A program made the translations under genes and the position numbers. Positions 1 to 64,000 of a stretch of DNA of 64,000 nucleotides are shown one piece after another. The notes under the pieces were generated by a model that saw only the letters and a list, made by a program, of their open reading frames with translations, made no database searches and was not told the DNA's origin. Position 1 is the stretch's first letter. Each line of letters opens with the position of its first letter. This stretch comes from Delphinapterus leucas (lineage: Eukaryota > Chordata > Mammalia > Artiodactyla > Monodontidae), in NCBI RefSeq assembly GCF_002288925.2, contig NW_022098044.1, positions 15,027,570-15,091,569 on the forward strand. Reading direction: 5' to 3'.

Positions 1-1160
1 AAATATGAAGAAAACAGAGACAGTGTAAGGGATAGAACTTGAGGTTGGCAGGTTGTAGAGTTAAGTGGCTTGTTTTTATATCTGCTCTGCTGTTTAGTGG
101 TTGTGTGACCTTGTGCTGATCTGAATTCTTCCTCTCAGAGTCTTCCATGATTTTAGGTGGTTGATGAATGAATCTATCAATATATTTCTTTTTAATCCCC
201 TTCAGGTATCAATATTATTCATGTATTTTCTAGCTATATGTAGAAAAAATCATTTAAAATGACTTAAAGATAGGAAGTTTAGGACTGTCTGGCACGACAT
301 TTGCTTTTTCAAATGACATCAAATTGTTGGCATCTCTAATCATTGTTTCCTTATAGCTAGGATACCACTTAGTATTGATGACACATGGAACAAAGCAGCA
401 GCATCCTTCTCTGCCTGCATTTGGTAAATTGCCACCAAAGTTTTCTCGTAATTGTAAAAATACCCCTTAGGCTGCAACTGTGGGTGATTCCTACCTTCAT
501 GCTGATCAAAAGAAAGAGAGCCTCATTTTTAGGTAAGAGTTCCCCTTTTGCCTTCAGAATTTTGACTTCCTGGAAGGGTCTAGTTGCTCGGTGGGTATTT
601 TGTTGGCTGTTAGTTTTTCTTGCTATCTGCAGCGGGAAGGCTCAGGGAGTCCTACGCTTCAGATAGTGATTTAGAACGTAACAGGGGACCCCTGGGGCTT
701 GGTGTCATTATGAGCTAAGGGAGGACATGGAGCAATGTCAGATGGAGTGGATTCATTAGAATAAATTGCGTGTTGAATTTCCATAGCAGCTCGGAGATGG
801 ATGTATTACTCTGCTGTCATGAAAGATTATCCTTTAATTGTTTTATATGCAAGTTCGAAGTGAACATCAGGGCAGAGCACTTGATTTATGAGCCACTTTT
901 TCTTTAGCCCTGAATTCAGAGTGTCAGTTCCTGAAAGGAGGGGCCCCCTGTACCCCAGAGCCTGGCACAAAATACGTGCTCAATAAATACTTACTTAGCC
1001 TCATGGAAACAAATACTCATGATGGTGAAATCCACCACTAAGAATTTTCATATAATCTTTTTGTGTTGGATTATATCAGTTGTCCTTATTTATATTTTTT
1101 AGATCATGGGATTCTTCAGAATAAAATGAAAGCCAAGGCCTCCCTTAATAGAGTCTACAC
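1..1160. other. Unassigned intronic sequence (also 11332-12491)
   Basis: AT-rich intron of SV2B. The only familiar piece is a MIR/L2-like tail near 950-1000 with CCTGGCAC and TGCTCAATAAATA. A 93-codon open frame at 385-666 has no recognisable domain and is not supported as a gene. Confidence 0.5.
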
Positions 1161-3460
1161 CGATTGCCGTATTTAGGAGTGTGGACTTGGTTCCACAGGC
1201 AATGCAAGAGCTATTAAATGGGGAGCTATTAAATGGCTTTGAGGAAGGGAGTGACGAGGTGGTTTTGGATGATGGCTCTACTCCTGTGATTTTGGTACTG
1301 GGAGTGGTTCTAGAGGAACAGAATCTTAAGGATGAGTTTACTGAATTGGTTCTGGAGCTTCTGGAATCAGTTCTCTAATCTGGTTAGATTTAAAGACACT
1401 ATTGACTCTATTTCCTGTAGTAAAGAGAGCACTTCCTGTTCACAACATGATGTGGCAATAGGGATACACAAGATATCATCATTGGATACTCCTATTCAAA
1501 TACTTACAAGAGGCAAGGATCTAGGTGAGCATTTTTGTCAAACTAACTGCTGTCAAAGTAACGAGTATGAGATTGGCTGGTTGCTCCTAATATCATTGAC
1601 AAAGTGGGAAAAGAAATTAATGAACTGAGGACTCGAATTCCCAGCACAAGCACTGCATAAATGACCCAAAATCTTCTATGTCTGCCCTGAAGGATACCTT
1701 TATCTCCTGAGATTGCTGACAACCAAACCCAGTATCTCATCCTCTGAGTGGCTGAATTACAGTACAGGTTGAATTCCCAGCCTCACAGCATGTCTACTGT
1801 TAAAGTAAAGGCATTGATAGGGAAGAAATAGCATCCTGGAAGTTGGCATGGGGATGTGTGGGAAGACCCTGATGCAGATGGGGACATTGAACTCCTAAAT
1901 TTTGATCAGTTCTCTTCGCCAATAGAAGCAGGCCCTCCACTCGTCTTGAGGGGATTAACCTTGCGTTGATGAGGAAGCTGTAATGGCCTCCCCTTAAGGC
2001 ACCTGCCTTGCAAGACATTGTTGATTCTCCTCAGGACCCCCACCCCTCTTTTCTTCTGGACTTATAACTAAACTCAAGTCCCTGCAGGTCCCTAAAAGTG
2101 AGGGTCAAAATGTGACCCATGAGGAGTTCTGCTACACTGCAAAAGAACTACTTGGTTTTTCTAATTTACACAGAAGTTCAGGGAATATGTGTGGGAATGG
2201 ATATTAGGGGGGTGGGGTAATGGTGGAAGGAACATAAATTTGGATTGGGCCACATTAATTGATATGGACCCGATAAACAGAGATTTCTGCATTTAATGTT
2301 GAAGCTCGGGGAGTTAGAAAGGGCTCTACTAGTTTGGTTGGTTGGTTGGCTAAAACATGGACCAAAAGTTGGCCCACAGTAAATGAACTTGAATGCCAGA
2401 CCTGCCTTGGTTTAATGTAGAGGAAGAGATTCAAAGGCTTAGGGAGATTGGAATGTTAGAGTGAATTTGTCATTTAACACCTACTCACCTGCCTTGGGGG
2501 GTTACACAGGACACACCTTTCACCATGACTATGAGAAATAAATTTGTGAGGGGACCCCCAGCATCCTTGAAGAGCTCTGTGATCACTCTTAAATGTAAGC
2601 CAGACCTCGCAGTGGGGACTTCAGTCACTGAAGTGAGAAACCTAAATGCAGAGTAATTGGACCCTGGGTGGCAGGGGCCAAGTGACAGTACTTAACCACC
2701 AAAGTCAAGGTGGACGTGATTACTGTAATGGACAGCAGAGTCAAAGCAGTACCTGACTCTAAGAGACTGTGGTATTCCCAGAAGTGAAATACATAGGAAG
2801 CCTACTAAATTTTTATTTGATCTGTATGAGCAGAAAAATTCCAGGTCAAGTGAACAAAAGTCTAACCTGTCTCATAAAAACAGTCACTGCCCCTCAATTG
2901 GTTCCCAGATTTGAGCCAGTTTATAGACCCAAAATCCATGAGTGAAGGGGAGGCTGGGTCCCCTTGAGGAAGGATCCCAGGCCGCTGCCAAAAATTTATA
3001 CTGGTTCATCTTTCTCCCGGTCTTCCCCAAGGGACCTTTGGCTTTTTACCAGCGTGACTGCGCGCTGGAGAAAAGGAAATAATCAGACCTTTTGAGGATT
3101 ACCAGACACTGGATCTGGACTGGCACTAATTCCAGGAGATTCAAAACATCACTGTGTTCTATCAGTCAGATTAGGGACTAATGGAGGCCAGGTGATCAAT
3201 GGAGTTTTGGCTCAGGCCCATCTCACAGAGGGCCCGGTAGGTCCCCAAATCCACCCTGTGGTTATTTCCCCAGTTCTGGAGTGCTTAACTGGAGTAGACA
3301 TATTTAGCAACTGGTAAAATCCCCACATTGACGAAAAATGGATTGTCAGGGAGAGAGACTAAGGTGGGAGATCTGACAGAAGTTTACTGGAGTACTCCAA
3401 GGGAGAAATACGCAATTCCTGGACTACTACATCGAGGAAACAGTAGAAGCTGTTTGAGTG
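1160..3460 (+). mobile_element. ERVL-class endogenous retrovirus relic, gag to protease (copy 1)
   Basis: The block 2040-2560 resembles the gag region of ERVL-type elements and 3100-3330 resembles the protease region, in the expected gag-then-pro order on the plus strand. The reading frames are broken by many stops and frameshifts, so no protein can be made. No flanking LTR was recognised. The assignment is from memory of the ERVL family and the outer limits are approximate. An identical block occurs in copy 2. Confidence 0.65.
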
Positions 3461-4760
3461 TTTTGAAAAATTGAGATTTTTTTATATAGAGCTTCAAAAT
3501 ATTTCTGCTATAAGCACCTTTTTTTCTTATTTAATATATGCAAGAAAGAAAACCGATGACTTATGCAAAGAAGACAACCCTTCCTAACTTCAAGAGATTG
3601 ACATTTTTACACAGCTGGCTGTGTTTATTGCAATAAAATCAGTGAATTCATAGTCAGAGGGTTGACTGTGACAAAGCTGATGAGTAAATTCAATTTTCTG
3701 TAACAAACATAAAGGAAGAAAAACAATTTCCTGTACAACCAACCAACCCACCAGCTAACCAAGCAACCAAAAAACCAGCATCGTAATTTCAAGATTAAAA
3801 GTTATTTCACAATTAACCATTGGGGTTAAGAAAAATCTTGCAAGGAGACCTTCTTGAAACAAAACCCTCAGTTTTATGATGCGGGCTACATGTTAAGTAT
3901 GGATTTAGCTTTGAGTGAGGCACTTTTCCCATTTGTCTACAGCTGTTTTTTAATTTTGTGCCTTTCAACTTAGTCCTACATCGAAGGATAGAGCCTACCT
4001 CAGTCTGAAAACATTTGTGTCAAAAACTATTAACCACTTATTCGAACTTATGGATCCTGGATTTCTACTCTGATTTTCATCAAGATTGAATCTAAGCTAT
4101 TTGGAGCTCTATGTGTGTAGGTTTTAGTTTTACATGGAGTAAATAGCATTGTCTGGAAAAAGAGGGGGAGGGGGAGGGGGAGAGGAGTACTTAGCTCTCA
4201 GGGCTGTTGGGAGAATTGAATGAGATCACCCTTCTAACTGTCCAGCTCAGGGTCTGCACACAGTATGTCCTCAGTTAATACTCATTCTGCTCTTCTGATC
4301 CATCTGATCCATCTGTTGGATCTTCTGATCCAACAACCTGATGATGTTCAGCTTCTAACTTGTTTGAACTTTCATTGTAGCAAAGATGTCTCAGTACATT
4401 CTGTCTACACTGCTTGCAGAACGTCTTTGGCCATGAGACCTTCAAAGACTTGAAGGTTTTTTGTTTTTGCTTTTGTTTTTCTCCACAGTTGTAAGCACAC
4501 TCCTTGAGACCTAAATAAAAGATGTTTGGTAACTAATGATTTATTAATTTGGGGAATAAAAATGTGCTAGTTACTTATTTATATGTATTCCCCTATATTT
4601 GTCCCCACCATGGAAAACTTTAGTGAATTAGAAAAAGCTCATAGGGCTGTTAATCCACATATTTGAAAATATAATCTTCAGACCATGGAAAATACAGCAG
4701 GAATGAATGGGAGAAATCCTTAAGTAAACTGTTATATTTACTGGGAATGGAGGGGAAGTT
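3461..4760. other. Unassigned intronic sequence with a short G-rich purine tract (also 14792-16091)
   Basis: No element was recognised. Around 4161-4187 (and 15492-15518) there is a purine run with three G5 tracts separated by single A residues. Short direct repeats of CTGATCCA occur near 4297-4330. No gene is supported. Confidence 0.5.
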
Positions 4761-4764
4761 GCAG

Positions 4765-4850
4765 GGTTGGGCATGTCTCCAGATATTGCAGAATATCCCC
4801 TGGAGGGACAAAGTCACCTCCAGTTGAGAGCCACTGCTCCAGGTGAGGGG
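4765..4850 (-). mobile_element. MER20-like hAT transposon fragment (copy at 16096-16181)
   Basis: The reverse complement carries the MER20 pattern: a GTGGCTCTCAACTGGAGGTGA start, then CCCTCCAGGGGA and a GTCTGGAGACAT block. It is a partial, non-coding copy of an old non-autonomous DNA transposon. The assignment is from memory of the family. Confidence 0.65.
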
Positions 4851-4910
4851 TTCTCCCCTCTGTCTGCCCATTTGAGTCACCTGAGGAGCTGTTAAAAAAT
4901 AAAACAGGCC

Positions 4911-5113
4911 CTGGGACTTCCCTGATGGTCCAGTGGTTAAGACTCCTCACTCCCAATGCAGGGGGCCCGGGTTCGATCCCTGGTCAGGGAACTAGAGCCC
5001 GAATGCTGCAACTAAAGATCCTGCACGAGGCAACGAAGATCCCATGTGCTGCAACTAAGACCCAGCTCAGCCAAATAAATAAATAAATATTATTTAAAAA
5101 ACAAAACAAAACA
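4911..5113 (+). mobile_element. CHR-family tRNA-derived SINE (copy 1)
   Basis: The head is GGGACTTCCCTGATGGTCCA, with a pol III B-box-like GGTTCGATCCC at 4970-4980. It ends in a TAAATAAATAAA and CAAAA-rich tail. The flanks carry the direct repeat AAAACAGGCC (4901-4910 and 5114-5123), a clean target-site duplication. It sits inside a MER5-like element, whose halves (GAGTCACCTGAGGAGCTG before, CTGCCTGGTGATTCTG after) it separates. Confidence 0.9.
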
Positions 5114-5124
5114 AAAACAGGCCT

Positions 5125-5819
5125 TGCTGTAGAATAATGCTGTCAGGGACTCTGTGAGTGAGGTATGGCATAGGCATTTTCCCACAGCTGCCTGGTGATT
5201 CTGTTGTGCAGCCGGGCTAGAAAACTAGGTAGTTTACACAGAGACTCAGGGTTATTAGGAGCTACTGAGTTGTCAGGGTTTTTTTATTGTGCTACCTAGG
5301 AATTCTCCCCAGATGGCTTCCTTCTTGAGTTTGTGGTGATGGATGGGATATTTGCATATACCTTGACCAGTGTAAGGAAAATGGGGCTGTACCCAAAAAT
5401 CTTGTTTACATTTGCAAACAAGATTATCAATGGATTTTGATATCCAAGAGATTATCAATGATTTTCATAGATACTCACATTTGATCTTGAAGTGAAACTG
5501 TGAGGTGGTCAGAGTGGTAATCCCAAGTTTATAGGATGAAGGAAGTGCTGCTTGAAGACCGTAAGTGATGCATATGGTTCCTAAGGTAGTTTTCTTGTCC
5601 TGCGTTGTCACTCATTGCCACTCATGTTCACTGTGGGTTACTTTATAGTAATGAGGTTGGAAGGTTTATTTTTTCATGTATGGATTTCTTCATAAAAGGC
5701 AAAGAACTAATGCTTAAGGGTTCATTATTTACCAGGACTGGTACAACCTCTGTTACCTTTCTTTTAAATTAAAATCAAATTATAATAATTATATTACTAC
5801 CACCACCAAAAATTACAGT
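5125..5819. other. Unassigned intronic sequence (also 16456-17150)
   Basis: Apart from the right part of a MER5-like fragment up to about 5230, nothing was recognised. An imperfect local duplication of GATTATCAATG occurs at 5422 and 5450. Confidence 0.45.
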
Positions 5820-5824
5820 TTGAT

Positions 5825-6040
5825 AAACTCTTTTATACTAAGCATTTTATATATGACATTTCTGATCCTTATAACAACCTGCAAGGGAAGCATTATTTTC
5901 ACTGTTTTACAAATGAGAAAACTTGGTCTCTAAGAGGTTAATGTAACTTGTCAAAACTAGTTAGTGATGGCTCTAGTAGTTGAAACCAGTTATTTCTGCC
6001 TGCAAAGTCTACTGCTGCTCCTTTACCTTGCTGTCCCATC
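5825..6040 (-). repeat. MIR SINE fragment (copy at 17156-17371)
   Basis: The plus strand shows the reverse-complement MIR pattern: ATAACAACCTGCAAGG, TTTTACAAATGAGAAAAC, AAGAGGTTAATGTAACTTG and a diverged AGTTAGTGATGG block. It is an ancient mammalian SINE relic without coding capacity. Confidence 0.75.
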
Positions 6041-7620
6041 TATGGAAGATGTCTCTAGGTGACCGTTACATAAGTAACCTTGAGCAACCTTTACACTAAA
6101 TGCATGACTCTGATAATATACAGTCGCCAAGTAGGCACTGGGCCTCCATCAGAGTGCTAGGGTCAGTTACAGCTTATCTCTGTAGGTGAGAGTATGATGT
6201 AGTCCACGTCCCAGCCAGCTGGACCAGAAAGGCCAGGTGCCGATTTCACCAGGGACTTGCAGTGATCTGAGGCATAGATTGTGAGCCCAGAATAGGCTGT
6301 CATATTGCTGAAGAGCAACACTGCCATCCACCCGTGAAAAGGGTCCCAAGGAATGCTCCATCACCTTTTTAGACCAGAGCAGCAGAGGCACAAAGGACTT
6401 CCCCACCCTCCTTCTGCCAGGAACCACATCAGACAATGGAACATTCTTGTCCAATGTGGAGTTCATGACTATACAGCTATCATGGCCCTTTGCAGGCCAG
6501 CAGGTGTAAAATCTCTCTGTATTTTATAACCCTTGTGCAGCACAAGCCCAGATGAGTTGGGTTTTTCTTTGGAAAGGATTGATTTCGTTTCCAGAGAAGT
6601 CTCAGATATTAGCAGAGCAGGGAGGAGGGAAGGGAGAGTCAGATAGATGGTCTTGGAAATGTAATAGCCTTTGACATGCCCCCTGGGGTCCACTGAACCG
6701 ATTGAACGTGAACACTCTTTTCTCCGTTCGGACGGGCCCAGGCTGCTCAAATGTGCAGAGTGAGCATCATCTGTTTCAACACCAGAGATTTTGCTGACTC
6801 AGAGGCGTGTATCAGTCTCCACTGGGGACGTGCAGCAAATAGCCTAAAGAAGTCGCATCCTTTCCTTGGCCTCTCTGCCTCACCTCTCCTTGGGTCCTAG
6901 AAAGGAAAGTCTTATCCTTCAAAGGAGATGTAACAACAGATTATAAGGCATAAGCCATTACTTAAAACATTATAGAATCGTCTAATATTAGAAGTGAAAG
7001 GGATAAAGGAGAACTCCTAACATGCCTTTCATTTCTAACTGGAGAAAACTGAGCCCCAAGGAGGAAGCGAGTTCTTCAAGGTCGTAAGCTCTGAGAGCAG
7101 GACCTGGGCCCCTGACAACTGGCACAGAGGTCTTTCCTCTATACAGAGTTGTCTTGCCTTTTGTTCTTAAGGAATGACTATGTAAATCAACCAGATGATC
7201 TTTCATCTGTATGCTTTCTTTTTTAGGAGGCGATATGTGTCTAGGATGTATTCAACTGCCGGTAACAATGACTTTGAATCATGAAGATGTTTATTCTTTA
7301 CTTATCAAGAATTCTTAAAGTAGGTAGTTCCAGGGTTGGGTCAATGGCTTACTGATGTCAGGACATTAGGCAAGGACATTCTTCTGGCCTTTCCGTCATG
7401 GTCGTAAGCTGACCACCATAGCTCTATGCTCTACATCCTCCCATGATGGCTTTCCAAGCAGGAAATGAGAGCGATGATGGCAAGAAAGTGCCTCTTCTGC
7501 AATGTTCTCTCTTTTATTGCACAAAAACATTGCCTAGTAGCCTTTGACAGACATCCCTGTATGTCTTATTGCTCTCCCTCAATTAAGAGTTGGATTCAGA
7601 GGACCATCTGAAGTTAACTA
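6041..7620. other. Mostly unassigned intronic sequence (also 17372-18951)
   Basis: A weak MIR-like stretch is visible near 6975-7120 (GAGAAAACTGAGCCCCAAGGAGG). The 93- and 99-codon open frames on the minus strand (6167-6750) show no domain and are taken as chance. Confidence 0.45.
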
Positions 7621-7640
7621 TGCTTCATCCCCTAGGGGGG

Positions 7641-7666
7641 TGTGTGTGTGTGTGTGTGTGTGTGTG
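7641..7666. repeat. (TG)13 microsatellite (copy at 18972-18997)
   Basis: There are thirteen TG units after a G6 run in both copies of the large duplication, with equal length. Identical length at such a mutable locus is evidence on the age or reality of the duplication. Confidence 0.95.
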
Positions 7667-7784
7667 AATTTCTCTGAACATATTTTAATACCTAACAAAA
7701 CCACGCTTCCTTTAACAAGGAAGAAGAGGGAAAAAGTCCTGTTGGGAATGTGACCAACAGAGTCTACCATATGTGTAAACACTT

Positions 7785-8005
7785 TAAAGGTGGACAGTCT
7801 GACTTAATATTTTGGCTCTATCACTAACTACCTCTACCATCTTAGACAAGTCACTTAGCCTCCCTGAACTTTGGTTTCATTATCTATAAGATTAAGATAT
7901 TATTAGTACCTTCCTCACAGAACTATTGTGAGGGGTGATAAGATAGTGTACATCAAGGGCTCATCAAAGTGCCCAGTAAGGACCCAACAAATATGATCTT
8001 GCTTT
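7785..8005 (+). repeat. MIR SINE (copy at 19116-19336)
   Basis: The MIR core reads in the forward direction: CTCTATCACTAACTA, TAGACAAGTCACTTAGCCTC, TTTCATTATCTATAAGATTAAG, ACCTTCCTCACAGAACTATTGTGAGG and a diverged tail before 8005. It is ancient and non-coding. Confidence 0.8.
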
Positions 8006-8269
8006 GTATATATATATATTTTATCTTATTGAATAACTCTTTAAGGAATCAATTATTTATTGAGTGGCTCATTGATGAATGACATACAAGTGCCTCCCTC
8101 ATGGAGGTAACGTTTTAGGGGGAAACAGACAATAAATGAGATGATTCTACCACCCCCCCACACCTTCCTAAACTCCATTCTTCCATTGGCAGGAGCAGGG
8201 GGTGATCCAGAACTCAGGGTGCTCTAGGTAGGTCCTTCAATACTTCTTTTCCCCCTAATACTACCAACC

Positions 8270-8878
8270 GTGCTACCAAAATTGGTTTTGAGACCTTCGG
8301 GAGCATGTTTACACCCTTTGTCACTGTACGTGTTGGTCACCATGAGAGGTCCATGTCTCCCAAGATGTTCATTATCACCCAGACTTTCATCCCCCTATGG
8401 CACTGTGCATCCTTTTTTTTCCCCTATCTCATCTCCCACCTCTTCCCTTAATGTCATTTGCCTTTTTGCTACAACTGAAATGTATTCTCCTCTGAGGACG
8501 TTACTTAGCCCTGCAGTCTTAGTGGGTGGCTGTTTCCTTTTTCATATTCCACACCCCTGTACCATTGCTCCTCCTGGCTCCCCCATGACATTTCCAGACC
8601 ATTCTCCCTTCCTCCTCCTTAAAACATTCCTCATTTGCATCTCCTGCCCTCAGAGGGTATCACCTAGCATGCATCCTTGTTGCAGTCATCTACTGGCCCC
8701 CTGTGTCATGCCCCCTCATTCCTTGAGGAATTGACATTTCCAGACCATTCTCCCTTCCTCCTCCTTAAAACATTCCTCATTTGCATCTCCTGCCCTCAGA
8801 GGGTATCACCCAGCACGCATCCTTGTTGCAGTCATCTACTGGCCCCCTGTGTCATGCCCCCTCATTCCTTGAGGAATT
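8270..8878 (+). mobile_element. L2 LINE relic, cut by the duplication junction
   Basis: This is the same sequence as the first part of the L2 relic at 19601-21740. Here it stops at 8878, where MIR sequence follows at once. A 154-codon open frame runs through it but shows no protein domain. It contains the nested 146-base tandem repeat. Confidence 0.6.
8587..8878 (+). repeat. Two-unit tandem repeat, 146-base period (copy at 19918-20209)
   Basis: Unit 1 is 8587-8732 and unit 2 is 8733-8878; both begin GACATTTCCAGACCATTCTC and end CCTTGAGGAATT. They differ at a few bases (CCTAGCATGC against CCCAGCACGC). The end of unit 2 coincides exactly with the end of identity between the two 11.3-kb copies. 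The same two units with the same differences are present at 19918-20209. Confidence 0.95.
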
Positions 8879-8998
8879 GGTATCTTACCTCATAGGGTTT
8901 TTGAGGGCTAAATGGATTTAATGCATTTAACTTGCCTGAAACAGTGCCTGCCCATAATAGGTGCTCATTTTAGTTATTATTGTTGAGGTTGTTATTAT
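8879..8998 (+). repeat. MIR 3' half, starting abruptly at the duplication junction
   Basis: It opens with GGTATCTTACCTCATAGGGTT, followed by GGCTAAATGGATTTAATGCA, ACAGTGCCTGCCCATAATAGG and TGCTCATTTTAGTTATTATT, the typical second half of a MIR. The first half is missing at the inferred junction. If the tandem model is right, the missing half should lie left of the window, beyond 2453 bases. Confidence 0.8.
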
Positions 8999-9189
8999 TA
9001 CTAAGTTGATTGCTTGATAATGATGACTCATCCAAATTCAGGACTAGATTTTCTCAGGTGACATTGCATATTTCTTTAACCCAAAGTTATTTATAATAGG
9101 CTTTTAAGGTCAAGCTTCCCTACCTTGGCTGGTGAAAAGGCCTTTTCTGTTCAAGTGCTAACCCAGTTCTTTCTTTCCCCTTCCTAGCT

Positions 9190-10590
9190 ATTTTTTTTTT
9201 TTAAGACAATATTTTTTTGAGAAGTTTTAGGTTCACAGACAAATTGAGAGGAAGGTACAGAGGTTTTCTTTATGCCCCTTCCCCACACACATACATCGTC
9301 TCCTCCTATTATCAACATCCTCTAGCAGATGTACGTTGTTACAGTTGATGAACCTACATTGACACATCATAATCACCCAAAGTCCATAGTTTATTTTTAC
9401 CTTAGGGTTCAATCTTGCTGTTACACATTCAATGGGCCCGACAAATGTGTAATGACATATAGCCATCATTACAGTATCATACAGAGAATTTTCACTGCCC
9501 TAAAATTCTTTGTGCTCTGCCTATTCATCTCTCCCCACTTCCCCAACCCCTGGAAACAACTGACTTTTTTTTTTTTACTGTCTGCATAAGGTTTTTTCTT
9601 TTCCAGAATTTCATATAATTGGACTCATATAGTATGTAGCCTTTTCAAATTGCTTTCTTTTGCTTAGTAATATGCATTTAAGTTTCCTCCATGTCTTTTC
9701 ATGGATTAATAGCTCATGTCTTTTTAGTGTTGAATAATATTCCATTGTCTGGATGTACCACAGATTATTTGTCCAGTCACCTACTGAAGGACATCTTGGT
9801 TGCTTCCAAGTTTTGACAATTATGAATAAAACTGCTATAAATGTCCACGTGCAGGTTTTTGTATGGACATAGTTTTCAATTCCTTTGGGAAAGTATCAAG
9901 GAGTGTGATTGCTGGATTGCATGGTAAGAAAAAGTTTGGTTTTGTAAGAAACTGCCGAAGTCTCCTAAAGTGGCTGCGCCATTTTGCTTTCCCACCAGCA
10001 ATGAACGAGAGTTCCTGTTGCTCCACATCCTCGCCAGTATTTGGTGTCTTCAGTGTTCTGGATTTGGTCATACTGATAGGTGTGAAGTGATATCCCGTTT
10101 TTTTTTTTTTTTTTTTTTTTTTTCTTTGCGGTACGCGGGCCTCTCACTGTTGTGGCCTCTCCCGTTGCGGAGCACAGGCTCCGGACGCGCAGGCTCAGTG
10201 GCCGTGGCTCACGGGCCCAGCCGCTCTGCGGCATGTGGGATCTTCCCGGACCGGGGCACGAACCCGCGTCCCCTGCATCGGCAGGCGGACTCTCAACCAC
10301 TGCGCCACCAGAGAAGCCCTATCCCGTTGTTTTAATTTGCATTACTCTGATGACATATGGTGTGGAGCATCCTTCCATATATTTATTTGCCATCTGTATA
10401 CCTTCTTTGGTGAAGTGTTTATTAAGGTCTTTGACCCATTTTTAAAGAAGGATTTTGTTTTCTTATTGTTGAGTTTTAAGAGTTCTTTGTAGGTTTTGGA
10501 TAACAGTCCTTTATCAGATGTGTCTTTTGCAAATATTTTCTACCAGTCTGTGACCTGTCTTCTCATTCTCTTAACTCTCTTTTATTTTAA
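9190..10590 (-). mobile_element. Old L1 (L1M-like) 3' fragment, antisense to SV2B
   Basis: From the left it reads a T-rich stretch, AAGTTTTAGGTTCACAGAC, then AGTATGTAGCC, ATAATATTCCATTGTCTGG, CTGTAGG-type 3' ORF2 sequence and TTTTTATTATTGAGTTTTAAG, the reverse complement of an L1 3' end. The frame is broken and the 5' part is missing. A CHR SINE at 10100-10319 splits it. In this window it occurs only once, because its tandem partner would lie left of position 1. Confidence 0.8.
10100..10319 (-). mobile_element. CHR-2-type SINE inserted in L1
   Basis: Read on the minus strand, the head is GGGCTTCTCTGGTGGCGCAG, followed by the tRNA-derived promoter part, the CGGAGCCTGTGCTCCGCAAC body and a long A tail (T run at 10098-10123). 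The flanking direct repeat TATCCCGTT (10091-10099 and 10320-10328) is the target-site duplication. High similarity to the SINEs at 40123 and 50892 suggests a young family. Confidence 0.93.
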
Positions 10591-10600
10591 AAAGAAACTG

Positions 10601-10723
10601 GGGGAGTTCCTTGGTGGTCTAGTGGTTAGGACTCGGTGCTTTCACTGCCGTGGCCTGGGTTCAATCCCTTGTGGGGGAACTGAGATCCCTCAAGACCTGC
10701 AGCTCAGCAAAAAAAAAAAAAAA
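10601..10723 (+). mobile_element. Short CHR-S-like SINE
   Basis: It begins GGGGAGTTCCTTGGTGGTCT, has a B-box-like GGGTTCAATCCC, and ends in a poly(A) run. Imperfect flanking repeats AAAGAAACTG and AAAGGAAACTG frame it. It is a short tRNA-derived cetartiodactyl SINE related to the one at 4911. Confidence 0.85.
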
Positions 10724-11331
10724 AGGAAACTGAAAGTGATATGCCTCTGGACTTAACTCCTAGTTGATGTTCCAGGGAAAGAATTCAGAAGGAGAACTCT
10801 TCCTACCCCCAAATACGGGCCTCAAATTATAGACTATTTTGTTATTTTCTTCCTGGAAATGGATGAACCATTCAGAAAATAAAAGAAGCGTCCCCAGGCC
10901 GGGTAACAAAAATATCTGGGTACCGCTGTGCCACTTTGCTGAGGTTTTAGAAAGATGAAAGTTTGCTTCCTTGAAGGGTTGTGTTTTAGTGAGTCACTTG
11001 TCTAGAACTGTCTCAGTTGGGGAAGAAGAAGTCCTGTGAAAATGTTATTAGCATTGAAGGGTCAGCCCTGCTTCTTATAAAGTGGTTGGTCCCCTTTAAG
11101 ACAAAAAGAATGCATTCATTTGTTAATTAGACTCTTTATTATTATTTTTAAAAGAATTGCTGGGCATTTCCGCATGCCTGTATTCCCTCTATGGCAATGC
11201 AAGACAGGCAGGTCCCAGCACTCAGTGTGTTTTATTCTAATGGTGAAAATAGAGTTCATACAAGAAATATAAAATACCAAACAGCACTATGCAATTATGC
11301 AATGCAATTTTCAGTATTATCCCTGTTATTC
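10724..11331. other. Unassigned intronic sequence
   Basis: No gene or familiar repeat was recognised. The stretch ends where the internal identity with position 1 begins, but that edge is the window edge, not a biological breakpoint. Confidence 0.5.
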
Positions 11332-12490
11332 AAATATGAAGAAAACAGAGACAGTGTAAGGGATAGAACTTGAGGTTGGCAGGTTGTAGAGTTAAGTGGC
11401 TTGTTTTTATATCTGCTCTGCTGTTTAGTGGTTGTGTGACCTTGTGCTGATCTGAATTCTTCCTCTCAGAGTCTTCCATGATTTTAGGTGGTTGATGAAT
11501 GAATCTATCAATATATTTCTTTTTAATCCCCTTCAGGTATCAATATTATTCATGTATTTTCTAGCTATATGTAGAAAAAATCATTTAAAATGACTTAAAG
11601 ATAGGAAGTTTAGGACTGTCTGGCACGACATTTGCTTTTTCAAATGACATCAAATTGTTGGCATCTCTAATCATTGTTTCCTTATAGCTAGGATACCACT
11701 TAGTATTGATGACACATGGAACAAAGCAGCAGCATCCTTCTCTGCCTGCATTTGGTAAATTGCCACCAAAGTTTTCTCGTAATTGTAAAAATACCCCTTA
11801 GGCTGCAACTGTGGGTGATTCCTACCTTCATGCTGATCAAAAGAAAGAGAGCCTCATTTTTAGGTAAGAGTTCCCCTTTTGCCTTCAGAATTTTGACTTC
11901 CTGGAAGGGTCTAGTTGCTCGGTGGGTATTTTGTTGGCTGTTAGTTTTTCTTGCTATCTGCAGCGGGAAGGCTCAGGGAGTCCTACGCTTCAGATAGTGA
12001 TTTAGAACGTAACAGGGGACCCCTGGGGCTTGGTGTCATTATGAGCTAAGGGAGGACATGGAGCAATGTCAGATGGAGTGGATTCATTAGAATAAATTGC
12101 GTGTTGAATTTCCATAGCAGCTCGGAGATGGATGTATTACTCTGCTGTCATGAAAGATTATCCTTTAATTGTTTTATATGCAAGTTCGAAGTGAACATCA
12201 GGGCAGAGCACTTGATTTATGAGCCACTTTTTCTTTAGCCCTGAATTCAGAGTGTCAGTTCCTGAAAGGAGGGGCCCCCTGTACCCCAGAGCCTGGCACA
12301 AAATACGTGCTCAATAAATACTTACTTAGCCTCATGGAAACAAATACTCATGATGGTGAAATCCACCACTAAGAATTTTCATATAATCTTTTTGTGTTGG
12401 ATTATATCAGTTGTCCTTATTTATATTTTTTAGATCATGGGATTCTTCAGAATAAAATGAAAGCCAAGGCCTCCCTTAATAGAGTCTACA

Positions 12491-14791
12491 CCGATTGCCG
12501 TATTTAGGAGTGTGGACTTGGTTCCACAGGCAATGCAAGAGCTATTAAATGGGGAGCTATTAAATGGCTTTGAGGAAGGGAGTGACGAGGTGGTTTTGGA
12601 TGATGGCTCTACTCCTGTGATTTTGGTACTGGGAGTGGTTCTAGAGGAACAGAATCTTAAGGATGAGTTTACTGAATTGGTTCTGGAGCTTCTGGAATCA
12701 GTTCTCTAATCTGGTTAGATTTAAAGACACTATTGACTCTATTTCCTGTAGTAAAGAGAGCACTTCCTGTTCACAACATGATGTGGCAATAGGGATACAC
12801 AAGATATCATCATTGGATACTCCTATTCAAATACTTACAAGAGGCAAGGATCTAGGTGAGCATTTTTGTCAAACTAACTGCTGTCAAAGTAACGAGTATG
12901 AGATTGGCTGGTTGCTCCTAATATCATTGACAAAGTGGGAAAAGAAATTAATGAACTGAGGACTCGAATTCCCAGCACAAGCACTGCATAAATGACCCAA
13001 AATCTTCTATGTCTGCCCTGAAGGATACCTTTATCTCCTGAGATTGCTGACAACCAAACCCAGTATCTCATCCTCTGAGTGGCTGAATTACAGTACAGGT
13101 TGAATTCCCAGCCTCACAGCATGTCTACTGTTAAAGTAAAGGCATTGATAGGGAAGAAATAGCATCCTGGAAGTTGGCATGGGGATGTGTGGGAAGACCC
13201 TGATGCAGATGGGGACATTGAACTCCTAAATTTTGATCAGTTCTCTTCGCCAATAGAAGCAGGCCCTCCACTCGTCTTGAGGGGATTAACCTTGCGTTGA
13301 TGAGGAAGCTGTAATGGCCTCCCCTTAAGGCACCTGCCTTGCAAGACATTGTTGATTCTCCTCAGGACCCCCACCCCTCTTTTCTTCTGGACTTATAACT
13401 AAACTCAAGTCCCTGCAGGTCCCTAAAAGTGAGGGTCAAAATGTGACCCATGAGGAGTTCTGCTACACTGCAAAAGAACTACTTGGTTTTTCTAATTTAC
13501 ACAGAAGTTCAGGGAATATGTGTGGGAATGGATATTAGGGGGGTGGGGTAATGGTGGAAGGAACATAAATTTGGATTGGGCCACATTAATTGATATGGAC
13601 CCGATAAACAGAGATTTCTGCATTTAATGTTGAAGCTCGGGGAGTTAGAAAGGGCTCTACTAGTTTGGTTGGTTGGTTGGCTAAAACATGGACCAAAAGT
13701 TGGCCCACAGTAAATGAACTTGAATGCCAGACCTGCCTTGGTTTAATGTAGAGGAAGAGATTCAAAGGCTTAGGGAGATTGGAATGTTAGAGTGAATTTG
13801 TCATTTAACACCTACTCACCTGCCTTGGGGGGTTACACAGGACACACCTTTCACCATGACTATGAGAAATAAATTTGTGAGGGGACCCCCAGCATCCTTG
13901 AAGAGCTCTGTGATCACTCTTAAATGTAAGCCAGACCTCGCAGTGGGGACTTCAGTCACTGAAGTGAGAAACCTAAATGCAGAGTAATTGGACCCTGGGT
14001 GGCAGGGGCCAAGTGACAGTACTTAACCACCAAAGTCAAGGTGGACGTGATTACTGTAATGGACAGCAGAGTCAAAGCAGTACCTGACTCTAAGAGACTG
14101 TGGTATTCCCAGAAGTGAAATACATAGGAAGCCTACTAAATTTTTATTTGATCTGTATGAGCAGAAAAATTCCAGGTCAAGTGAACAAAAGTCTAACCTG
14201 TCTCATAAAAACAGTCACTGCCCCTCAATTGGTTCCCAGATTTGAGCCAGTTTATAGACCCAAAATCCATGAGTGAAGGGGAGGCTGGGTCCCCTTGAGG
14301 AAGGATCCCAGGCCGCTGCCAAAAATTTATACTGGTTCATCTTTCTCCCGGTCTTCCCCAAGGGACCTTTGGCTTTTTACCAGCGTGACTGCGCGCTGGA
14401 GAAAAGGAAATAATCAGACCTTTTGAGGATTACCAGACACTGGATCTGGACTGGCACTAATTCCAGGAGATTCAAAACATCACTGTGTTCTATCAGTCAG
14501 ATTAGGGACTAATGGAGGCCAGGTGATCAATGGAGTTTTGGCTCAGGCCCATCTCACAGAGGGCCCGGTAGGTCCCCAAATCCACCCTGTGGTTATTTCC
14601 CCAGTTCTGGAGTGCTTAACTGGAGTAGACATATTTAGCAACTGGTAAAATCCCCACATTGACGAAAAATGGATTGTCAGGGAGAGAGACTAAGGTGGGA
14701 GATCTGACAGAAGTTTACTGGAGTACTCCAAGGGAGAAATACGCAATTCCTGGACTACTACATCGAGGAAACAGTAGAAGCTGTTTGAGTG
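12491..14791 (+). mobile_element. ERVL-class endogenous retrovirus relic (copy 2)
   Basis: This is the duplicate of 1160-3460 at offset 11331, with the same broken frames. It has no independent history: it was copied with the surrounding tandem duplication. Confidence 0.65.
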
Positions 14792-16241
14792 TTTTGAAAA
14801 ATTGAGATTTTTTTATATAGAGCTTCAAAATATTTCTGCTATAAGCACCTTTTTTTCTTATTTAATATATGCAAGAAAGAAAACCGATGACTTATGCAAA
14901 GAAGACAACCCTTCCTAACTTCAAGAGATTGACATTTTTACACAGCTGGCTGTGTTTATTGCAATAAAATCAGTGAATTCATAGTCAGAGGGTTGACTGT
15001 GACAAAGCTGATGAGTAAATTCAATTTTCTGTAACAAACATAAAGGAAGAAAAACAATTTCCTGTACAACCAACCAACCCACCAGCTAACCAAGCAACCA
15101 AAAAACCAGCATCGTAATTTCAAGATTAAAAGTTATTTCACAATTAACCATTGGGGTTAAGAAAAATCTTGCAAGGAGACCTTCTTGAAACAAAACCCTC
15201 AGTTTTATGATGCGGGCTACATGTTAAGTATGGATTTAGCTTTGAGTGAGGCACTTTTCCCATTTGTCTACAGCTGTTTTTTAATTTTGTGCCTTTCAAC
15301 TTAGTCCTACATCGAAGGATAGAGCCTACCTCAGTCTGAAAACATTTGTGTCAAAAACTATTAACCACTTATTCGAACTTATGGATCCTGGATTTCTACT
15401 CTGATTTTCATCAAGATTGAATCTAAGCTATTTGGAGCTCTATGTGTGTAGGTTTTAGTTTTACATGGAGTAAATAGCATTGTCTGGAAAAAGAGGGGGA
15501 GGGGGAGGGGGAGAGGAGTACTTAGCTCTCAGGGCTGTTGGGAGAATTGAATGAGATCACCCTTCTAACTGTCCAGCTCAGGGTCTGCACACAGTATGTC
15601 CTCAGTTAATACTCATTCTGCTCTTCTGATCCATCTGATCCATCTGTTGGATCTTCTGATCCAACAACCTGATGATGTTCAGCTTCTAACTTGTTTGAAC
15701 TTTCATTGTAGCAAAGATGTCTCAGTACATTCTGTCTACACTGCTTGCAGAACGTCTTTGGCCATGAGACCTTCAAAGACTTGAAGGTTTTTTGTTTTTG
15801 CTTTTGTTTTTCTCCACAGTTGTAAGCACACTCCTTGAGACCTAAATAAAAGATGTTTGGTAACTAATGATTTATTAATTTGGGGAATAAAAATGTGCTA
15901 GTTACTTATTTATATGTATTCCCCTATATTTGTCCCCACCATGGAAAACTTTAGTGAATTAGAAAAAGCTCATAGGGCTGTTAATCCACATATTTGAAAA
16001 TATAATCTTCAGACCATGGAAAATACAGCAGGAATGAATGGGAGAAATCCTTAAGTAAACTGTTATATTTACTGGGAATGGAGGGGAAGTTGCAGGGTTG
16101 GGCATGTCTCCAGATATTGCAGAATATCCCCTGGAGGGACAAAGTCACCTCCAGTTGAGAGCCACTGCTCCAGGTGAGGGGTTCTCCCCTCTGTCTGCCC
16201 ATTTGAGTCACCTGAGGAGCTGTTAAAAAATAAAACAGGCC

Positions 16242-16444
16242 CTGGGACTTCCCTGATGGTCCAGTGGTTAAGACTCCTCACTCCCAATGCAGGGGGCCCG
16301 GGTTCGATCCCTGGTCAGGGAACTAGAGCCCGAATGCTGCAACTAAAGATCCTGCACGAGGCAACGAAGATCCCATGTGCTGCAACTAAGACCCAGCTCA
16401 GCCAAATAAATAAATAAATATTATTTAAAAAACAAAACAAAACA
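16242..16444 (+). mobile_element. CHR-family tRNA-derived SINE (copy 2)
   Basis: Duplicate of the SINE at 4911-5113, including its AAAACAGGCC target-site duplication (16232-16241 and 16445-16454). Two independent insertions would not share one target site, so this copy arose by segmental duplication or by assembly. Confidence 0.9.
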
Positions 16445-19400
16445 AAAACAGGCCTTGCTGTAGAATAATGCTGTCAGGGACTCTGTGAGTGAGGTATGGC
16501 ATAGGCATTTTCCCACAGCTGCCTGGTGATTCTGTTGTGCAGCCGGGCTAGAAAACTAGGTAGTTTACACAGAGACTCAGGGTTATTAGGAGCTACTGAG
16601 TTGTCAGGGTTTTTTTATTGTGCTACCTAGGAATTCTCCCCAGATGGCTTCCTTCTTGAGTTTGTGGTGATGGATGGGATATTTGCATATACCTTGACCA
16701 GTGTAAGGAAAATGGGGCTGTACCCAAAAATCTTGTTTACATTTGCAAACAAGATTATCAATGGATTTTGATATCCAAGAGATTATCAATGATTTTCATA
16801 GATACTCACATTTGATCTTGAAGTGAAACTGTGAGGTGGTCAGAGTGGTAATCCCAAGTTTATAGGATGAAGGAAGTGCTGCTTGAAGACCGTAAGTGAT
16901 GCATATGGTTCCTAAGGTAGTTTTCTTGTCCTGCGTTGTCACTCATTGCCACTCATGTTCACTGTGGGTTACTTTATAGTAATGAGGTTGGAAGGTTTAT
17001 TTTTTCATGTATGGATTTCTTCATAAAAGGCAAAGAACTAATGCTTAAGGGTTCATTATTTACCAGGACTGGTACAACCTCTGTTACCTTTCTTTTAAAT
17101 TAAAATCAAATTATAATAATTATATTACTACCACCACCAAAAATTACAGTTTGATAAACTCTTTTATACTAAGCATTTTATATATGACATTTCTGATCCT
17201 TATAACAACCTGCAAGGGAAGCATTATTTTCACTGTTTTACAAATGAGAAAACTTGGTCTCTAAGAGGTTAATGTAACTTGTCAAAACTAGTTAGTGATG
17301 GCTCTAGTAGTTGAAACCAGTTATTTCTGCCTGCAAAGTCTACTGCTGCTCCTTTACCTTGCTGTCCCATCTATGGAAGATGTCTCTAGGTGACCGTTAC
17401 ATAAGTAACCTTGAGCAACCTTTACACTAAATGCATGACTCTGATAATATACAGTCGCCAAGTAGGCACTGGGCCTCCATCAGAGTGCTAGGGTCAGTTA
17501 CAGCTTATCTCTGTAGGTGAGAGTATGATGTAGTCCACGTCCCAGCCAGCTGGACCAGAAAGGCCAGGTGCCGATTTCACCAGGGACTTGCAGTGATCTG
17601 AGGCATAGATTGTGAGCCCAGAATAGGCTGTCATATTGCTGAAGAGCAACACTGCCATCCACCCGTGAAAAGGGTCCCAAGGAATGCTCCATCACCTTTT
17701 TAGACCAGAGCAGCAGAGGCACAAAGGACTTCCCCACCCTCCTTCTGCCAGGAACCACATCAGACAATGGAACATTCTTGTCCAATGTGGAGTTCATGAC
17801 TATACAGCTATCATGGCCCTTTGCAGGCCAGCAGGTGTAAAATCTCTCTGTATTTTATAACCCTTGTGCAGCACAAGCCCAGATGAGTTGGGTTTTTCTT
17901 TGGAAAGGATTGATTTCGTTTCCAGAGAAGTCTCAGATATTAGCAGAGCAGGGAGGAGGGAAGGGAGAGTCAGATAGATGGTCTTGGAAATGTAATAGCC
18001 TTTGACATGCCCCCTGGGGTCCACTGAACCGATTGAACGTGAACACTCTTTTCTCCGTTCGGACGGGCCCAGGCTGCTCAAATGTGCAGAGTGAGCATCA
18101 TCTGTTTCAACACCAGAGATTTTGCTGACTCAGAGGCGTGTATCAGTCTCCACTGGGGACGTGCAGCAAATAGCCTAAAGAAGTCGCATCCTTTCCTTGG
18201 CCTCTCTGCCTCACCTCTCCTTGGGTCCTAGAAAGGAAAGTCTTATCCTTCAAAGGAGATGTAACAACAGATTATAAGGCATAAGCCATTACTTAAAACA
18301 TTATAGAATCGTCTAATATTAGAAGTGAAAGGGATAAAGGAGAACTCCTAACATGCCTTTCATTTCTAACTGGAGAAAACTGAGCCCCAAGGAGGAAGCG
18401 AGTTCTTCAAGGTCGTAAGCTCTGAGAGCAGGACCTGGGCCCCTGACAACTGGCACAGAGGTCTTTCCTCTATACAGAGTTGTCTTGCCTTTTGTTCTTA
18501 AGGAATGACTATGTAAATCAACCAGATGATCTTTCATCTGTATGCTTTCTTTTTTAGGAGGCGATATGTGTCTAGGATGTATTCAACTGCCGGTAACAAT
18601 GACTTTGAATCATGAAGATGTTTATTCTTTACTTATCAAGAATTCTTAAAGTAGGTAGTTCCAGGGTTGGGTCAATGGCTTACTGATGTCAGGACATTAG
18701 GCAAGGACATTCTTCTGGCCTTTCCGTCATGGTCGTAAGCTGACCACCATAGCTCTATGCTCTACATCCTCCCATGATGGCTTTCCAAGCAGGAAATGAG
18801 AGCGATGATGGCAAGAAAGTGCCTCTTCTGCAATGTTCTCTCTTTTATTGCACAAAAACATTGCCTAGTAGCCTTTGACAGACATCCCTGTATGTCTTAT
18901 TGCTCTCCCTCAATTAAGAGTTGGATTCAGAGGACCATCTGAAGTTAACTATGCTTCATCCCCTAGGGGGGTGTGTGTGTGTGTGTGTGTGTGTGTGAAT
19001 TTCTCTGAACATATTTTAATACCTAACAAAACCACGCTTCCTTTAACAAGGAAGAAGAGGGAAAAAGTCCTGTTGGGAATGTGACCAACAGAGTCTACCA
19101 TATGTGTAAACACTTTAAAGGTGGACAGTCTGACTTAATATTTTGGCTCTATCACTAACTACCTCTACCATCTTAGACAAGTCACTTAGCCTCCCTGAAC
19201 TTTGGTTTCATTATCTATAAGATTAAGATATTATTAGTACCTTCCTCACAGAACTATTGTGAGGGGTGATAAGATAGTGTACATCAAGGGCTCATCAAAG
19301 TGCCCAGTAAGGACCCAACAAATATGATCTTGCTTTGTATATATATATATTTTATCTTATTGAATAACTCTTTAAGGAATCAATTATTTATTGAGTGGCT

Positions 19401-19600
19401 CATTGATGAATGACATACAAGTGCCTCCCTCATGGAGGTAACGTTTTAGGGGGAAACAGACAATAAATGAGATGATTCTACCACCCCCCCACACCTTCCT
19501 AAACTCCATTCTTCCATTGGCAGGAGCAGGGGGTGATCCAGAACTCAGGGTGCTCTAGGTAGGTCCTTCAATACTTCTTTTCCCCCTAATACTACCAACC

Positions 19601-21740
19601 GTGCTACCAAAATTGGTTTTGAGACCTTCGGGAGCATGTTTACACCCTTTGTCACTGTACGTGTTGGTCACCATGAGAGGTCCATGTCTCCCAAGATGTT
19701 CATTATCACCCAGACTTTCATCCCCCTATGGCACTGTGCATCCTTTTTTTTCCCCTATCTCATCTCCCACCTCTTCCCTTAATGTCATTTGCCTTTTTGC
19801 TACAACTGAAATGTATTCTCCTCTGAGGACGTTACTTAGCCCTGCAGTCTTAGTGGGTGGCTGTTTCCTTTTTCATATTCCACACCCCTGTACCATTGCT
19901 CCTCCTGGCTCCCCCATGACATTTCCAGACCATTCTCCCTTCCTCCTCCTTAAAACATTCCTCATTTGCATCTCCTGCCCTCAGAGGGTATCACCTAGCA
20001 TGCATCCTTGTTGCAGTCATCTACTGGCCCCCTGTGTCATGCCCCCTCATTCCTTGAGGAATTGACATTTCCAGACCATTCTCCCTTCCTCCTCCTTAAA
20101 ACATTCCTCATTTGCATCTCCTGCCCTCAGAGGGTATCACCCAGCACGCATCCTTGTTGCAGTCATCTACTGGCCCCCTGTGTCATGCCCCCTCATTCCT
20201 TGAGGAATTTAGTGCCAGGTTTACTGTCACTATTTCCATTATAATTCTTGGTGATTTCAGTAAGCACTTTCCAATATCCTAGTTTCTTTCCTTAAAGTCT
20301 TCTGCAATGATATCCCCCCCTCCTAATCACCTACTGTCCTGGTCTTACCCTAGGTCTTATTGTTATCGATTACTCCAACCCCTCCACAATCCCAATGTCA
20401 AGTACCCCTTCTTCTGTCTTTCTAGCTCACTCTATCCAGTCCTCCAGCTTCCACAATTGTTCAACCTCATGAGACCTACAGCCTTTTGGTCTGTCACTCA
20501 CCACGCTTTTGTCCTCATCCCATTCTTCACTGAACTTAAATTCTGTGAGCCAGAATCATAACCGCCATCAACTTCCTTGTGCCTCTCTTTTTCGTCGTGT
20601 CCCTCAGCTCTGGTTACACCTCACTCTTCATCAGCCTGTCCCTGTACCCTGTAGCTGAACACGGCTGGTGAGATACACACCATGTCGTCCACTGGTCTCA
20701 CTTCAAATTTATTGTCAATAACCTCAAGGGCGCCCTTGTGCTGCCAGCCATCATCCTTCATTCCCCTGAATTATTCACTTTCCCAGTCTCCTTGATGACA
20801 ATTTCATGCCTCATCCTCTGTTTTCCAGTTCCCAGCGCCTCCTCCCCATCTTTACCCTCAGCATAATGAACTCAGTTCCTCTTTCACTGAGAAAACAGAA
20901 GCAACCAGAAAAGAACTCCCACAGTGCCTACCTCCACACTTACGTTCCTAACTGCCCCTGGGCTTCCATCTTATTCCTGTTGCTGTGGAGGAGCTGCGAG
21001 GCTCATCTGTCTACTCTCAGGCTAGATTCTCATCCACTCTCACTTCCCCAGGGTACCACTTTCATAATTCTCACCTTCCTCTCCCTCATCTATTTTTCTG
21101 TCTATCTCAAGTCATTCCCATCAGCACACAAACATGATACAGTTTCTCTAATCCTGACTTCACACACATCTCTTCTGTTTTCAGTAAAACTCACTAAATC
21201 CAAGTCCTCACTTTCCATTTTTGCTCAATTTTGAGCAGAATTTAGTCCCCAACACTTCAGAAAACTGTTCTTGTCTAGATCACTAGTGACCCCCACTTGG
21301 TCAGTCGAGTGGTCCAGTCTCAGTCCTCCACATTCCGGACCTGTCAGCAGCAACTGTAAGAGTTCAGCCCTCCCGCCTCCTTGAAACACTTTCTTTATTG
21401 GATGTCTAGGCTACCCCTGCCTCCAGTTTCCCTGCTGTTCCACTGGCCACTCCTTCTCATTTTCCATTGCTGGTTTCTCTTCATCTTCCTGACCCTTAAA
21501 CACTGGAACATTTCAGTACTCAGCCAAGGAAGCTCCTCTCTATTGCCACTCACTTCTTTGGAGAGCTGATGCAATCTCTGCTTTATATACCATCCATTCT
21601 CTTGACTCAACCTTTAAAATACAACCAGAATCCAGCCACTTCTTACTATTTCCACTGCCACCAGTCACTCCACTCCAAGCTGTCAGTGTCACTCACTTGG
21701 GATATAATGGCCTTCTAACTGGGCTTTGTGATTCCACCTG
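19601..21740 (+). mobile_element. L2 LINE relic, endonuclease to reverse transcriptase region
   Basis: An ancient L2-clade non-LTR retrotransposon in the forward orientation. Near 20245 the sequence ATTCTTGGTGATTTCAG translates ILGDFS, a degenerate form of the G-D-F-N endonuclease motif. The stretches 21440-21540 and 21630-21720 follow the L2 consensus as I remember it (TGCTCCTTCTC, CCCTTAAACACTGGAACAT, CAGCCACTTCTTACTATTTCCA, GGCCTTCTAACTGG). Frames are broken throughout. Only the first part, up to 20209, is duplicated at 8270-8878. Confidence 0.7.
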
Positions 21741-24380
21741 TCAGAGGGAGACACCACTGTGGATGGTGTGGATGGGTGGTCATGGAAGCTTTGGAAGGAG
21801 CCAGCCATGCAAAGATCTGAACAAAGAGCATGCCAGATGGAGAAACAAGCAATGTGAAGACAGACGGGAAAGAGCATAGAACATCACTATCCAGGGGGTA
21901 CTCAATACCTGATACAAAGGTAAAGAGAAAATTAAGAGTAATTGTCATAGGAATAAAAAAATTGAGATCTGACCCACGAGATACATTTTATTTCAACAAA
22001 AGTGTGAATACCCACTTTCCTAACATACTAATATTAAAACCTGTGCCGATCTCTGTCACATAGGGTTTGCAAACAATGGATGAAAATAATTGTTTTGTTA
22101 GTAGAGTGTTTTAAAAAGCAAGGAATTTTATTTAGAAATCAGATTTCCGGCTCTTTTTGAAACTCTAGGAATAGAGTGTATATTCGATAACACAACAACT
22201 GGCTGAAGTTAAGTATGCCTGCTCCCTTTAGATGGGCCCGTATTCCCCCATTCCTACCATTCCCCATTAAATATGCCTGCTCAACTTCACTCATTTGCAT
22301 TTACTGCTTGGCCCCTGTAGGCATCTGATTTTGAAGTCCTTGGGCTAAGAGGTGAAAAGATTTCATCAGTTTGGATATTTGAGAGGACTCACAAGACTCC
22401 TCTGAGTATAGTCACATAGGCTCTTATTTAAGGGGAGAAAGAGAGAAAGAGATTGTAGGCAAGAACTGGACATTCAAAAGACATTCAGGCACACTCCCCA
22501 AGGTCCTTCTTATTCTCATATGGGCTTGTCTCCAGATAAAACCACCAAGATCTGTGCAAGAAATCTTCACTTTAGGAGACCTCAACGCAGAAGTTCCCAG
22601 AGGGATTTTCTTGTTCCTCTGATTGTATGGTAGAGCCAGGTTGACTAACCAGTTATGACACTGAAAACCATGAGTAAACAAATTGGCTCTAGGGATCACC
22701 AGGGGAGTTTCAGACTTTAAACAGCACATCACAAATCTCATTACTCTTATCTTAGCCATGAGTCAGAGCCAGATGTCTAGGTGTCCCAGAGAGAAAGACA
22801 GATCTTTTCCAGTCTGGCTTTAAATCAACTCTATGCTAATATAGAAGATAATGTTCTTTGAAGACAAGGTAGCCTGTTCAGAGTCATTGTACCAAAAGGC
22901 ATCCAAGTTTTGTAAGGTCGTGAGTTTGCCAATCACCAGCCTCATCACCTTCTGATCCCTGTGTGAGGCTCAGTCCTGCTGTCCCCATCCATCCATTCCT
23001 TTACCACCCCCAACCATCTGCTTATTCTAAGATAGCAAAGCTTGGCCCCCACCCTCTTTCTAGTCATCAGCTTGCCAGAGTTCTTGCTGTGGCCTTTCTC
23101 TGGCCCCTGCCCTGCTCTACCACTTCACTTGTTTCCACCTATTTATTTCTGTTATATTGTGAGTGTTTTTGAAAGCGGAGGACTGGGCTGGCCTTATTTA
23201 ATCTCTATGCCCCTCTCCCACACTCGCTGATACATAGAGAATGGGGCTGAGCAAATTTCCTTGTAAAGATTTTGGTTTCCATTCTTGATTTTATGTCAAC
23301 TACTCCTGTCTCAGCTATTAACTCTGAGCCATACTCTGCAATTAATTAGCACTACCGTGATTCTCCTGGACTGGTCCTAGATGTCATCAGATACATGATT
23401 CCATCCTCTAGAAGTGACCACAATGGCAGCCTCAACTTGGGCTTTAGTGGAATGGTTGAGGGATTGCCGAGGCTCACTGGGTAATGGTCATATCTGAGAT
23501 GCCCACGGTGTCCAGGAGAGCTATCAGAGATGTCACACCTCTACTGGTTTTAGTCCAGGCGACACCTCTTCTTACCTGCACTGAGAGGTACCAAAAGGAA
23601 ATCTCTGCTTTTCTAAGATGGCTCTAGTGTGGTGGTATGTGGACAAGGCAATTTCAGCATTCTCACAACATCCTGAGAGAAGATTAAGGGACCTGCCAGA
23701 TACCCCTTTGCCCCAGGGCTAGCCCAGGGCAGAAACCTCACTAGTGTCCTGAAAGTTTTCTGTTACAGTTGCTTCCACGATGACTGTAGGCCTATCTTCT
23801 ACTCACCAAAGACATGGCTAGAGATCTGGTGTCTGGGTATACTTCCAGGCTCACTGCTTGGCTCAGAATATTGCCTTGTGGCTTGAGCTTGGTTATGCGT
23901 CACCTGGGTTGATAAAGTCTCTGGGCTGCCTTACAGGGTCTTTAATTTCCTTTAAGTATTGCTGGAGAAAGAACCTCTTCCTGGTTTAAGACCCTATCCT
24001 TACACTCTGTTGCTGAAGCAAGTGGCTCTGTCTCTGATTCCCCAATCCATCTGCAGACCCCTACCTCTGGATCTATTGGCCACATGCTGAACCTAGACCT
24101 TCCAGGAGGGATGATTCTGCTCTTCCATAACATTGTGGCTTCTCTCGAGCTGCAGGACCAAGCATGAGTGAATGTATTGCATCCTCAGGCAGAGTGACAA
24201 ATACCTCCAACCCTGTGTCCTTGAATAGTATTAGTGCACCTTTTCTCATGAGCTACTCCATAATTTGGGGCATCGATGAATCACCCAACTGTAAACGTGG
24301 ATTTCTTCTATCAGATATTAGAACAGTTTACTCAGATATTTCAATAATTGTGGTCAGAGAGGAAAGCTCCTAACCTCATC
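21741..24380. other. Unassigned intronic sequence, possibly including an old LTR
   Basis: No exon was recognised. The part from 22370 to 22760 (from GAGAGGACTCACAAGACTCC onward) has the look of a degraded LTR, but no ends or target duplication were found. The 111-codon minus-strand frame at 22424-22759 lies in that stretch and shows no domain. Confidence 0.4.
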
Positions 24381-24384
24381 TATT

Positions 24385-24495
24385 AAATGAAAACATTAAT
24401 ACTTCCCTCACAGGGTTGGAATGACAAATTAAAATTATTCTATATATCACCTAGCATAGTATCTAACACATGGTAGGGTCTTAAAAGATGCTAAT
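24385..24495 (+). repeat. MIR 3' fragment
   Basis: CTTCCCTCACAGGGTTGGAATGA, then CACCTAGCATAGTATCTAACACATGGTAGG, matches the late part of a MIR in forward orientation. Short and non-coding. Confidence 0.6.
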
Positions 24496-24499
24496 TCCT

Positions 24500-26037
24500 T
24501 TGTCCCTTCCTTTCTCTTCTCCACACTTGTTTCCAAATATCTTATGTGACCTTTTGGAGAGCTCCAACTTTCAGTAGACTGGGAAAGTTAACCTACTTCC
24601 AAAGCTTCATTCACTTGAGTTTATCGGACACATAAAGTACTAGAAGAGTCCAATACAGTGACTGCCAGGTTGGTTTCCACTAGACATACTGTTAAAACCA
24701 AACCTTTTCTGTGCTAAATGCTTTAGACCCAAAAGGAAGTATTTACTTATCCCAGAAGTTTCCAAGCATCCAGATGTTATATAAACAAAGCACTTGGCCA
24801 AACTACCCAAGGCATCTGATTTCATAGGGGTATGCAGATAGATACCCTGATGTTCTTCCATGACTTAGTACCAAAGTGAGACTTCTCCCAGGGGTTCACT
24901 TATGTGTTCAACCTTTATCACGTTTACCACGTGATAAAGCAGTAAACTTTATAGATCTGTGACTCCCAGACCCTAGTCCAAGAGAACATTACCCTTCAAG
25001 AAAGTATATTTGGATGAATAATAAAGAAGTGGAATAGAAATGGTTCCATCTGGAGATGCTGATTTTTATTCTTGCAAGGCACATGCATGCAGTCTAATAA
25101 ATACTGGAGTGGCTGCAGAAAAAGGGAGCTCAGAAGTTTCCTAGGATATTAATGCATTTAATTTCTATGTATTCAAGTGAAAAAAATGTGAGAAATGCTT
25201 TCTTTGTCCTTGGTTAATTGCTAGATAAAGAAGATTATCCTTCAGGAGCCTCTTCTTTCCCATCACATATAAGCCAGCACATTCTGATTGTTTATCTCCT
25301 CAACGTGCTGCCCCTGGTGCTGCGGGTGTATTCTGTCTGTGTGAAGAGCATCTCTAGAGATGGCAAGAGGTTTGTGTTACATACCAGCTCTCTGGAAGGA
25401 AATTCAGCGCTGGGTCTCAAGAAACCCTTTGACCTCATGATTTCATTTCTAGGAATCAATTCTGAGCAAATAACTAGCAACGCAGACAAGGACATATGCA
25501 CAAAGATGTTCTTTGCTGAGTTACTTATCAAGTGGAAAAAATAGGTTATGGAACTTCCAAGACAGAATGGTCTCCACCATGTAATTGTATGTGTACAAAT
25601 ACAAATACAAAGAATAAAGTACGCTAATAACAGCTGTCTTTGAGTGGTGGTGTGATAGTTTTGACTTTACCTTTTATACATTTTTAATGTATTTTTCAGA
25701 GTTTTCTACAGTGGGTGTGAATTATTTTAATATTATTTTGTTTATTTCTTGAAAAAATATTAATGGAGTGCTTACAAGGTGTCATTCTCTGCGCTGGGTG
25801 CTAGAGACACAGTGGGAACTCCACTCGGGCAGAACTGACAGGTCTCCTCCTCCCCCTCCTCTGGGACATGGCAGTCAAAGGCATCCGACAAACGTTGAGC
25901 CAATAAATACATAATAACAAATAGACATATGCTATATGAAGGAATGGTAGTATGGTGCCGAAAGACCAGCAGAGATGACAGAATTTCATGTGGAACAGGA
26001 CAGGAGTCAGAAAACTATGGACTACAGGTCTGTGGCC
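24500..26037. other. Unassigned intronic sequence
   Basis: No gene recognised. Overlapping 108- and 79-codon frames on opposite strands (25218-25544) show no domain. The part 25745-25925 resembles the edge of an old LINE or MIR but could not be assigned. Confidence 0.4.
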
Positions 26038-26465
26038 TACAGTAAGTCCCCTACATACGAACGTTCAAGTTCTCGAACGTGTGTGAAGTTGCAGCTTGCC
26101 CTCCGTCTCCTGTTGCTGACGATCCTTCAGCTCTACCATCTCCCACCTCCTCCCCCTCCTCCAGTCAGTAACTCTTCTTGCCTGCTCACTCGATGCCAGC
26201 CCCTGGATGCCAGCTGTTGTACCGTACCGCTGTACTTTTCAAGGTACTGCGCTGTAAGATTAAAAATGTTTTCTTTATTTTTTGTGTTTGTTTTTTATGA
26301 ATTATTTGTGTGAAAAGTATTACTATAAACCTATTACAGTACAGTACTATATAGCTGATTGTGTTTGTTGGGTACCTAGGCTAACTTTGTTGGACTTATG
26401 AACAAATTGGACTTACAAACACGCTTTTGGAATGGAACTTGTTTGTATGGAGGAGACTTACCGTA
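26038..26465 (+). mobile_element. Pogo/Tigger-like miniature DNA transposon with terminal inverted repeats
   Basis: The left end TACAGTAAGTCCCCTACATA and the right end, whose reverse complement is TACGGTAAGTCTCCTCCATA, form inverted termini bounded by TA. The 428-base interior encodes a short remnant with a P-P-P-P-V-S-N-S-S-C-L stretch, which fits the tail of a CENP-B/Tigger-type transposase as I remember it, followed by AT-rich non-coding sequence. The DDE core is absent, so it is a deletion derivative that could move only in trans. Confidence 0.75.
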
Positions 26466-27393
26466 TTTTTGTTTTACATTTTTAAAGGATTATAAAGAAA
26501 AAAGGAAGAAGAATATGTCACAGAGACCACAAGACTTCTGCAGAGTAAATCATTTGCAAGTAAAATATTTATTCTCTGGCCCTTTACAGAAAAAGTTTGT
26601 TGAGTCCTAGTTTGGGACATCAGGGGTGCCTCTCTCAGGAGATGACATTTAATCTGGGAACTTAAGAAACAGAAGAGTTAGGGGAAAAAAGTCCCCCCCC
26701 CCCCCACTGCCACCAAAGTCTTGTTAGAAGAAACTTGAAAAAACTTTAGTCCAAAAAAGCTTTTTGTTGGAAGCTGGCTTCCTTTTCAGGTAAGGATAGA
26801 GGGAGGTACATTTAAAGGGAATAAATAAATAAGTTTTTTAAAAAAACTCCTATAAATAAGTTTCTTAGGCTTGTCTTGATCCTCTTTTCTCAAATTCTTA
26901 TATATGGTTGATTTGATTTTAAAATACCACCAACTTATTGTCATTTTTCCAATCCTGTGGCTTTCTCAGGTACCAGCCCATTTCATTCTAAGCTGCATTG
27001 CTCATAACAACAGTAGCAACTTTGATCAGTTATGTATTTACTTTCGAGCCAGGCATCCTGCTACGTACTTTCAACCCAATGTCCTACATAATCCTAACAG
27101 CTCTGCAAGATGATCACTAGTATCTGAATTTTACAAAGAAGGAGCAATGATCAGAGAAGCTGAGTGGGGAGCCCATGGTCATGCTGCTGGTAACCCATGG
27201 AGCCAGGACTGTGACCATGACCAGCTCAAGTCTTGTGTCTCAAGACTGGGCTCTTCCTTTTATGGGCACCTATCAGTATGGGTTCCTCCCTCTTTTCCAT
27301 TTTATTTGTGGTGTTACCACCAGTTGAAAGCCCTTCTCACCCCACCACATCCCCCTCCTTTCACTTCCATGCCCCTGCTCTGCAAGTAGCAGA
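26466..27393. other. Unassigned intron with a MIR fragment
   Basis: A reverse-oriented MIR-like stretch is visible near 27030-27200 (CATAATCCTAACAGCTCTGCAAGATG, TTTTACAAAGAAGGAG). A run of about 14 C at 26693-26706 is notable for length. No gene. Confidence 0.45.
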
Positions 27394-28393
27394 GTGCTTT
27401 TGCTACCAAACTTCACTGTCCAAGGCAAAAGAGGAACTAGATAGAACAAGAAGAGCTTTTCAAAATGCTGTCGTAGGGGGTCAGAATATGTGGCCTCCAA
27501 ATGTGCCACTTTGATATAAGGATTATTTTGAGCTGAAGACAGTTGAGAAAGAGCAGAGTTGAAAAGAAAAAAAGCTCTCTGCCCTACCCCACATTTGCCT
27601 AAAAGCAGGCTTAGACTCTAAATCATGGTTTTTAATTACCTCAAAAACCTTGGTGTTATTAGGGGGGACATTGCCTCAAGATGCCACTGAGCTTGTTGAA
27701 TAGCATTGAAGGAGGGTAGACTTCCTAGCTTTCTAACTAGTCCCTTATCAGCTTCATGCTAAAGTAATTTTCCTTGGATAGGCTCATCTTTCTTCCATTC
27801 TTCCTTTTCATGGCGTCCCAAAACAGTACAGGGGAGGAAAAACTTTTTCCCTCTATCCTCCTAGGTTTGGTGGCTGGGGACCCTTCGAATTAAACTGACA
27901 AAAGACAGATTAACAAGAGAAAAACAGAATTTATTGCCATGCACAGTGCATATACTTGTGAGTAACTCTAAGGATGGTTAGAATCTGGGCTTAGATAGCA
28001 TCTTCACAAAGAACAATACATTTGTAGAGAAGTGACAAGACAAACAAACAGGGTTTTAGGCTTCCTAGAGTGGCAAACTGGGGGAAGGTAAATCAGTCTG
28101 TGGGGCAAACTAATATAGAGTTGCTTTAGTGAGTTTTGTTATGTAGATTCCTCTTTGTGCAGCACTATGTTGATAAGAGTCTCTGGTGATTTAGAGTCTA
28201 AGCCTGCTTTTAGGCAAATGTGAGGGAGAGTTTTGGGTCTGCTCTGTCTTCAGCTCAAAATAATCCTTATATCAAAGTGGCACATTTGGAGGCCGCATAT
28301 TCTGATCCCTCTACGACAGCATTTTGAGAAGCCCTTCTTGTTCTTTCTAGGTCTTCCTTTGACTTGGACAGTGAGGTTTGGTAGCAAAAGCAC
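27394..28393. mobile_element. 1-kb element with long imperfect inverted repeats
   Basis: The left arm, 27394-27625, begins GTGCTTTTGCTACCAAAC and ends TTAGACTCTAAATCA. The right arm, 28187-28393, starts TGATTTAGAGTCTA and ends GTTTGGTAGCAAAAGCAC, its reverse complement. Shared inner blocks include CAAAATGCTGTCGTAG and AGCTGAAGACAG. The 561-base centre is AT-rich with no open frame. It looks like a fold-back or non-autonomous DNA transposon, or two elements in opposite orientation. Flanking target duplications were not identified. Confidence 0.7.
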
Positions 28394-28549
28394 CCGGCCT
28401 GGAGCTAGGAGACCAGAGTGTAGTGCCAGCAGATCCCGGGCCAGCAGAGAGCTTCCGAGAGAGTCCCTGACCTTCTCTGGTATTCAGTCTCCTCATCGAG
28501 TACAGCTAAGGGATTGAACTCAATGTCTAATCTCTAAGATTCATCCATT

Positions 28550-29040
28550 TGCTTATGTGTCTGGATCAGTCAGGGTGTAGTCAGGAGACAGAAATCATGG
28601 CAATTATTGAAACAGAGAGAATTTAATGTAAAAAATTATTAACTGGGTAAGTGAAATGTTTGTAAAAAGTATACTGAGGTAGTGAAGGCAAGGAGCAGCT
28701 GCCACCCTTAGGACCTGGGGGAATAAGTTAGAATTATGATAACTTAGAAGCTCAGGGAAAGGGGGCCCTATGGAGCTAGCTCAGATCTCTGGAGAGAGGG
28801 CCCAGGCTGGCTGGTGCTGCTCTGGAAGGGGAGGGGAGGGGAGGCGGGATGTGTCTGGCTCTGCTTTTCGGATTCAGCTGCTGCTGCTGTGGAAGGGAAT
28901 TGCTGCGGCCAGAGAGAAAAGTGTTGCACAGGTGAAACGACAGGAGCGAAAAGCAGAGGTCCCCTCCTTGAAGCCTCCCTCTAGTGCCCCCTACTGGCAG
29001 GGCCTAGCAGGGAGCAGCCTGCAAAGTACTTGTATTAGTT
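28550..29040. other. Unassigned, probably degraded dispersed repeat
   Basis: It contains GGTGTAGTCAGGAGACAGAAA and CTCTAGTGCCCCCTACTGGCAGG, phrases that I have seen in old mammalian repeats, but I cannot name the family. The 94-codon frame at 28770-29054 shows no domain. Confidence 0.35.
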
Positions 29041-29489
29041 TGTGGACAAACTAGGGGCTAGAAGGATGGCTTTGGAGCTGAGAGATAACAGCTCAATAAC
29101 TGGCACAAAGTTCACTGCTGGGATTGCAGACTGGTGGCCCAGAAGCCACTTAGGGCCGCATCTGATCCATAAACATGTCTTGTGTGACTATCACAAAAGT
29201 TAATCAAGCATCTGTGTCTGGGTTTGTTTTTTTAGTCTGACAATCTTCTTCCTGAGAAATTCCACAGAATTTCATCCTTCATGATTTATACTTTTTAGAA
29301 ACAAACAAATGGGAAGGCAGCTTGGAGATTAGCTATCTCAATGATCCGTTTACAGATGTGAAGGTCAGGCCCTTACAGGGTGAGAGGATTTTCTCCCAAA
29401 TTACACAACCAGTGAATGAGATCTTTGGGTTCCAAAGTCAGGATTCTTACCACTTCCCCTCCCTGTCTTGTCCTGAAGCTGGGTGTGCT

Positions 29490-29615
29490 CTAGCCTCTTG
29501 CCACTCAGAGTATGGTCTGTGGACCAGCAGCACAAGTCTTGTTAGAAATGCGGACTCTCAGGCCCCGACTCAGACCTACCAAACTGGAAAATCAGAATCT
29601 GATTTTAAAAAGATA
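29490..29615 (+). mobile_element. MER5A-like hAT-Charlie fragment
   Basis: The pattern GAGTATGGTCTGTGGACCAGCAGCA, CTTGTTAGAAATGCGGACTCTCAGG and CAGACCTACCAAACTGGAAAATCAGAATCT matches MER5A in forward orientation. Non-coding relic. Confidence 0.75.
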
Positions 29616-29871
29616 CCTCCATGATTTTTGTACATAGTGAAATTCGAGAAGTGCTGAAGATAGCTTTATTGAAGTAAGAAAAAAATAGAACATTTATTGG
29701 ACGCTAGTGTTTTTCTCTGGGGTGGGACCAGGGTATGGGGTGTGCAGATTGGTTCTTAGCAAGTGTCCTGACCATTCCTCTGATTCTTATCTTCTCTTCC
29801 CCCAATTTGTAGGCCCACATATAGGCATGCAAACACCACATGTGCACGCACTAATACATGTGCATGCATGT

Positions 29872-29876
29872 GCTCC

Positions 29877-29908
<32 letters not shown>

Positions 29909-29928
29909 TACATACATGCACACACACC
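29872..29928. repeat. (CT)n-(CA)n compound microsatellite
   Basis: A CT run is followed by CACACACACACATACATACATGCACACACAC. Frames of repeated His-Thr or Arg-Glu residues here are artefacts of the dinucleotide repeats. Confidence 0.95.
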
Positions 29929-30419
29929 CTCTGAGCCATATATGATCTGGCCTCTGTCCTAACCTCCAGCCCCAATCCCTCACCAGGTGTCCCACGAGTA
30001 CTGTATTCTACTCACACTGAACTACTTGCAGGTAGTTGCCCAAACACATCAGTTGTTCTTTCAGCCTCCCTGTCTTTGCACGTGCTGTCTGCTGCTGCCT
30101 GCGATACACCCCCGTCACCAAGATGGAGACCTGACTGACTTCTATGTGTCCTTCAACAACAGCTCAATGTCTTTCTCTTGGAAGCCTTCCCATGTTGCGT
30201 GAGGTGTATCCAGGCTGTGCTCCTCCTCTGTGATTTTAAAATACCTGACATATACCTTTATTGGAGCACTGTTTCTCACCAGGAGATAATCACAGATTTT
30301 GTGGTTTATCTCCTTGAATGGAAAGAACCATGCCCCACTGAGCAAGCCATCCTGGGGACAAACCAATGAAGAAAGAATGAACGGATGCAGAGCTACAAAG
30401 TCTGACCAATGCTTATCCA

Positions 30420-30660
30420 TAAAGAGCAGTGAAATATAGTAGTTGAAGCAGGGACTCTGAGGTCAGAAGTACTGGTCCCAAATCTTGATATTTCCATCAG
30501 TTGTTGACACTGGGGAGCTACTTTATCTCTCTGTGGATCAGTTTCCTCCTGTATAAAATAAGGATAATAACAGTATCTCCCTCACTGGATTGTTGTAAAC
30601 ATGAAAGGGGATCAACAATGCCTGTGAAATGCTTATCACAGAGCCTGTCTAGTGGCTAGT
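30420..30660 (+). repeat. MIR SINE
   Basis: The forward MIR pattern is clear: AGTTGAAGCAGGGACTCTGAGGTCAG, CTACTTTATCTCTCTGTG, CAGTTTCCTCCTGTATAAAATAAGGATAATAA, CTCCCTCACTGGATTGTTGT and a diverged tail. Non-coding. Confidence 0.82.
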
Positions 30661-31855
30661 GCTCACCCCGTGTTTGCCGTTTTGCTGCTATTATATGATA
30701 TATTAGGCTCCTTAAGTTTGTTCGGCATTTACTGTCCCATTATTTATTGCTGTATAACTCAGTGGCCTAAAGCAACCATAGCATCTATTTTGCTCATGGA
30801 GCTGCAATTTGAGTGGGACTTCCCTCCTCCCTCCCTTTTTCCCCTTCTTCCTTCTTCCCTTTCCATATGTTTTTTTTTTTTTATTCCAAATGTTTACTGA
30901 CCAAGTATCATGAGAGAAACACAAGTTTTCTGTTGGCTGAATGGGATGTTGGAAATTCTTGGCAGGGAGTTGCACTAAACTGAGGCCAAAAAATGCTGGA
31001 AGCCTAACAGACCTAACTGGGGAAAAAAGTTCCCTCTCTGCTCTGGTCTAGAAGTCTGAATTACCAAGTATAAGGAATTGTGTGAAACTCCAGTGTGAAC
31101 TGGACTGGTGGTGAGCTCCCAGGGGTCTAACTGGGAGTGGGGAGGAAGGGCAGGGCATCTCAGATGTGGGGCTCTTGGCCGTGGTCAAGGTGTTAGGTGG
31201 GTTGTCTAAGTTTGAGGAAGTAGAACCCAGTTCTTTCCTGGGGAAAGCCTGGGTGGACACACACAGGGTTTGGGACTTTTCCAATTGGTTGGGGCATCAG
31301 TTGCTGGTAGGAAACTAGCATGGGGACCAAACACAAAGCCAGTCTTGCAAACTAGTACCACTTGGTGAGAATAATAGGGAAGCTACAGCCTGAGGCTCAC
31401 CCAAGCACCTGACCGAATTCATTCTTGCTGGAGATAGGTCATGGCAACAGAAGATGGTTTTAAGACACCCTCATCAGTGAGTAAGGCAATCCCACTTAAC
31501 ACCCGATGGCTAAGAACCGGGCAAGATTAAGTCTGCTGGGAACCAGATGCTGAAAGCCCTTGGCCAGTCAGGGCTGGATCAGGCAGATAAACTCACAGTC
31601 TAACAGGAAGACTAACCCAGACATTATTACAGTACAGCATGACCCAGGCCTGAATTGGGTTTGCAAGTCTTGACTCATTTTCTCAAACACAAGTGTCAGT
31701 GACCTAATACAGTGGGAAATTGCTCACTGCATTTTCTGAGCTATGGGCTGAGAAACTGGTAAAATTGTAATGGAGAGAAACCTTGGGTCCAGGAGCACAG
31801 GTCCAGCAATTTCCCCTAGACACCCCCATGTTTGACTCCCTGCAGATCTTTGCCA
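30661..31855. other. Unassigned intronic sequence
   Basis: No recognised gene or element, apart from a T-rich and pyrimidine-rich stretch at 30826-30885. Open frames of 78-87 codons carry no domain. Confidence 0.45.
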
Positions 31856-31869
31856 AAATGTCCCATTTC

Positions 31870-32135
31870 CCTGAGGGCTTCCTGAACCATCTTATTTAGA
31901 ACTGTCACCTCCCACCCTGACTCTCCTTTTCCCTGCCTCTGTGTTACTTTTCTCTATAACACTTATCAGCATCCCACTTACTGTATCTTTTACTCATTTA
32001 TAATCTCTTTTCCCCAACTAGAATGTAAGTGCCATGAAGGCAGGGATTTTCATGTGTTTGTACCCTGCTGTATCCCCATTAACAAAAATAGCACTTACCT
32101 AATAAGAGGCATTTAATGAATGCTTATAGACTCAG
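31870..32135 (+). mobile_element. L2 LINE 3' end
   Basis: The sequence follows the L2 3' terminus: CCCTGCCTCTGTGTTACTTTTCT, CACTTATCAGCATC, CTAGAATGTAAGTGCCATGAAGGCAGGGATTTT, CTGTATCCCC and GGCATTTAATGAATGC. Non-coding tail of an ancient LINE in sense orientation. Confidence 0.82.
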
Positions 32136-32139
32136 GCAT

Positions 32140-33069
32140 ATTTCATGAAGTGACATATACGGAAAAGAAAAATGAAATAACATATTTCATGACTTTGAGC
32201 GATGTAGAGGTGAAAAGTTACAATTCACACGAGGGAAGGGAATCCTAGTTAGTGAAAACCATTGACAGCACCAAAGTTATCATTTCTTTTCATCTCATGG
32301 AATAAAAATAGTAAAAGAAGGAAATCTGCCACTGGGAAGATAAAGCAGAGCATAGTTGAATTGCTCCTTTTGGGGACCTACCTGCCAGTTGATTAACCAG
32401 CTAATGAAGCTCTTTGCTTTACGTGGGCCCTTCCCAGCACACATCTGCATAAATAAAGCATCCGCAGGTCAGGAGAAGCTTCCTTTCTGTGAAAGACAAA
32501 TGATGTTCTTCGTTTGATTTACAGTCAAGGCTGAGCAAAAGAACACTTACCTAATTCGTATTCAGTATTTCCACTGCATGAAAGACATTCTCCAAAATTT
32601 GCTTCTTGGGTTTAGTAAATGATGTACTAGCACAGTCGTTGATAATTAGTAAGTACTCAATATTTAGTAGGAAAGAATTATCCATGTGCTTCTGGGGATT
32701 TGCCACCTCTATGAGGATGCTTGCTGGCTTCATTGGAATTCCATAAATGTGTGTACAACACTGTATTTAAATGATATCATAAATTAACTGATTCTATTAC
32801 AAGGCACATAGTAGTTACATGTGTTGAAGAGAGGATAGCTCATTGCGACTCTCTTCCACATTCCCCTAAGAAATCTGAACGTTGGCTGTGGCTTGGAAAA
32901 GGTCCTTCTTGGGTGTTTAATAAAATAAGCTGTCTTGTTGGGAATTGCTGTTTTCACTTGCACCATGTTTTTCCTTCCCATTGCTCCCCATACCTGCTTG
33001 GCCACAATTTTCCCTGGAAAATTTCTCTAACCATAACCCCACAAGGACTTTTGTAGCACCAACACTTTT
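32140..33069. other. Unassigned intronic sequence
   Basis: No gene or recognisable repeat; AT-rich. Confidence 0.45.
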
Positions 33070-33365
33070 TTTTTTTTTTAATTTTTATTTATTTATTTAT
33101 TTTTGGCTGTGTTGGGTCTTCGTTTCTGTGCGAGGGCTTTCTCTAGTTGTGGCGAGCAGGGGCCACTGTTCATCGCGGTGCGCGGGCCTCTCACTGTCGT
33201 GGCCTCTCCTGTTGCGGAGCACAAGCTCCAGACGCGCAGGCTCAGTAGTTGTGGCTCACGGGCCCAGTTCCTCCGCGGCATGTGGGATCTTCCCAGACCA
33301 GGGCTTGAACCTGTGTCCCCTGCATTGGCAGGCAGATTCTCAACCACTGCGCCACCAGGGAAGCC
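33070..33365 (-). mobile_element. CHR-1-type SINE, antisense
   Basis: Minus-strand head GGGCTTCCCTGGTGGCGCAG, then tRNA-like promoter, central body with GGTTCAAGCCCTGGTC and a tail of TAAATAAATAAATA plus A run. Near-repeats CACCAACACTTTTT (from 33057) and CACCAATATTTTTT (from 33366) are the target duplication. It ends about 340 bases before the first SV2B exon of the window. Confidence 0.92.
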
Positions 33366-33701
33366 CACCAATATTTTTTTGCTTAAAAATAAAATGACAG
33401 AATTTCCCTCATCTGAAGATTATGCATCTGAAAAAAGATACATCAAACTCAGCTATGGTTGATCTATTTTAATATGTAAACCTGGTGAGACTATTATTTT
33501 TTGAATACCATTCCTAAGAAGTCACATTTGTCCAACATTTCTAATTGGCCACCAACATCTGTCACATTCCACCTTTTATGTCTGTAACACAGAATTTCTA
33601 GGATGCATTAAAATGGGCATCAGATTTTCTAAAATGTTGCATGGTCTCTAATCGCTTGTATTCTCTCTCCACCCTCTCCTCTCTCTTTCTCCTCCTCACA
33701 G

Positions 33702-33882
33702 GGCTGATAGTCTACCTAGGAATGATGGGGGGAGCCTTCATCCTGGGGGGCCTGGCTGATAAGCTGGGGAGGAAGCGAGTTCTCAGCATGTCCCTGGCCG
33801 TCAACGCCTCCTTCGCCTCCCTCTCTTCCTTCGTACAGGGATATGGAGCCTTCCTCTTCTGCAGACTCATCTCAGGCATAGG
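33702..33882 (+). CDS. SV2B: SV2B internal coding exon (TM2 to TM4 region), probably exon 3
   Basis: This exon encodes part of synaptic vesicle glycoprotein 2B, a 12-helix member of the major facilitator superfamily in synaptic and secretory vesicle membranes. It is framed by a pyrimidine-rich acceptor ending CACAG at 33701 and a GTGCGT donor at 33883. The exon is 181 bases: two bases finish a split Gly codon, 59 codons follow, and two bases (GG) are left over. The translation contains GGLADKLGRKRVL, the MFS loop 2-3 signature (G-x-x-x-D-x-x-G-R-K), then SLAVNASFASLSSFVQGYG and FCRLISGIG, leading into helix 4. From memory of the paralogues, the KRVLSMSLAVNAS stretch fits SV2B; SV2A differs here. 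The YLGMMGGAF segment has Gly where I recall Ala or Val. The preceding exon, with the start codon, is not in the window. Confidence 0.95.
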
Positions 33883-34229
33883 GTGCGTAATTACAGAGGT
33901 TCAGCTGGACCTCCCCCCACACCAACCCCAAGACCAGTGGTCCATCATCCATCCTGATACCCTGACTCTGAGTGGTACCTCCAGAAAACTTTGAACTGAG
34001 TTTTTGTTTGACTTCCAAGATACTGTGTTAAAGTTGAACCTTAGAAAGGGGTTAGGCTGTAAAGTCAGTCATAAGGTCAAAATAATCCGACACTGCCTTG
34101 GCCGGTCTTTCGAATTCACTGGGTTATTTCACCACTGAGCCTAAGGGTGGGACAAGGCAATTGGGTTCCTGCTATGACCATTTTTAGTGTCTGACTTGGT
34201 TCTTACTTTCTGGCATTTTCTCTCTGCAG

Positions 34230-34381
34230 TATTGGGGGTTCTCTGCCCATTGTTTTTGCCTATTTTTCTGAATTCTTGTCCCGGGAGAAACGAGGAGAGC
34301 ATCTCAGTTGGTTAGGCATCTTCTGGATGACTGGAGGCATCTATGCATCTGCCATGGCCTGGAGCATCATTCCACACTATG
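34230..34381 (+). CDS. SV2B: SV2B internal coding exon (TM4 to TM5 region)
   Basis: The acceptor is TCTCTGCAG ending at 34229 and the donor is GTGAGT at 34382. The exon is 152 bases: one base completes the Gly codon split with the previous exon, then 50 codons, then one base carried over. The translation reads IGGSLPIVFAYFSEF, then the charged cytoplasmic segment LSREKRGEHLSW, then GIFWMTGGIYASAMAWSIIPHY. Two hydrophobic stretches fit helices 4 and 5 of the MFS fold. The intron to the previous exon is only 347 bases and the phase matches exactly. The choice of SV2B over SV2A or SV2C rests on FLSREKRGEHLSWLGIFW as I remember the paralogues. No stop or frameshift is present. Confidence 0.96.
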
Positions 34382-35202
34382 GTGAGTGCACTGGCTTAAA
34401 AGAACCCAGGGGCCCTTGTTACTATGACACCTGCATCCGAACAACATTCCCTGTCCTCAGCCTTATTCCCACACTCAATCACAGTTCCTGTGTATGACCT
34501 TGATCTTTCTAAAAAAATTCTAACACTGGAGACACATGGCTAATTTCAGTACACATGTCTTCCTGGAAATAATACAGTCTACCCTCCCTCACTTCCTCCC
34601 TCCTTCTCTCCTTTCCTTCCTTTTCTTTGAAAGGACTTCAACCTTCATCTCCTCCACCCCTCCCCCTCACAGCAAGTTAGGCTCAGTAACCCCATTTTAT
34701 AGATGTTGTAACAGAAGCCAAGAAGTTGGTGACTTGGCCAAATTGATGACTTGGCCTTGGCCTGACCTTGGATCATGATGCCCCCTCCCTCTCAGTGTGG
34801 TGCTCTCATATACCTTCCATTTTAGTGCCTGCTGTCACTCTTTCAGCTGCAAACATGGAGCAGCCCTTACAGACAAGGTCTTGGTTTCAGCTGAGACAAT
34901 TTTATTATCTTGGATAATTGCAAAAACTGGATTTTCTGGGCAGGGACTTGGCAACATTAACTTTCACTATTGGATTTTATTAAGAGTAAAGTAGGGAGAA
35001 GGCAGCAGTTTTGAATTTGATTATGCCTTTTGAGTATCCTGGGTAATATCATCATTACCCTTCAAAATTATGTTTGGTGAACCACTGATTATGGGTGTAG
35101 GCTTTGCCATCATCCAGAATCCTGCAGACCATAGGGAGGAACAGAAACTGCCCCTGAAACTGACCAACAATTCTCTACCCATTCCCTTCCTTGGTGTGTG
35201 TG
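34382..35202. other. Intron between exons two and three, left part
   Basis: Unassigned apart from a short reverse MIR-like piece near 34675-34745 and a pyrimidine-rich run at 34575-34630. No splice-framed coding sequence. Confidence 0.45.
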
Positions 35203-35276
35203 TATTTATTGAAGTATAGTTGACTTACAATGTTGTGTTAGTTTCAGATGTACAGCAAAGAGATACAGTTATTCTT
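35203..35276 (-). mobile_element. Older L1, 3'-end piece left of a nested L1 insertion
   Basis: TTTATTGAAGTATAGTTGACTTACAATG and GATGTACAGCAAAGAGATACAGTTATTCTT is the reverse complement of an L1 3' terminus. It breaks off after ATTCTT and resumes at 41933, beyond a younger L1. It is one half of a split element. Confidence 0.75.
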
Positions 35277-35679
35277 ATTTATTTATTTATTGGAGTAAAA
35301 TTGCTTTACAATGTTGTGTTAGTTTCTGCTGTACAATGAAGTGAATCAGCTATATGTATATCTATATTCCCTCCCTCTTGGACCTCCCTCCCACCCTTCC
35401 TAACCCACCCAACTAGGTTGTCACAGAGCACCGAGCTGAGCTCCCTGTGCTATACAGCAGGTTCCCACTAGCTATCTATTTTACACATGGTAGTGTATTT
35501 ATGTCAAACCTAATCTCCCAATTTGTCCCACCCTCCTCTTCCCCCTCTGTGTCCACATGTCTGTTCTCTACATCTACGTCTCAATCCCTACCCTACAAAT
35601 AATTTCATCTCTAACATTTTTCTAGATTCCACATATATGCATTAATATATGATATTTGTTTTTCTCTTTCTGGCTTATT

Positions 35680-38600
35680 TCACTCTGTATGACAGACTCT
35701 GGGTCCATCCACATCTCTACAAATGATCCAGTCACTTTCCATTTTTATAGCTGAGTAATATTTCATTGTATATATGTACCACATCTTCTTTAACCATTCA
35801 CCTGTCGTTGGACATTTAGGTTGTTTCCATGTCCTGGCTATTGTAAATGGTGCTGCAGTGAACATTGGGGTACATGTGTCTTTTTGAATTATGGTTTTCT
35901 CAGGGTATATGCCCAGGAGTGGGATTGCTGGGTCATGGTAGTTCTATTTTTAGTTTTTTAAGGAACCCCCATACTGTTCTCCATAGTGGCTCTATCAACT
36001 TACATTCCTACCAACAGTGCAAGAGGGTTCCCTTTTCTCCATACCCGCTCCAGCGTTTACTGTTTGTAGATTTTTTGATGATGGCCATTCTGACCAGTGT
36101 GAGGTGATACTTCATTGTAGTTTTGAATTGCATTTCTCTAATAATTAGTGATGTTGAGCATCTGTTCATGTGCCTCTTGGCCATCTGTATGTTTTCTTTG
36201 GTGAAATGTCTATTTAGGTCTTCCGCCCATTTTTTAATTGGGTTGTTTGTTTTTTTGATATTGAGCTGCATGAGCTGTTTGTATATTTTGGAGATTATAC
36301 ATTTGTCCATTGCTTCATTTGCAAATATTTTCTCGCATTCTAGGGTTATCTTTTCCTCTTGTTTACGGTTTCCTTTGCTGTGCAAAAGCTTTTAATTTTA
36401 ATTAGGTCCATTTGTTTATTTTTGTTTTTATTTTCATCACTCTAGGAGGTGGGTTAAAAAAGATCTTGCTGTGGTTTATGTCAAAGAGTGTTTTTCCTAT
36501 GTTTTCCTCTAAGAGTTTTATAGTGTCTGGCCTTACATTTAGGTCTTTAATCCATTTTGAGTTTATTTTTCTGTATGGTGTTAGGGAGTGTTCTAATTTC
36601 ATCCTTTTACATGTAGCTGTCCAGTTTTCCCAGCACCACTTATTGAAGAGGTTGCCTTTTCTCCATTGTATGTTCTTGCCTCCTTTGTCATAGATTAGGT
36701 GACCACAGGTGAGTGGGTTTATCTCTGGGCTTTCTATCCTGTACCATTGATCTATATTTCTGCTTTTGTGCCAGTATCATACTGTCTTGATTACTGTAGC
36801 TTTGTAGTATAGTTTGAAGTTGGGGAGCCTGATTCCTCCACCTCCATTTTTCTTTCTCAGGATTGCTTTGTCTATTCGGGGCCTTTTGTGTTTCCATACA
36901 AATTGTAAAGTTTTTTGTTCTAATTCTGTGAAGGATGCCATTGGTAGTTTGATAGGGATTGCACTGAATCTGTAGATTGCTTTGGGTAGTTTAGTCATTT
37001 TCACAATATTGATTCTTCCAATCCACGAACATGGTATATTTCTCCATTTGTTTATGTTATCTTTGATTTCTTTCATCAGTGTTTTATAGTTTTCTAAGTC
37101 TTTTTCCTTCTTAGGTAGGTTTATTCCTAGTTATTTTATTCTTTTTGTTGCCATGGTAAATGGGATTGTTTCCTTAATTTCTCTGATTTTTCATTGTTAG
37201 TGTATAGGAATGCGAGAGATTTCTGTGCCTTAATTTTGTATCCTGCAACCTTACCAAATTCACTGATTAGCTCTGGTAGTTTTCTAGTAGCATCTTTAGG
37301 AATTTCTGTGTATAGTATCATGTCATCTGCAAACAGTGACAGTTTTACTTATTCTTTTCCAATTTGTATTCTTTTTATTTCTTATTCTTCTCTGATTACC
37401 ATGGCTAGGCCTCCGAAAACTATGTTGAATAAGAGTGGCGAGAGTGGACATCCTTGTCTTGTCCTTAATCTTAGTGGAAATGCTTTCAATTTTTCACCAT
37501 TGAGTATGATGTGTGCTGTGGGTTTGTCATATATGGCCTTTATTATGTTGAGGTAGGTTCTGTCTATGCCCATTTCCTGGAGAGTTTTTATCATAAATTG
37601 GTGTTGGATTTTGTCAAAAGCTTTTACTGCATCTATTGAGATGATCATATGGTTTTTATTCCTTAATTTGTCAATATGGTGTTATCACATTGATTGATTA
37701 GTATATATTGAAGAATTCTTGCATTCCTGGGATAAATCCCACTTGATCATGGTGTATGATCCTTTTAATGTGTTGCTGGATTCTGTTTGCTAGTATTTTG
37801 TTCAGATTTTTGCATCTATGTTCATCAGTGATATTGGTCTGTGATATTTTTGTCTGGTTTTGGTATCAGGGTGATGGTGGCTTCATAGAATGAATTAGGG
37901 AGTGTTTCTCCCTCTGCAGTTTTTTGGAAGAGTTTGAGAAGGGTAGGTGTTAGCTCTTCTCTAAATGTTTGATAGAATTCACCTGTGAAGCCATCTGGTC
38001 CTGGACTTTTGTTTGTTGGAAGATTTTAAATTACAGTTTCAATTTCATTACTTGTGATAGGTCTGTTTATATTTCTAATTCTTCCTGGTTCAGTTTTGGG
38101 AAATTTTACCTTTCCAAGAATTTGTCCATTTCTTTGTGGTTGTCTGTTTTATTGGCATATAGTTGTTCGTAGTAGTCTCTTATAATCCCTTGTATTTCTG
38201 TGGTGTCAGTTGTGATTTCTCCTTTTTCATTTCTAATTTTACTGATTTGCACCCTCTCCCTTTTTTTCTTGTTGAGTCTGACTAAAGGTTTATCAATTTT
38301 GTTTATCTTCTCAAAGAACAAACTTTTAGTTTTATTGATCTTTGCTATTGTTTTCTTCATTTCTATTTCATTCATTTCTGCTCTGATCTTTATGATTTCT
38401 TTCCTTCTACTGACTTTGGGTTTTCTTTGTTCATCTTTCTCTTGTTGCTTTAGGTGTAAGGTTAGATAATTTATTTGAGTTTTTCTTGTTTCTTGAGGTG
38501 AGATTGAATTGCTATAAACTTCCCTCTTTGAACTGCTTTTGCAGCATCCCATAGGTTTTGGGTCATAATGTTTTCATTGTCACTTGTTTCTATGTATTTT

Positions 38601-39409
38601 TAAATTTCTTCTTTGATTTTTTCAGTGATCTCTTGGTTATTTAGTAGTGCACTGTTTAGTCTCCATGTATTTGTGTTTTTTACAGTTTTTTTCCTGTAAT
38701 TGATTTCCAATCTCATAGCGTTGTGGTCAGAAAAAATGCTTGATATGATTTCAATTTTCTTAAATTTTCTGAGGCTTGATTTGTGACCCAAGATGTGATC
38801 TATCCTGGAACATGTTCCATGTGCACTTGAGAAGAAAGTGTATTCTGCCACTTATGGGTGGAATGTCCTATAAATATCAATTAAATCTATCTGGTCTATT
38901 GTGTCATTTAAAGCTTGTGTTTCCTTATTTATTTTCTGTTTGGATGATCTATCCATTGGTGTAAGTGAGGTGTTAAAGTCGCCTACTATTATTGTGTTAC
39001 TGTCAATTTCCTCTTTTAGAGCTGTTAGCAGTTGCCTTATGTATTGAGGTGCTCCTATGTTGGGTGCATATATGTTTATAATTGTTATATCTTCTTCTTG
39101 GATTGATCCCTTGTTCATTATGTAGTGTCCTTCCTCGTCTCTTGTAACATTCTTTATTTTAAAGTCTATTTTATCTGATATGAGAATTGCTACTCCAGCT
39201 TTCTTTTGATTTCCATTTGCGTGGAATATCTTTTTCGATCCCCTCACTTTTAGTCTGTATGTGTCCCTAGGTCTGAATTTGGTCTCTTGTAGACAGCATA
39301 TATATGGGTCTTGTTTTTGTATCCAGTCAGCCAGCCTGTGTCTTTTGTTTGGAGCATTTAATCCATTTACATTCAAGGTTATTATCAATATGTATGTTCC
39401 TATTACCAT
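35680..39409 (-). pseudogene. L1-A ORF2 relic (endonuclease and reverse transcriptase)
   Basis: The start is at 39409, and 185 codons remain open (38852-39409) with the endonuclease features LQETKFRPRDTYRLKVRG and IVGDFNTSLTPMDRSS. After a frameshift, 38600-38851 holds SRIDHILGHKSSL. Reverse transcriptase pieces appear at 37382-37648 ([15 protein letters not shown], from R-Q-G-C-P-L-S-P). The end at 35680-35865 carries MKYYSAIK. At least six breaks separate these blocks. It is a dead copy of the L1 replicase. Confidence 0.88.
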
Positions 39410-39499
39410 TTTCTTAATTGTTTTGTGTTTGTTTTTGCAGGTCCTTTTCTTCTCTTGTGTTTCCCACCTAGGGAAGTTCCTTTAGCATTTGTTGTAAAA

Positions 39500-40560
39500 C
39501 TGGTTTGGTGGTGCTGAATTCTCTTAGCTTTCGCTTGTCTGAAAAGCTTTTGATTTTCCTATCGAATCTGAATGAGATCCTTGCTGGGTAGAGTAATCTT
39601 GGTTGTAGGTTTTTCTCTTTCATCACTAAGTATATCCTCCCACTCCTTTCTGGCCTGCAGAGTTTCTGTTGAAAAATCAGTTGATAATCCTATGGAGATT
39701 CCTTTGTATGTTATTTTTTGCTTTTTCCTTGCTGCTTTTAATATTTTTTCTTTGAATTTAATTTTTGTTAGTTTGATTAATATGTGTCTTGGTGTGTTTC
39801 TCCTAGGATTTATCCTGTATGGGACTCTCTACACTTCATGGACTTGGGTGACTCTTTCCTTTCCCATGTTAGGGAAGTTTTCCACTATAATCTCTTTAAA
39901 TATTTTCTCAGACCCTTTCTTTTTATATTCTTCTTCTGGGAGCCCTATAATTGAAATGTTGGTACGTTTAGTGTTGTCCCAGAGGTCTCTTAAGCTGTCT
40001 TCACTTCTTTTCATTTTTTTCTTTATTCTGTTTTGTGCAGTGAATTCCACCATTCTGTCTTCCAGCTCACTTATTCGTTATTCTGCCTCAGTTATGCTGT
40101 TATTGAGTCCTTCTAGTGTATTATTTTATTTTAATTTTTTGCATTACATGGGCCTCTCACCGCTGTGGCCCCTCCCGCTGTGGAGCACAGGCTCCGGACA
40201 TGCAGGCCCAGCGGCCATGGTTCACGGGCCCAGCCGCTCCGCAGCACGTGGGACCCTCCCAGACCGGGGCACGAACCCGCGTCCCCCGCATCGGCAGGCA
40301 GACTCCCAACCACTGCGTCACCAGGGAAGCCCTTCTAGTGTATTTTTGATTTCAGTATTGTGTTGTTCATCTCTGTTTGTTTGTTCTTTAGTTCTTCTAG
40401 ATCTTTGTTAAACATTTCTTGTATTTTCTCAATCTGTGCCTCCATTCTATTTATGAGATTTTGGATCATGTTTACTATCACTACTCTGAATCCTTTTTTC
40501 AGGTAGGTTTCCTATTTCTTCTTCATTTATTTACTCTTGTAAGTTTTTATCCTACAAGAC
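39500..40560 (-). pseudogene. L1-A ORF1 relic, interrupted by a SINE
   Basis: Minus-strand frame 39829-40053 holds the RNA-binding part (SIIGLPEEEYKKKGSEKIF and ENFPNMGKE). Upstream of it, the coiled-coil part is split by the CHR SINE at 40123-40332. The N-terminal start could not be placed with confidence. Non-functional. Confidence 0.75.
40123..40332 (-). mobile_element. CHR-2-type SINE inserted in L1-A ORF1
   Basis: Minus-strand head GGGCTTCCCTGGTGACGCAG, GGGTTCGTGCCCCGGTCTGG promoter part and CCGGAGCCTGTGCTCCACAG body. The direct repeat TTCTAGTGTATT (40111-40122 and 40333-40344) is a perfect target-site duplication. It dates after L1-A. Confidence 0.95.
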
Positions 40561-41089
40561 TTGCTCCTTTATCTGTGACATATTTTTTTTGTCGTTTAGT
40601 TTTTTTTTTTTTTTTTTTTTTGATGGGTGGGATTGTGTTCCTGTCTTTCTGGTTGTTTCACCTGAGGCTTCCAGCACTGGAGTTTGTAGGCTGTTGGGTA
40701 GAGCTGGGTTTTGGTACCAAGATGAGGACCTCCTGGAGACCTCACTCCAATGAATATTCCCTGGGAACTGAGGTTCTCTGTTAGTCCAGTGGTTCAGACT
40801 CAGAGCTCCCACCACAGGAGCTCTGGCCCAACCCCCAGCTTGTGAACCAAGATCCTGCAAGCCATGTGGGGAGGTAAAATAAAAAGAAAAAAAAAAGAAA
40901 GAAGGAAAAAGAAGAAAGAAAAAAAATGAGAACAATAACAAAGAGTAAAAAATAAAATAAGATTAGAAAACTAACATATGTTAGAAAGAAAAAAAATATA
41001 TATATAGATGAAGCAACAACTGGAAGGTAAAACAGATCCTAAATAGTAAAAAAGAGGAGGAAAAAAAAAAGCCAGAAAAGGCCTTGGCT

Positions 41090-41760
41090 GTGGGGGCAGC
41101 TTAGGCAGGGGCAGGGTTTAGGTGGTGGGCGTGGCCTATGCTTAGGACTGGAAAAGGCCCTGGGGGGTGGGGGGTGGGGCTTAGGCTCAACGCAGCAGGA
41201 GGGGCCCAGGAGTGCCTCTGGCCTTGGAGGTCTGAGGACCAGGTCCAGGACCCCAGCAGGCTCACTGGGCCCGAGTGGGTGGGGGAAACGCTAGGTGCAT
41301 TCTCCCCATCCTCTGATCCTTGAGGGCCCCACCCCATTGGCCTCTCTTCTTCTTCCCCCACTCCTTCCCTCCTATGTCCCTAGGACCCCAACAGCCAGAG
41401 GGGGCCTCAGAGAATGGAGGACCAGACCTGGGAGCCCAGCAGGCATCCCAGGGCTTGAGGGAAACAGCTGCCATGCCTCCCCTGATCCTCCAGTTCTGGA
41501 GGGTTCCCCCTCCGTCTGCCTCTCCTCTTTTGCACCACCCCCCGCACTTCCCTCCTATGCCCCTATAACCAGTGCGGCCTGGAGGGGGCCTTGGAGGGTG
41601 GAGTAACCAGTTTGGGAGCCCTTCAGGATTCCCAGGGACCGATTGGGCAGGGGAAATGCTAGGCATGCTCACCCCGATCCTCCAAGCCCCCAAAGGTCCC
41701 TCCAGGCATGTGAACCCCTACCCCCTCCCAGCCACCCCTCAGGGGCACAGGTCCTGTCTG
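41090..41760 (-). promoter_or_regulatory. L1-A 5' UTR with about three tandem monomers (~184 bases)
   Basis: Matching landmarks recur at a spacing of 176-192 bases on the plus strand: GGAAACGCTAGG near 41284, GGAAACAGCTGCC near 41459 and GGAAATGCTAGG near 41652; GAGGACCAGGTCCAGG near 41233, GAGGACCAGACCTGGG near 41417 and GTAACCAGTTTGGG near 41601. The GC content is far above that of the surrounding intron. In known L1s this position is the internal promoter, and monomer arrays are known from rodent L1s. Divergence between units is clear. Confidence 0.7.
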
Positions 41761-41932
41761 GCCTCCACTTCTCCTTCCCCCTCACTCCCCCCACATCCTA
41801 CCCAGTCACTCAGGGGTTCCTCCTGTCTCCTTAGGCATTGAGGTCCCCTACCAGCGTCTGGCAGGCGCCCTAGTTGTGGGAAGATGCGAACTCCGTGTCT
41901 TCCCACACCGCCATCTTCCACTGTGCAGCTCA

Positions 41933-42653
41933 ATTCTTCTTTTCAGATTCTTTTCCCTTATAGGTTATTACAAAATATTGGGTGGCCAAAAAGTTCATTT
42001 AGGTTTTTCCATAACATTTTACAGAAAACCCCAAACGAACTTTTTGGCCAACCCAATATTGAATATAGTTCCTGTGCTATACAGTAGGTCCTTATTGGTT
42101 ATTTTATATTCAGTAGTGTGTATATGTTAATCCCAGACTTCTAATTTATCCCTCCCCCCTCTTTCCCCTTTGGTAACCGTAAGTTTTTTCTATGTCTGTG
42201 GGTTTATTTCTGTTTTGGAAGTTCATTTGTATCATTTTTTAGATTCCACATATAAGTGATATCATATGATAATTGTCTTTGTCTGTCTTACTTCACTTAG
42301 TATGACAATCTCTGGGTCCATCCATGTTGCTGCAAATGGCAGCATTTCATTCTTTTCAATCGCTGAGTAATATTCCATCTTATATATGTACCACATCTTC
42401 TTCATCCATTCATCTGTCCATGGACGTTTAGGTTGCTTCCATGTCTTGGCTGTTGTAAATAGTGCTGCTATGAACATAGGGGTGCATGCATCTTTTTGAA
42501 TTAGAGTTTTGTCCAGATATATGCCCACAGGTGGGATTGCTGGATCATATAGCAACTCTATTTTTAGTTCCTTAAGGAACCTCCATAATGTTCTCCATAG
42601 TGACTTCACCAATTTACATCCCCACCAAGAGTGTAGCAGGGTTCCTTTTTCTC
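41933..42653 (-). mobile_element. Older L1, right part of the split element
   Basis: It resumes the L1 interrupted at 35276 (TTTTCAGATTCTTTTCCCTTATAGG, TATAGTTCCTGTGCTATACAG) and runs into ORF2. The minus-strand frame 42262-42612 keeps 116 open codons of the ORF2 C-terminus (MFIAALFTTAKTWKQPK, MEYYSAIEKNE). It is 5'-truncated near 42653. A mariner miniature element sits at 41978-42056. Confidence 0.85.
41978..42056. mobile_element. 79-base mariner-type miniature inverted-repeat element
   Basis: Nearly the whole element is an inverted repeat: left end TTGGGTGGCCAAAAAGTTC, right end GAACTTTTTGGCCAACCCAA, flanked by TA on both sides (41976-41977 and 42057-42058). This is the terminal sequence of a cecropia-type mariner known from ruminants and cetaceans, as I recall it. 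No transposase remains. Confidence 0.88.
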
Positions 42654-42659
42654 CTGGTA

Positions 42660-45265
42660 TGCTTGTTTTAAATCTGACCCTCTCTGATGTGTGTTCTGGG
42701 TTAATGGAGGCTTCTGTATTATCTTTTTAAGAAGAAGCTTTGGTGTAGACAATCCCTATTTTATTAGTTAAGGGGATGCTGGGTGTATTACCCTGAGAAC
42801 CTGATAAACCCTGAAATCTTAGTGGTTTAATACCAAAGAAGTTTTCCCCTCCTGCAAAGCCCGGCTGGTGTTTCTGATCTGCAGGCAGCTCTGCTCTATC
42901 AGTAATCCCAGGGCTCAGGTTCCCTCCAGCATGTGATCTACCCTCTTCAACAGGTAACCTACATGTTGGTTCGGTGAAAGAGCATGGACAGTTGTATGTG
43001 GGTGCTTTTGAAGGGCAGGCTAGGAATTGGATCACATCTTCTTTGCTCACATCCCATTGGCCCCAAATCTGTAATATGACCACACACTACAGCAAAGGAC
43101 ACTAGGAAACGTGACCTAGCTGTGTGCCCACAAGGTAGAGGAAATGGGTTTGGGACCGTCATGTTACCTTTGCCATATCCCACTGGATTTTTGTATCAGA
43201 AACAGAGAAGAAATACAAACAAAAATAATGAAATAAAGAGTTGACGGGTTTTCCAGATAATTTTGTTACCATAGGTAATTCTACATAATTTTAGATGCAA
43301 AATTGTATTACTCCTGATATCAGGCTCTGCATTCTACCCTTCCCCAAAATGCATACATTAATTATCCAGGCCGTTGGTTATATGAGTCCAAGGAGTTGCT
43401 TTTGTCCCCACAATTCTTGCTATAATATCATTTCCCCTGTTAATTGATCCAAACGTGTTAACACTAAGAAACTACTTCTACATATAAGTTGAGTTAGACA
43501 ATTTTGTTGAGGTGGGGGGAAACAAATAGACTCTGGATAAAAGCTGAGTCAAAATAGTGGTTCTGTGTAATTTGGGACAGGTCACCTAGCTTGTCCAGCC
43601 TTGGTTCCTTTATCTATAAAATGGAGAGAAGGAAGCAAAGAGAATAGACTGTAGAGATCCGATCTGTGCCAGCCCTAAGATCCAGCAGTTCTTGGGAGGC
43701 AAATAATGGTGAGAAAATTTTGGAGACGATTCTAGTATTTGGGCTGGTTTCCCTCCAATCTGCATTAGCAATTCTAGCCCTATTTTCAGACTGCTTGTTC
43801 CACAAGGGAACTGCCCTCACAACCAACCAATGAGCAAAGGTCCTTGGCTTCCCTCTGATTGGATCAACTTAAGTCATGTGCTCACCTCAGCCAATCACTA
43901 AACCCCAGAGGATGCCAGGTCCTGGGCGTTTCATATACTTTCTTCTCCATCCCTGGCACTGGGGATGGGGTCAGTCCCACCCAAACCACAAGTCTGCAAC
44001 CCAGTGGAGGGGAAGGATGGGAAGGATGTTGTGAGGGGAGCAACCCACAATAGTCACTACAAACTGCATCATTTTTTCACTTCACTTTGCCACACAAACA
44101 CACAATGTCTGGGTGTCTGGTTTCTAAAAAAGCAATAAAAGAATTCAGGCTGGGGACACATTGACCAAGACTAAGTGGGATGCCCATGGCAGAGGGGCCA
44201 CATAGCTCCTGGCTGATAGCAGGGCTTGTGGTTAAGTATCTTACTCCAAATGGATAGGATATTTTCCTATTTGTATGCCTATAAGAAATCTATGGCTTTT
44301 ATATTCCATTTAAAAATACCAGCCTCTTGGATGATTAGGCTTAATTGAAACTTAACTTGAGGGCAACCCATCCTAGAAATATGGCGGACTAGAATCACAG
44401 TGCAACAGGAGTGATTATTTATTTTAAACCTCATTTTACCAGGACCAGATGTCCTGTCCACAGTGAACAGAGACATTTGATGATATTTCCCAACAGACCT
44501 AAGACATTAATCCTCTAAAACCCCCTCCACTCAGCAGGGACAAATGCAAGGGTGATCCGGAAAGGAGACTTGATGTTTGTACGTAGCTTGTGCAAACCAT
44601 TTAACTGGTTTTGCGGGAATGAAGTGATGGGAGGTCTTGGCACCAGGAATTTGGGTGACTGAGTCATTGAGAAAGAAAGTTACAAACCTCAGAATGTTTT
44701 TCTGGGAACTCATGGGCATAGCCCCCCCAAAATGGATATATTATGGAAGGTTAATTCCCACCGTAGTCAGCAGCACCAGCTGTTTGAGAAATCCTGATGG
44801 AGAAAAGCAGGGCAAGCTGAAAGATCAGTGACCAGAACAATCCCTGTCTCCAAATTAATAGCAGTCTTATATATTTGGAAGCAGTTCACTGTTTTTTAAT
44901 TGATTTAAGGCCCCAAAGGTGTGCCTAATGAATGTGATAAGTGCAGATTACTAAAATCACCATAAAAACCAGAGAGGCATGAGGGAATAATGGATTTTGG
45001 ATAATTTGCATATATTTTCATTAAGAAAAAAAAATCTCTGAGGCAGAATACTTTCTAAACATACCTGCTTCTGCCCTTCTTCTCTTGTTACCCACCTGAG
45101 TTTGACTGCTATGTAGCTTTGGTCAGCTTTATTTCTGATTATGCCACAGTGGTTTTTGGACATGAGCTGAGGATGTGGAAATCTTACTATGGTTTTGCCT
45201 TCTTCTCTCTGTTGTCACTCTCAAGAGAGGAAAGACTTCTTAATTAAAATTAAGATGAACAAACA
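42660..45265. other. Unassigned intron with a MIR fragment
   Basis: A MIR-like piece is at about 43540-43625 (GTAATTTGGGACAGGTCACCTAGCTTG, TTCCTTTATCTATAAAATGGAGAG). Open frames up to 118 codons (42727-43083, minus) show no domain. No SV2B exon found. Confidence 0.45.
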
Positions 45266-45572
45266 GGGACTTCCCTGGTGGAGCAGTGGTTAAGAATCCG
45301 CCTGCCAATGCAGGGGACACGGGTTCGAGACCTGGTCCAGGAAGATCCCACATGCCTCGGAACAGCTAAACCCGTGCATCACAACTACTGAGCCCACACG
45401 CCGCAACTACTGAAGCCCATGCGCCTAGAGCCCCTTCTCCGCAACAAGAGAAGCCACCGCAATGAGAAACCCATGCACCGCAACAAAGAGCAGCCGCCGC
45501 TCACCGCAACTAGAGAAAGCCCGTGCGCAGCAACGAAGACCCAAAGCAGCCAAAAATAAATAAATAAATTTA
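45266..45572 (+). mobile_element. CHR-1-type SINE
   Basis: It starts GGGACTTCCCTGGTGGAGCAG, has a B-box-like GGGTTCGAGACC, carries the long CHR-1 body with repeated CGCAACTACTGA and CGCAACAAAGAG blocks, and ends with AAATAAATAAATAAATT. Target duplications are not clear. Sense orientation relative to SV2B. Confidence 0.9.
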
Positions 45573-47040
45573 TAAAAGAAAAAACTCCTGTGAGATGGAA
45601 GGAGAACAGGACAGGCTGTGCAAAAAAGAGATTTGATTGTGATTGAGAATGTTGGATGTCTTATGTGTATTATGTTCTGTGGCCATTGTGTAAAAGCGGC
45701 CACAGCCCCATGTTTTTTTCACCTGGGATTCCCTCCGGCCAGTCATTCCATTGTGCAAATAGAGTACGAAATATCTGCAGAAGCAACAGATATTGGTTAG
45801 GAGTCCCCTGCAAGTAGAACAAATTGAACCGCGATGGTAAGCGAGAATTCAAGACATAAACTGCCCACCTCCGGAGCTGGCCATATAGTGTATTTTCAAG
45901 TAAATGGAATAGAGATTTTACAGCCGAATAATGTTCACCGTTTGAACCTTAGAAATCAATATATTTATTTATAAAGTTTGGCCTTTTGCAGAAATGCTGT
46001 TGGAATTGTCTTCAGAGATCGTTTTGAGTGACATGAGAGAACCAGTCTATTTTATAACCTTGGCTTTAAAAGAAAATAATCCTTTTGCTGATATTCATCT
46101 ATTTTACTCAACATCTTTGGCACTAACTGTCATGTAACTATTTTGAAACAAATCAAATCTACCCTCAAAGCAGGTGAATTACTTTTGGTTGCCAGGAGCT
46201 TTCACACACAGCAAATCTGTGGAAGTACCATTACCTGCCTTCTACAGCTGTGAAAACCCACCAACATAACAATCACGATGTGAGAAAGCCAGGATTTGAA
46301 CTCTGATCTACGTGACTGCAAAAGTCCAGGCACTTTTCATTGTGTTATCGTCCTTTGCAAGAGGGAAATTTTCTTCTTACGAAGATATTTGAAGGAATGT
46401 TTTGTAGATCCTGAAGGCAATTTCTGAAAATTAATTTTAGAAATGTTTTGAATAATGAAAGCTGAGTAGGAGCTATTCACCTCTCCATTTCAATGATGGT
46501 AGAATTCATTTGAATGTAGAAGCTCAGTTTCTTTAAAAAAATTAGTATTATCACTGACAGTTTTTTCAAAGTGTGGTCCTGAACCCTGTGCATTGGAATC
46601 ACCTAGAGCTGGTATTGCCCTTTGACTTAGGTAAGACTAATGCCCCATCAAAACTCTGGGTCACATAAGGCCCTGCTCTGGCTTTCCTCCAGCTGTACCT
46701 CTTCCCATGAGGCAACATGCATCCCTAAGGCCACAACCCCACTCCATCCAGATCATGCTCTGGCTACTCAGGACCTAGGACTCCCCACTAAACTCAAGGG
46801 ATCATGACAAGGACACCCACTCTTACCACGGTGGTGTGTGTGGTGTGACCACACGTGTTGGCATGAGGCCCCTCATTCTACAGGAGGGGCTGGTCGGGGG
46901 ACAGAAGGGGGTCCTGTAAAGGTGGGTCTTGGGCAGGTCAGGGCTTGGCCTTCCAGCTCCTTATTTGTTGAGCAGGAGGATGGAACATCTGTTATCTAAC
47001 AGTTTAACTGAAATTTTAATGAATATATAGAAATATGGGA
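45573..47040. other. Unassigned intron with a MER5-like fragment
   Basis: A MER5A-like start (TTCAAAGTGTGGTCCTGAAC, ATTGGAATCACCTAGAGCTGG) is visible at about 46564-46616. Nothing else was recognised. Confidence 0.45.
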
Positions 47041-47069
47041 TGGTGCCTCTATTTGTACTCCTACCCAAG

Positions 47070-47225
47070 GCCCCATAAGTGTCAGGCCAGGCCTGCCTCT
47101 GGGGTTGACAAGATGCAGATTCCCAGCACCTTTCAGAATCAGAGGCTTTGGGGGCACAGCCGGGGAGTCTGCATGTTAACCTGCTCCCCAGGTGATGCTC
47201 TTGTGCCCCATGGTTTGAAAGCCAG
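47070..47225 (+). mobile_element. MER5A-like hAT-Charlie fragment
   Basis: GATGCAGATTCCCAGCACC, CAGAATCAGAGGCTTTGGGGGCA, GGGAGTCTGCATGTTAAC and CCCAGGTGATGCTCTTG match MER5A. It ends about 60 bases before the third SV2B exon, close to the acceptor. Confidence 0.72.
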
Positions 47226-47282
47226 TTCTTGAAGGTCACTCTAAGACCGTGTGTCAGAGATCCTCTGACTGCTTCTTCACAG

Positions 47283-47416
47283 GCTGGGGCTTCAGCATGG
47301 GCACCAATTACCACTTCCACAGCTGGAGAGTGTTTGTCATCGTCTGCGCTCTGCCCTGCACTGTGTCCATGGTGGCCCTGAAGTTCATGCCAGAGAGCCC
47401 GAGGTTTCTGCTAGAG
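47283..47416 (+). CDS. SV2B: SV2B internal coding exon (TM6 and PESPR motif)
   Basis: The acceptor is CTTCTTCACAG ending at 47282 and the donor is GTGAGT at 47417. The exon is 134 bases: two bases complete a Gly codon, followed by 44 codons ending in phase 0. The translation starts WGFSMGTNYHFHSWRVFVIV, continues with the hydrophobic helix-6 segment VCALPCTVSMVAL, and ends KFMPESPRFLLE. PESPRFLLE is the sugar-porter-type motif found after helix 6 in this family. The upstream intron (34382-47282, 12.9 kb) is mostly filled by nested L1 elements, which explains its length. The exon is intact. Confidence 0.96.
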
Positions 47417-48084
47417 GTGAGTCAGCGCCCCCAACCCGTGTGAGGGCAATGGAACAGCGACAGGAGCTAGCCCTGCTGCTCCAGCCCCTTGGTCCCATGT
47501 TGGATGACCTGGCCCATCATTAAATCCATCGTGATGGTTGCACGCCTGGGATTCAAGGACAGCCGGAGCCGGAGGGACTCAGGAGCTTACTGAGCACAGA
47601 GCAGCAGCACTGCTCCTGGAGGCTGGGTGGAGCTGGAGGGGGCTCTGCTGAGGATGCTTCTGGCACCCACTCTCCCCAGAGGTCCTGATTATGAGGCTCT
47701 TCAAAGCTGCATGCAGTTTTTCCATGTTACGGCTGTGAGCTGGGTTGTAAATCTGTCACTGCTCCCAAGCCCTTCAAGACTCTTGGCTTTGCAGGACCTC
47801 TCTCCTCCAGAAAGCTGCTCCCGGAGTCCTGTGAGGTTTCCAGTTTGGTGGTGGTGGTGGTGAGGCTCTCGTGCTTGCGGTAGTCAGACAGGCAGGGCTG
47901 GTGGAGGGGCGATAGGACTTGAAGGCTCTTACAGCCCCAATTCTCAGAGTCTTCTTATAAGCCTCCTTCTAGCTTTCTGCAGACTGACCCTCCTTGTTGA
48001 ATTTCTTCTTTCATCCCATTGATCAGGTTCCAGATGCAGCAAAAGGTTTTTTTATCCATGCTTATCTCAAAAGCTACCCTTCAT
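47417..48084. other. Intron after the third exon
   Basis: Unassigned; contains a short GGTGGT trinucleotide run at 47849-47863. Confidence 0.5.
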
Positions 48085-48552
48085 TGTGTATGAGTTTCCT
48101 AGGGCTGCTCTAACAAAGGCACACAAACCGAGGGGCTCATAGTAAGAGAAATTTATTGTCTCACAGGTCTGTTGGCTAAAAGTCCCCAACCAAGGTGTTG
48201 GCAGGGCCACACTCCCTTGGAAGCCCTTAGGGCAAGCTTTACTTGCCTCTTTCAACTTCTGGTGGGTTGCTTGCAGTTTTTGGCATTCCTTGGCTTGCAG
48301 CTGTTTCACTCCAGTCTCTGCCTTTGTCACCACACGGTGTTCTCTCTATGTGTCTCTGGGTCTTCACATGGGCTTCTTCTTATAGGGACACCAGTCATGT
48401 TGGATTAGGGGTGCACCCTACCCCAGTATGACCTCATCTTAATTAATTACATCTGCAGCAACCCTGCTTCCAAATAAGGTCACATTCTGGGGTACTGGCA
48501 GCTAGAACTTCAACATATTTTTAGGGTTGGGGACATAGTTCAACCCATCACA
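48085..48552 (-). mobile_element. MLT1-type (ERVL-MaLR) solo LTR, antisense
   Basis: Read on the minus strand it begins TGTGATGGGTTGAACTATGTC, then GAATGTGACCTTATTTGGAAG, GTAATTAATTAAGATGAGGTCATACTGGGG, CCTATAAGAAGAAG, GACAATAAATTTCTC and ends CCCTAGGAAACTCATACACA. This follows the MLT1 LTR from end to end, TG to CA. Old, non-coding relic in the intron. Confidence 0.85.
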
Positions 48553-48868
48553 TGTTGTGTCTTTGCTTTGTCCTGCCAGGGAGGAACATGGCTCCCACCC
48601 TGCAGTCTATTCAACCTTAAACTACGAGTAGTTACTCACAGCCTATAATGATAATAGTACCCAGCATTTACACCTTGAAGGTACAACCTTACTATCCTTC
48701 CAAGATGGGCTGTGACAGAAACTTGTCCTAGTCTTTCACAAGCCCTAGATAGTAACACATCCATGGCCAATCGCCTCAGACTTGGGTATCAGCACCTGTG
48801 GGGCTTGTAGGGTTTTCCACCCCTAATCAGCAAAAGACTGTTCATGTCTCTCTCCTTGGTTTTACCAG

Positions 48869-48958
48869 ATGGGCAAACACGATGAAGCCTGGATGATTCT
48901 CAAGCACGTTCACGACACCAACATGAGGGCTAAGGGGGCCCCAGAGAAGGTGTTCACG
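48869..48958 (+). CDS. SV2B: SV2B internal coding exon (start of cytoplasmic loop 6-7)
   Basis: The acceptor is TTTTACCAG ending at 48868 and the donor is GTGAGT at 48959. The exon is exactly 90 bases, 30 codons in phase 0 at both ends, so skipping it would keep the frame. The translation begins MGKHDEAWMILKHVHDTN and continues MRAKGAPEKVFT. It is hydrophilic, as expected for the central cytoplasmic loop between helices 6 and 7. LKHVHDTN carries His where I recall Gln in human SV2B, a small lineage difference. Intron sizes on the two sides are 1452 and 5909 bases. Confidence 0.95.
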
Positions 48959-49014
48959 GTGAGTGCATGGTCACCTATGCCAACAGGAGGGGGCCTCTCC
49001 TCTTCACTGCTTTG

Positions 49015-49690
49015 GTTTGCTAAAAAATAATTTTATTATATAAGCATATCCCAGAAAATTTGTCAAAAGGGGAATAAAGCCCCTGACATTCCTATTACTG
49101 CATCATAATTATTCTTTGCATTTTGATGGATACCTTCTTGGTACTGCTAAGTGTTCAAATATGGCAAAGGGAAAAACTAGCTATATTCATATGGGGATAA
49201 CCATATGTACATATATTCACATATATCAATGCATATAGATTATTTAGGAGTACTTATCAGCATTCTATATGTGTCTCATAGTATTCAGAATCATCCTTTT
49301 AACGGACATTAATATTAGAAACATTAACACAGTTTTCGTAAACATGTCCCCAATGTTAGAGATGCATATGCCCTGTTTTATTACCTTGTTCCTGCAAATA
49401 TTGCTGCAGTGAACCTTTTCCTGCACATAGTTCCTTTCATGTTCTGGGTTTGTTTTCTAAGAGTAGACTCCTAGAAATAAAATGAGTGGCTCAAACAGCA
49501 TGAGTATTTTTATAGCTCTTGAGATGCATTGCAAATTACATTTCAGTAGGGTTGCAATGATCTGTGATACCTCCAATGATAGGATACCTGTTTCTCAGCA
49601 TCCTTACCAGCATTGGCTGTTAGCCTGGATTTTCTTTCTCACTAGTTTAAAAAATGAAAAACTAGCCAATGGCAGTTTCCACGGGGAGGT
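49015..49690 (-). mobile_element. Ancient L1/HAL1-like 3' relic, antisense
   Basis: Blocks such as GCAAATATTGCTGCAGTGAACC, GAGTAGACTCCTAGAAATAAAATGAGTGGC and TGCAATGATCTG with CTCAGCATCCTTACCAGCATTGGCTG are reverse-complement old L1 3' sequence. Frames are destroyed. Confidence 0.6.
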
Positions 49691-49954
49691 CCCGTTAGTT
49701 ACCATGAACTGTGCTCTTCCCACCAAGCTGTGGCCAATCACGAGGAATACCCACGGCAGGGTCCCTGTGCACCTGTCTGCATGACCCCCTTTTAGACCAA
49801 CTCCAAATCCATTTCTTCAAGGAAGCCTTCCTGAGTTAACTCCCACCTACTCCAATTCACTGCTTTTACTTCTTTGGCTTCCATAATTTGAGTCTGGAGT
49901 AAAACACTTTTTCTTGTTAAACTGTTACTTGAAACCCCTGATTCTCAGGCAGGA

Positions 49955-50185
49955 CCCCATAGCAGCTAAGAATCTACAACCTGAAGCCAGACCAGTTTGG
50001 GTCCAAATCCTGATTTTAACATGTTCTAGCTGTGTGGCCTTAGGCAAGGTACTGTCTGTGCCTTATTTTCTTCACTGGGAAAAGAGGGATAACAATGTCT
50101 ATGAATACAGTTATGGTAAGGATTAAAATCAAGCACCTAAACTGTGCCTGGCTTAGAGTAAATACTACATAGATGTTAACTATTA
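49955..50185 (+). repeat. MIR SINE
   Basis: Forward MIR pattern: GTTTGGGTCCAAATCCTGATT, TAGCTGTGTGGCCTTAGGCAAGGTACTG, TTTTCTTCACTGGGAAAAGAGGGATAACAATG, AACTGTGCCTGGCTTAGAGTAAATACT. Non-coding. Confidence 0.85.
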
Positions 50186-50880
50186 TCCAAATATTTTATG
50201 TCGTATTTTTTAATAAATAAACTCAAATAATAGATTTTATAGAAAGTTGTCCAGTGGCATATTTCCCCAATTCCAACACTCCTAAAATTATCTAAAATAT
50301 GGGACCAGTCCTTTTATCACAAACATTTATTAAGAAGCACCATTAACAATATTTATAGACTTTCCGGTTGGATAAACGAAATGTAATTGAAAATAGAACT
50401 TTTAGCTTGTTCATTTTCTTAATCCTTCCTCAATTAACTTTCTTATTAAAAATTTCCCACACTTAAAAGAAAAGGGAAGAAGAAGCACAATTAGCAGAGC
50501 TACTCCAAATGAAAGATGATAAGGGAACTGGTGGTTCTCCCAACCTCCCATCCCCGCCGCTCCCTGTGATGGGTTTTCATGCTGCAGCTGGACTGCAGGT
50601 CTGGACCACAGATGCTAGCAGGAGTGCCCTGTCCCCTGGGGTCTGGGTATGCTTGGTTCAGTCCTGCCTCCCACCCCCACCCATTCTATAGCCTTCTCTC
50701 CAAGCTCCTGCTTATTCCTAGGAGATGTTACTGAGTCTTTGGGTGTAACCTCTGCTTTTAGTAGATTTCACCCTTTCTCAGGAAAAGGGAATTAAAAAGG
50801 TCACGGGCTCAGTATTTCCAAACCGACTTGATGATCATAGTAATTTTGTAGAAGAGGATGACTGTATGGGCCAGGAAAAA
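50186..50880. other. Unassigned intronic sequence
   Basis: AT-rich to 50500, then GC-richer with CCCATCCCCGCCGCTCCCTG. No gene or repeat recognised. Confidence 0.45.
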
Positions 50881-50891
50881 AAAAAGAAAAG

Positions 50892-51101
50892 GGGGCTTCC
50901 CTGGTGGCGCAGTGGTTGGGAGTCCACCTGTCGATGCGGGGGACGCGGGTCCGTGCCCCGGTCTGGGAGGATCCTGCGTGTCGCGGGGCGGCTGGGCCCG
51001 TGCGCCATGGCCGCTGAGTCTGGGCGTCCGGAGCCTGTGCTCCGCGACGGGAGAGGCCACGGCAGTGAGAGGCCCGCGTACCAGAAAAAAAAAAAAAAAA
51101 A
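50892..51101 (+). mobile_element. CHR-2-type SINE
   Basis: Head GGGGCTTCCCTGGTGGCGCAG, promoter GGGTCCGTGCCCCGGTCTGG, body CGGAGCCTGTGCTCCGCGAC and GAGAGGCCCGCGTACC, then an A-rich tail with AAAGAAAGAAA. The A-rich insertion site hides the target duplication. Sense orientation. Unusually rich in CpG, which suggests a young insertion. Confidence 0.93.
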
Positions 51102-51345
51102 GAAAGAAAGAAAAGAAAAGAAAAACAGCCTGAAAGTGTTCCTGACCTCAGACAGCTGGGCAGTGGCTGGAGTCAGGAGTGATACTCAGCCCTGCCGAAT
51201 GGGGTCGTCTGCTATGATCCTGTGCGCTCCCCTCTGTAGACGGTACTCACAGTAAACATGCTCAGGGGCCTGGAGGAAGAGCTTAGGGTAGGCCAGGCTC
51301 TTAGTGTGAGCCCTGGATGTGGCCCTCCTTACATCCACCTTGGAG

Positions 51346-51346
51346 C
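51346..51346 (+). other. Left edge of the solo-LTR target duplication
   Basis: GAGC (51343-51346) precedes the LTR and is repeated at 51886-51889. Confidence 0.7.
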
Positions 51347-51885
51347 TGATGGGGTTCAGGACATGATACCCCAAGATATGGCACCTCGGCATATTGAATA
51401 TGGTAAGCTGAAGGAGTTTGAGAAAACAGCAGAAGTAGAAATGTCACTCTGACCTCCCCCTGCTCCCCCTTCTTCCCTGAAACAGACCATAAATCTCCCA
51501 CATGGAAGGTGCTCTCCGGGCACCAGGAGGAAAGAAGACATTGTTCTCAGCAGAGATGGGGAACTTAGGGCCAAGAAGGCCTTATCAACAAACCTTGTTA
51601 AACTAACCCTTATCATCCTAATTACTTCTTCACCATTTCTTCACCCTAGCCCAAATCCCTTTGTCTTGTCAGTTCTTCACAAATTTACTGTTTCTACAAG
51701 GTATAAAAACTTCCTGGGCTGGTCACTTCTTCGGGGCTTCATTCTCTTGTGAAGGCTCCCACGGACATGTAAAAACTCAGTAAAATGTGGATGCTTTACT
51801 CCTGTTAATCTCTCTTTGCCAGTTTAGCTTCCAGAGCCAGCCAGGGAGCCTTAGAGGGTAGAGGAATACTTTCCCCTCCCCTACA
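51347..51885 (+). mobile_element. Solo LTR, ERV1-type, sense to SV2B
   Basis: The element begins TGATGGGGTTCAGGACATGA and ends CCCTCCCCTACA (TG...CA) and is flanked by GAGC at 51343-51346 and 51886-51889, a 4-base target duplication as in ERV1 elements. A TATA-like box TATAAAAAC is at 51702-51710, in the place expected of the U3 end; CATGTAAAAACTCAGTAAAATG lies about 70 bases downstream and may hold a weak polyadenylation signal. No internal retroviral sequence is present, so it is a recombination solo LTR. Confidence 0.82.
51700..51711 (+). promoter_or_regulatory. TATA-like box of the solo LTR
   Basis: GGTATAAAAACTT lies about 355 bases from the LTR start, in sense orientation to SV2B. It could seed intronic transcripts; the sequence alone does not show activity. 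Confidence 0.5.
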
Positions 51886-52225
51886 GAGCCCTGGCTTTCA
51901 CCAGCCCCTGTCGCTACTTCACAAGCTTCTGAACAGCCCCCTGGCAGGTGTCCACTGAAACACCTTTGGAAAGGGGGTGGGTTGAAGTATTCATCTGAGA
52001 ACCCAAGCTCTGCAAGGCTGGGGTGAGCACGGACCGCACAGACTGTATTCTACTTTAGACTGAAGCAAAGCCAAGTATCCTAGTTAATTGTAAATTAGAG
52101 TAATTATGCTTGCAAGTTGTCAACACACCCACTCCCAAGATCCCTAGGGAATAGGGTGTTATTTTCCCCAGGAGCAAAACAAAGACAGAATTTGCATTTC
52201 CTTCCCCCCCTCCCCCACCCGCACC

Positions 52226-52323
52226 TCAGGCACGTGGGATCTTAGTTCCCTGACCAGGGATTGAACCCGCGCCGCCTGTGGTGCAAGCACAGAGTCTTAA
52301 CCACTGGACCTCCGGGAAGTCCC
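52226..52323 (-). mobile_element. CHR-S-like SINE fragment, antisense
   Basis: Minus-strand head GGGACTTCCCGGAGGTCCAG, then GGTTCAATCCCTGGTCAGGG. Only the tRNA-derived part (about 98 bases) remains and the tail is replaced by C/T-rich sequence at 52203-52224. Confidence 0.85.
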
Positions 52324-53220
52324 ATTTAGTGAGATGCTTCGTGACTTGGGGTCAACCTTCTCCTCGGCCTCTTTCGGCTGCAGCTGGGTTCTTGGTCTCC
52401 CTGGGATACTTAATAACACAAAGACCAGTTCCAGCCAAGAGTCCCACTGGAGGTTCTGCTGCATTCTCTCTCCTGTGTCCCTGTGTGGGCCTGGGCAGAA
52501 GAGCATTTGCAAAGGCCACACACCCAGGAATGGCAGGACCAGCCCAGGAGGCTCTGGCATGCTTATATACCTGTGATTTTTAGGAAGAGCACCTATGTTT
52601 TTACCAGGTTCTCAAAAGGGTATCCGGCCCTCCCAAGAGAAGAACCACTGTTTTCAGTGTTTAGAAAAACAAAGCCGAGCCATCCTAGGCTCAGGGCTTG
52701 GGAATTAAAGAAGCAATTGTCCCTAATTCAGGGACTGTATTTTCCCCTGTGGATATCCAGCCTCATCTCTCTCTTTGTCTCCTCACATTCTCAGTCCCTT
52801 GGCTGAAGAAAGAGATGGAGACACTTACGACTAAAGCCTTTTCTCCCTAGAAAGAAAGGTTTGTTGGAGGAGGTGATAGAAACTGGTTTTGAATTTTTTG
52901 AGTACACTCTTCTATTTTCCTCTGAATTGGTCTGCATGCACGGACCTTGATAACTTGGCTAAGAGTTTGTGTGGTCAGGAATCTCCTTAACATGATGGTT
53001 AGTTATAGAATGCAGTGGTTGTCTTAAACATTGATTAAAATGAAAATCGCTGTCGTAATGAGTCAGGTTTGCTCCCTGGGGCTACTTGCTGACATTGGAC
53101 AAATTAACACTTTCCGGGGCCCTTGGTGGAGCCCTGAGATATACAGCCTTATTTCCATTCCCTATCTCTTTGATTTCCTCCAGGAAAACCAGGGGTAGCA
53201 AGGAAGACATAATTTCTCTC
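52324..53220. other. Unassigned intronic sequence
   Basis: Overlapping open frames up to 107 codons at 52278-52806 show no domain. No familiar repeat recognised. Confidence 0.45.
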
Positions 53221-53224
53221 TCTT

Positions 53225-54475
53225 TCTAAAAATTAAGGTATAATTGACAGATAGCATTATATTAGTTGCAGGTGCACCACATAATGATTCAGTTATTTGT
53301 ATACATTGCAAAATGATCACCACAATAAGTCTCGTTACCATCTGTCACCACACATTTACAAACAGATTTTTTCTTGTGATGAGGACTTTTAAGATTTACT
53401 TTCTTAGCAACTTTCAAGTGATGAATACTGTATTATTAACTATAGTCACCATGCTCTAGTACATCCCCATGATTTATTTTATAACTGAAAATTTGTACCT
53501 TTGATGCCTTTCTCCTATTTTATCCACCCCCACCCCCTCTCCCCTCTGGGAACCACCAGTCTGTTCGCTGTATCTATGAGCTTGGTTTTCTGTTTTGTTT
53601 TGTTTATTTGTTTGATTCCGAATATAAATGGGATCATAGGGTATTTGTCTTTCTCTGTCTGACTTATTTCACGTACGTAATGCCCTCGATGTCCATCTAT
53701 GTTGTCGCAAATGGCAAGATTTTTTTTTTAATTTTTTGTGGCTGGGTAGTATTCCATTGTGTGTGTGTTTGCGTGGGTGGGTGTGTATCACATTGTTATC
53801 CATTCACCTGTTGATGGCCACTTAGGTTGTTTCCATATCTTCACTTTTATAAATAATACTGCAGTGAACATGGGAATGCAGATATCTTTTCGAGTTAGTG
53901 TTTTCACTTCCTTCAGATAAATACCCAGAAGTGGAATTGCTGGATCATATGGTAGTTCCATTTTAAATTTTGGGGGGAACCTCTATACTACTTCCCATAG
54001 TGGCTGCACCAATTTACATCCCCACCAACAACGCAGAAGGATTTCCTTTTCCCCACATCCTTGTCAACACTTGTTATTTCTTGTCTTTTTGATAATAACC
54101 ATTCTAGCAGGTGTGAGGTGATATCTCATTGTAGTTTTGATTTGCAGTTCCCTGATGATTAGTGATGTTGAGCATTTTTTTCACGTACCTGTTGGCCAGC
54201 TGTATGTCTTCTTTGGAAAACTGTCTATTCAGATCCTCTGTCCATTTTTTAATTGGATCTTTTTGTTTTGTTTTTTTTTGCTATTGAGTTGCATGAGTTC
54301 TTTTTATATTTTGGATATTAGTCTCTTATCAGATATATGATTTGCAAGTATTTTCTCCCATTCAATAAATTGCCTTTTTGTTTTGTTGATGATTTCCTTT
54401 GCTGTGCAGAAGGAGGACATAATGTCTTTTATTCTGCTGTGTTTTAAAAATGTCTTGCATAGCAAACCCCCTTTC
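53225..54475 (-). mobile_element. 5'-truncated L1 (L1-C), antisense
   Basis: From the left: AAAAATTAAGGTATAATTGACAG, GGTGCACCACATAATGATTC, then TAGTATTCCATTGTGTG, AGGTTGTTTCCATATC, ATTGCTGGATCATATGG and TCTTTTTATATTTTGGATATTAG, the L1 3' UTR and ORF2 C-terminus reversed. Frames are broken. It is followed by a CA repeat at 54480-54509. Confidence 0.85.
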
Positions 54476-54479
54476 CTAA

Positions 54480-54509
54480 CACACACACACAAACACACAC
54501 ACACACACT
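54480..54509. repeat. (CA)n microsatellite
   Basis: ACACACACACACAAACACACACACACACAC next to the truncated end of the L1 fragment. Confidence 0.95.
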
Positions 54510-54867
54510 GTTGCCTATATGGGTTCTAGATTTCTGTGATGTTAATATCCATTAAGGATAGACTTGTGAATTTTAAGGTGGAGTCAACTCTACTATGGGC
54601 AAATCAGATATAAACAGGAATTCAGTGTATTTCCCAAAGCCATAATTGAGTGAAAAAACTCTGATTCATTTTGTCTGCAGTGGGACATAGCCACCTGAGA
54701 AAGATCCCTAAGAGATGCTATGTACAATTTTGGCTAAGAATTACTGAACTGTAGGGTCACCGAAAGCTCCTCTAGCCCTAAGTAAGTTAATAAAGTCAGT
54801 TACATTAAACTAAAAATTGAAAAGTCAAAGTGGGGTTAAGATTCTCTAGCCAATCTTTGCTTTACAG

Positions 54868-54978
54868 GTTTCCAACATTAAAACTCCCAAGCAAATGGAT
54901 GAATTCATTGAGATCCAAAGTTCAACAGGGACTTGGTACCAGCGCTGGCTAGTCAGATTCAAGACCACTTTCAAGCAG
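54868..54978 (+). CDS. SV2B: SV2B internal coding exon (cytoplasmic loop 6-7)
   Basis: The acceptor is TTTGCTTTACAG ending at 54867 and the donor is GTACAG at 54979. The exon is 111 bases, 37 codons in phase 0. The translation begins VSNIKTPKQMDEFIEIQS and then STGTWYQRWLVRFKTTFKQ. The D-E-F-I-E-I-Q-S and T-G-T-W-Y-Q-R-W blocks are conserved in the SV2 family, and KTPKQMDEF points to SV2B. The segment is hydrophilic and basic near its end, matching the loop that leads into helix 7. The frame is clean. Confidence 0.95.
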
Positions 54979-55766
54979 GTACAGCTGGGGACCTGGGGTT
55001 GTTGAGAGGGAGGCTCTATGGAAATCTGTAACGTCAGTGGGTGAAGAATAGAGATCCTGAACACCCCCATCAACCCAAGACAGTGTGGTGGGCAGGAAGC
55101 TACCTTGGATAGGGACTTTCGGGTCCTAGCCCATGCTTATCTGTGAGCCCTTGAGCCACAAACTATAAACCTTCGTTTCTTTTCTTTGTTCTTCCTTCCC
55201 AAGGCAGAGATTTTGAATGTAGGTGCAATGTCTAGTGTGAGTAAAAACCTTTCTCTCTAGCACCTTCTCATTAAGTAATCCATAGGAAGAAAGGAGTGGT
55301 TAAAGAAATGACCCCTTTGAGATTTGTTGGTGATTTCTGAGAAAGTCTTCTTGAAGGGCAAGGCTCCTGTGAGGTGAATCAACTATTGAACACTGAGGCA
55401 GTCAATGGCCAGAGTCTCCTGAGCCTGGATAACCTTCTTGGTGTAAAAGGTGGTTCAATGTTTGGAATATCACCCATGCCCACTGGCGGGGAGCAGAACT
55501 CACTGCTCAAGGTTATTCACTGCCTTGACATCTCCACTCCATGTGCTTTTTGTCACATGCATGGAGCATGGTTGTGTTCCCAGATGCTACAGGACGGTTA
55601 GAAGTTGAGACCAGCCAGTAAGAAGAGAAGAGGCTTTCCTTGTTATTTGAGCAGAATTGCTGCCTCTGGAAGATAATGGGTTTAATTTAATAGAAAATAT
55701 TAAAAATGAGCTCTTCCAAGTCACAAGTTTCTGCCTTCAACAACCCATCTCTTCTGTGTGTTATAG

Positions 55767-55855
55767 GTCTGGGAAAATGCTCTGTACTGTGTGATGGGGC
55801 CCTACAGGATGAACACACTGATTCTCGCCGTGGTCTGGTTCACCATGGCTTTAAG
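55767..55855 (+). CDS. SV2B: SV2B internal coding exon (entry to TM7), last coding exon in window
   Basis: The acceptor is TGTGTTATAG ending at 55766 and the donor is GTAAGC at 55856. The exon is 89 bases: 29 codons from phase 0, then AG carried into the next exon. The translation is VWENALYCVMGPYRMN followed by TLILAVVWFTMAL, the first part of helix 7. The penultimate codon is TTA (Leu) where I recall Phe in SV2B relatives, directly before the splice site. The following exon, expected to open with the Y-Y-G-L-T-V-W-F-P-D block, was not found up to 64000, so the downstream intron exceeds 8.1 kb. Confidence 0.93.
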
Positions 55856-56465
55856 GTAAGCTCTGTCTTCCTTAAGTTCATTAATTTCCTCGTGCTTCAG
55901 GTGCCTCATCTATACACTGAGGGTTACAGTTGATTCTAACTTACAGAGTCTGTGTCAGATTGGATGATTTTGGCTCTAAGTAACAGGCAACCAACTCTAG
56001 TGGCTTCTACAACTAGGAAATTTCTGACCGTTTTTTAAAAATTTTGTATTTTATTAAAAAATTTTTTTTATTATTCTTTTACATCTTTATTAGAGTACAA
56101 TTGCTTTACAATGTTGTGTTAGTTGCTGCTGTATAACAAAGTGAATCAGCTCTACGTATACATATATCCCCATATCTCCTCCCTCTTGCGTCTCCCTCCC
56201 TCACTCCCTATCCCACCCCCTAGGTGGTCACAAAGCACCGAGATGATCTCCCTGTGCTATGTGGCTGCTTCCCACTAGCTATCTGTTTTACATTTGGTAG
56301 TGCATATATGTCAACGCCACTCTCTCACTTCGTCCCAGCTTACCCTTCCCCCTCTCCGTGTCCTCAAGTATATTCCCTACGTCTGTGTCTATTACTGTCA
56401 TGCCCCTAGGTTCTTCAGAACCATTTTTTTTTTTTTTAGATTCCATATATATGTGTTAGCATACA

Positions 56466-59400
56466 CTATTTGTTTTTCTCTTTCTGACTTACTTCACTCT
56501 GTAGGACAGACTCTAGGTCCATCCACTTCACTACAAATAACTCAATTTTGTTTCTTTTTATGGCTGAGTAATATTCCATTGTATATATGTGCCACATCTT
56601 CTTTATCCATTCATCTGTCGATGGACACTTAGGTTGCTTCCATGTCCTGGCTATTGTAAATAGTGCCGCAATGAGCATTGTGGTACATGTCTCTTTTTGA
56701 ATTATGGTTTACTCAGGGTATATGCCCAGGAGTGGGATTGCTGGGTTGTATGGTGGTTCTATTTTTAGTTTTTTAAGGAGCTTCCATACTGTTCTCCATA
56801 GTGGCTGCATCAATTTACATTCCCACCAACAGTGCAAGAGGGTTCCCTTTTCTCCACACCCTTTCTAGCATTTATTGTTTGTAGAATTTTTGATGATGGC
56901 CATTCTGACTGGTGTGAGGTGATACCTCATTGTGGTTTTGATTTGCATTTCTCTAATGATTAGTGATCTTGAGCAGCTTTTCATGTGTTTGTTGGCAATC
57001 TGTATGTCTTCTTTGGAGAAATGTCTATTTAGGTCTTCTGCCCATTTTTGGATTGGGTTGTTTGTTTTCTTGATATTGAGCTATATGAGCTGCTTGTGTA
57101 TTTTGAAGATTAATCCTCTGTCAGTTGCTTCGTTTGAAAATATTTTCTACCATTCTGAGGGTTGTCTTAAGTTTCATTAGGTACCATTTGTTTATTTTTG
57201 TTTTTATTTTCATTTCTCCAGGAGGTGGGTCAAAAAGGAAGGATCTTGCTGTGATATATGTCATAGAGTGTTCTGCCTATGTTTTCCTCTAAGAGTTTGA
57301 TAGTGTCTGGCCTTACATTTAGGTCTTTAATCCATTTTGAGTTTATTTTTGTGTATTGTGTTAGGAAGTGTTCTAATTTCATTCTTTTACATGTAGCTGT
57401 CCAGTTTCCCCAGCACCACTTATTGAAGAGGCTGTCTTTTCTCTACTGTATATTCTTGCCTCCTTTATCAAAGATAAGGTGACCATATGTGTGTGGGTTT
57501 ATCTCTGGTCTTTCTATCCTGTTCCATTGATCTATATTTCTGTTTTTATACAGTACCATACTGTCTTGTAGCTTTGTACTATAGTCTGAAGTCTGGGAGC
57601 CTGATTCCTCCAGCTCCATTTTTCTTTCTCAAGGTTGCTTTGGCTATTCAGGGTCTTTTGTGTTTCCATATAAATTGTGAAATATTTTGTTCTAGTTCTG
57701 TGAAAAATGCCGTTGGTAGTTTGATAGGGATTGCATTGAATCTGTATATTGCTTTGGGTAGTATAGTCATTTTCACAATGTTGATTCTTCCGATCCAAGA
57801 ACATGGTACATCTCTCCATCTGTTGGCATCATCTTTAATTTCTTTCATCAGTGTCTTATAGCTTCCTGCATAGAGGTCTTTTGTCTCCTTAGGTAGGTTT
57901 ATGCCTAGGTATTTTATTCTTTTTGTTGCAGTGGTAAATGGGAGTGATTCCTTAATTTCTCTTTCAGATTTTTCATCATTAGTGTATAGGAATGCAAGAG
58001 ATTTCTGTGCATTAATTTTGTATCCTGCACCTTTACCAAATTCACTGATTAGCTCTAGTAGTTTTCTGGGAGCATCTTTAGAATTCTCTGTGTATAGTAT
58101 CGTGTCATCTGCAAACAGGACAGTTATAAGTTTTCTTTTCCAACTCTGATTGCTGTGGCTAAAACTTCAAAAACTATGTTGAATAGTAGTGGTGAGAGTG
58201 GGCAAACTTGTCTTGTTCCTGATCTTAGTGGAAATGCTTTCAGTTTTTCACCATTGAGAACGATGTTGGCTGTGGGTTTGTCATATATGGCCTTTATTAT
58301 GTTGAGGTAAGTTCCCTCTATGCCTACTCTCTGGAGAGTTTTTATCATAAATGGGTGTTGAATTTTTCAAAAGCTTTTTCCGCATCTACTGAGAGGATCA
58401 TATGGTTTTTATCCTTCAATTTTGTTAATATGGTGTATCACGTTGATTGATTTACGTATATTGAAGAATCCTTGCATTCCTGGGATAAACACCACTTGAT
58501 CATGGTGTATGATCCTTTTAATGTGCTGGTGTATTCTGTTTGCTGGTATTTCGTTGAGGTTTTTTGCATCTATGTTCATAAATGATATTGGCCTGTAGCA
58601 TTCTTTTTTTGTGACATCTTTGTCTGGTTTTGGTTTCAGGGTGATGGTGGCCTCGTAGAATGACTGTTCTTCCTTCTGCTATATTTTGGAAGAGTTTGAG
58701 AATGATAGGTAGCTCTTGTCTAAATGTTTGATAGAATTTGCGTGTGAAGCCATCTGGTCCAGGGCTTTTGTTTGTTGGAAGATTTTTATTCACAGTTTCA
58801 ATTTCAGTGCTTGTGATTTTTCTGTTCCTATTTTCTATTTCTTCATGGTTCAGTCTCAGAAGGTTGTGCTTTTCTAAGAATTTGTCCATTTCTTCCAGGT
58901 TGTCCATTTTATTGGCATAGTGTTGCTTGTAGTAATCTCTAATGATCCTTTGTATTTCTGCAGTGTCAGTTGTTACTTCTCCTTTTTCATTTCTAATTCT
59001 GTTGATTTGAGTCTTCTCCCTTGTTTTCTTGATGATTCTGGCTAATGGTTTATCAATTTTGTTTAACTTCTCAAAACCAGCTTTTAGTTTTATTGATCTT
59101 TTCTATCATTTCCTTCATTTCTTTTTCATTTATTTCTGATCTGATCTTTATGATTTCTTTCCTTCTGCTAACTTTGGGGTTTTTTTGTTCTTTCTCTAAT
59201 TGCTTTAGGTGTAAGGTTAGGTTGTGTATTTGAGGTTTCTCTTGTTTCTTGAGGTAGGATTGTATTACTATAAACTTCCCTGTTAGAACTGCTTTTGCTG
59301 CATCCCATATGTTTTGGGTCATTGTGTTTTCATTGTCATTTGTTTCTAGGTATTTTTTGCTTTCCTCTTTGATTTCTTCAGGGATCTGTTGGTTGTTTAG

Positions 59401-60141
59401 TAGCATATTGTTTAGCCTCCATGTGTTTGTACTTTTTACATTTTTTTTTTCCTGTAATTGATATCTAGTCTGATAGTGTTGTGGTCAGAAAGTATACTTG
59501 ATATGATTTCAATTTTCTTCCATTTACTAAGTCTTGATTTGTGACCCAAGATATGATCTATCCTGGAGAATGTTCCATGAGCACTTGAGAAGAAAGTGTA
59601 TTCTGTTGTTTTTGGATGGAATGTCCTATAAATATCAATTAAGTCCATCTTGTTTAATGCATCGTTTAAAGCTTGTGTTTCCTTACTTATTTTCATTTCA
59701 GCTGATCTGTCCACTGGTGAAAGTGGAGTGTTAAAGCCTCCTACTATGATTGTGCTACTGTTGATTTCCCCTTTTATGGCTGTTAGCATTGGCCTTATGT
59801 ATTGAGGTGCTCCTTTGTTGGGTGCATAAATATTTACAATTGTTTAATCTTTTTCTTGATCCCTTTATCATTATGTAGTGTCCTTCTTTGTCTCTTGTAA
59901 TAGTCTTTACTTTAAAGTCTATTTTGTCTGATATGAGAATTGCTACTCCAGCTTTCTTTTGATTTCCATTTGCATGGAATATCTTTTTCCATCCCCTCAC
60001 TTTCAGTCTGTATGTGTCCCTAGGTCTCAAATGGGTCTCTTGTAGACAGCATATATATGCGTCTTGTTTTCGTATCCATTCAGCCAGTCTATGTCTTTTG
60101 GTTGGAGCATTTAATCCATTTACATTTAAGGTAATTATCAA
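56466..60141 (-). pseudogene. L1-B ORF2 relic
   Basis: The start region 59755-60141 reads LNVNGLNAPTKRHRLAEWIR and RPRDTYRLKVRGWKKIF. Endonuclease continues at 59436-59789 (IIVGGFNTPLSPVDRSA, with Gly replacing the catalytic-motif Asp of G-D-F-N, and SRIDHILGHKSRL). Reverse transcriptase pieces include 58124-58348 ([16 protein letters not shown]). The C-terminus is at 56466-56678 (MEYYSAIKRNK). Several frameshifts; non-functional. Confidence 0.87.
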
Positions 60142-60456
60142 TATGTTCCTATTACCATTTTCTTAATTGTTTTGAGTTTGTTACTGTAGATCTTTTCCTT
60201 GTCTTGTGTTTCCTGCCTAGAGAAGTTCCTTTAGCATTTGTTGTAAAGCTGGTTTGGTGGTGCTGAATTCTCTTAGCTTTTGCTTGTCTGTAAAGGTTTT
60301 AATTTCTCCATCAAATCTGAATGAGATCCTTGATGGATTATCTTAGTTGTAGCTTTTTCCCTTTCATCACTTTAAATATGTCCTGCCACTTCCTTGTGGC
60401 TTGCAGAGTTTCTGCTGAAAGATCAGCTGTTAACCTTATGGGGATTCCCTTGGATG

Positions 60457-61089
60457 TTATTTGCTGCTTTTAATATATTTTTTTGTATTTAATTTTGATA
60501 GTCTGATTAATATGTGTCTTGGCATTTTTCTCCTTGCATTTATCCTGTATGGGACTCTCTGCACTTCCTGGACTTGATTGACTATTTCCTTTCCCATATT
60601 AGGGAAGTCTTCAACTATAATCTCTTCAAATATTTTCTCAGTCCCTTTCTTTTTCTCTTCTTCTTCTGGGACCCCTATAATTCTAATGTTGGTGCATTTA
60701 ATGTTGTCCCAGAGGCCTCTGAGACTGTCCTCAATTCTTTTCATTCCTTTTCTTTATTCTGCTCTGTGGTAGTTATTTCCACTAGTTTTATCTTCCAGGT
60801 CACTTATCTGTTCTTCTGCCTCAGTTATTCTGCTATTGATTCCTTCTAGAGTATTTTTAATTTCATTTACTGTGTTTTTCATCTTTGTTTGTTTGCTCTT
60901 AAGTTTTTGTAAGTCCTTGTTGAGCGCTTCCTGTATTTTCTCCATTCTATTTCCAAGATTTTGGATCATCTTTACTCTCATTACTCTGAATTCCTTTTCA
61001 GGTAGACTGCCTATTTCCTCTTCATTTTTTTGGCCTGGTGGGTTTTTACCTTGCTCCTTCCTCTGCTGTGTATTTCTCTGTCTTCTCAT
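60457..61089 (-). pseudogene. L1-B ORF1 relic
   Basis: Frame 60754-61089 opens MRRQRNTQQRKEQGKNPPGQ and continues with a coiled-coil stretch (NRMEKIQEALNKDLQKLK, then ITEAEEQISDLEDK). A frame change near 60750 leads to 60457-60744 with DSLRGLWDNIKCTNIRIIG and FPNMGKE, the RNA-binding region. Only one break separates these two halves, so this is the best-kept ORF1 in the window. Confidence 0.85.
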
Positions 61090-61750
61090 TTTGCTTAACT
61101 TACTAAGTTTGGGATCTCCTTTTCACAGGCTGCAGGTTCGTAGTTCCCATTGTTTTTGGTGTCTGCCCCCAGCATGTAAGGTTGGTTCAGTGGCTTGTGT
61201 ACGCTTCCTGCTGGACGGGACTGGTGACTATGTTCTGGTGGATGAAGCTGGATCTTGTCTTTCTGGTGGGCAGGACCATATCTGGTGGTGTGTTTTGTGG
61301 CGTCTGTGAACTTAGTATGATTTTAGGCAGCTTCTCTGCTAATGGGTGGGGTTGTGTTCCTATGTTGCTAGTTGTTTGGTGTGGGTGTCCAGCACTGGAG
61401 TTTGCTGGTCGCTGAGTGGAGCTGGGTCTTAGCATTGAGACTGAGATCTCTGGGAGAGCGCTTGGTGATTGATATTACATGGGGGCAAGAGGTCTCTGGT
61501 CATCCAGTGTCCTGAACTCGGCTCTCCCACATGAGAGGCTCGGGCCTGACACCTGGCCAGAGCACCAAGACCCTGTCAGCCACATGGACAGGTATGTGGG
61601 GGAGTTTCTTGCCTTTTGGAAAGTCTTTGGTCTTCTGCCAGCATTCAGTAGGTGTTCTGTAGGAGTTGTTCCACATGTAGATGTATTCTTGATGTATTTG
61701 TGGGGCAGAAGGTGATCTCCACGTCTTACTCCTCCACCATCTTGAAGGTC

Positions 61751-62900
61751 CTCTATCTCTGATCCTTTGTAAAAAGAATTCCACAGGGAGGCAACTTCCA
61801 GATGACGTCTCAGCCTCATGCTAGTTTTCATACAATGACCAGATGCCTGAGTTGCTCTGGGCATCCTGTAGATACAGGAAAATGTCCCAATGAGAAAGAT
61901 TTGTCTCAGCTTCACTTTTTAACAGCAAGGAAACCTTTCTCAGAAGCCCCCAGCAGACTCCCCCACCAGATTAGCCAGATGTGTGTCACATGCTTAGGGC
62001 TAAGCTAGCCACTGGTGAAGGGGATGTGATTTCCCAGTGATTTTAGACTAATCAGGATTTGCCTCTCAGCTGATGATACCATCAGCTTTCCTGAGCATTG
62101 ATACCCAAACAAAGTCAATTTCCAGTTCCCAAGGAAGAAGCAGGGAATGAGTATTGGGTCAGCAGACATCAGTGTCCTTGTGAATATTAAATGGAGAAAA
62201 CAGTGAAACTTTGCAATAATGTGCGTGGCAATAAAAAAAATAAATATAACATAATTGGTTTTTAGCTGGCTCCTCTCTTGAACAGTAGGCTTTCACCCCA
62301 GTCATTTCATTCACTTCCAGATAACATGACCCTTCTTTCTATGCAAGTTTTGGGCCCACTTACAGCATTAAGAGGCTGTTTTACTGTACATAGAAAGTGC
62401 TTGCAATTGTTTCTGGCGCATCCTAAGTGCTCAATAAATTGCTATTATTAACTAGGACCTTTCACTGAGATTTTACACTTCCATCTATGAAATTACTTTG
62501 TTCACCACTGCCCATGCCCAAAGGCACACTCCCTCAACCCAGGGAATTAAATTGGCTTTAGTGACCTCTTGGATTATGGGAGGAACGTGGGGAGACCTAC
62601 TTTTTCCAATATCTTACCAAATATTTTCCAATAGCTATTGATGGAGACCCAAACAGGTCCAGGTAGAGAGGAAGTTGGACCCTGCTCCCTCCACCTGTTC
62701 CATCTAAACTAGGAGAGAATATTTCAGAAGCTAAAAATGGTAAACCCAAGATCCAATTCACTGATATTTTTAAGATATATTTTACTTATATTTGCTTATG
62801 TCTAATTTAATTTTGTCGAATACATGATGCATTTCAAATCTTGGAACCACAGAGAAATCTGGACTCCCTTCCTTCCCCCTCTACTTATTCCCTTCTGCCT
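61751..62900. other. Unassigned intronic sequence
   Basis: A MIR/L2-like tail at about 62395-62450 (CTTGCAATTGTTTCTGGCGCATCC, GTGCTCAATAAATTGCTATTATT). No next SV2B exon was found here. Confidence 0.5.
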
Positions 62901-63640
62901 TCTCTGTGTAATTATATTTTATTTTCCTATTTATCATTCCAGTGTTTCTTTTTGAAAATTTAAGCAAATACACGTATATTTACAAATTTCTTCATCGTTT
63001 TCTTATGCAAAGGAACTGCAAAAAGCAGTTCTGCAACTGCTTTTTGCATTCAAAAATACATTCTGGCAATCTATCATACCAGTAAGTCGAGATTTTTTTC
63101 CCATTCTTCTTTACAGCAGCATTAGAATGTGTGCATAGCTCTCCACAGTACACAACAGCATGTCATTCAACACAGGGCCTTGTTGCTAGACTGTTGGGAA
63201 GTTTTCAGACTTACATTATTGCAGACAATGCCACAATGAGTAACTGTAGGCTACTTTGTATTGGACAAGTTAATCAGTGGAATAGATTCCTAGAAAGGGG
63301 ATTTTGGAGTCAAAAGGGCATAAATCCATCAGTAATTATTTTAGACATTGACGAATTCTCCTCTGCATTGTAAAATGTTGTCCTTTTTCCAGCAATGTAT
63401 GAGAGCACCTGCTTACCTATAGCCTCACCAGCAGAGTTTTGGCAAACTTCAAAGTTTTCACAGTCTGGTAGGCGAAAATGGTAACAGAGTGGTTTTAATT
63501 TGCACTTTTCTTATGAGTGGGATTGAGCATCAGTTTTATATGTTTAATGGCCATTTCTTGGAGTTGATGATTTTGATTTTTTTTCAGGTATAAAATCATG
63601 TCATCTGCAAATAGAGACAATTTTACCTCTTTTTTTTTTT
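62900..63640 (-). mobile_element. Ancient L1/HAL1-like 3' relic, antisense
   Basis: TTACAGCAGCATTAGAATG, CAGACAATGCCACAATGAGTAAC, ATTCCTAGAAAGGGGATTTTGGAGTC, AGCAATGTATGAGAGCACC and GTTTTAATTTGCACTTTTCTTATGAGTG form a diverged reverse L1 3' region. Frames are lost. Confidence 0.6.
63017..63048. repeat. Perfect 14-base inverted repeat with 4-base loop
   Basis: TGCAAAAAGCAGTT, loop CTGC, then AACTGCTTTTTGCA. No known family was recognised; it lies inside an old L1-like stretch. Confidence 0.85.
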
Positions 63641-63675
63641 TCTAGGAATTTTCTTTATATTTCTACTCAACTTTT

Positions 63676-64000
63676 ATGTATTTTTTTTATTAGTCATCCA
63701 TTTTATACACATCAGTGTATACATGTCAAACCCAATCTTCCAGTTCATCACAACCCCCCACACCCCCTGCCGCTTCCCCCCTTGGTGTCCATACGTTTTT
63801 TCTCTACTTCTGTGTCTCAATTTCTGCTCTGCAACGAGGTTCATCTGTACCATTTTCTAGGTTCCACATATATGCGTTAATAAACAATATTCGTTTTTCT
63901 CTTTCTGACTTATTTCACTCTGTATGACAGTCTCTAGATGCATCTAGGTCTCTACAAATGACCCAATTTCGTTACTTTTTATGGCTGAGTAGTATTCCAT
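63676..64000 (-). mobile_element. L1 3' end, antisense, cut by the window edge
   Basis: TTTTTTTTATTAGTCATCCATTTTATACACATCAGTG, GTTCCACATATATGCGTTAATA and GGCTGAGTAGTATTCCAT are the reversed L1 3' UTR and ORF2 end. It continues past 64000. Confidence 0.88.

What the first reader, a model, noticed from the sequence alone, without database searches (positions are those of the whole stretch)
1..20209. Exact 11331-base tandem duplication in an SV2B intron
Positions 1-8878 recur at 11332-20209 with a constant offset of 11331 at every landmark checked. The identity ends at 20209/20210, so for a simple tandem event the unit is 8879-20209 and copy 1 starts 2453 bases left of the window. The unit carries an ERVL relic, SINEs, MIRs and half of an L2. 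If real, it is a recent structural variant in a neuronal gene.
Basis: partly seen in the sequence, partly recalled or inferred. Interest (0 to 1): 0.75.

Follow-up and report, generated by a model that had tools for sequence, protein, structure and literature searches.

The report
Near-exact 11.3-kb tandem duplication, SV2B intron
In this whale- or dolphin-like genome assembly an 11,331-base piece of an intron of the brain gene SV2B stands twice in a row with one letter different; it is either a very recent duplication in the animal or, slightly more likely, a copy made by mistake when this gapped assembly was put together.

Summary
Window 1-8878 equals 11332-20209 with 0 differences. It is a head-to-tail tandem duplication, not a dispersed one. 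A MIR element is whole at the left flank and cut at 8878/8879, so 8878/8879 is the derived junction. The gene is SV2B. Both copies lie in the roughly 39.5-kb intron between coding matches ending at -5821 and starting at 33707. No function is indicated. Whether the duplication exists in the animal cannot be settled without reads. For real: a gapless junction with 1 bp of microhomology. For an assembly error: 8 N-runs in 264 kb, 2 of them flanked by unmerged-looking direct repeats; near-zero divergence; and a distal breakpoint on the edge of a 146-bp tandem repeat, where short-read contigs tend to end (inference). I put 0.52 on a false duplication, 0.45 on a real recent one. Ordinary either way; one read-depth check decides.

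The parts
1..8878 (+). Copy 1 of the duplicated unit, the part inside the window (the copy begins at -2452, 2453 bases left of position 1)
   Evidence: 0 mismatches to 11332-20209; left start and full length from fetched flank
8879..20209 (+). Copy 2, complete, 11,331 bp; 1 mismatch to copy 1 (T at 9600 versus C at -1731)
8878..8879 (.). Derived junction: end of the unit joined to a MIR cut in the middle; 1 bp (T) of microhomology; no N
20209..20210 (.). Right breakpoint, taken as the ancestral continuation to the right of the unit (inferred)
8586..8731 (+). 146-bp tandem repeat, unit A in copy 1
8732..8877 (+). 146-bp tandem repeat, unit B in copy 1; differs from A at 2 of 146 sites; ends 1 base before the end of copy 1
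19917..20209 (+). The same 146-bp tandem pair in copy 2 (TRF coordinates)
8880..8979 (+). 3' part of a MIR, cut at the junction; the same MIR is unbroken at -2581 to -2352
   Evidence: alignment to a recalled MIR consensus: score 106 at the left flank, 45.5 at the junction
4919..4992 (+). tRNA-derived SINE head (repeated at 16250-16323)
10607..10680 (+). tRNA-derived SINE head in copy 2 (its twin in copy 1 lies left of the window, by the offset)
33707..33883 (+). SV2B coding match to residues 15-73 of the recalled SV2A query; the duplication lies in the intron before it
   Evidence: gene named SV2B from coding exon 1 at L006:3727-4179
34231..34383 (+). next SV2B coding match

Best explanation
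The sequence holds a head-to-tail tandem duplication of 11,331 bp. Slightly more likely than not it is a false duplication of the assembly: two overlapping contigs or alleles of the same locus were placed one after the other. Contig 1 ended at the edge of the 146-bp tandem repeat, contig 2 began 11.3 kb upstream inside the MIR, and the join was closed without N. Shown: the structure, the junction, the N-runs and the repeats beside two of them. Inferred: that no such junction exists in the animal's DNA, and the way the join was made.
For: The scaffold looks gapped: 8 runs of N (10 to 400 long) in 264 kb, 3 of 8 at simple repeats (poly-T, (GT)n, (TA)n). 2 of 8 are flanked edge to edge by direct repeats of 161 bp (99.4%) and 252 bp (99.2%), as unmerged contig ends would be; of 400 random points drawn, 0 showed a near-identical edge overlap (points near N were skipped, number not counted). 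The two copies differ at 1 of 11,331 sites, which fits two alleles of one locus at heterozygosity near 1e-4 (P of at most 1 difference 0.69 at 1e-4, 0.34 at 2e-4). The distal breakpoint lies 1 base from the end of a 146-bp tandem repeat; a de Bruijn graph with k below 146 branches there (inference). [quoted passage not shown]
Against: There is no N at the junction, while false duplications are 'most often' separated by a gap and only 'sometimes' joined through incorrect gap filling or other errors (PMC9516828, passages read). The 2 repeats beside N-runs are far more diverged (3 of 413 sites) than this pair (1 of 11,331; Fisher P 1.7e-4), so they may be another kind of error, or real repeats: the 264 kb also holds a gapless 151-bp direct repeat at 96.7% (-99705/-99564). 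N can also mark stretches that the operators withhold, so not each N-run need be an assembly gap. At heterozygosity 5e-4 or more, at most 1 difference is unlikely (0.023 at 5e-4). I do not know how the assembly was made, and a survey of other scaffolds was not possible.
Confidence: 0.52

Rival explanations
1. A real, very recent and probably polymorphic intronic tandem duplication in the sequenced animal, made by end joining or by replication template switching with 1 bp of microhomology. It is neutral or nearly so, being wholly intronic (inferred).
For: Clean gapless junction; MIR unbroken at the left flank and cut at the junction; 1 bp microhomology. No place off C53 matched the junction probe and only 2 near-identical places matched the unit probe. 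Blunt joins or microhomology of 1-4 bp are named as signs of NHEJ in PMC6258378 (passages read). At 1.58e-8 per site per generation (a rate seen in a passage of the blue whale paper PMC10919930) 1 difference means about 2,800 generations, 95% range 71 to 15,600.
Against: Short-read assemblers usually collapse exact repeats of this length (general knowledge; that this is a short-read assembly is inferred). The coincidence with the 146-bp repeat edge has a chance of about 3 in 11,331 if independent. The scaffold shows unmerged-looking repeats at 2 of 8 N-runs.
Confidence: 0.45
2. A dispersed rather than tandem duplication.
For: None found.
Against: The 2453 bases left of the window match 8879-11331 with 1 difference, and the copies abut.
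Confidence: 0.01

Closest known systems
False duplications from overlapping or haplotype contigs (PMC2864568 and PMC9516828, passages read)
   Same: Two adjacent near-identical copies on one scaffold that also has N-runs; repeats at the edges of 2 of 8 N-runs nearby.
   Different: No N between the copies; divergence of only 9e-5.
Recent non-recurrent tandem duplication CNVs with short-microhomology junctions
   Same: Head-to-tail, clean junction, 1 bp microhomology, breakpoints that share no long homology.
   Different: No reads or second individual; distal breakpoint shared with a 146-bp tandem duplication.

Membership tests
Tandem segmental duplication | Head-to-tail, abutting copies | tested here: met
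   copy 1 -2452..8878, copy 2 8879..20209
Tandem segmental duplication | High identity over more than 1 kb | tested here: met
   11,330 of 11,331
Tandem segmental duplication | Junction carried by real molecules, raised read depth | not testable with these tools
   no reads available
False assembly duplication | Gap or unsupported join between the copies | tested here: inconclusive
   no N at the junction; support by reads not testable
False assembly duplication | Haploid or lower read depth over the copies, discordant read pairs | not testable with these tools
   no reads available
False assembly duplication | Assembly prone to unmerged contig ends | tested here: inconclusive
   2 of 8 N-runs in 264 kb flanked edge to edge by 99% direct repeats; real repeats or withheld stretches are not excluded; no other scaffold could be surveyed
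NAHR-type duplication | Long homology between the two breakpoints | tested here: not met
   1 bp of shared sequence
SV2B gene | Best match SV2B rather than SV2A | tested here: met
   151 aa of coding exon 1: 314 bits to SV2B (8uo8), 165.8 bits to the best SV2A

The most novel reading that the evidence does not exclude
One replication accident made both duplications: a fork failed twice at the same base, restarting once 146 bp back and once 11.3 kb back, with errors in the short copy. A hairpin with a 5-bp stem ends 1 base before the site (0.9% of window positions end such a hairpin). The assembler may then have blurred how many 146-bp units each long copy carries.
Probability: 0.1. Interest if true: 0.35.

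Novelty: new member of a known kind. Interest (0 to 1): 0.15.

Why it matters
If real, it is a young intronic copy-number variant in a synaptic gene of a cetacean (order by recalled SINE types), useful as a marker but with no sign of function. If false, it is an example of a gapless false duplication that a gap-based filter would miss. Either way it warns against reading near-identical tandem copies in gapped scaffolds as biology.

Tried and rejected
Dispersed duplication: rejected by the left flank. Homology-driven (NAHR) origin: not met, 1 bp of shared sequence. Pfam on 10 ORFs of the unit and right flank, chosen from 108 listed, to confirm the L2 and ERVL labels: 9 of 10 had no match, one had a chance-level hit to TPR_ESP1 (E 0.16, below its cut-off), so those labels stay unconfirmed. 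Hairpins at the junction: a 5-bp stem ends at 8877 and a 4-bp stem starts at 8879 (background of hairpin ends 0.9% and 3.1% of positions; none ends at 8878 itself); looked for after seeing the site, so weak. Polarising the single difference: T in 6 of 6 repeat relatives examined (those with fetched loci, of 38 listed), so the C of copy 1 is probably derived; this does not tell real from false. Paper searches: 6; SV2B with cetacean gave one birdsong paper, seen in the listing only. Passages were read in PMC10919930, PMC9516828, PMC3219603, PMC6258378 and PMC2864568; no paper was read whole.

Full report
Check of the observation. A base-by-base comparison finds 1-8878 identical to 11332-20209, with mismatches starting at 8879/20210. 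The window is G000:C53:15027570-15091569 of a 2.35-Gb assembly of 324 contigs. A 161-bp junction probe matched five places, all on C53 and all predicted by a tandem unit: the junction itself, the left start of copy 1, the right end of copy 2 and the two 146-bp A units. I fetched 100 kb on each side. The repeat extends left to -2452, the unit is 11,331 bp, the copies abut, and they differ at one site, C at -1731 and T at 9600. In the assembly two places match a 221-bp unit probe at nearly 100%; the other 38 of 40 matches listed are 79-83% relatives (40 scored of 3779 first-look candidates). Two more probes did not complete.

Which junction is new. Aligned to a recalled MIR consensus, the left flank carries a MIR that runs unbroken from -2581 to -2352 (consensus 21-258, score 106), through the left breakpoint. 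At 8878/8879 only its 3' part is present (score 45.5). So the left flank is ancestral and 8878/8879 is the derived join. The join shares 1 bp (T) and has no inserted bases or N. That the right breakpoint 20209/20210 is the ancestral continuation follows from the tandem layout; I could not confirm an L2 running through it.

Where it lies. With recalled SV2A letters as query, eleven tblastn matches lie on the + strand from 33707 to 89118 (one of them weak, E 0.065), and coding exon 1 matches to -5821. Translating exon 1 from its start codon gives 314 bits to the SV2B entry 8uo8 over residues 1-151, against 165.8 bits to the best SV2A. Both copies lie in one intron of about 39.5 kb; no match of these queries at E up to 1 falls inside the unit. 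tRNA-type SINEs look like the CHR family of cetaceans, by recall; the species is not known to me.

The nested repeat. Each long copy ends in a 146-bp tandem pair whose two units differ at 2 of 146 sites, and the long unit ends 1 base after that pair. If the two breakpoints were independent, agreement within 1 bp has a chance of about 3 in 11,331. So either the site was used twice, or one event made both, or the repeat edge is where the assembly broke. The last is the simplest.

Real or false. The 264 kb around the window hold 8 N-runs of 10 to 400 bases, none in the window. I read them as assembly gaps, though N can also mark withheld stretches. Two of the 8 are flanked edge to edge by direct repeats of 161 bp (1 difference) and 252 bp (2 differences); a third has only an 82% match away from its edges, and five have none. 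Of 400 random points drawn, none showed such an overlap, points near N being skipped. That is how unmerged contig ends look, but real repeats that stopped an assembler would look the same, and the stretch also holds a gapless 151-bp direct repeat at 96.7%. PMC2864568 (passages) describes haplotype contigs placed side by side as false segmental duplications. PMC9516828 (passages) says false duplications are most often separated by a gap, sometimes joined by incorrect gap filling, and that its authors found a true allele-specific tandem duplication in one contig. Against falsity here stand the missing gap and the very low divergence: 1 of 11,331 against 3 of 413 beside the two N-runs (Fisher P 1.7e-4). 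At heterozygosity 1e-4 at most one difference is expected of two alleles (0.69), at 5e-4 it is not (0.023). If real, the age estimate is about 2,800 generations, 95% range 71 to 15,600, using a rate seen in a passage of PMC10919930. I weigh this, by judgement, as 0.52 false and 0.45 real.

Verdict. The biological claim is open and ordinary in either case. No function is indicated.

Noticed in passing
L012 (about -60935 to -60514 relative to the window) and L023 (about 138205 to 139108): N-runs of 100 and 400 flanked edge to edge by 161-bp and 252-bp near-identical direct repeats, like unmerged contig ends.
   Followed up: partly
35269-40131 and 56071-60863: Two copies of a long interspersed repeat, 83-88% alike in pieces, with strong AT skew; probably LINE-1 (recalled, not tested).
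   Followed up: no
27389-27542 and 28244-28398: An inverted repeat of about 155 bp at 92% identity with about 700 bp between the arms.
   Followed up: no
9600 (and -1731): The only difference between the copies; T is shared with 6 of 6 repeat relatives examined, so copy 1's C is probably the derived base.
   Followed up: yes
L015, about -99705 to -99414: A gapless 151-bp direct repeat at 96.7% identity, offset 141: short tandem repeats like the 146-bp one occur elsewhere in the stretch.
   Followed up: no
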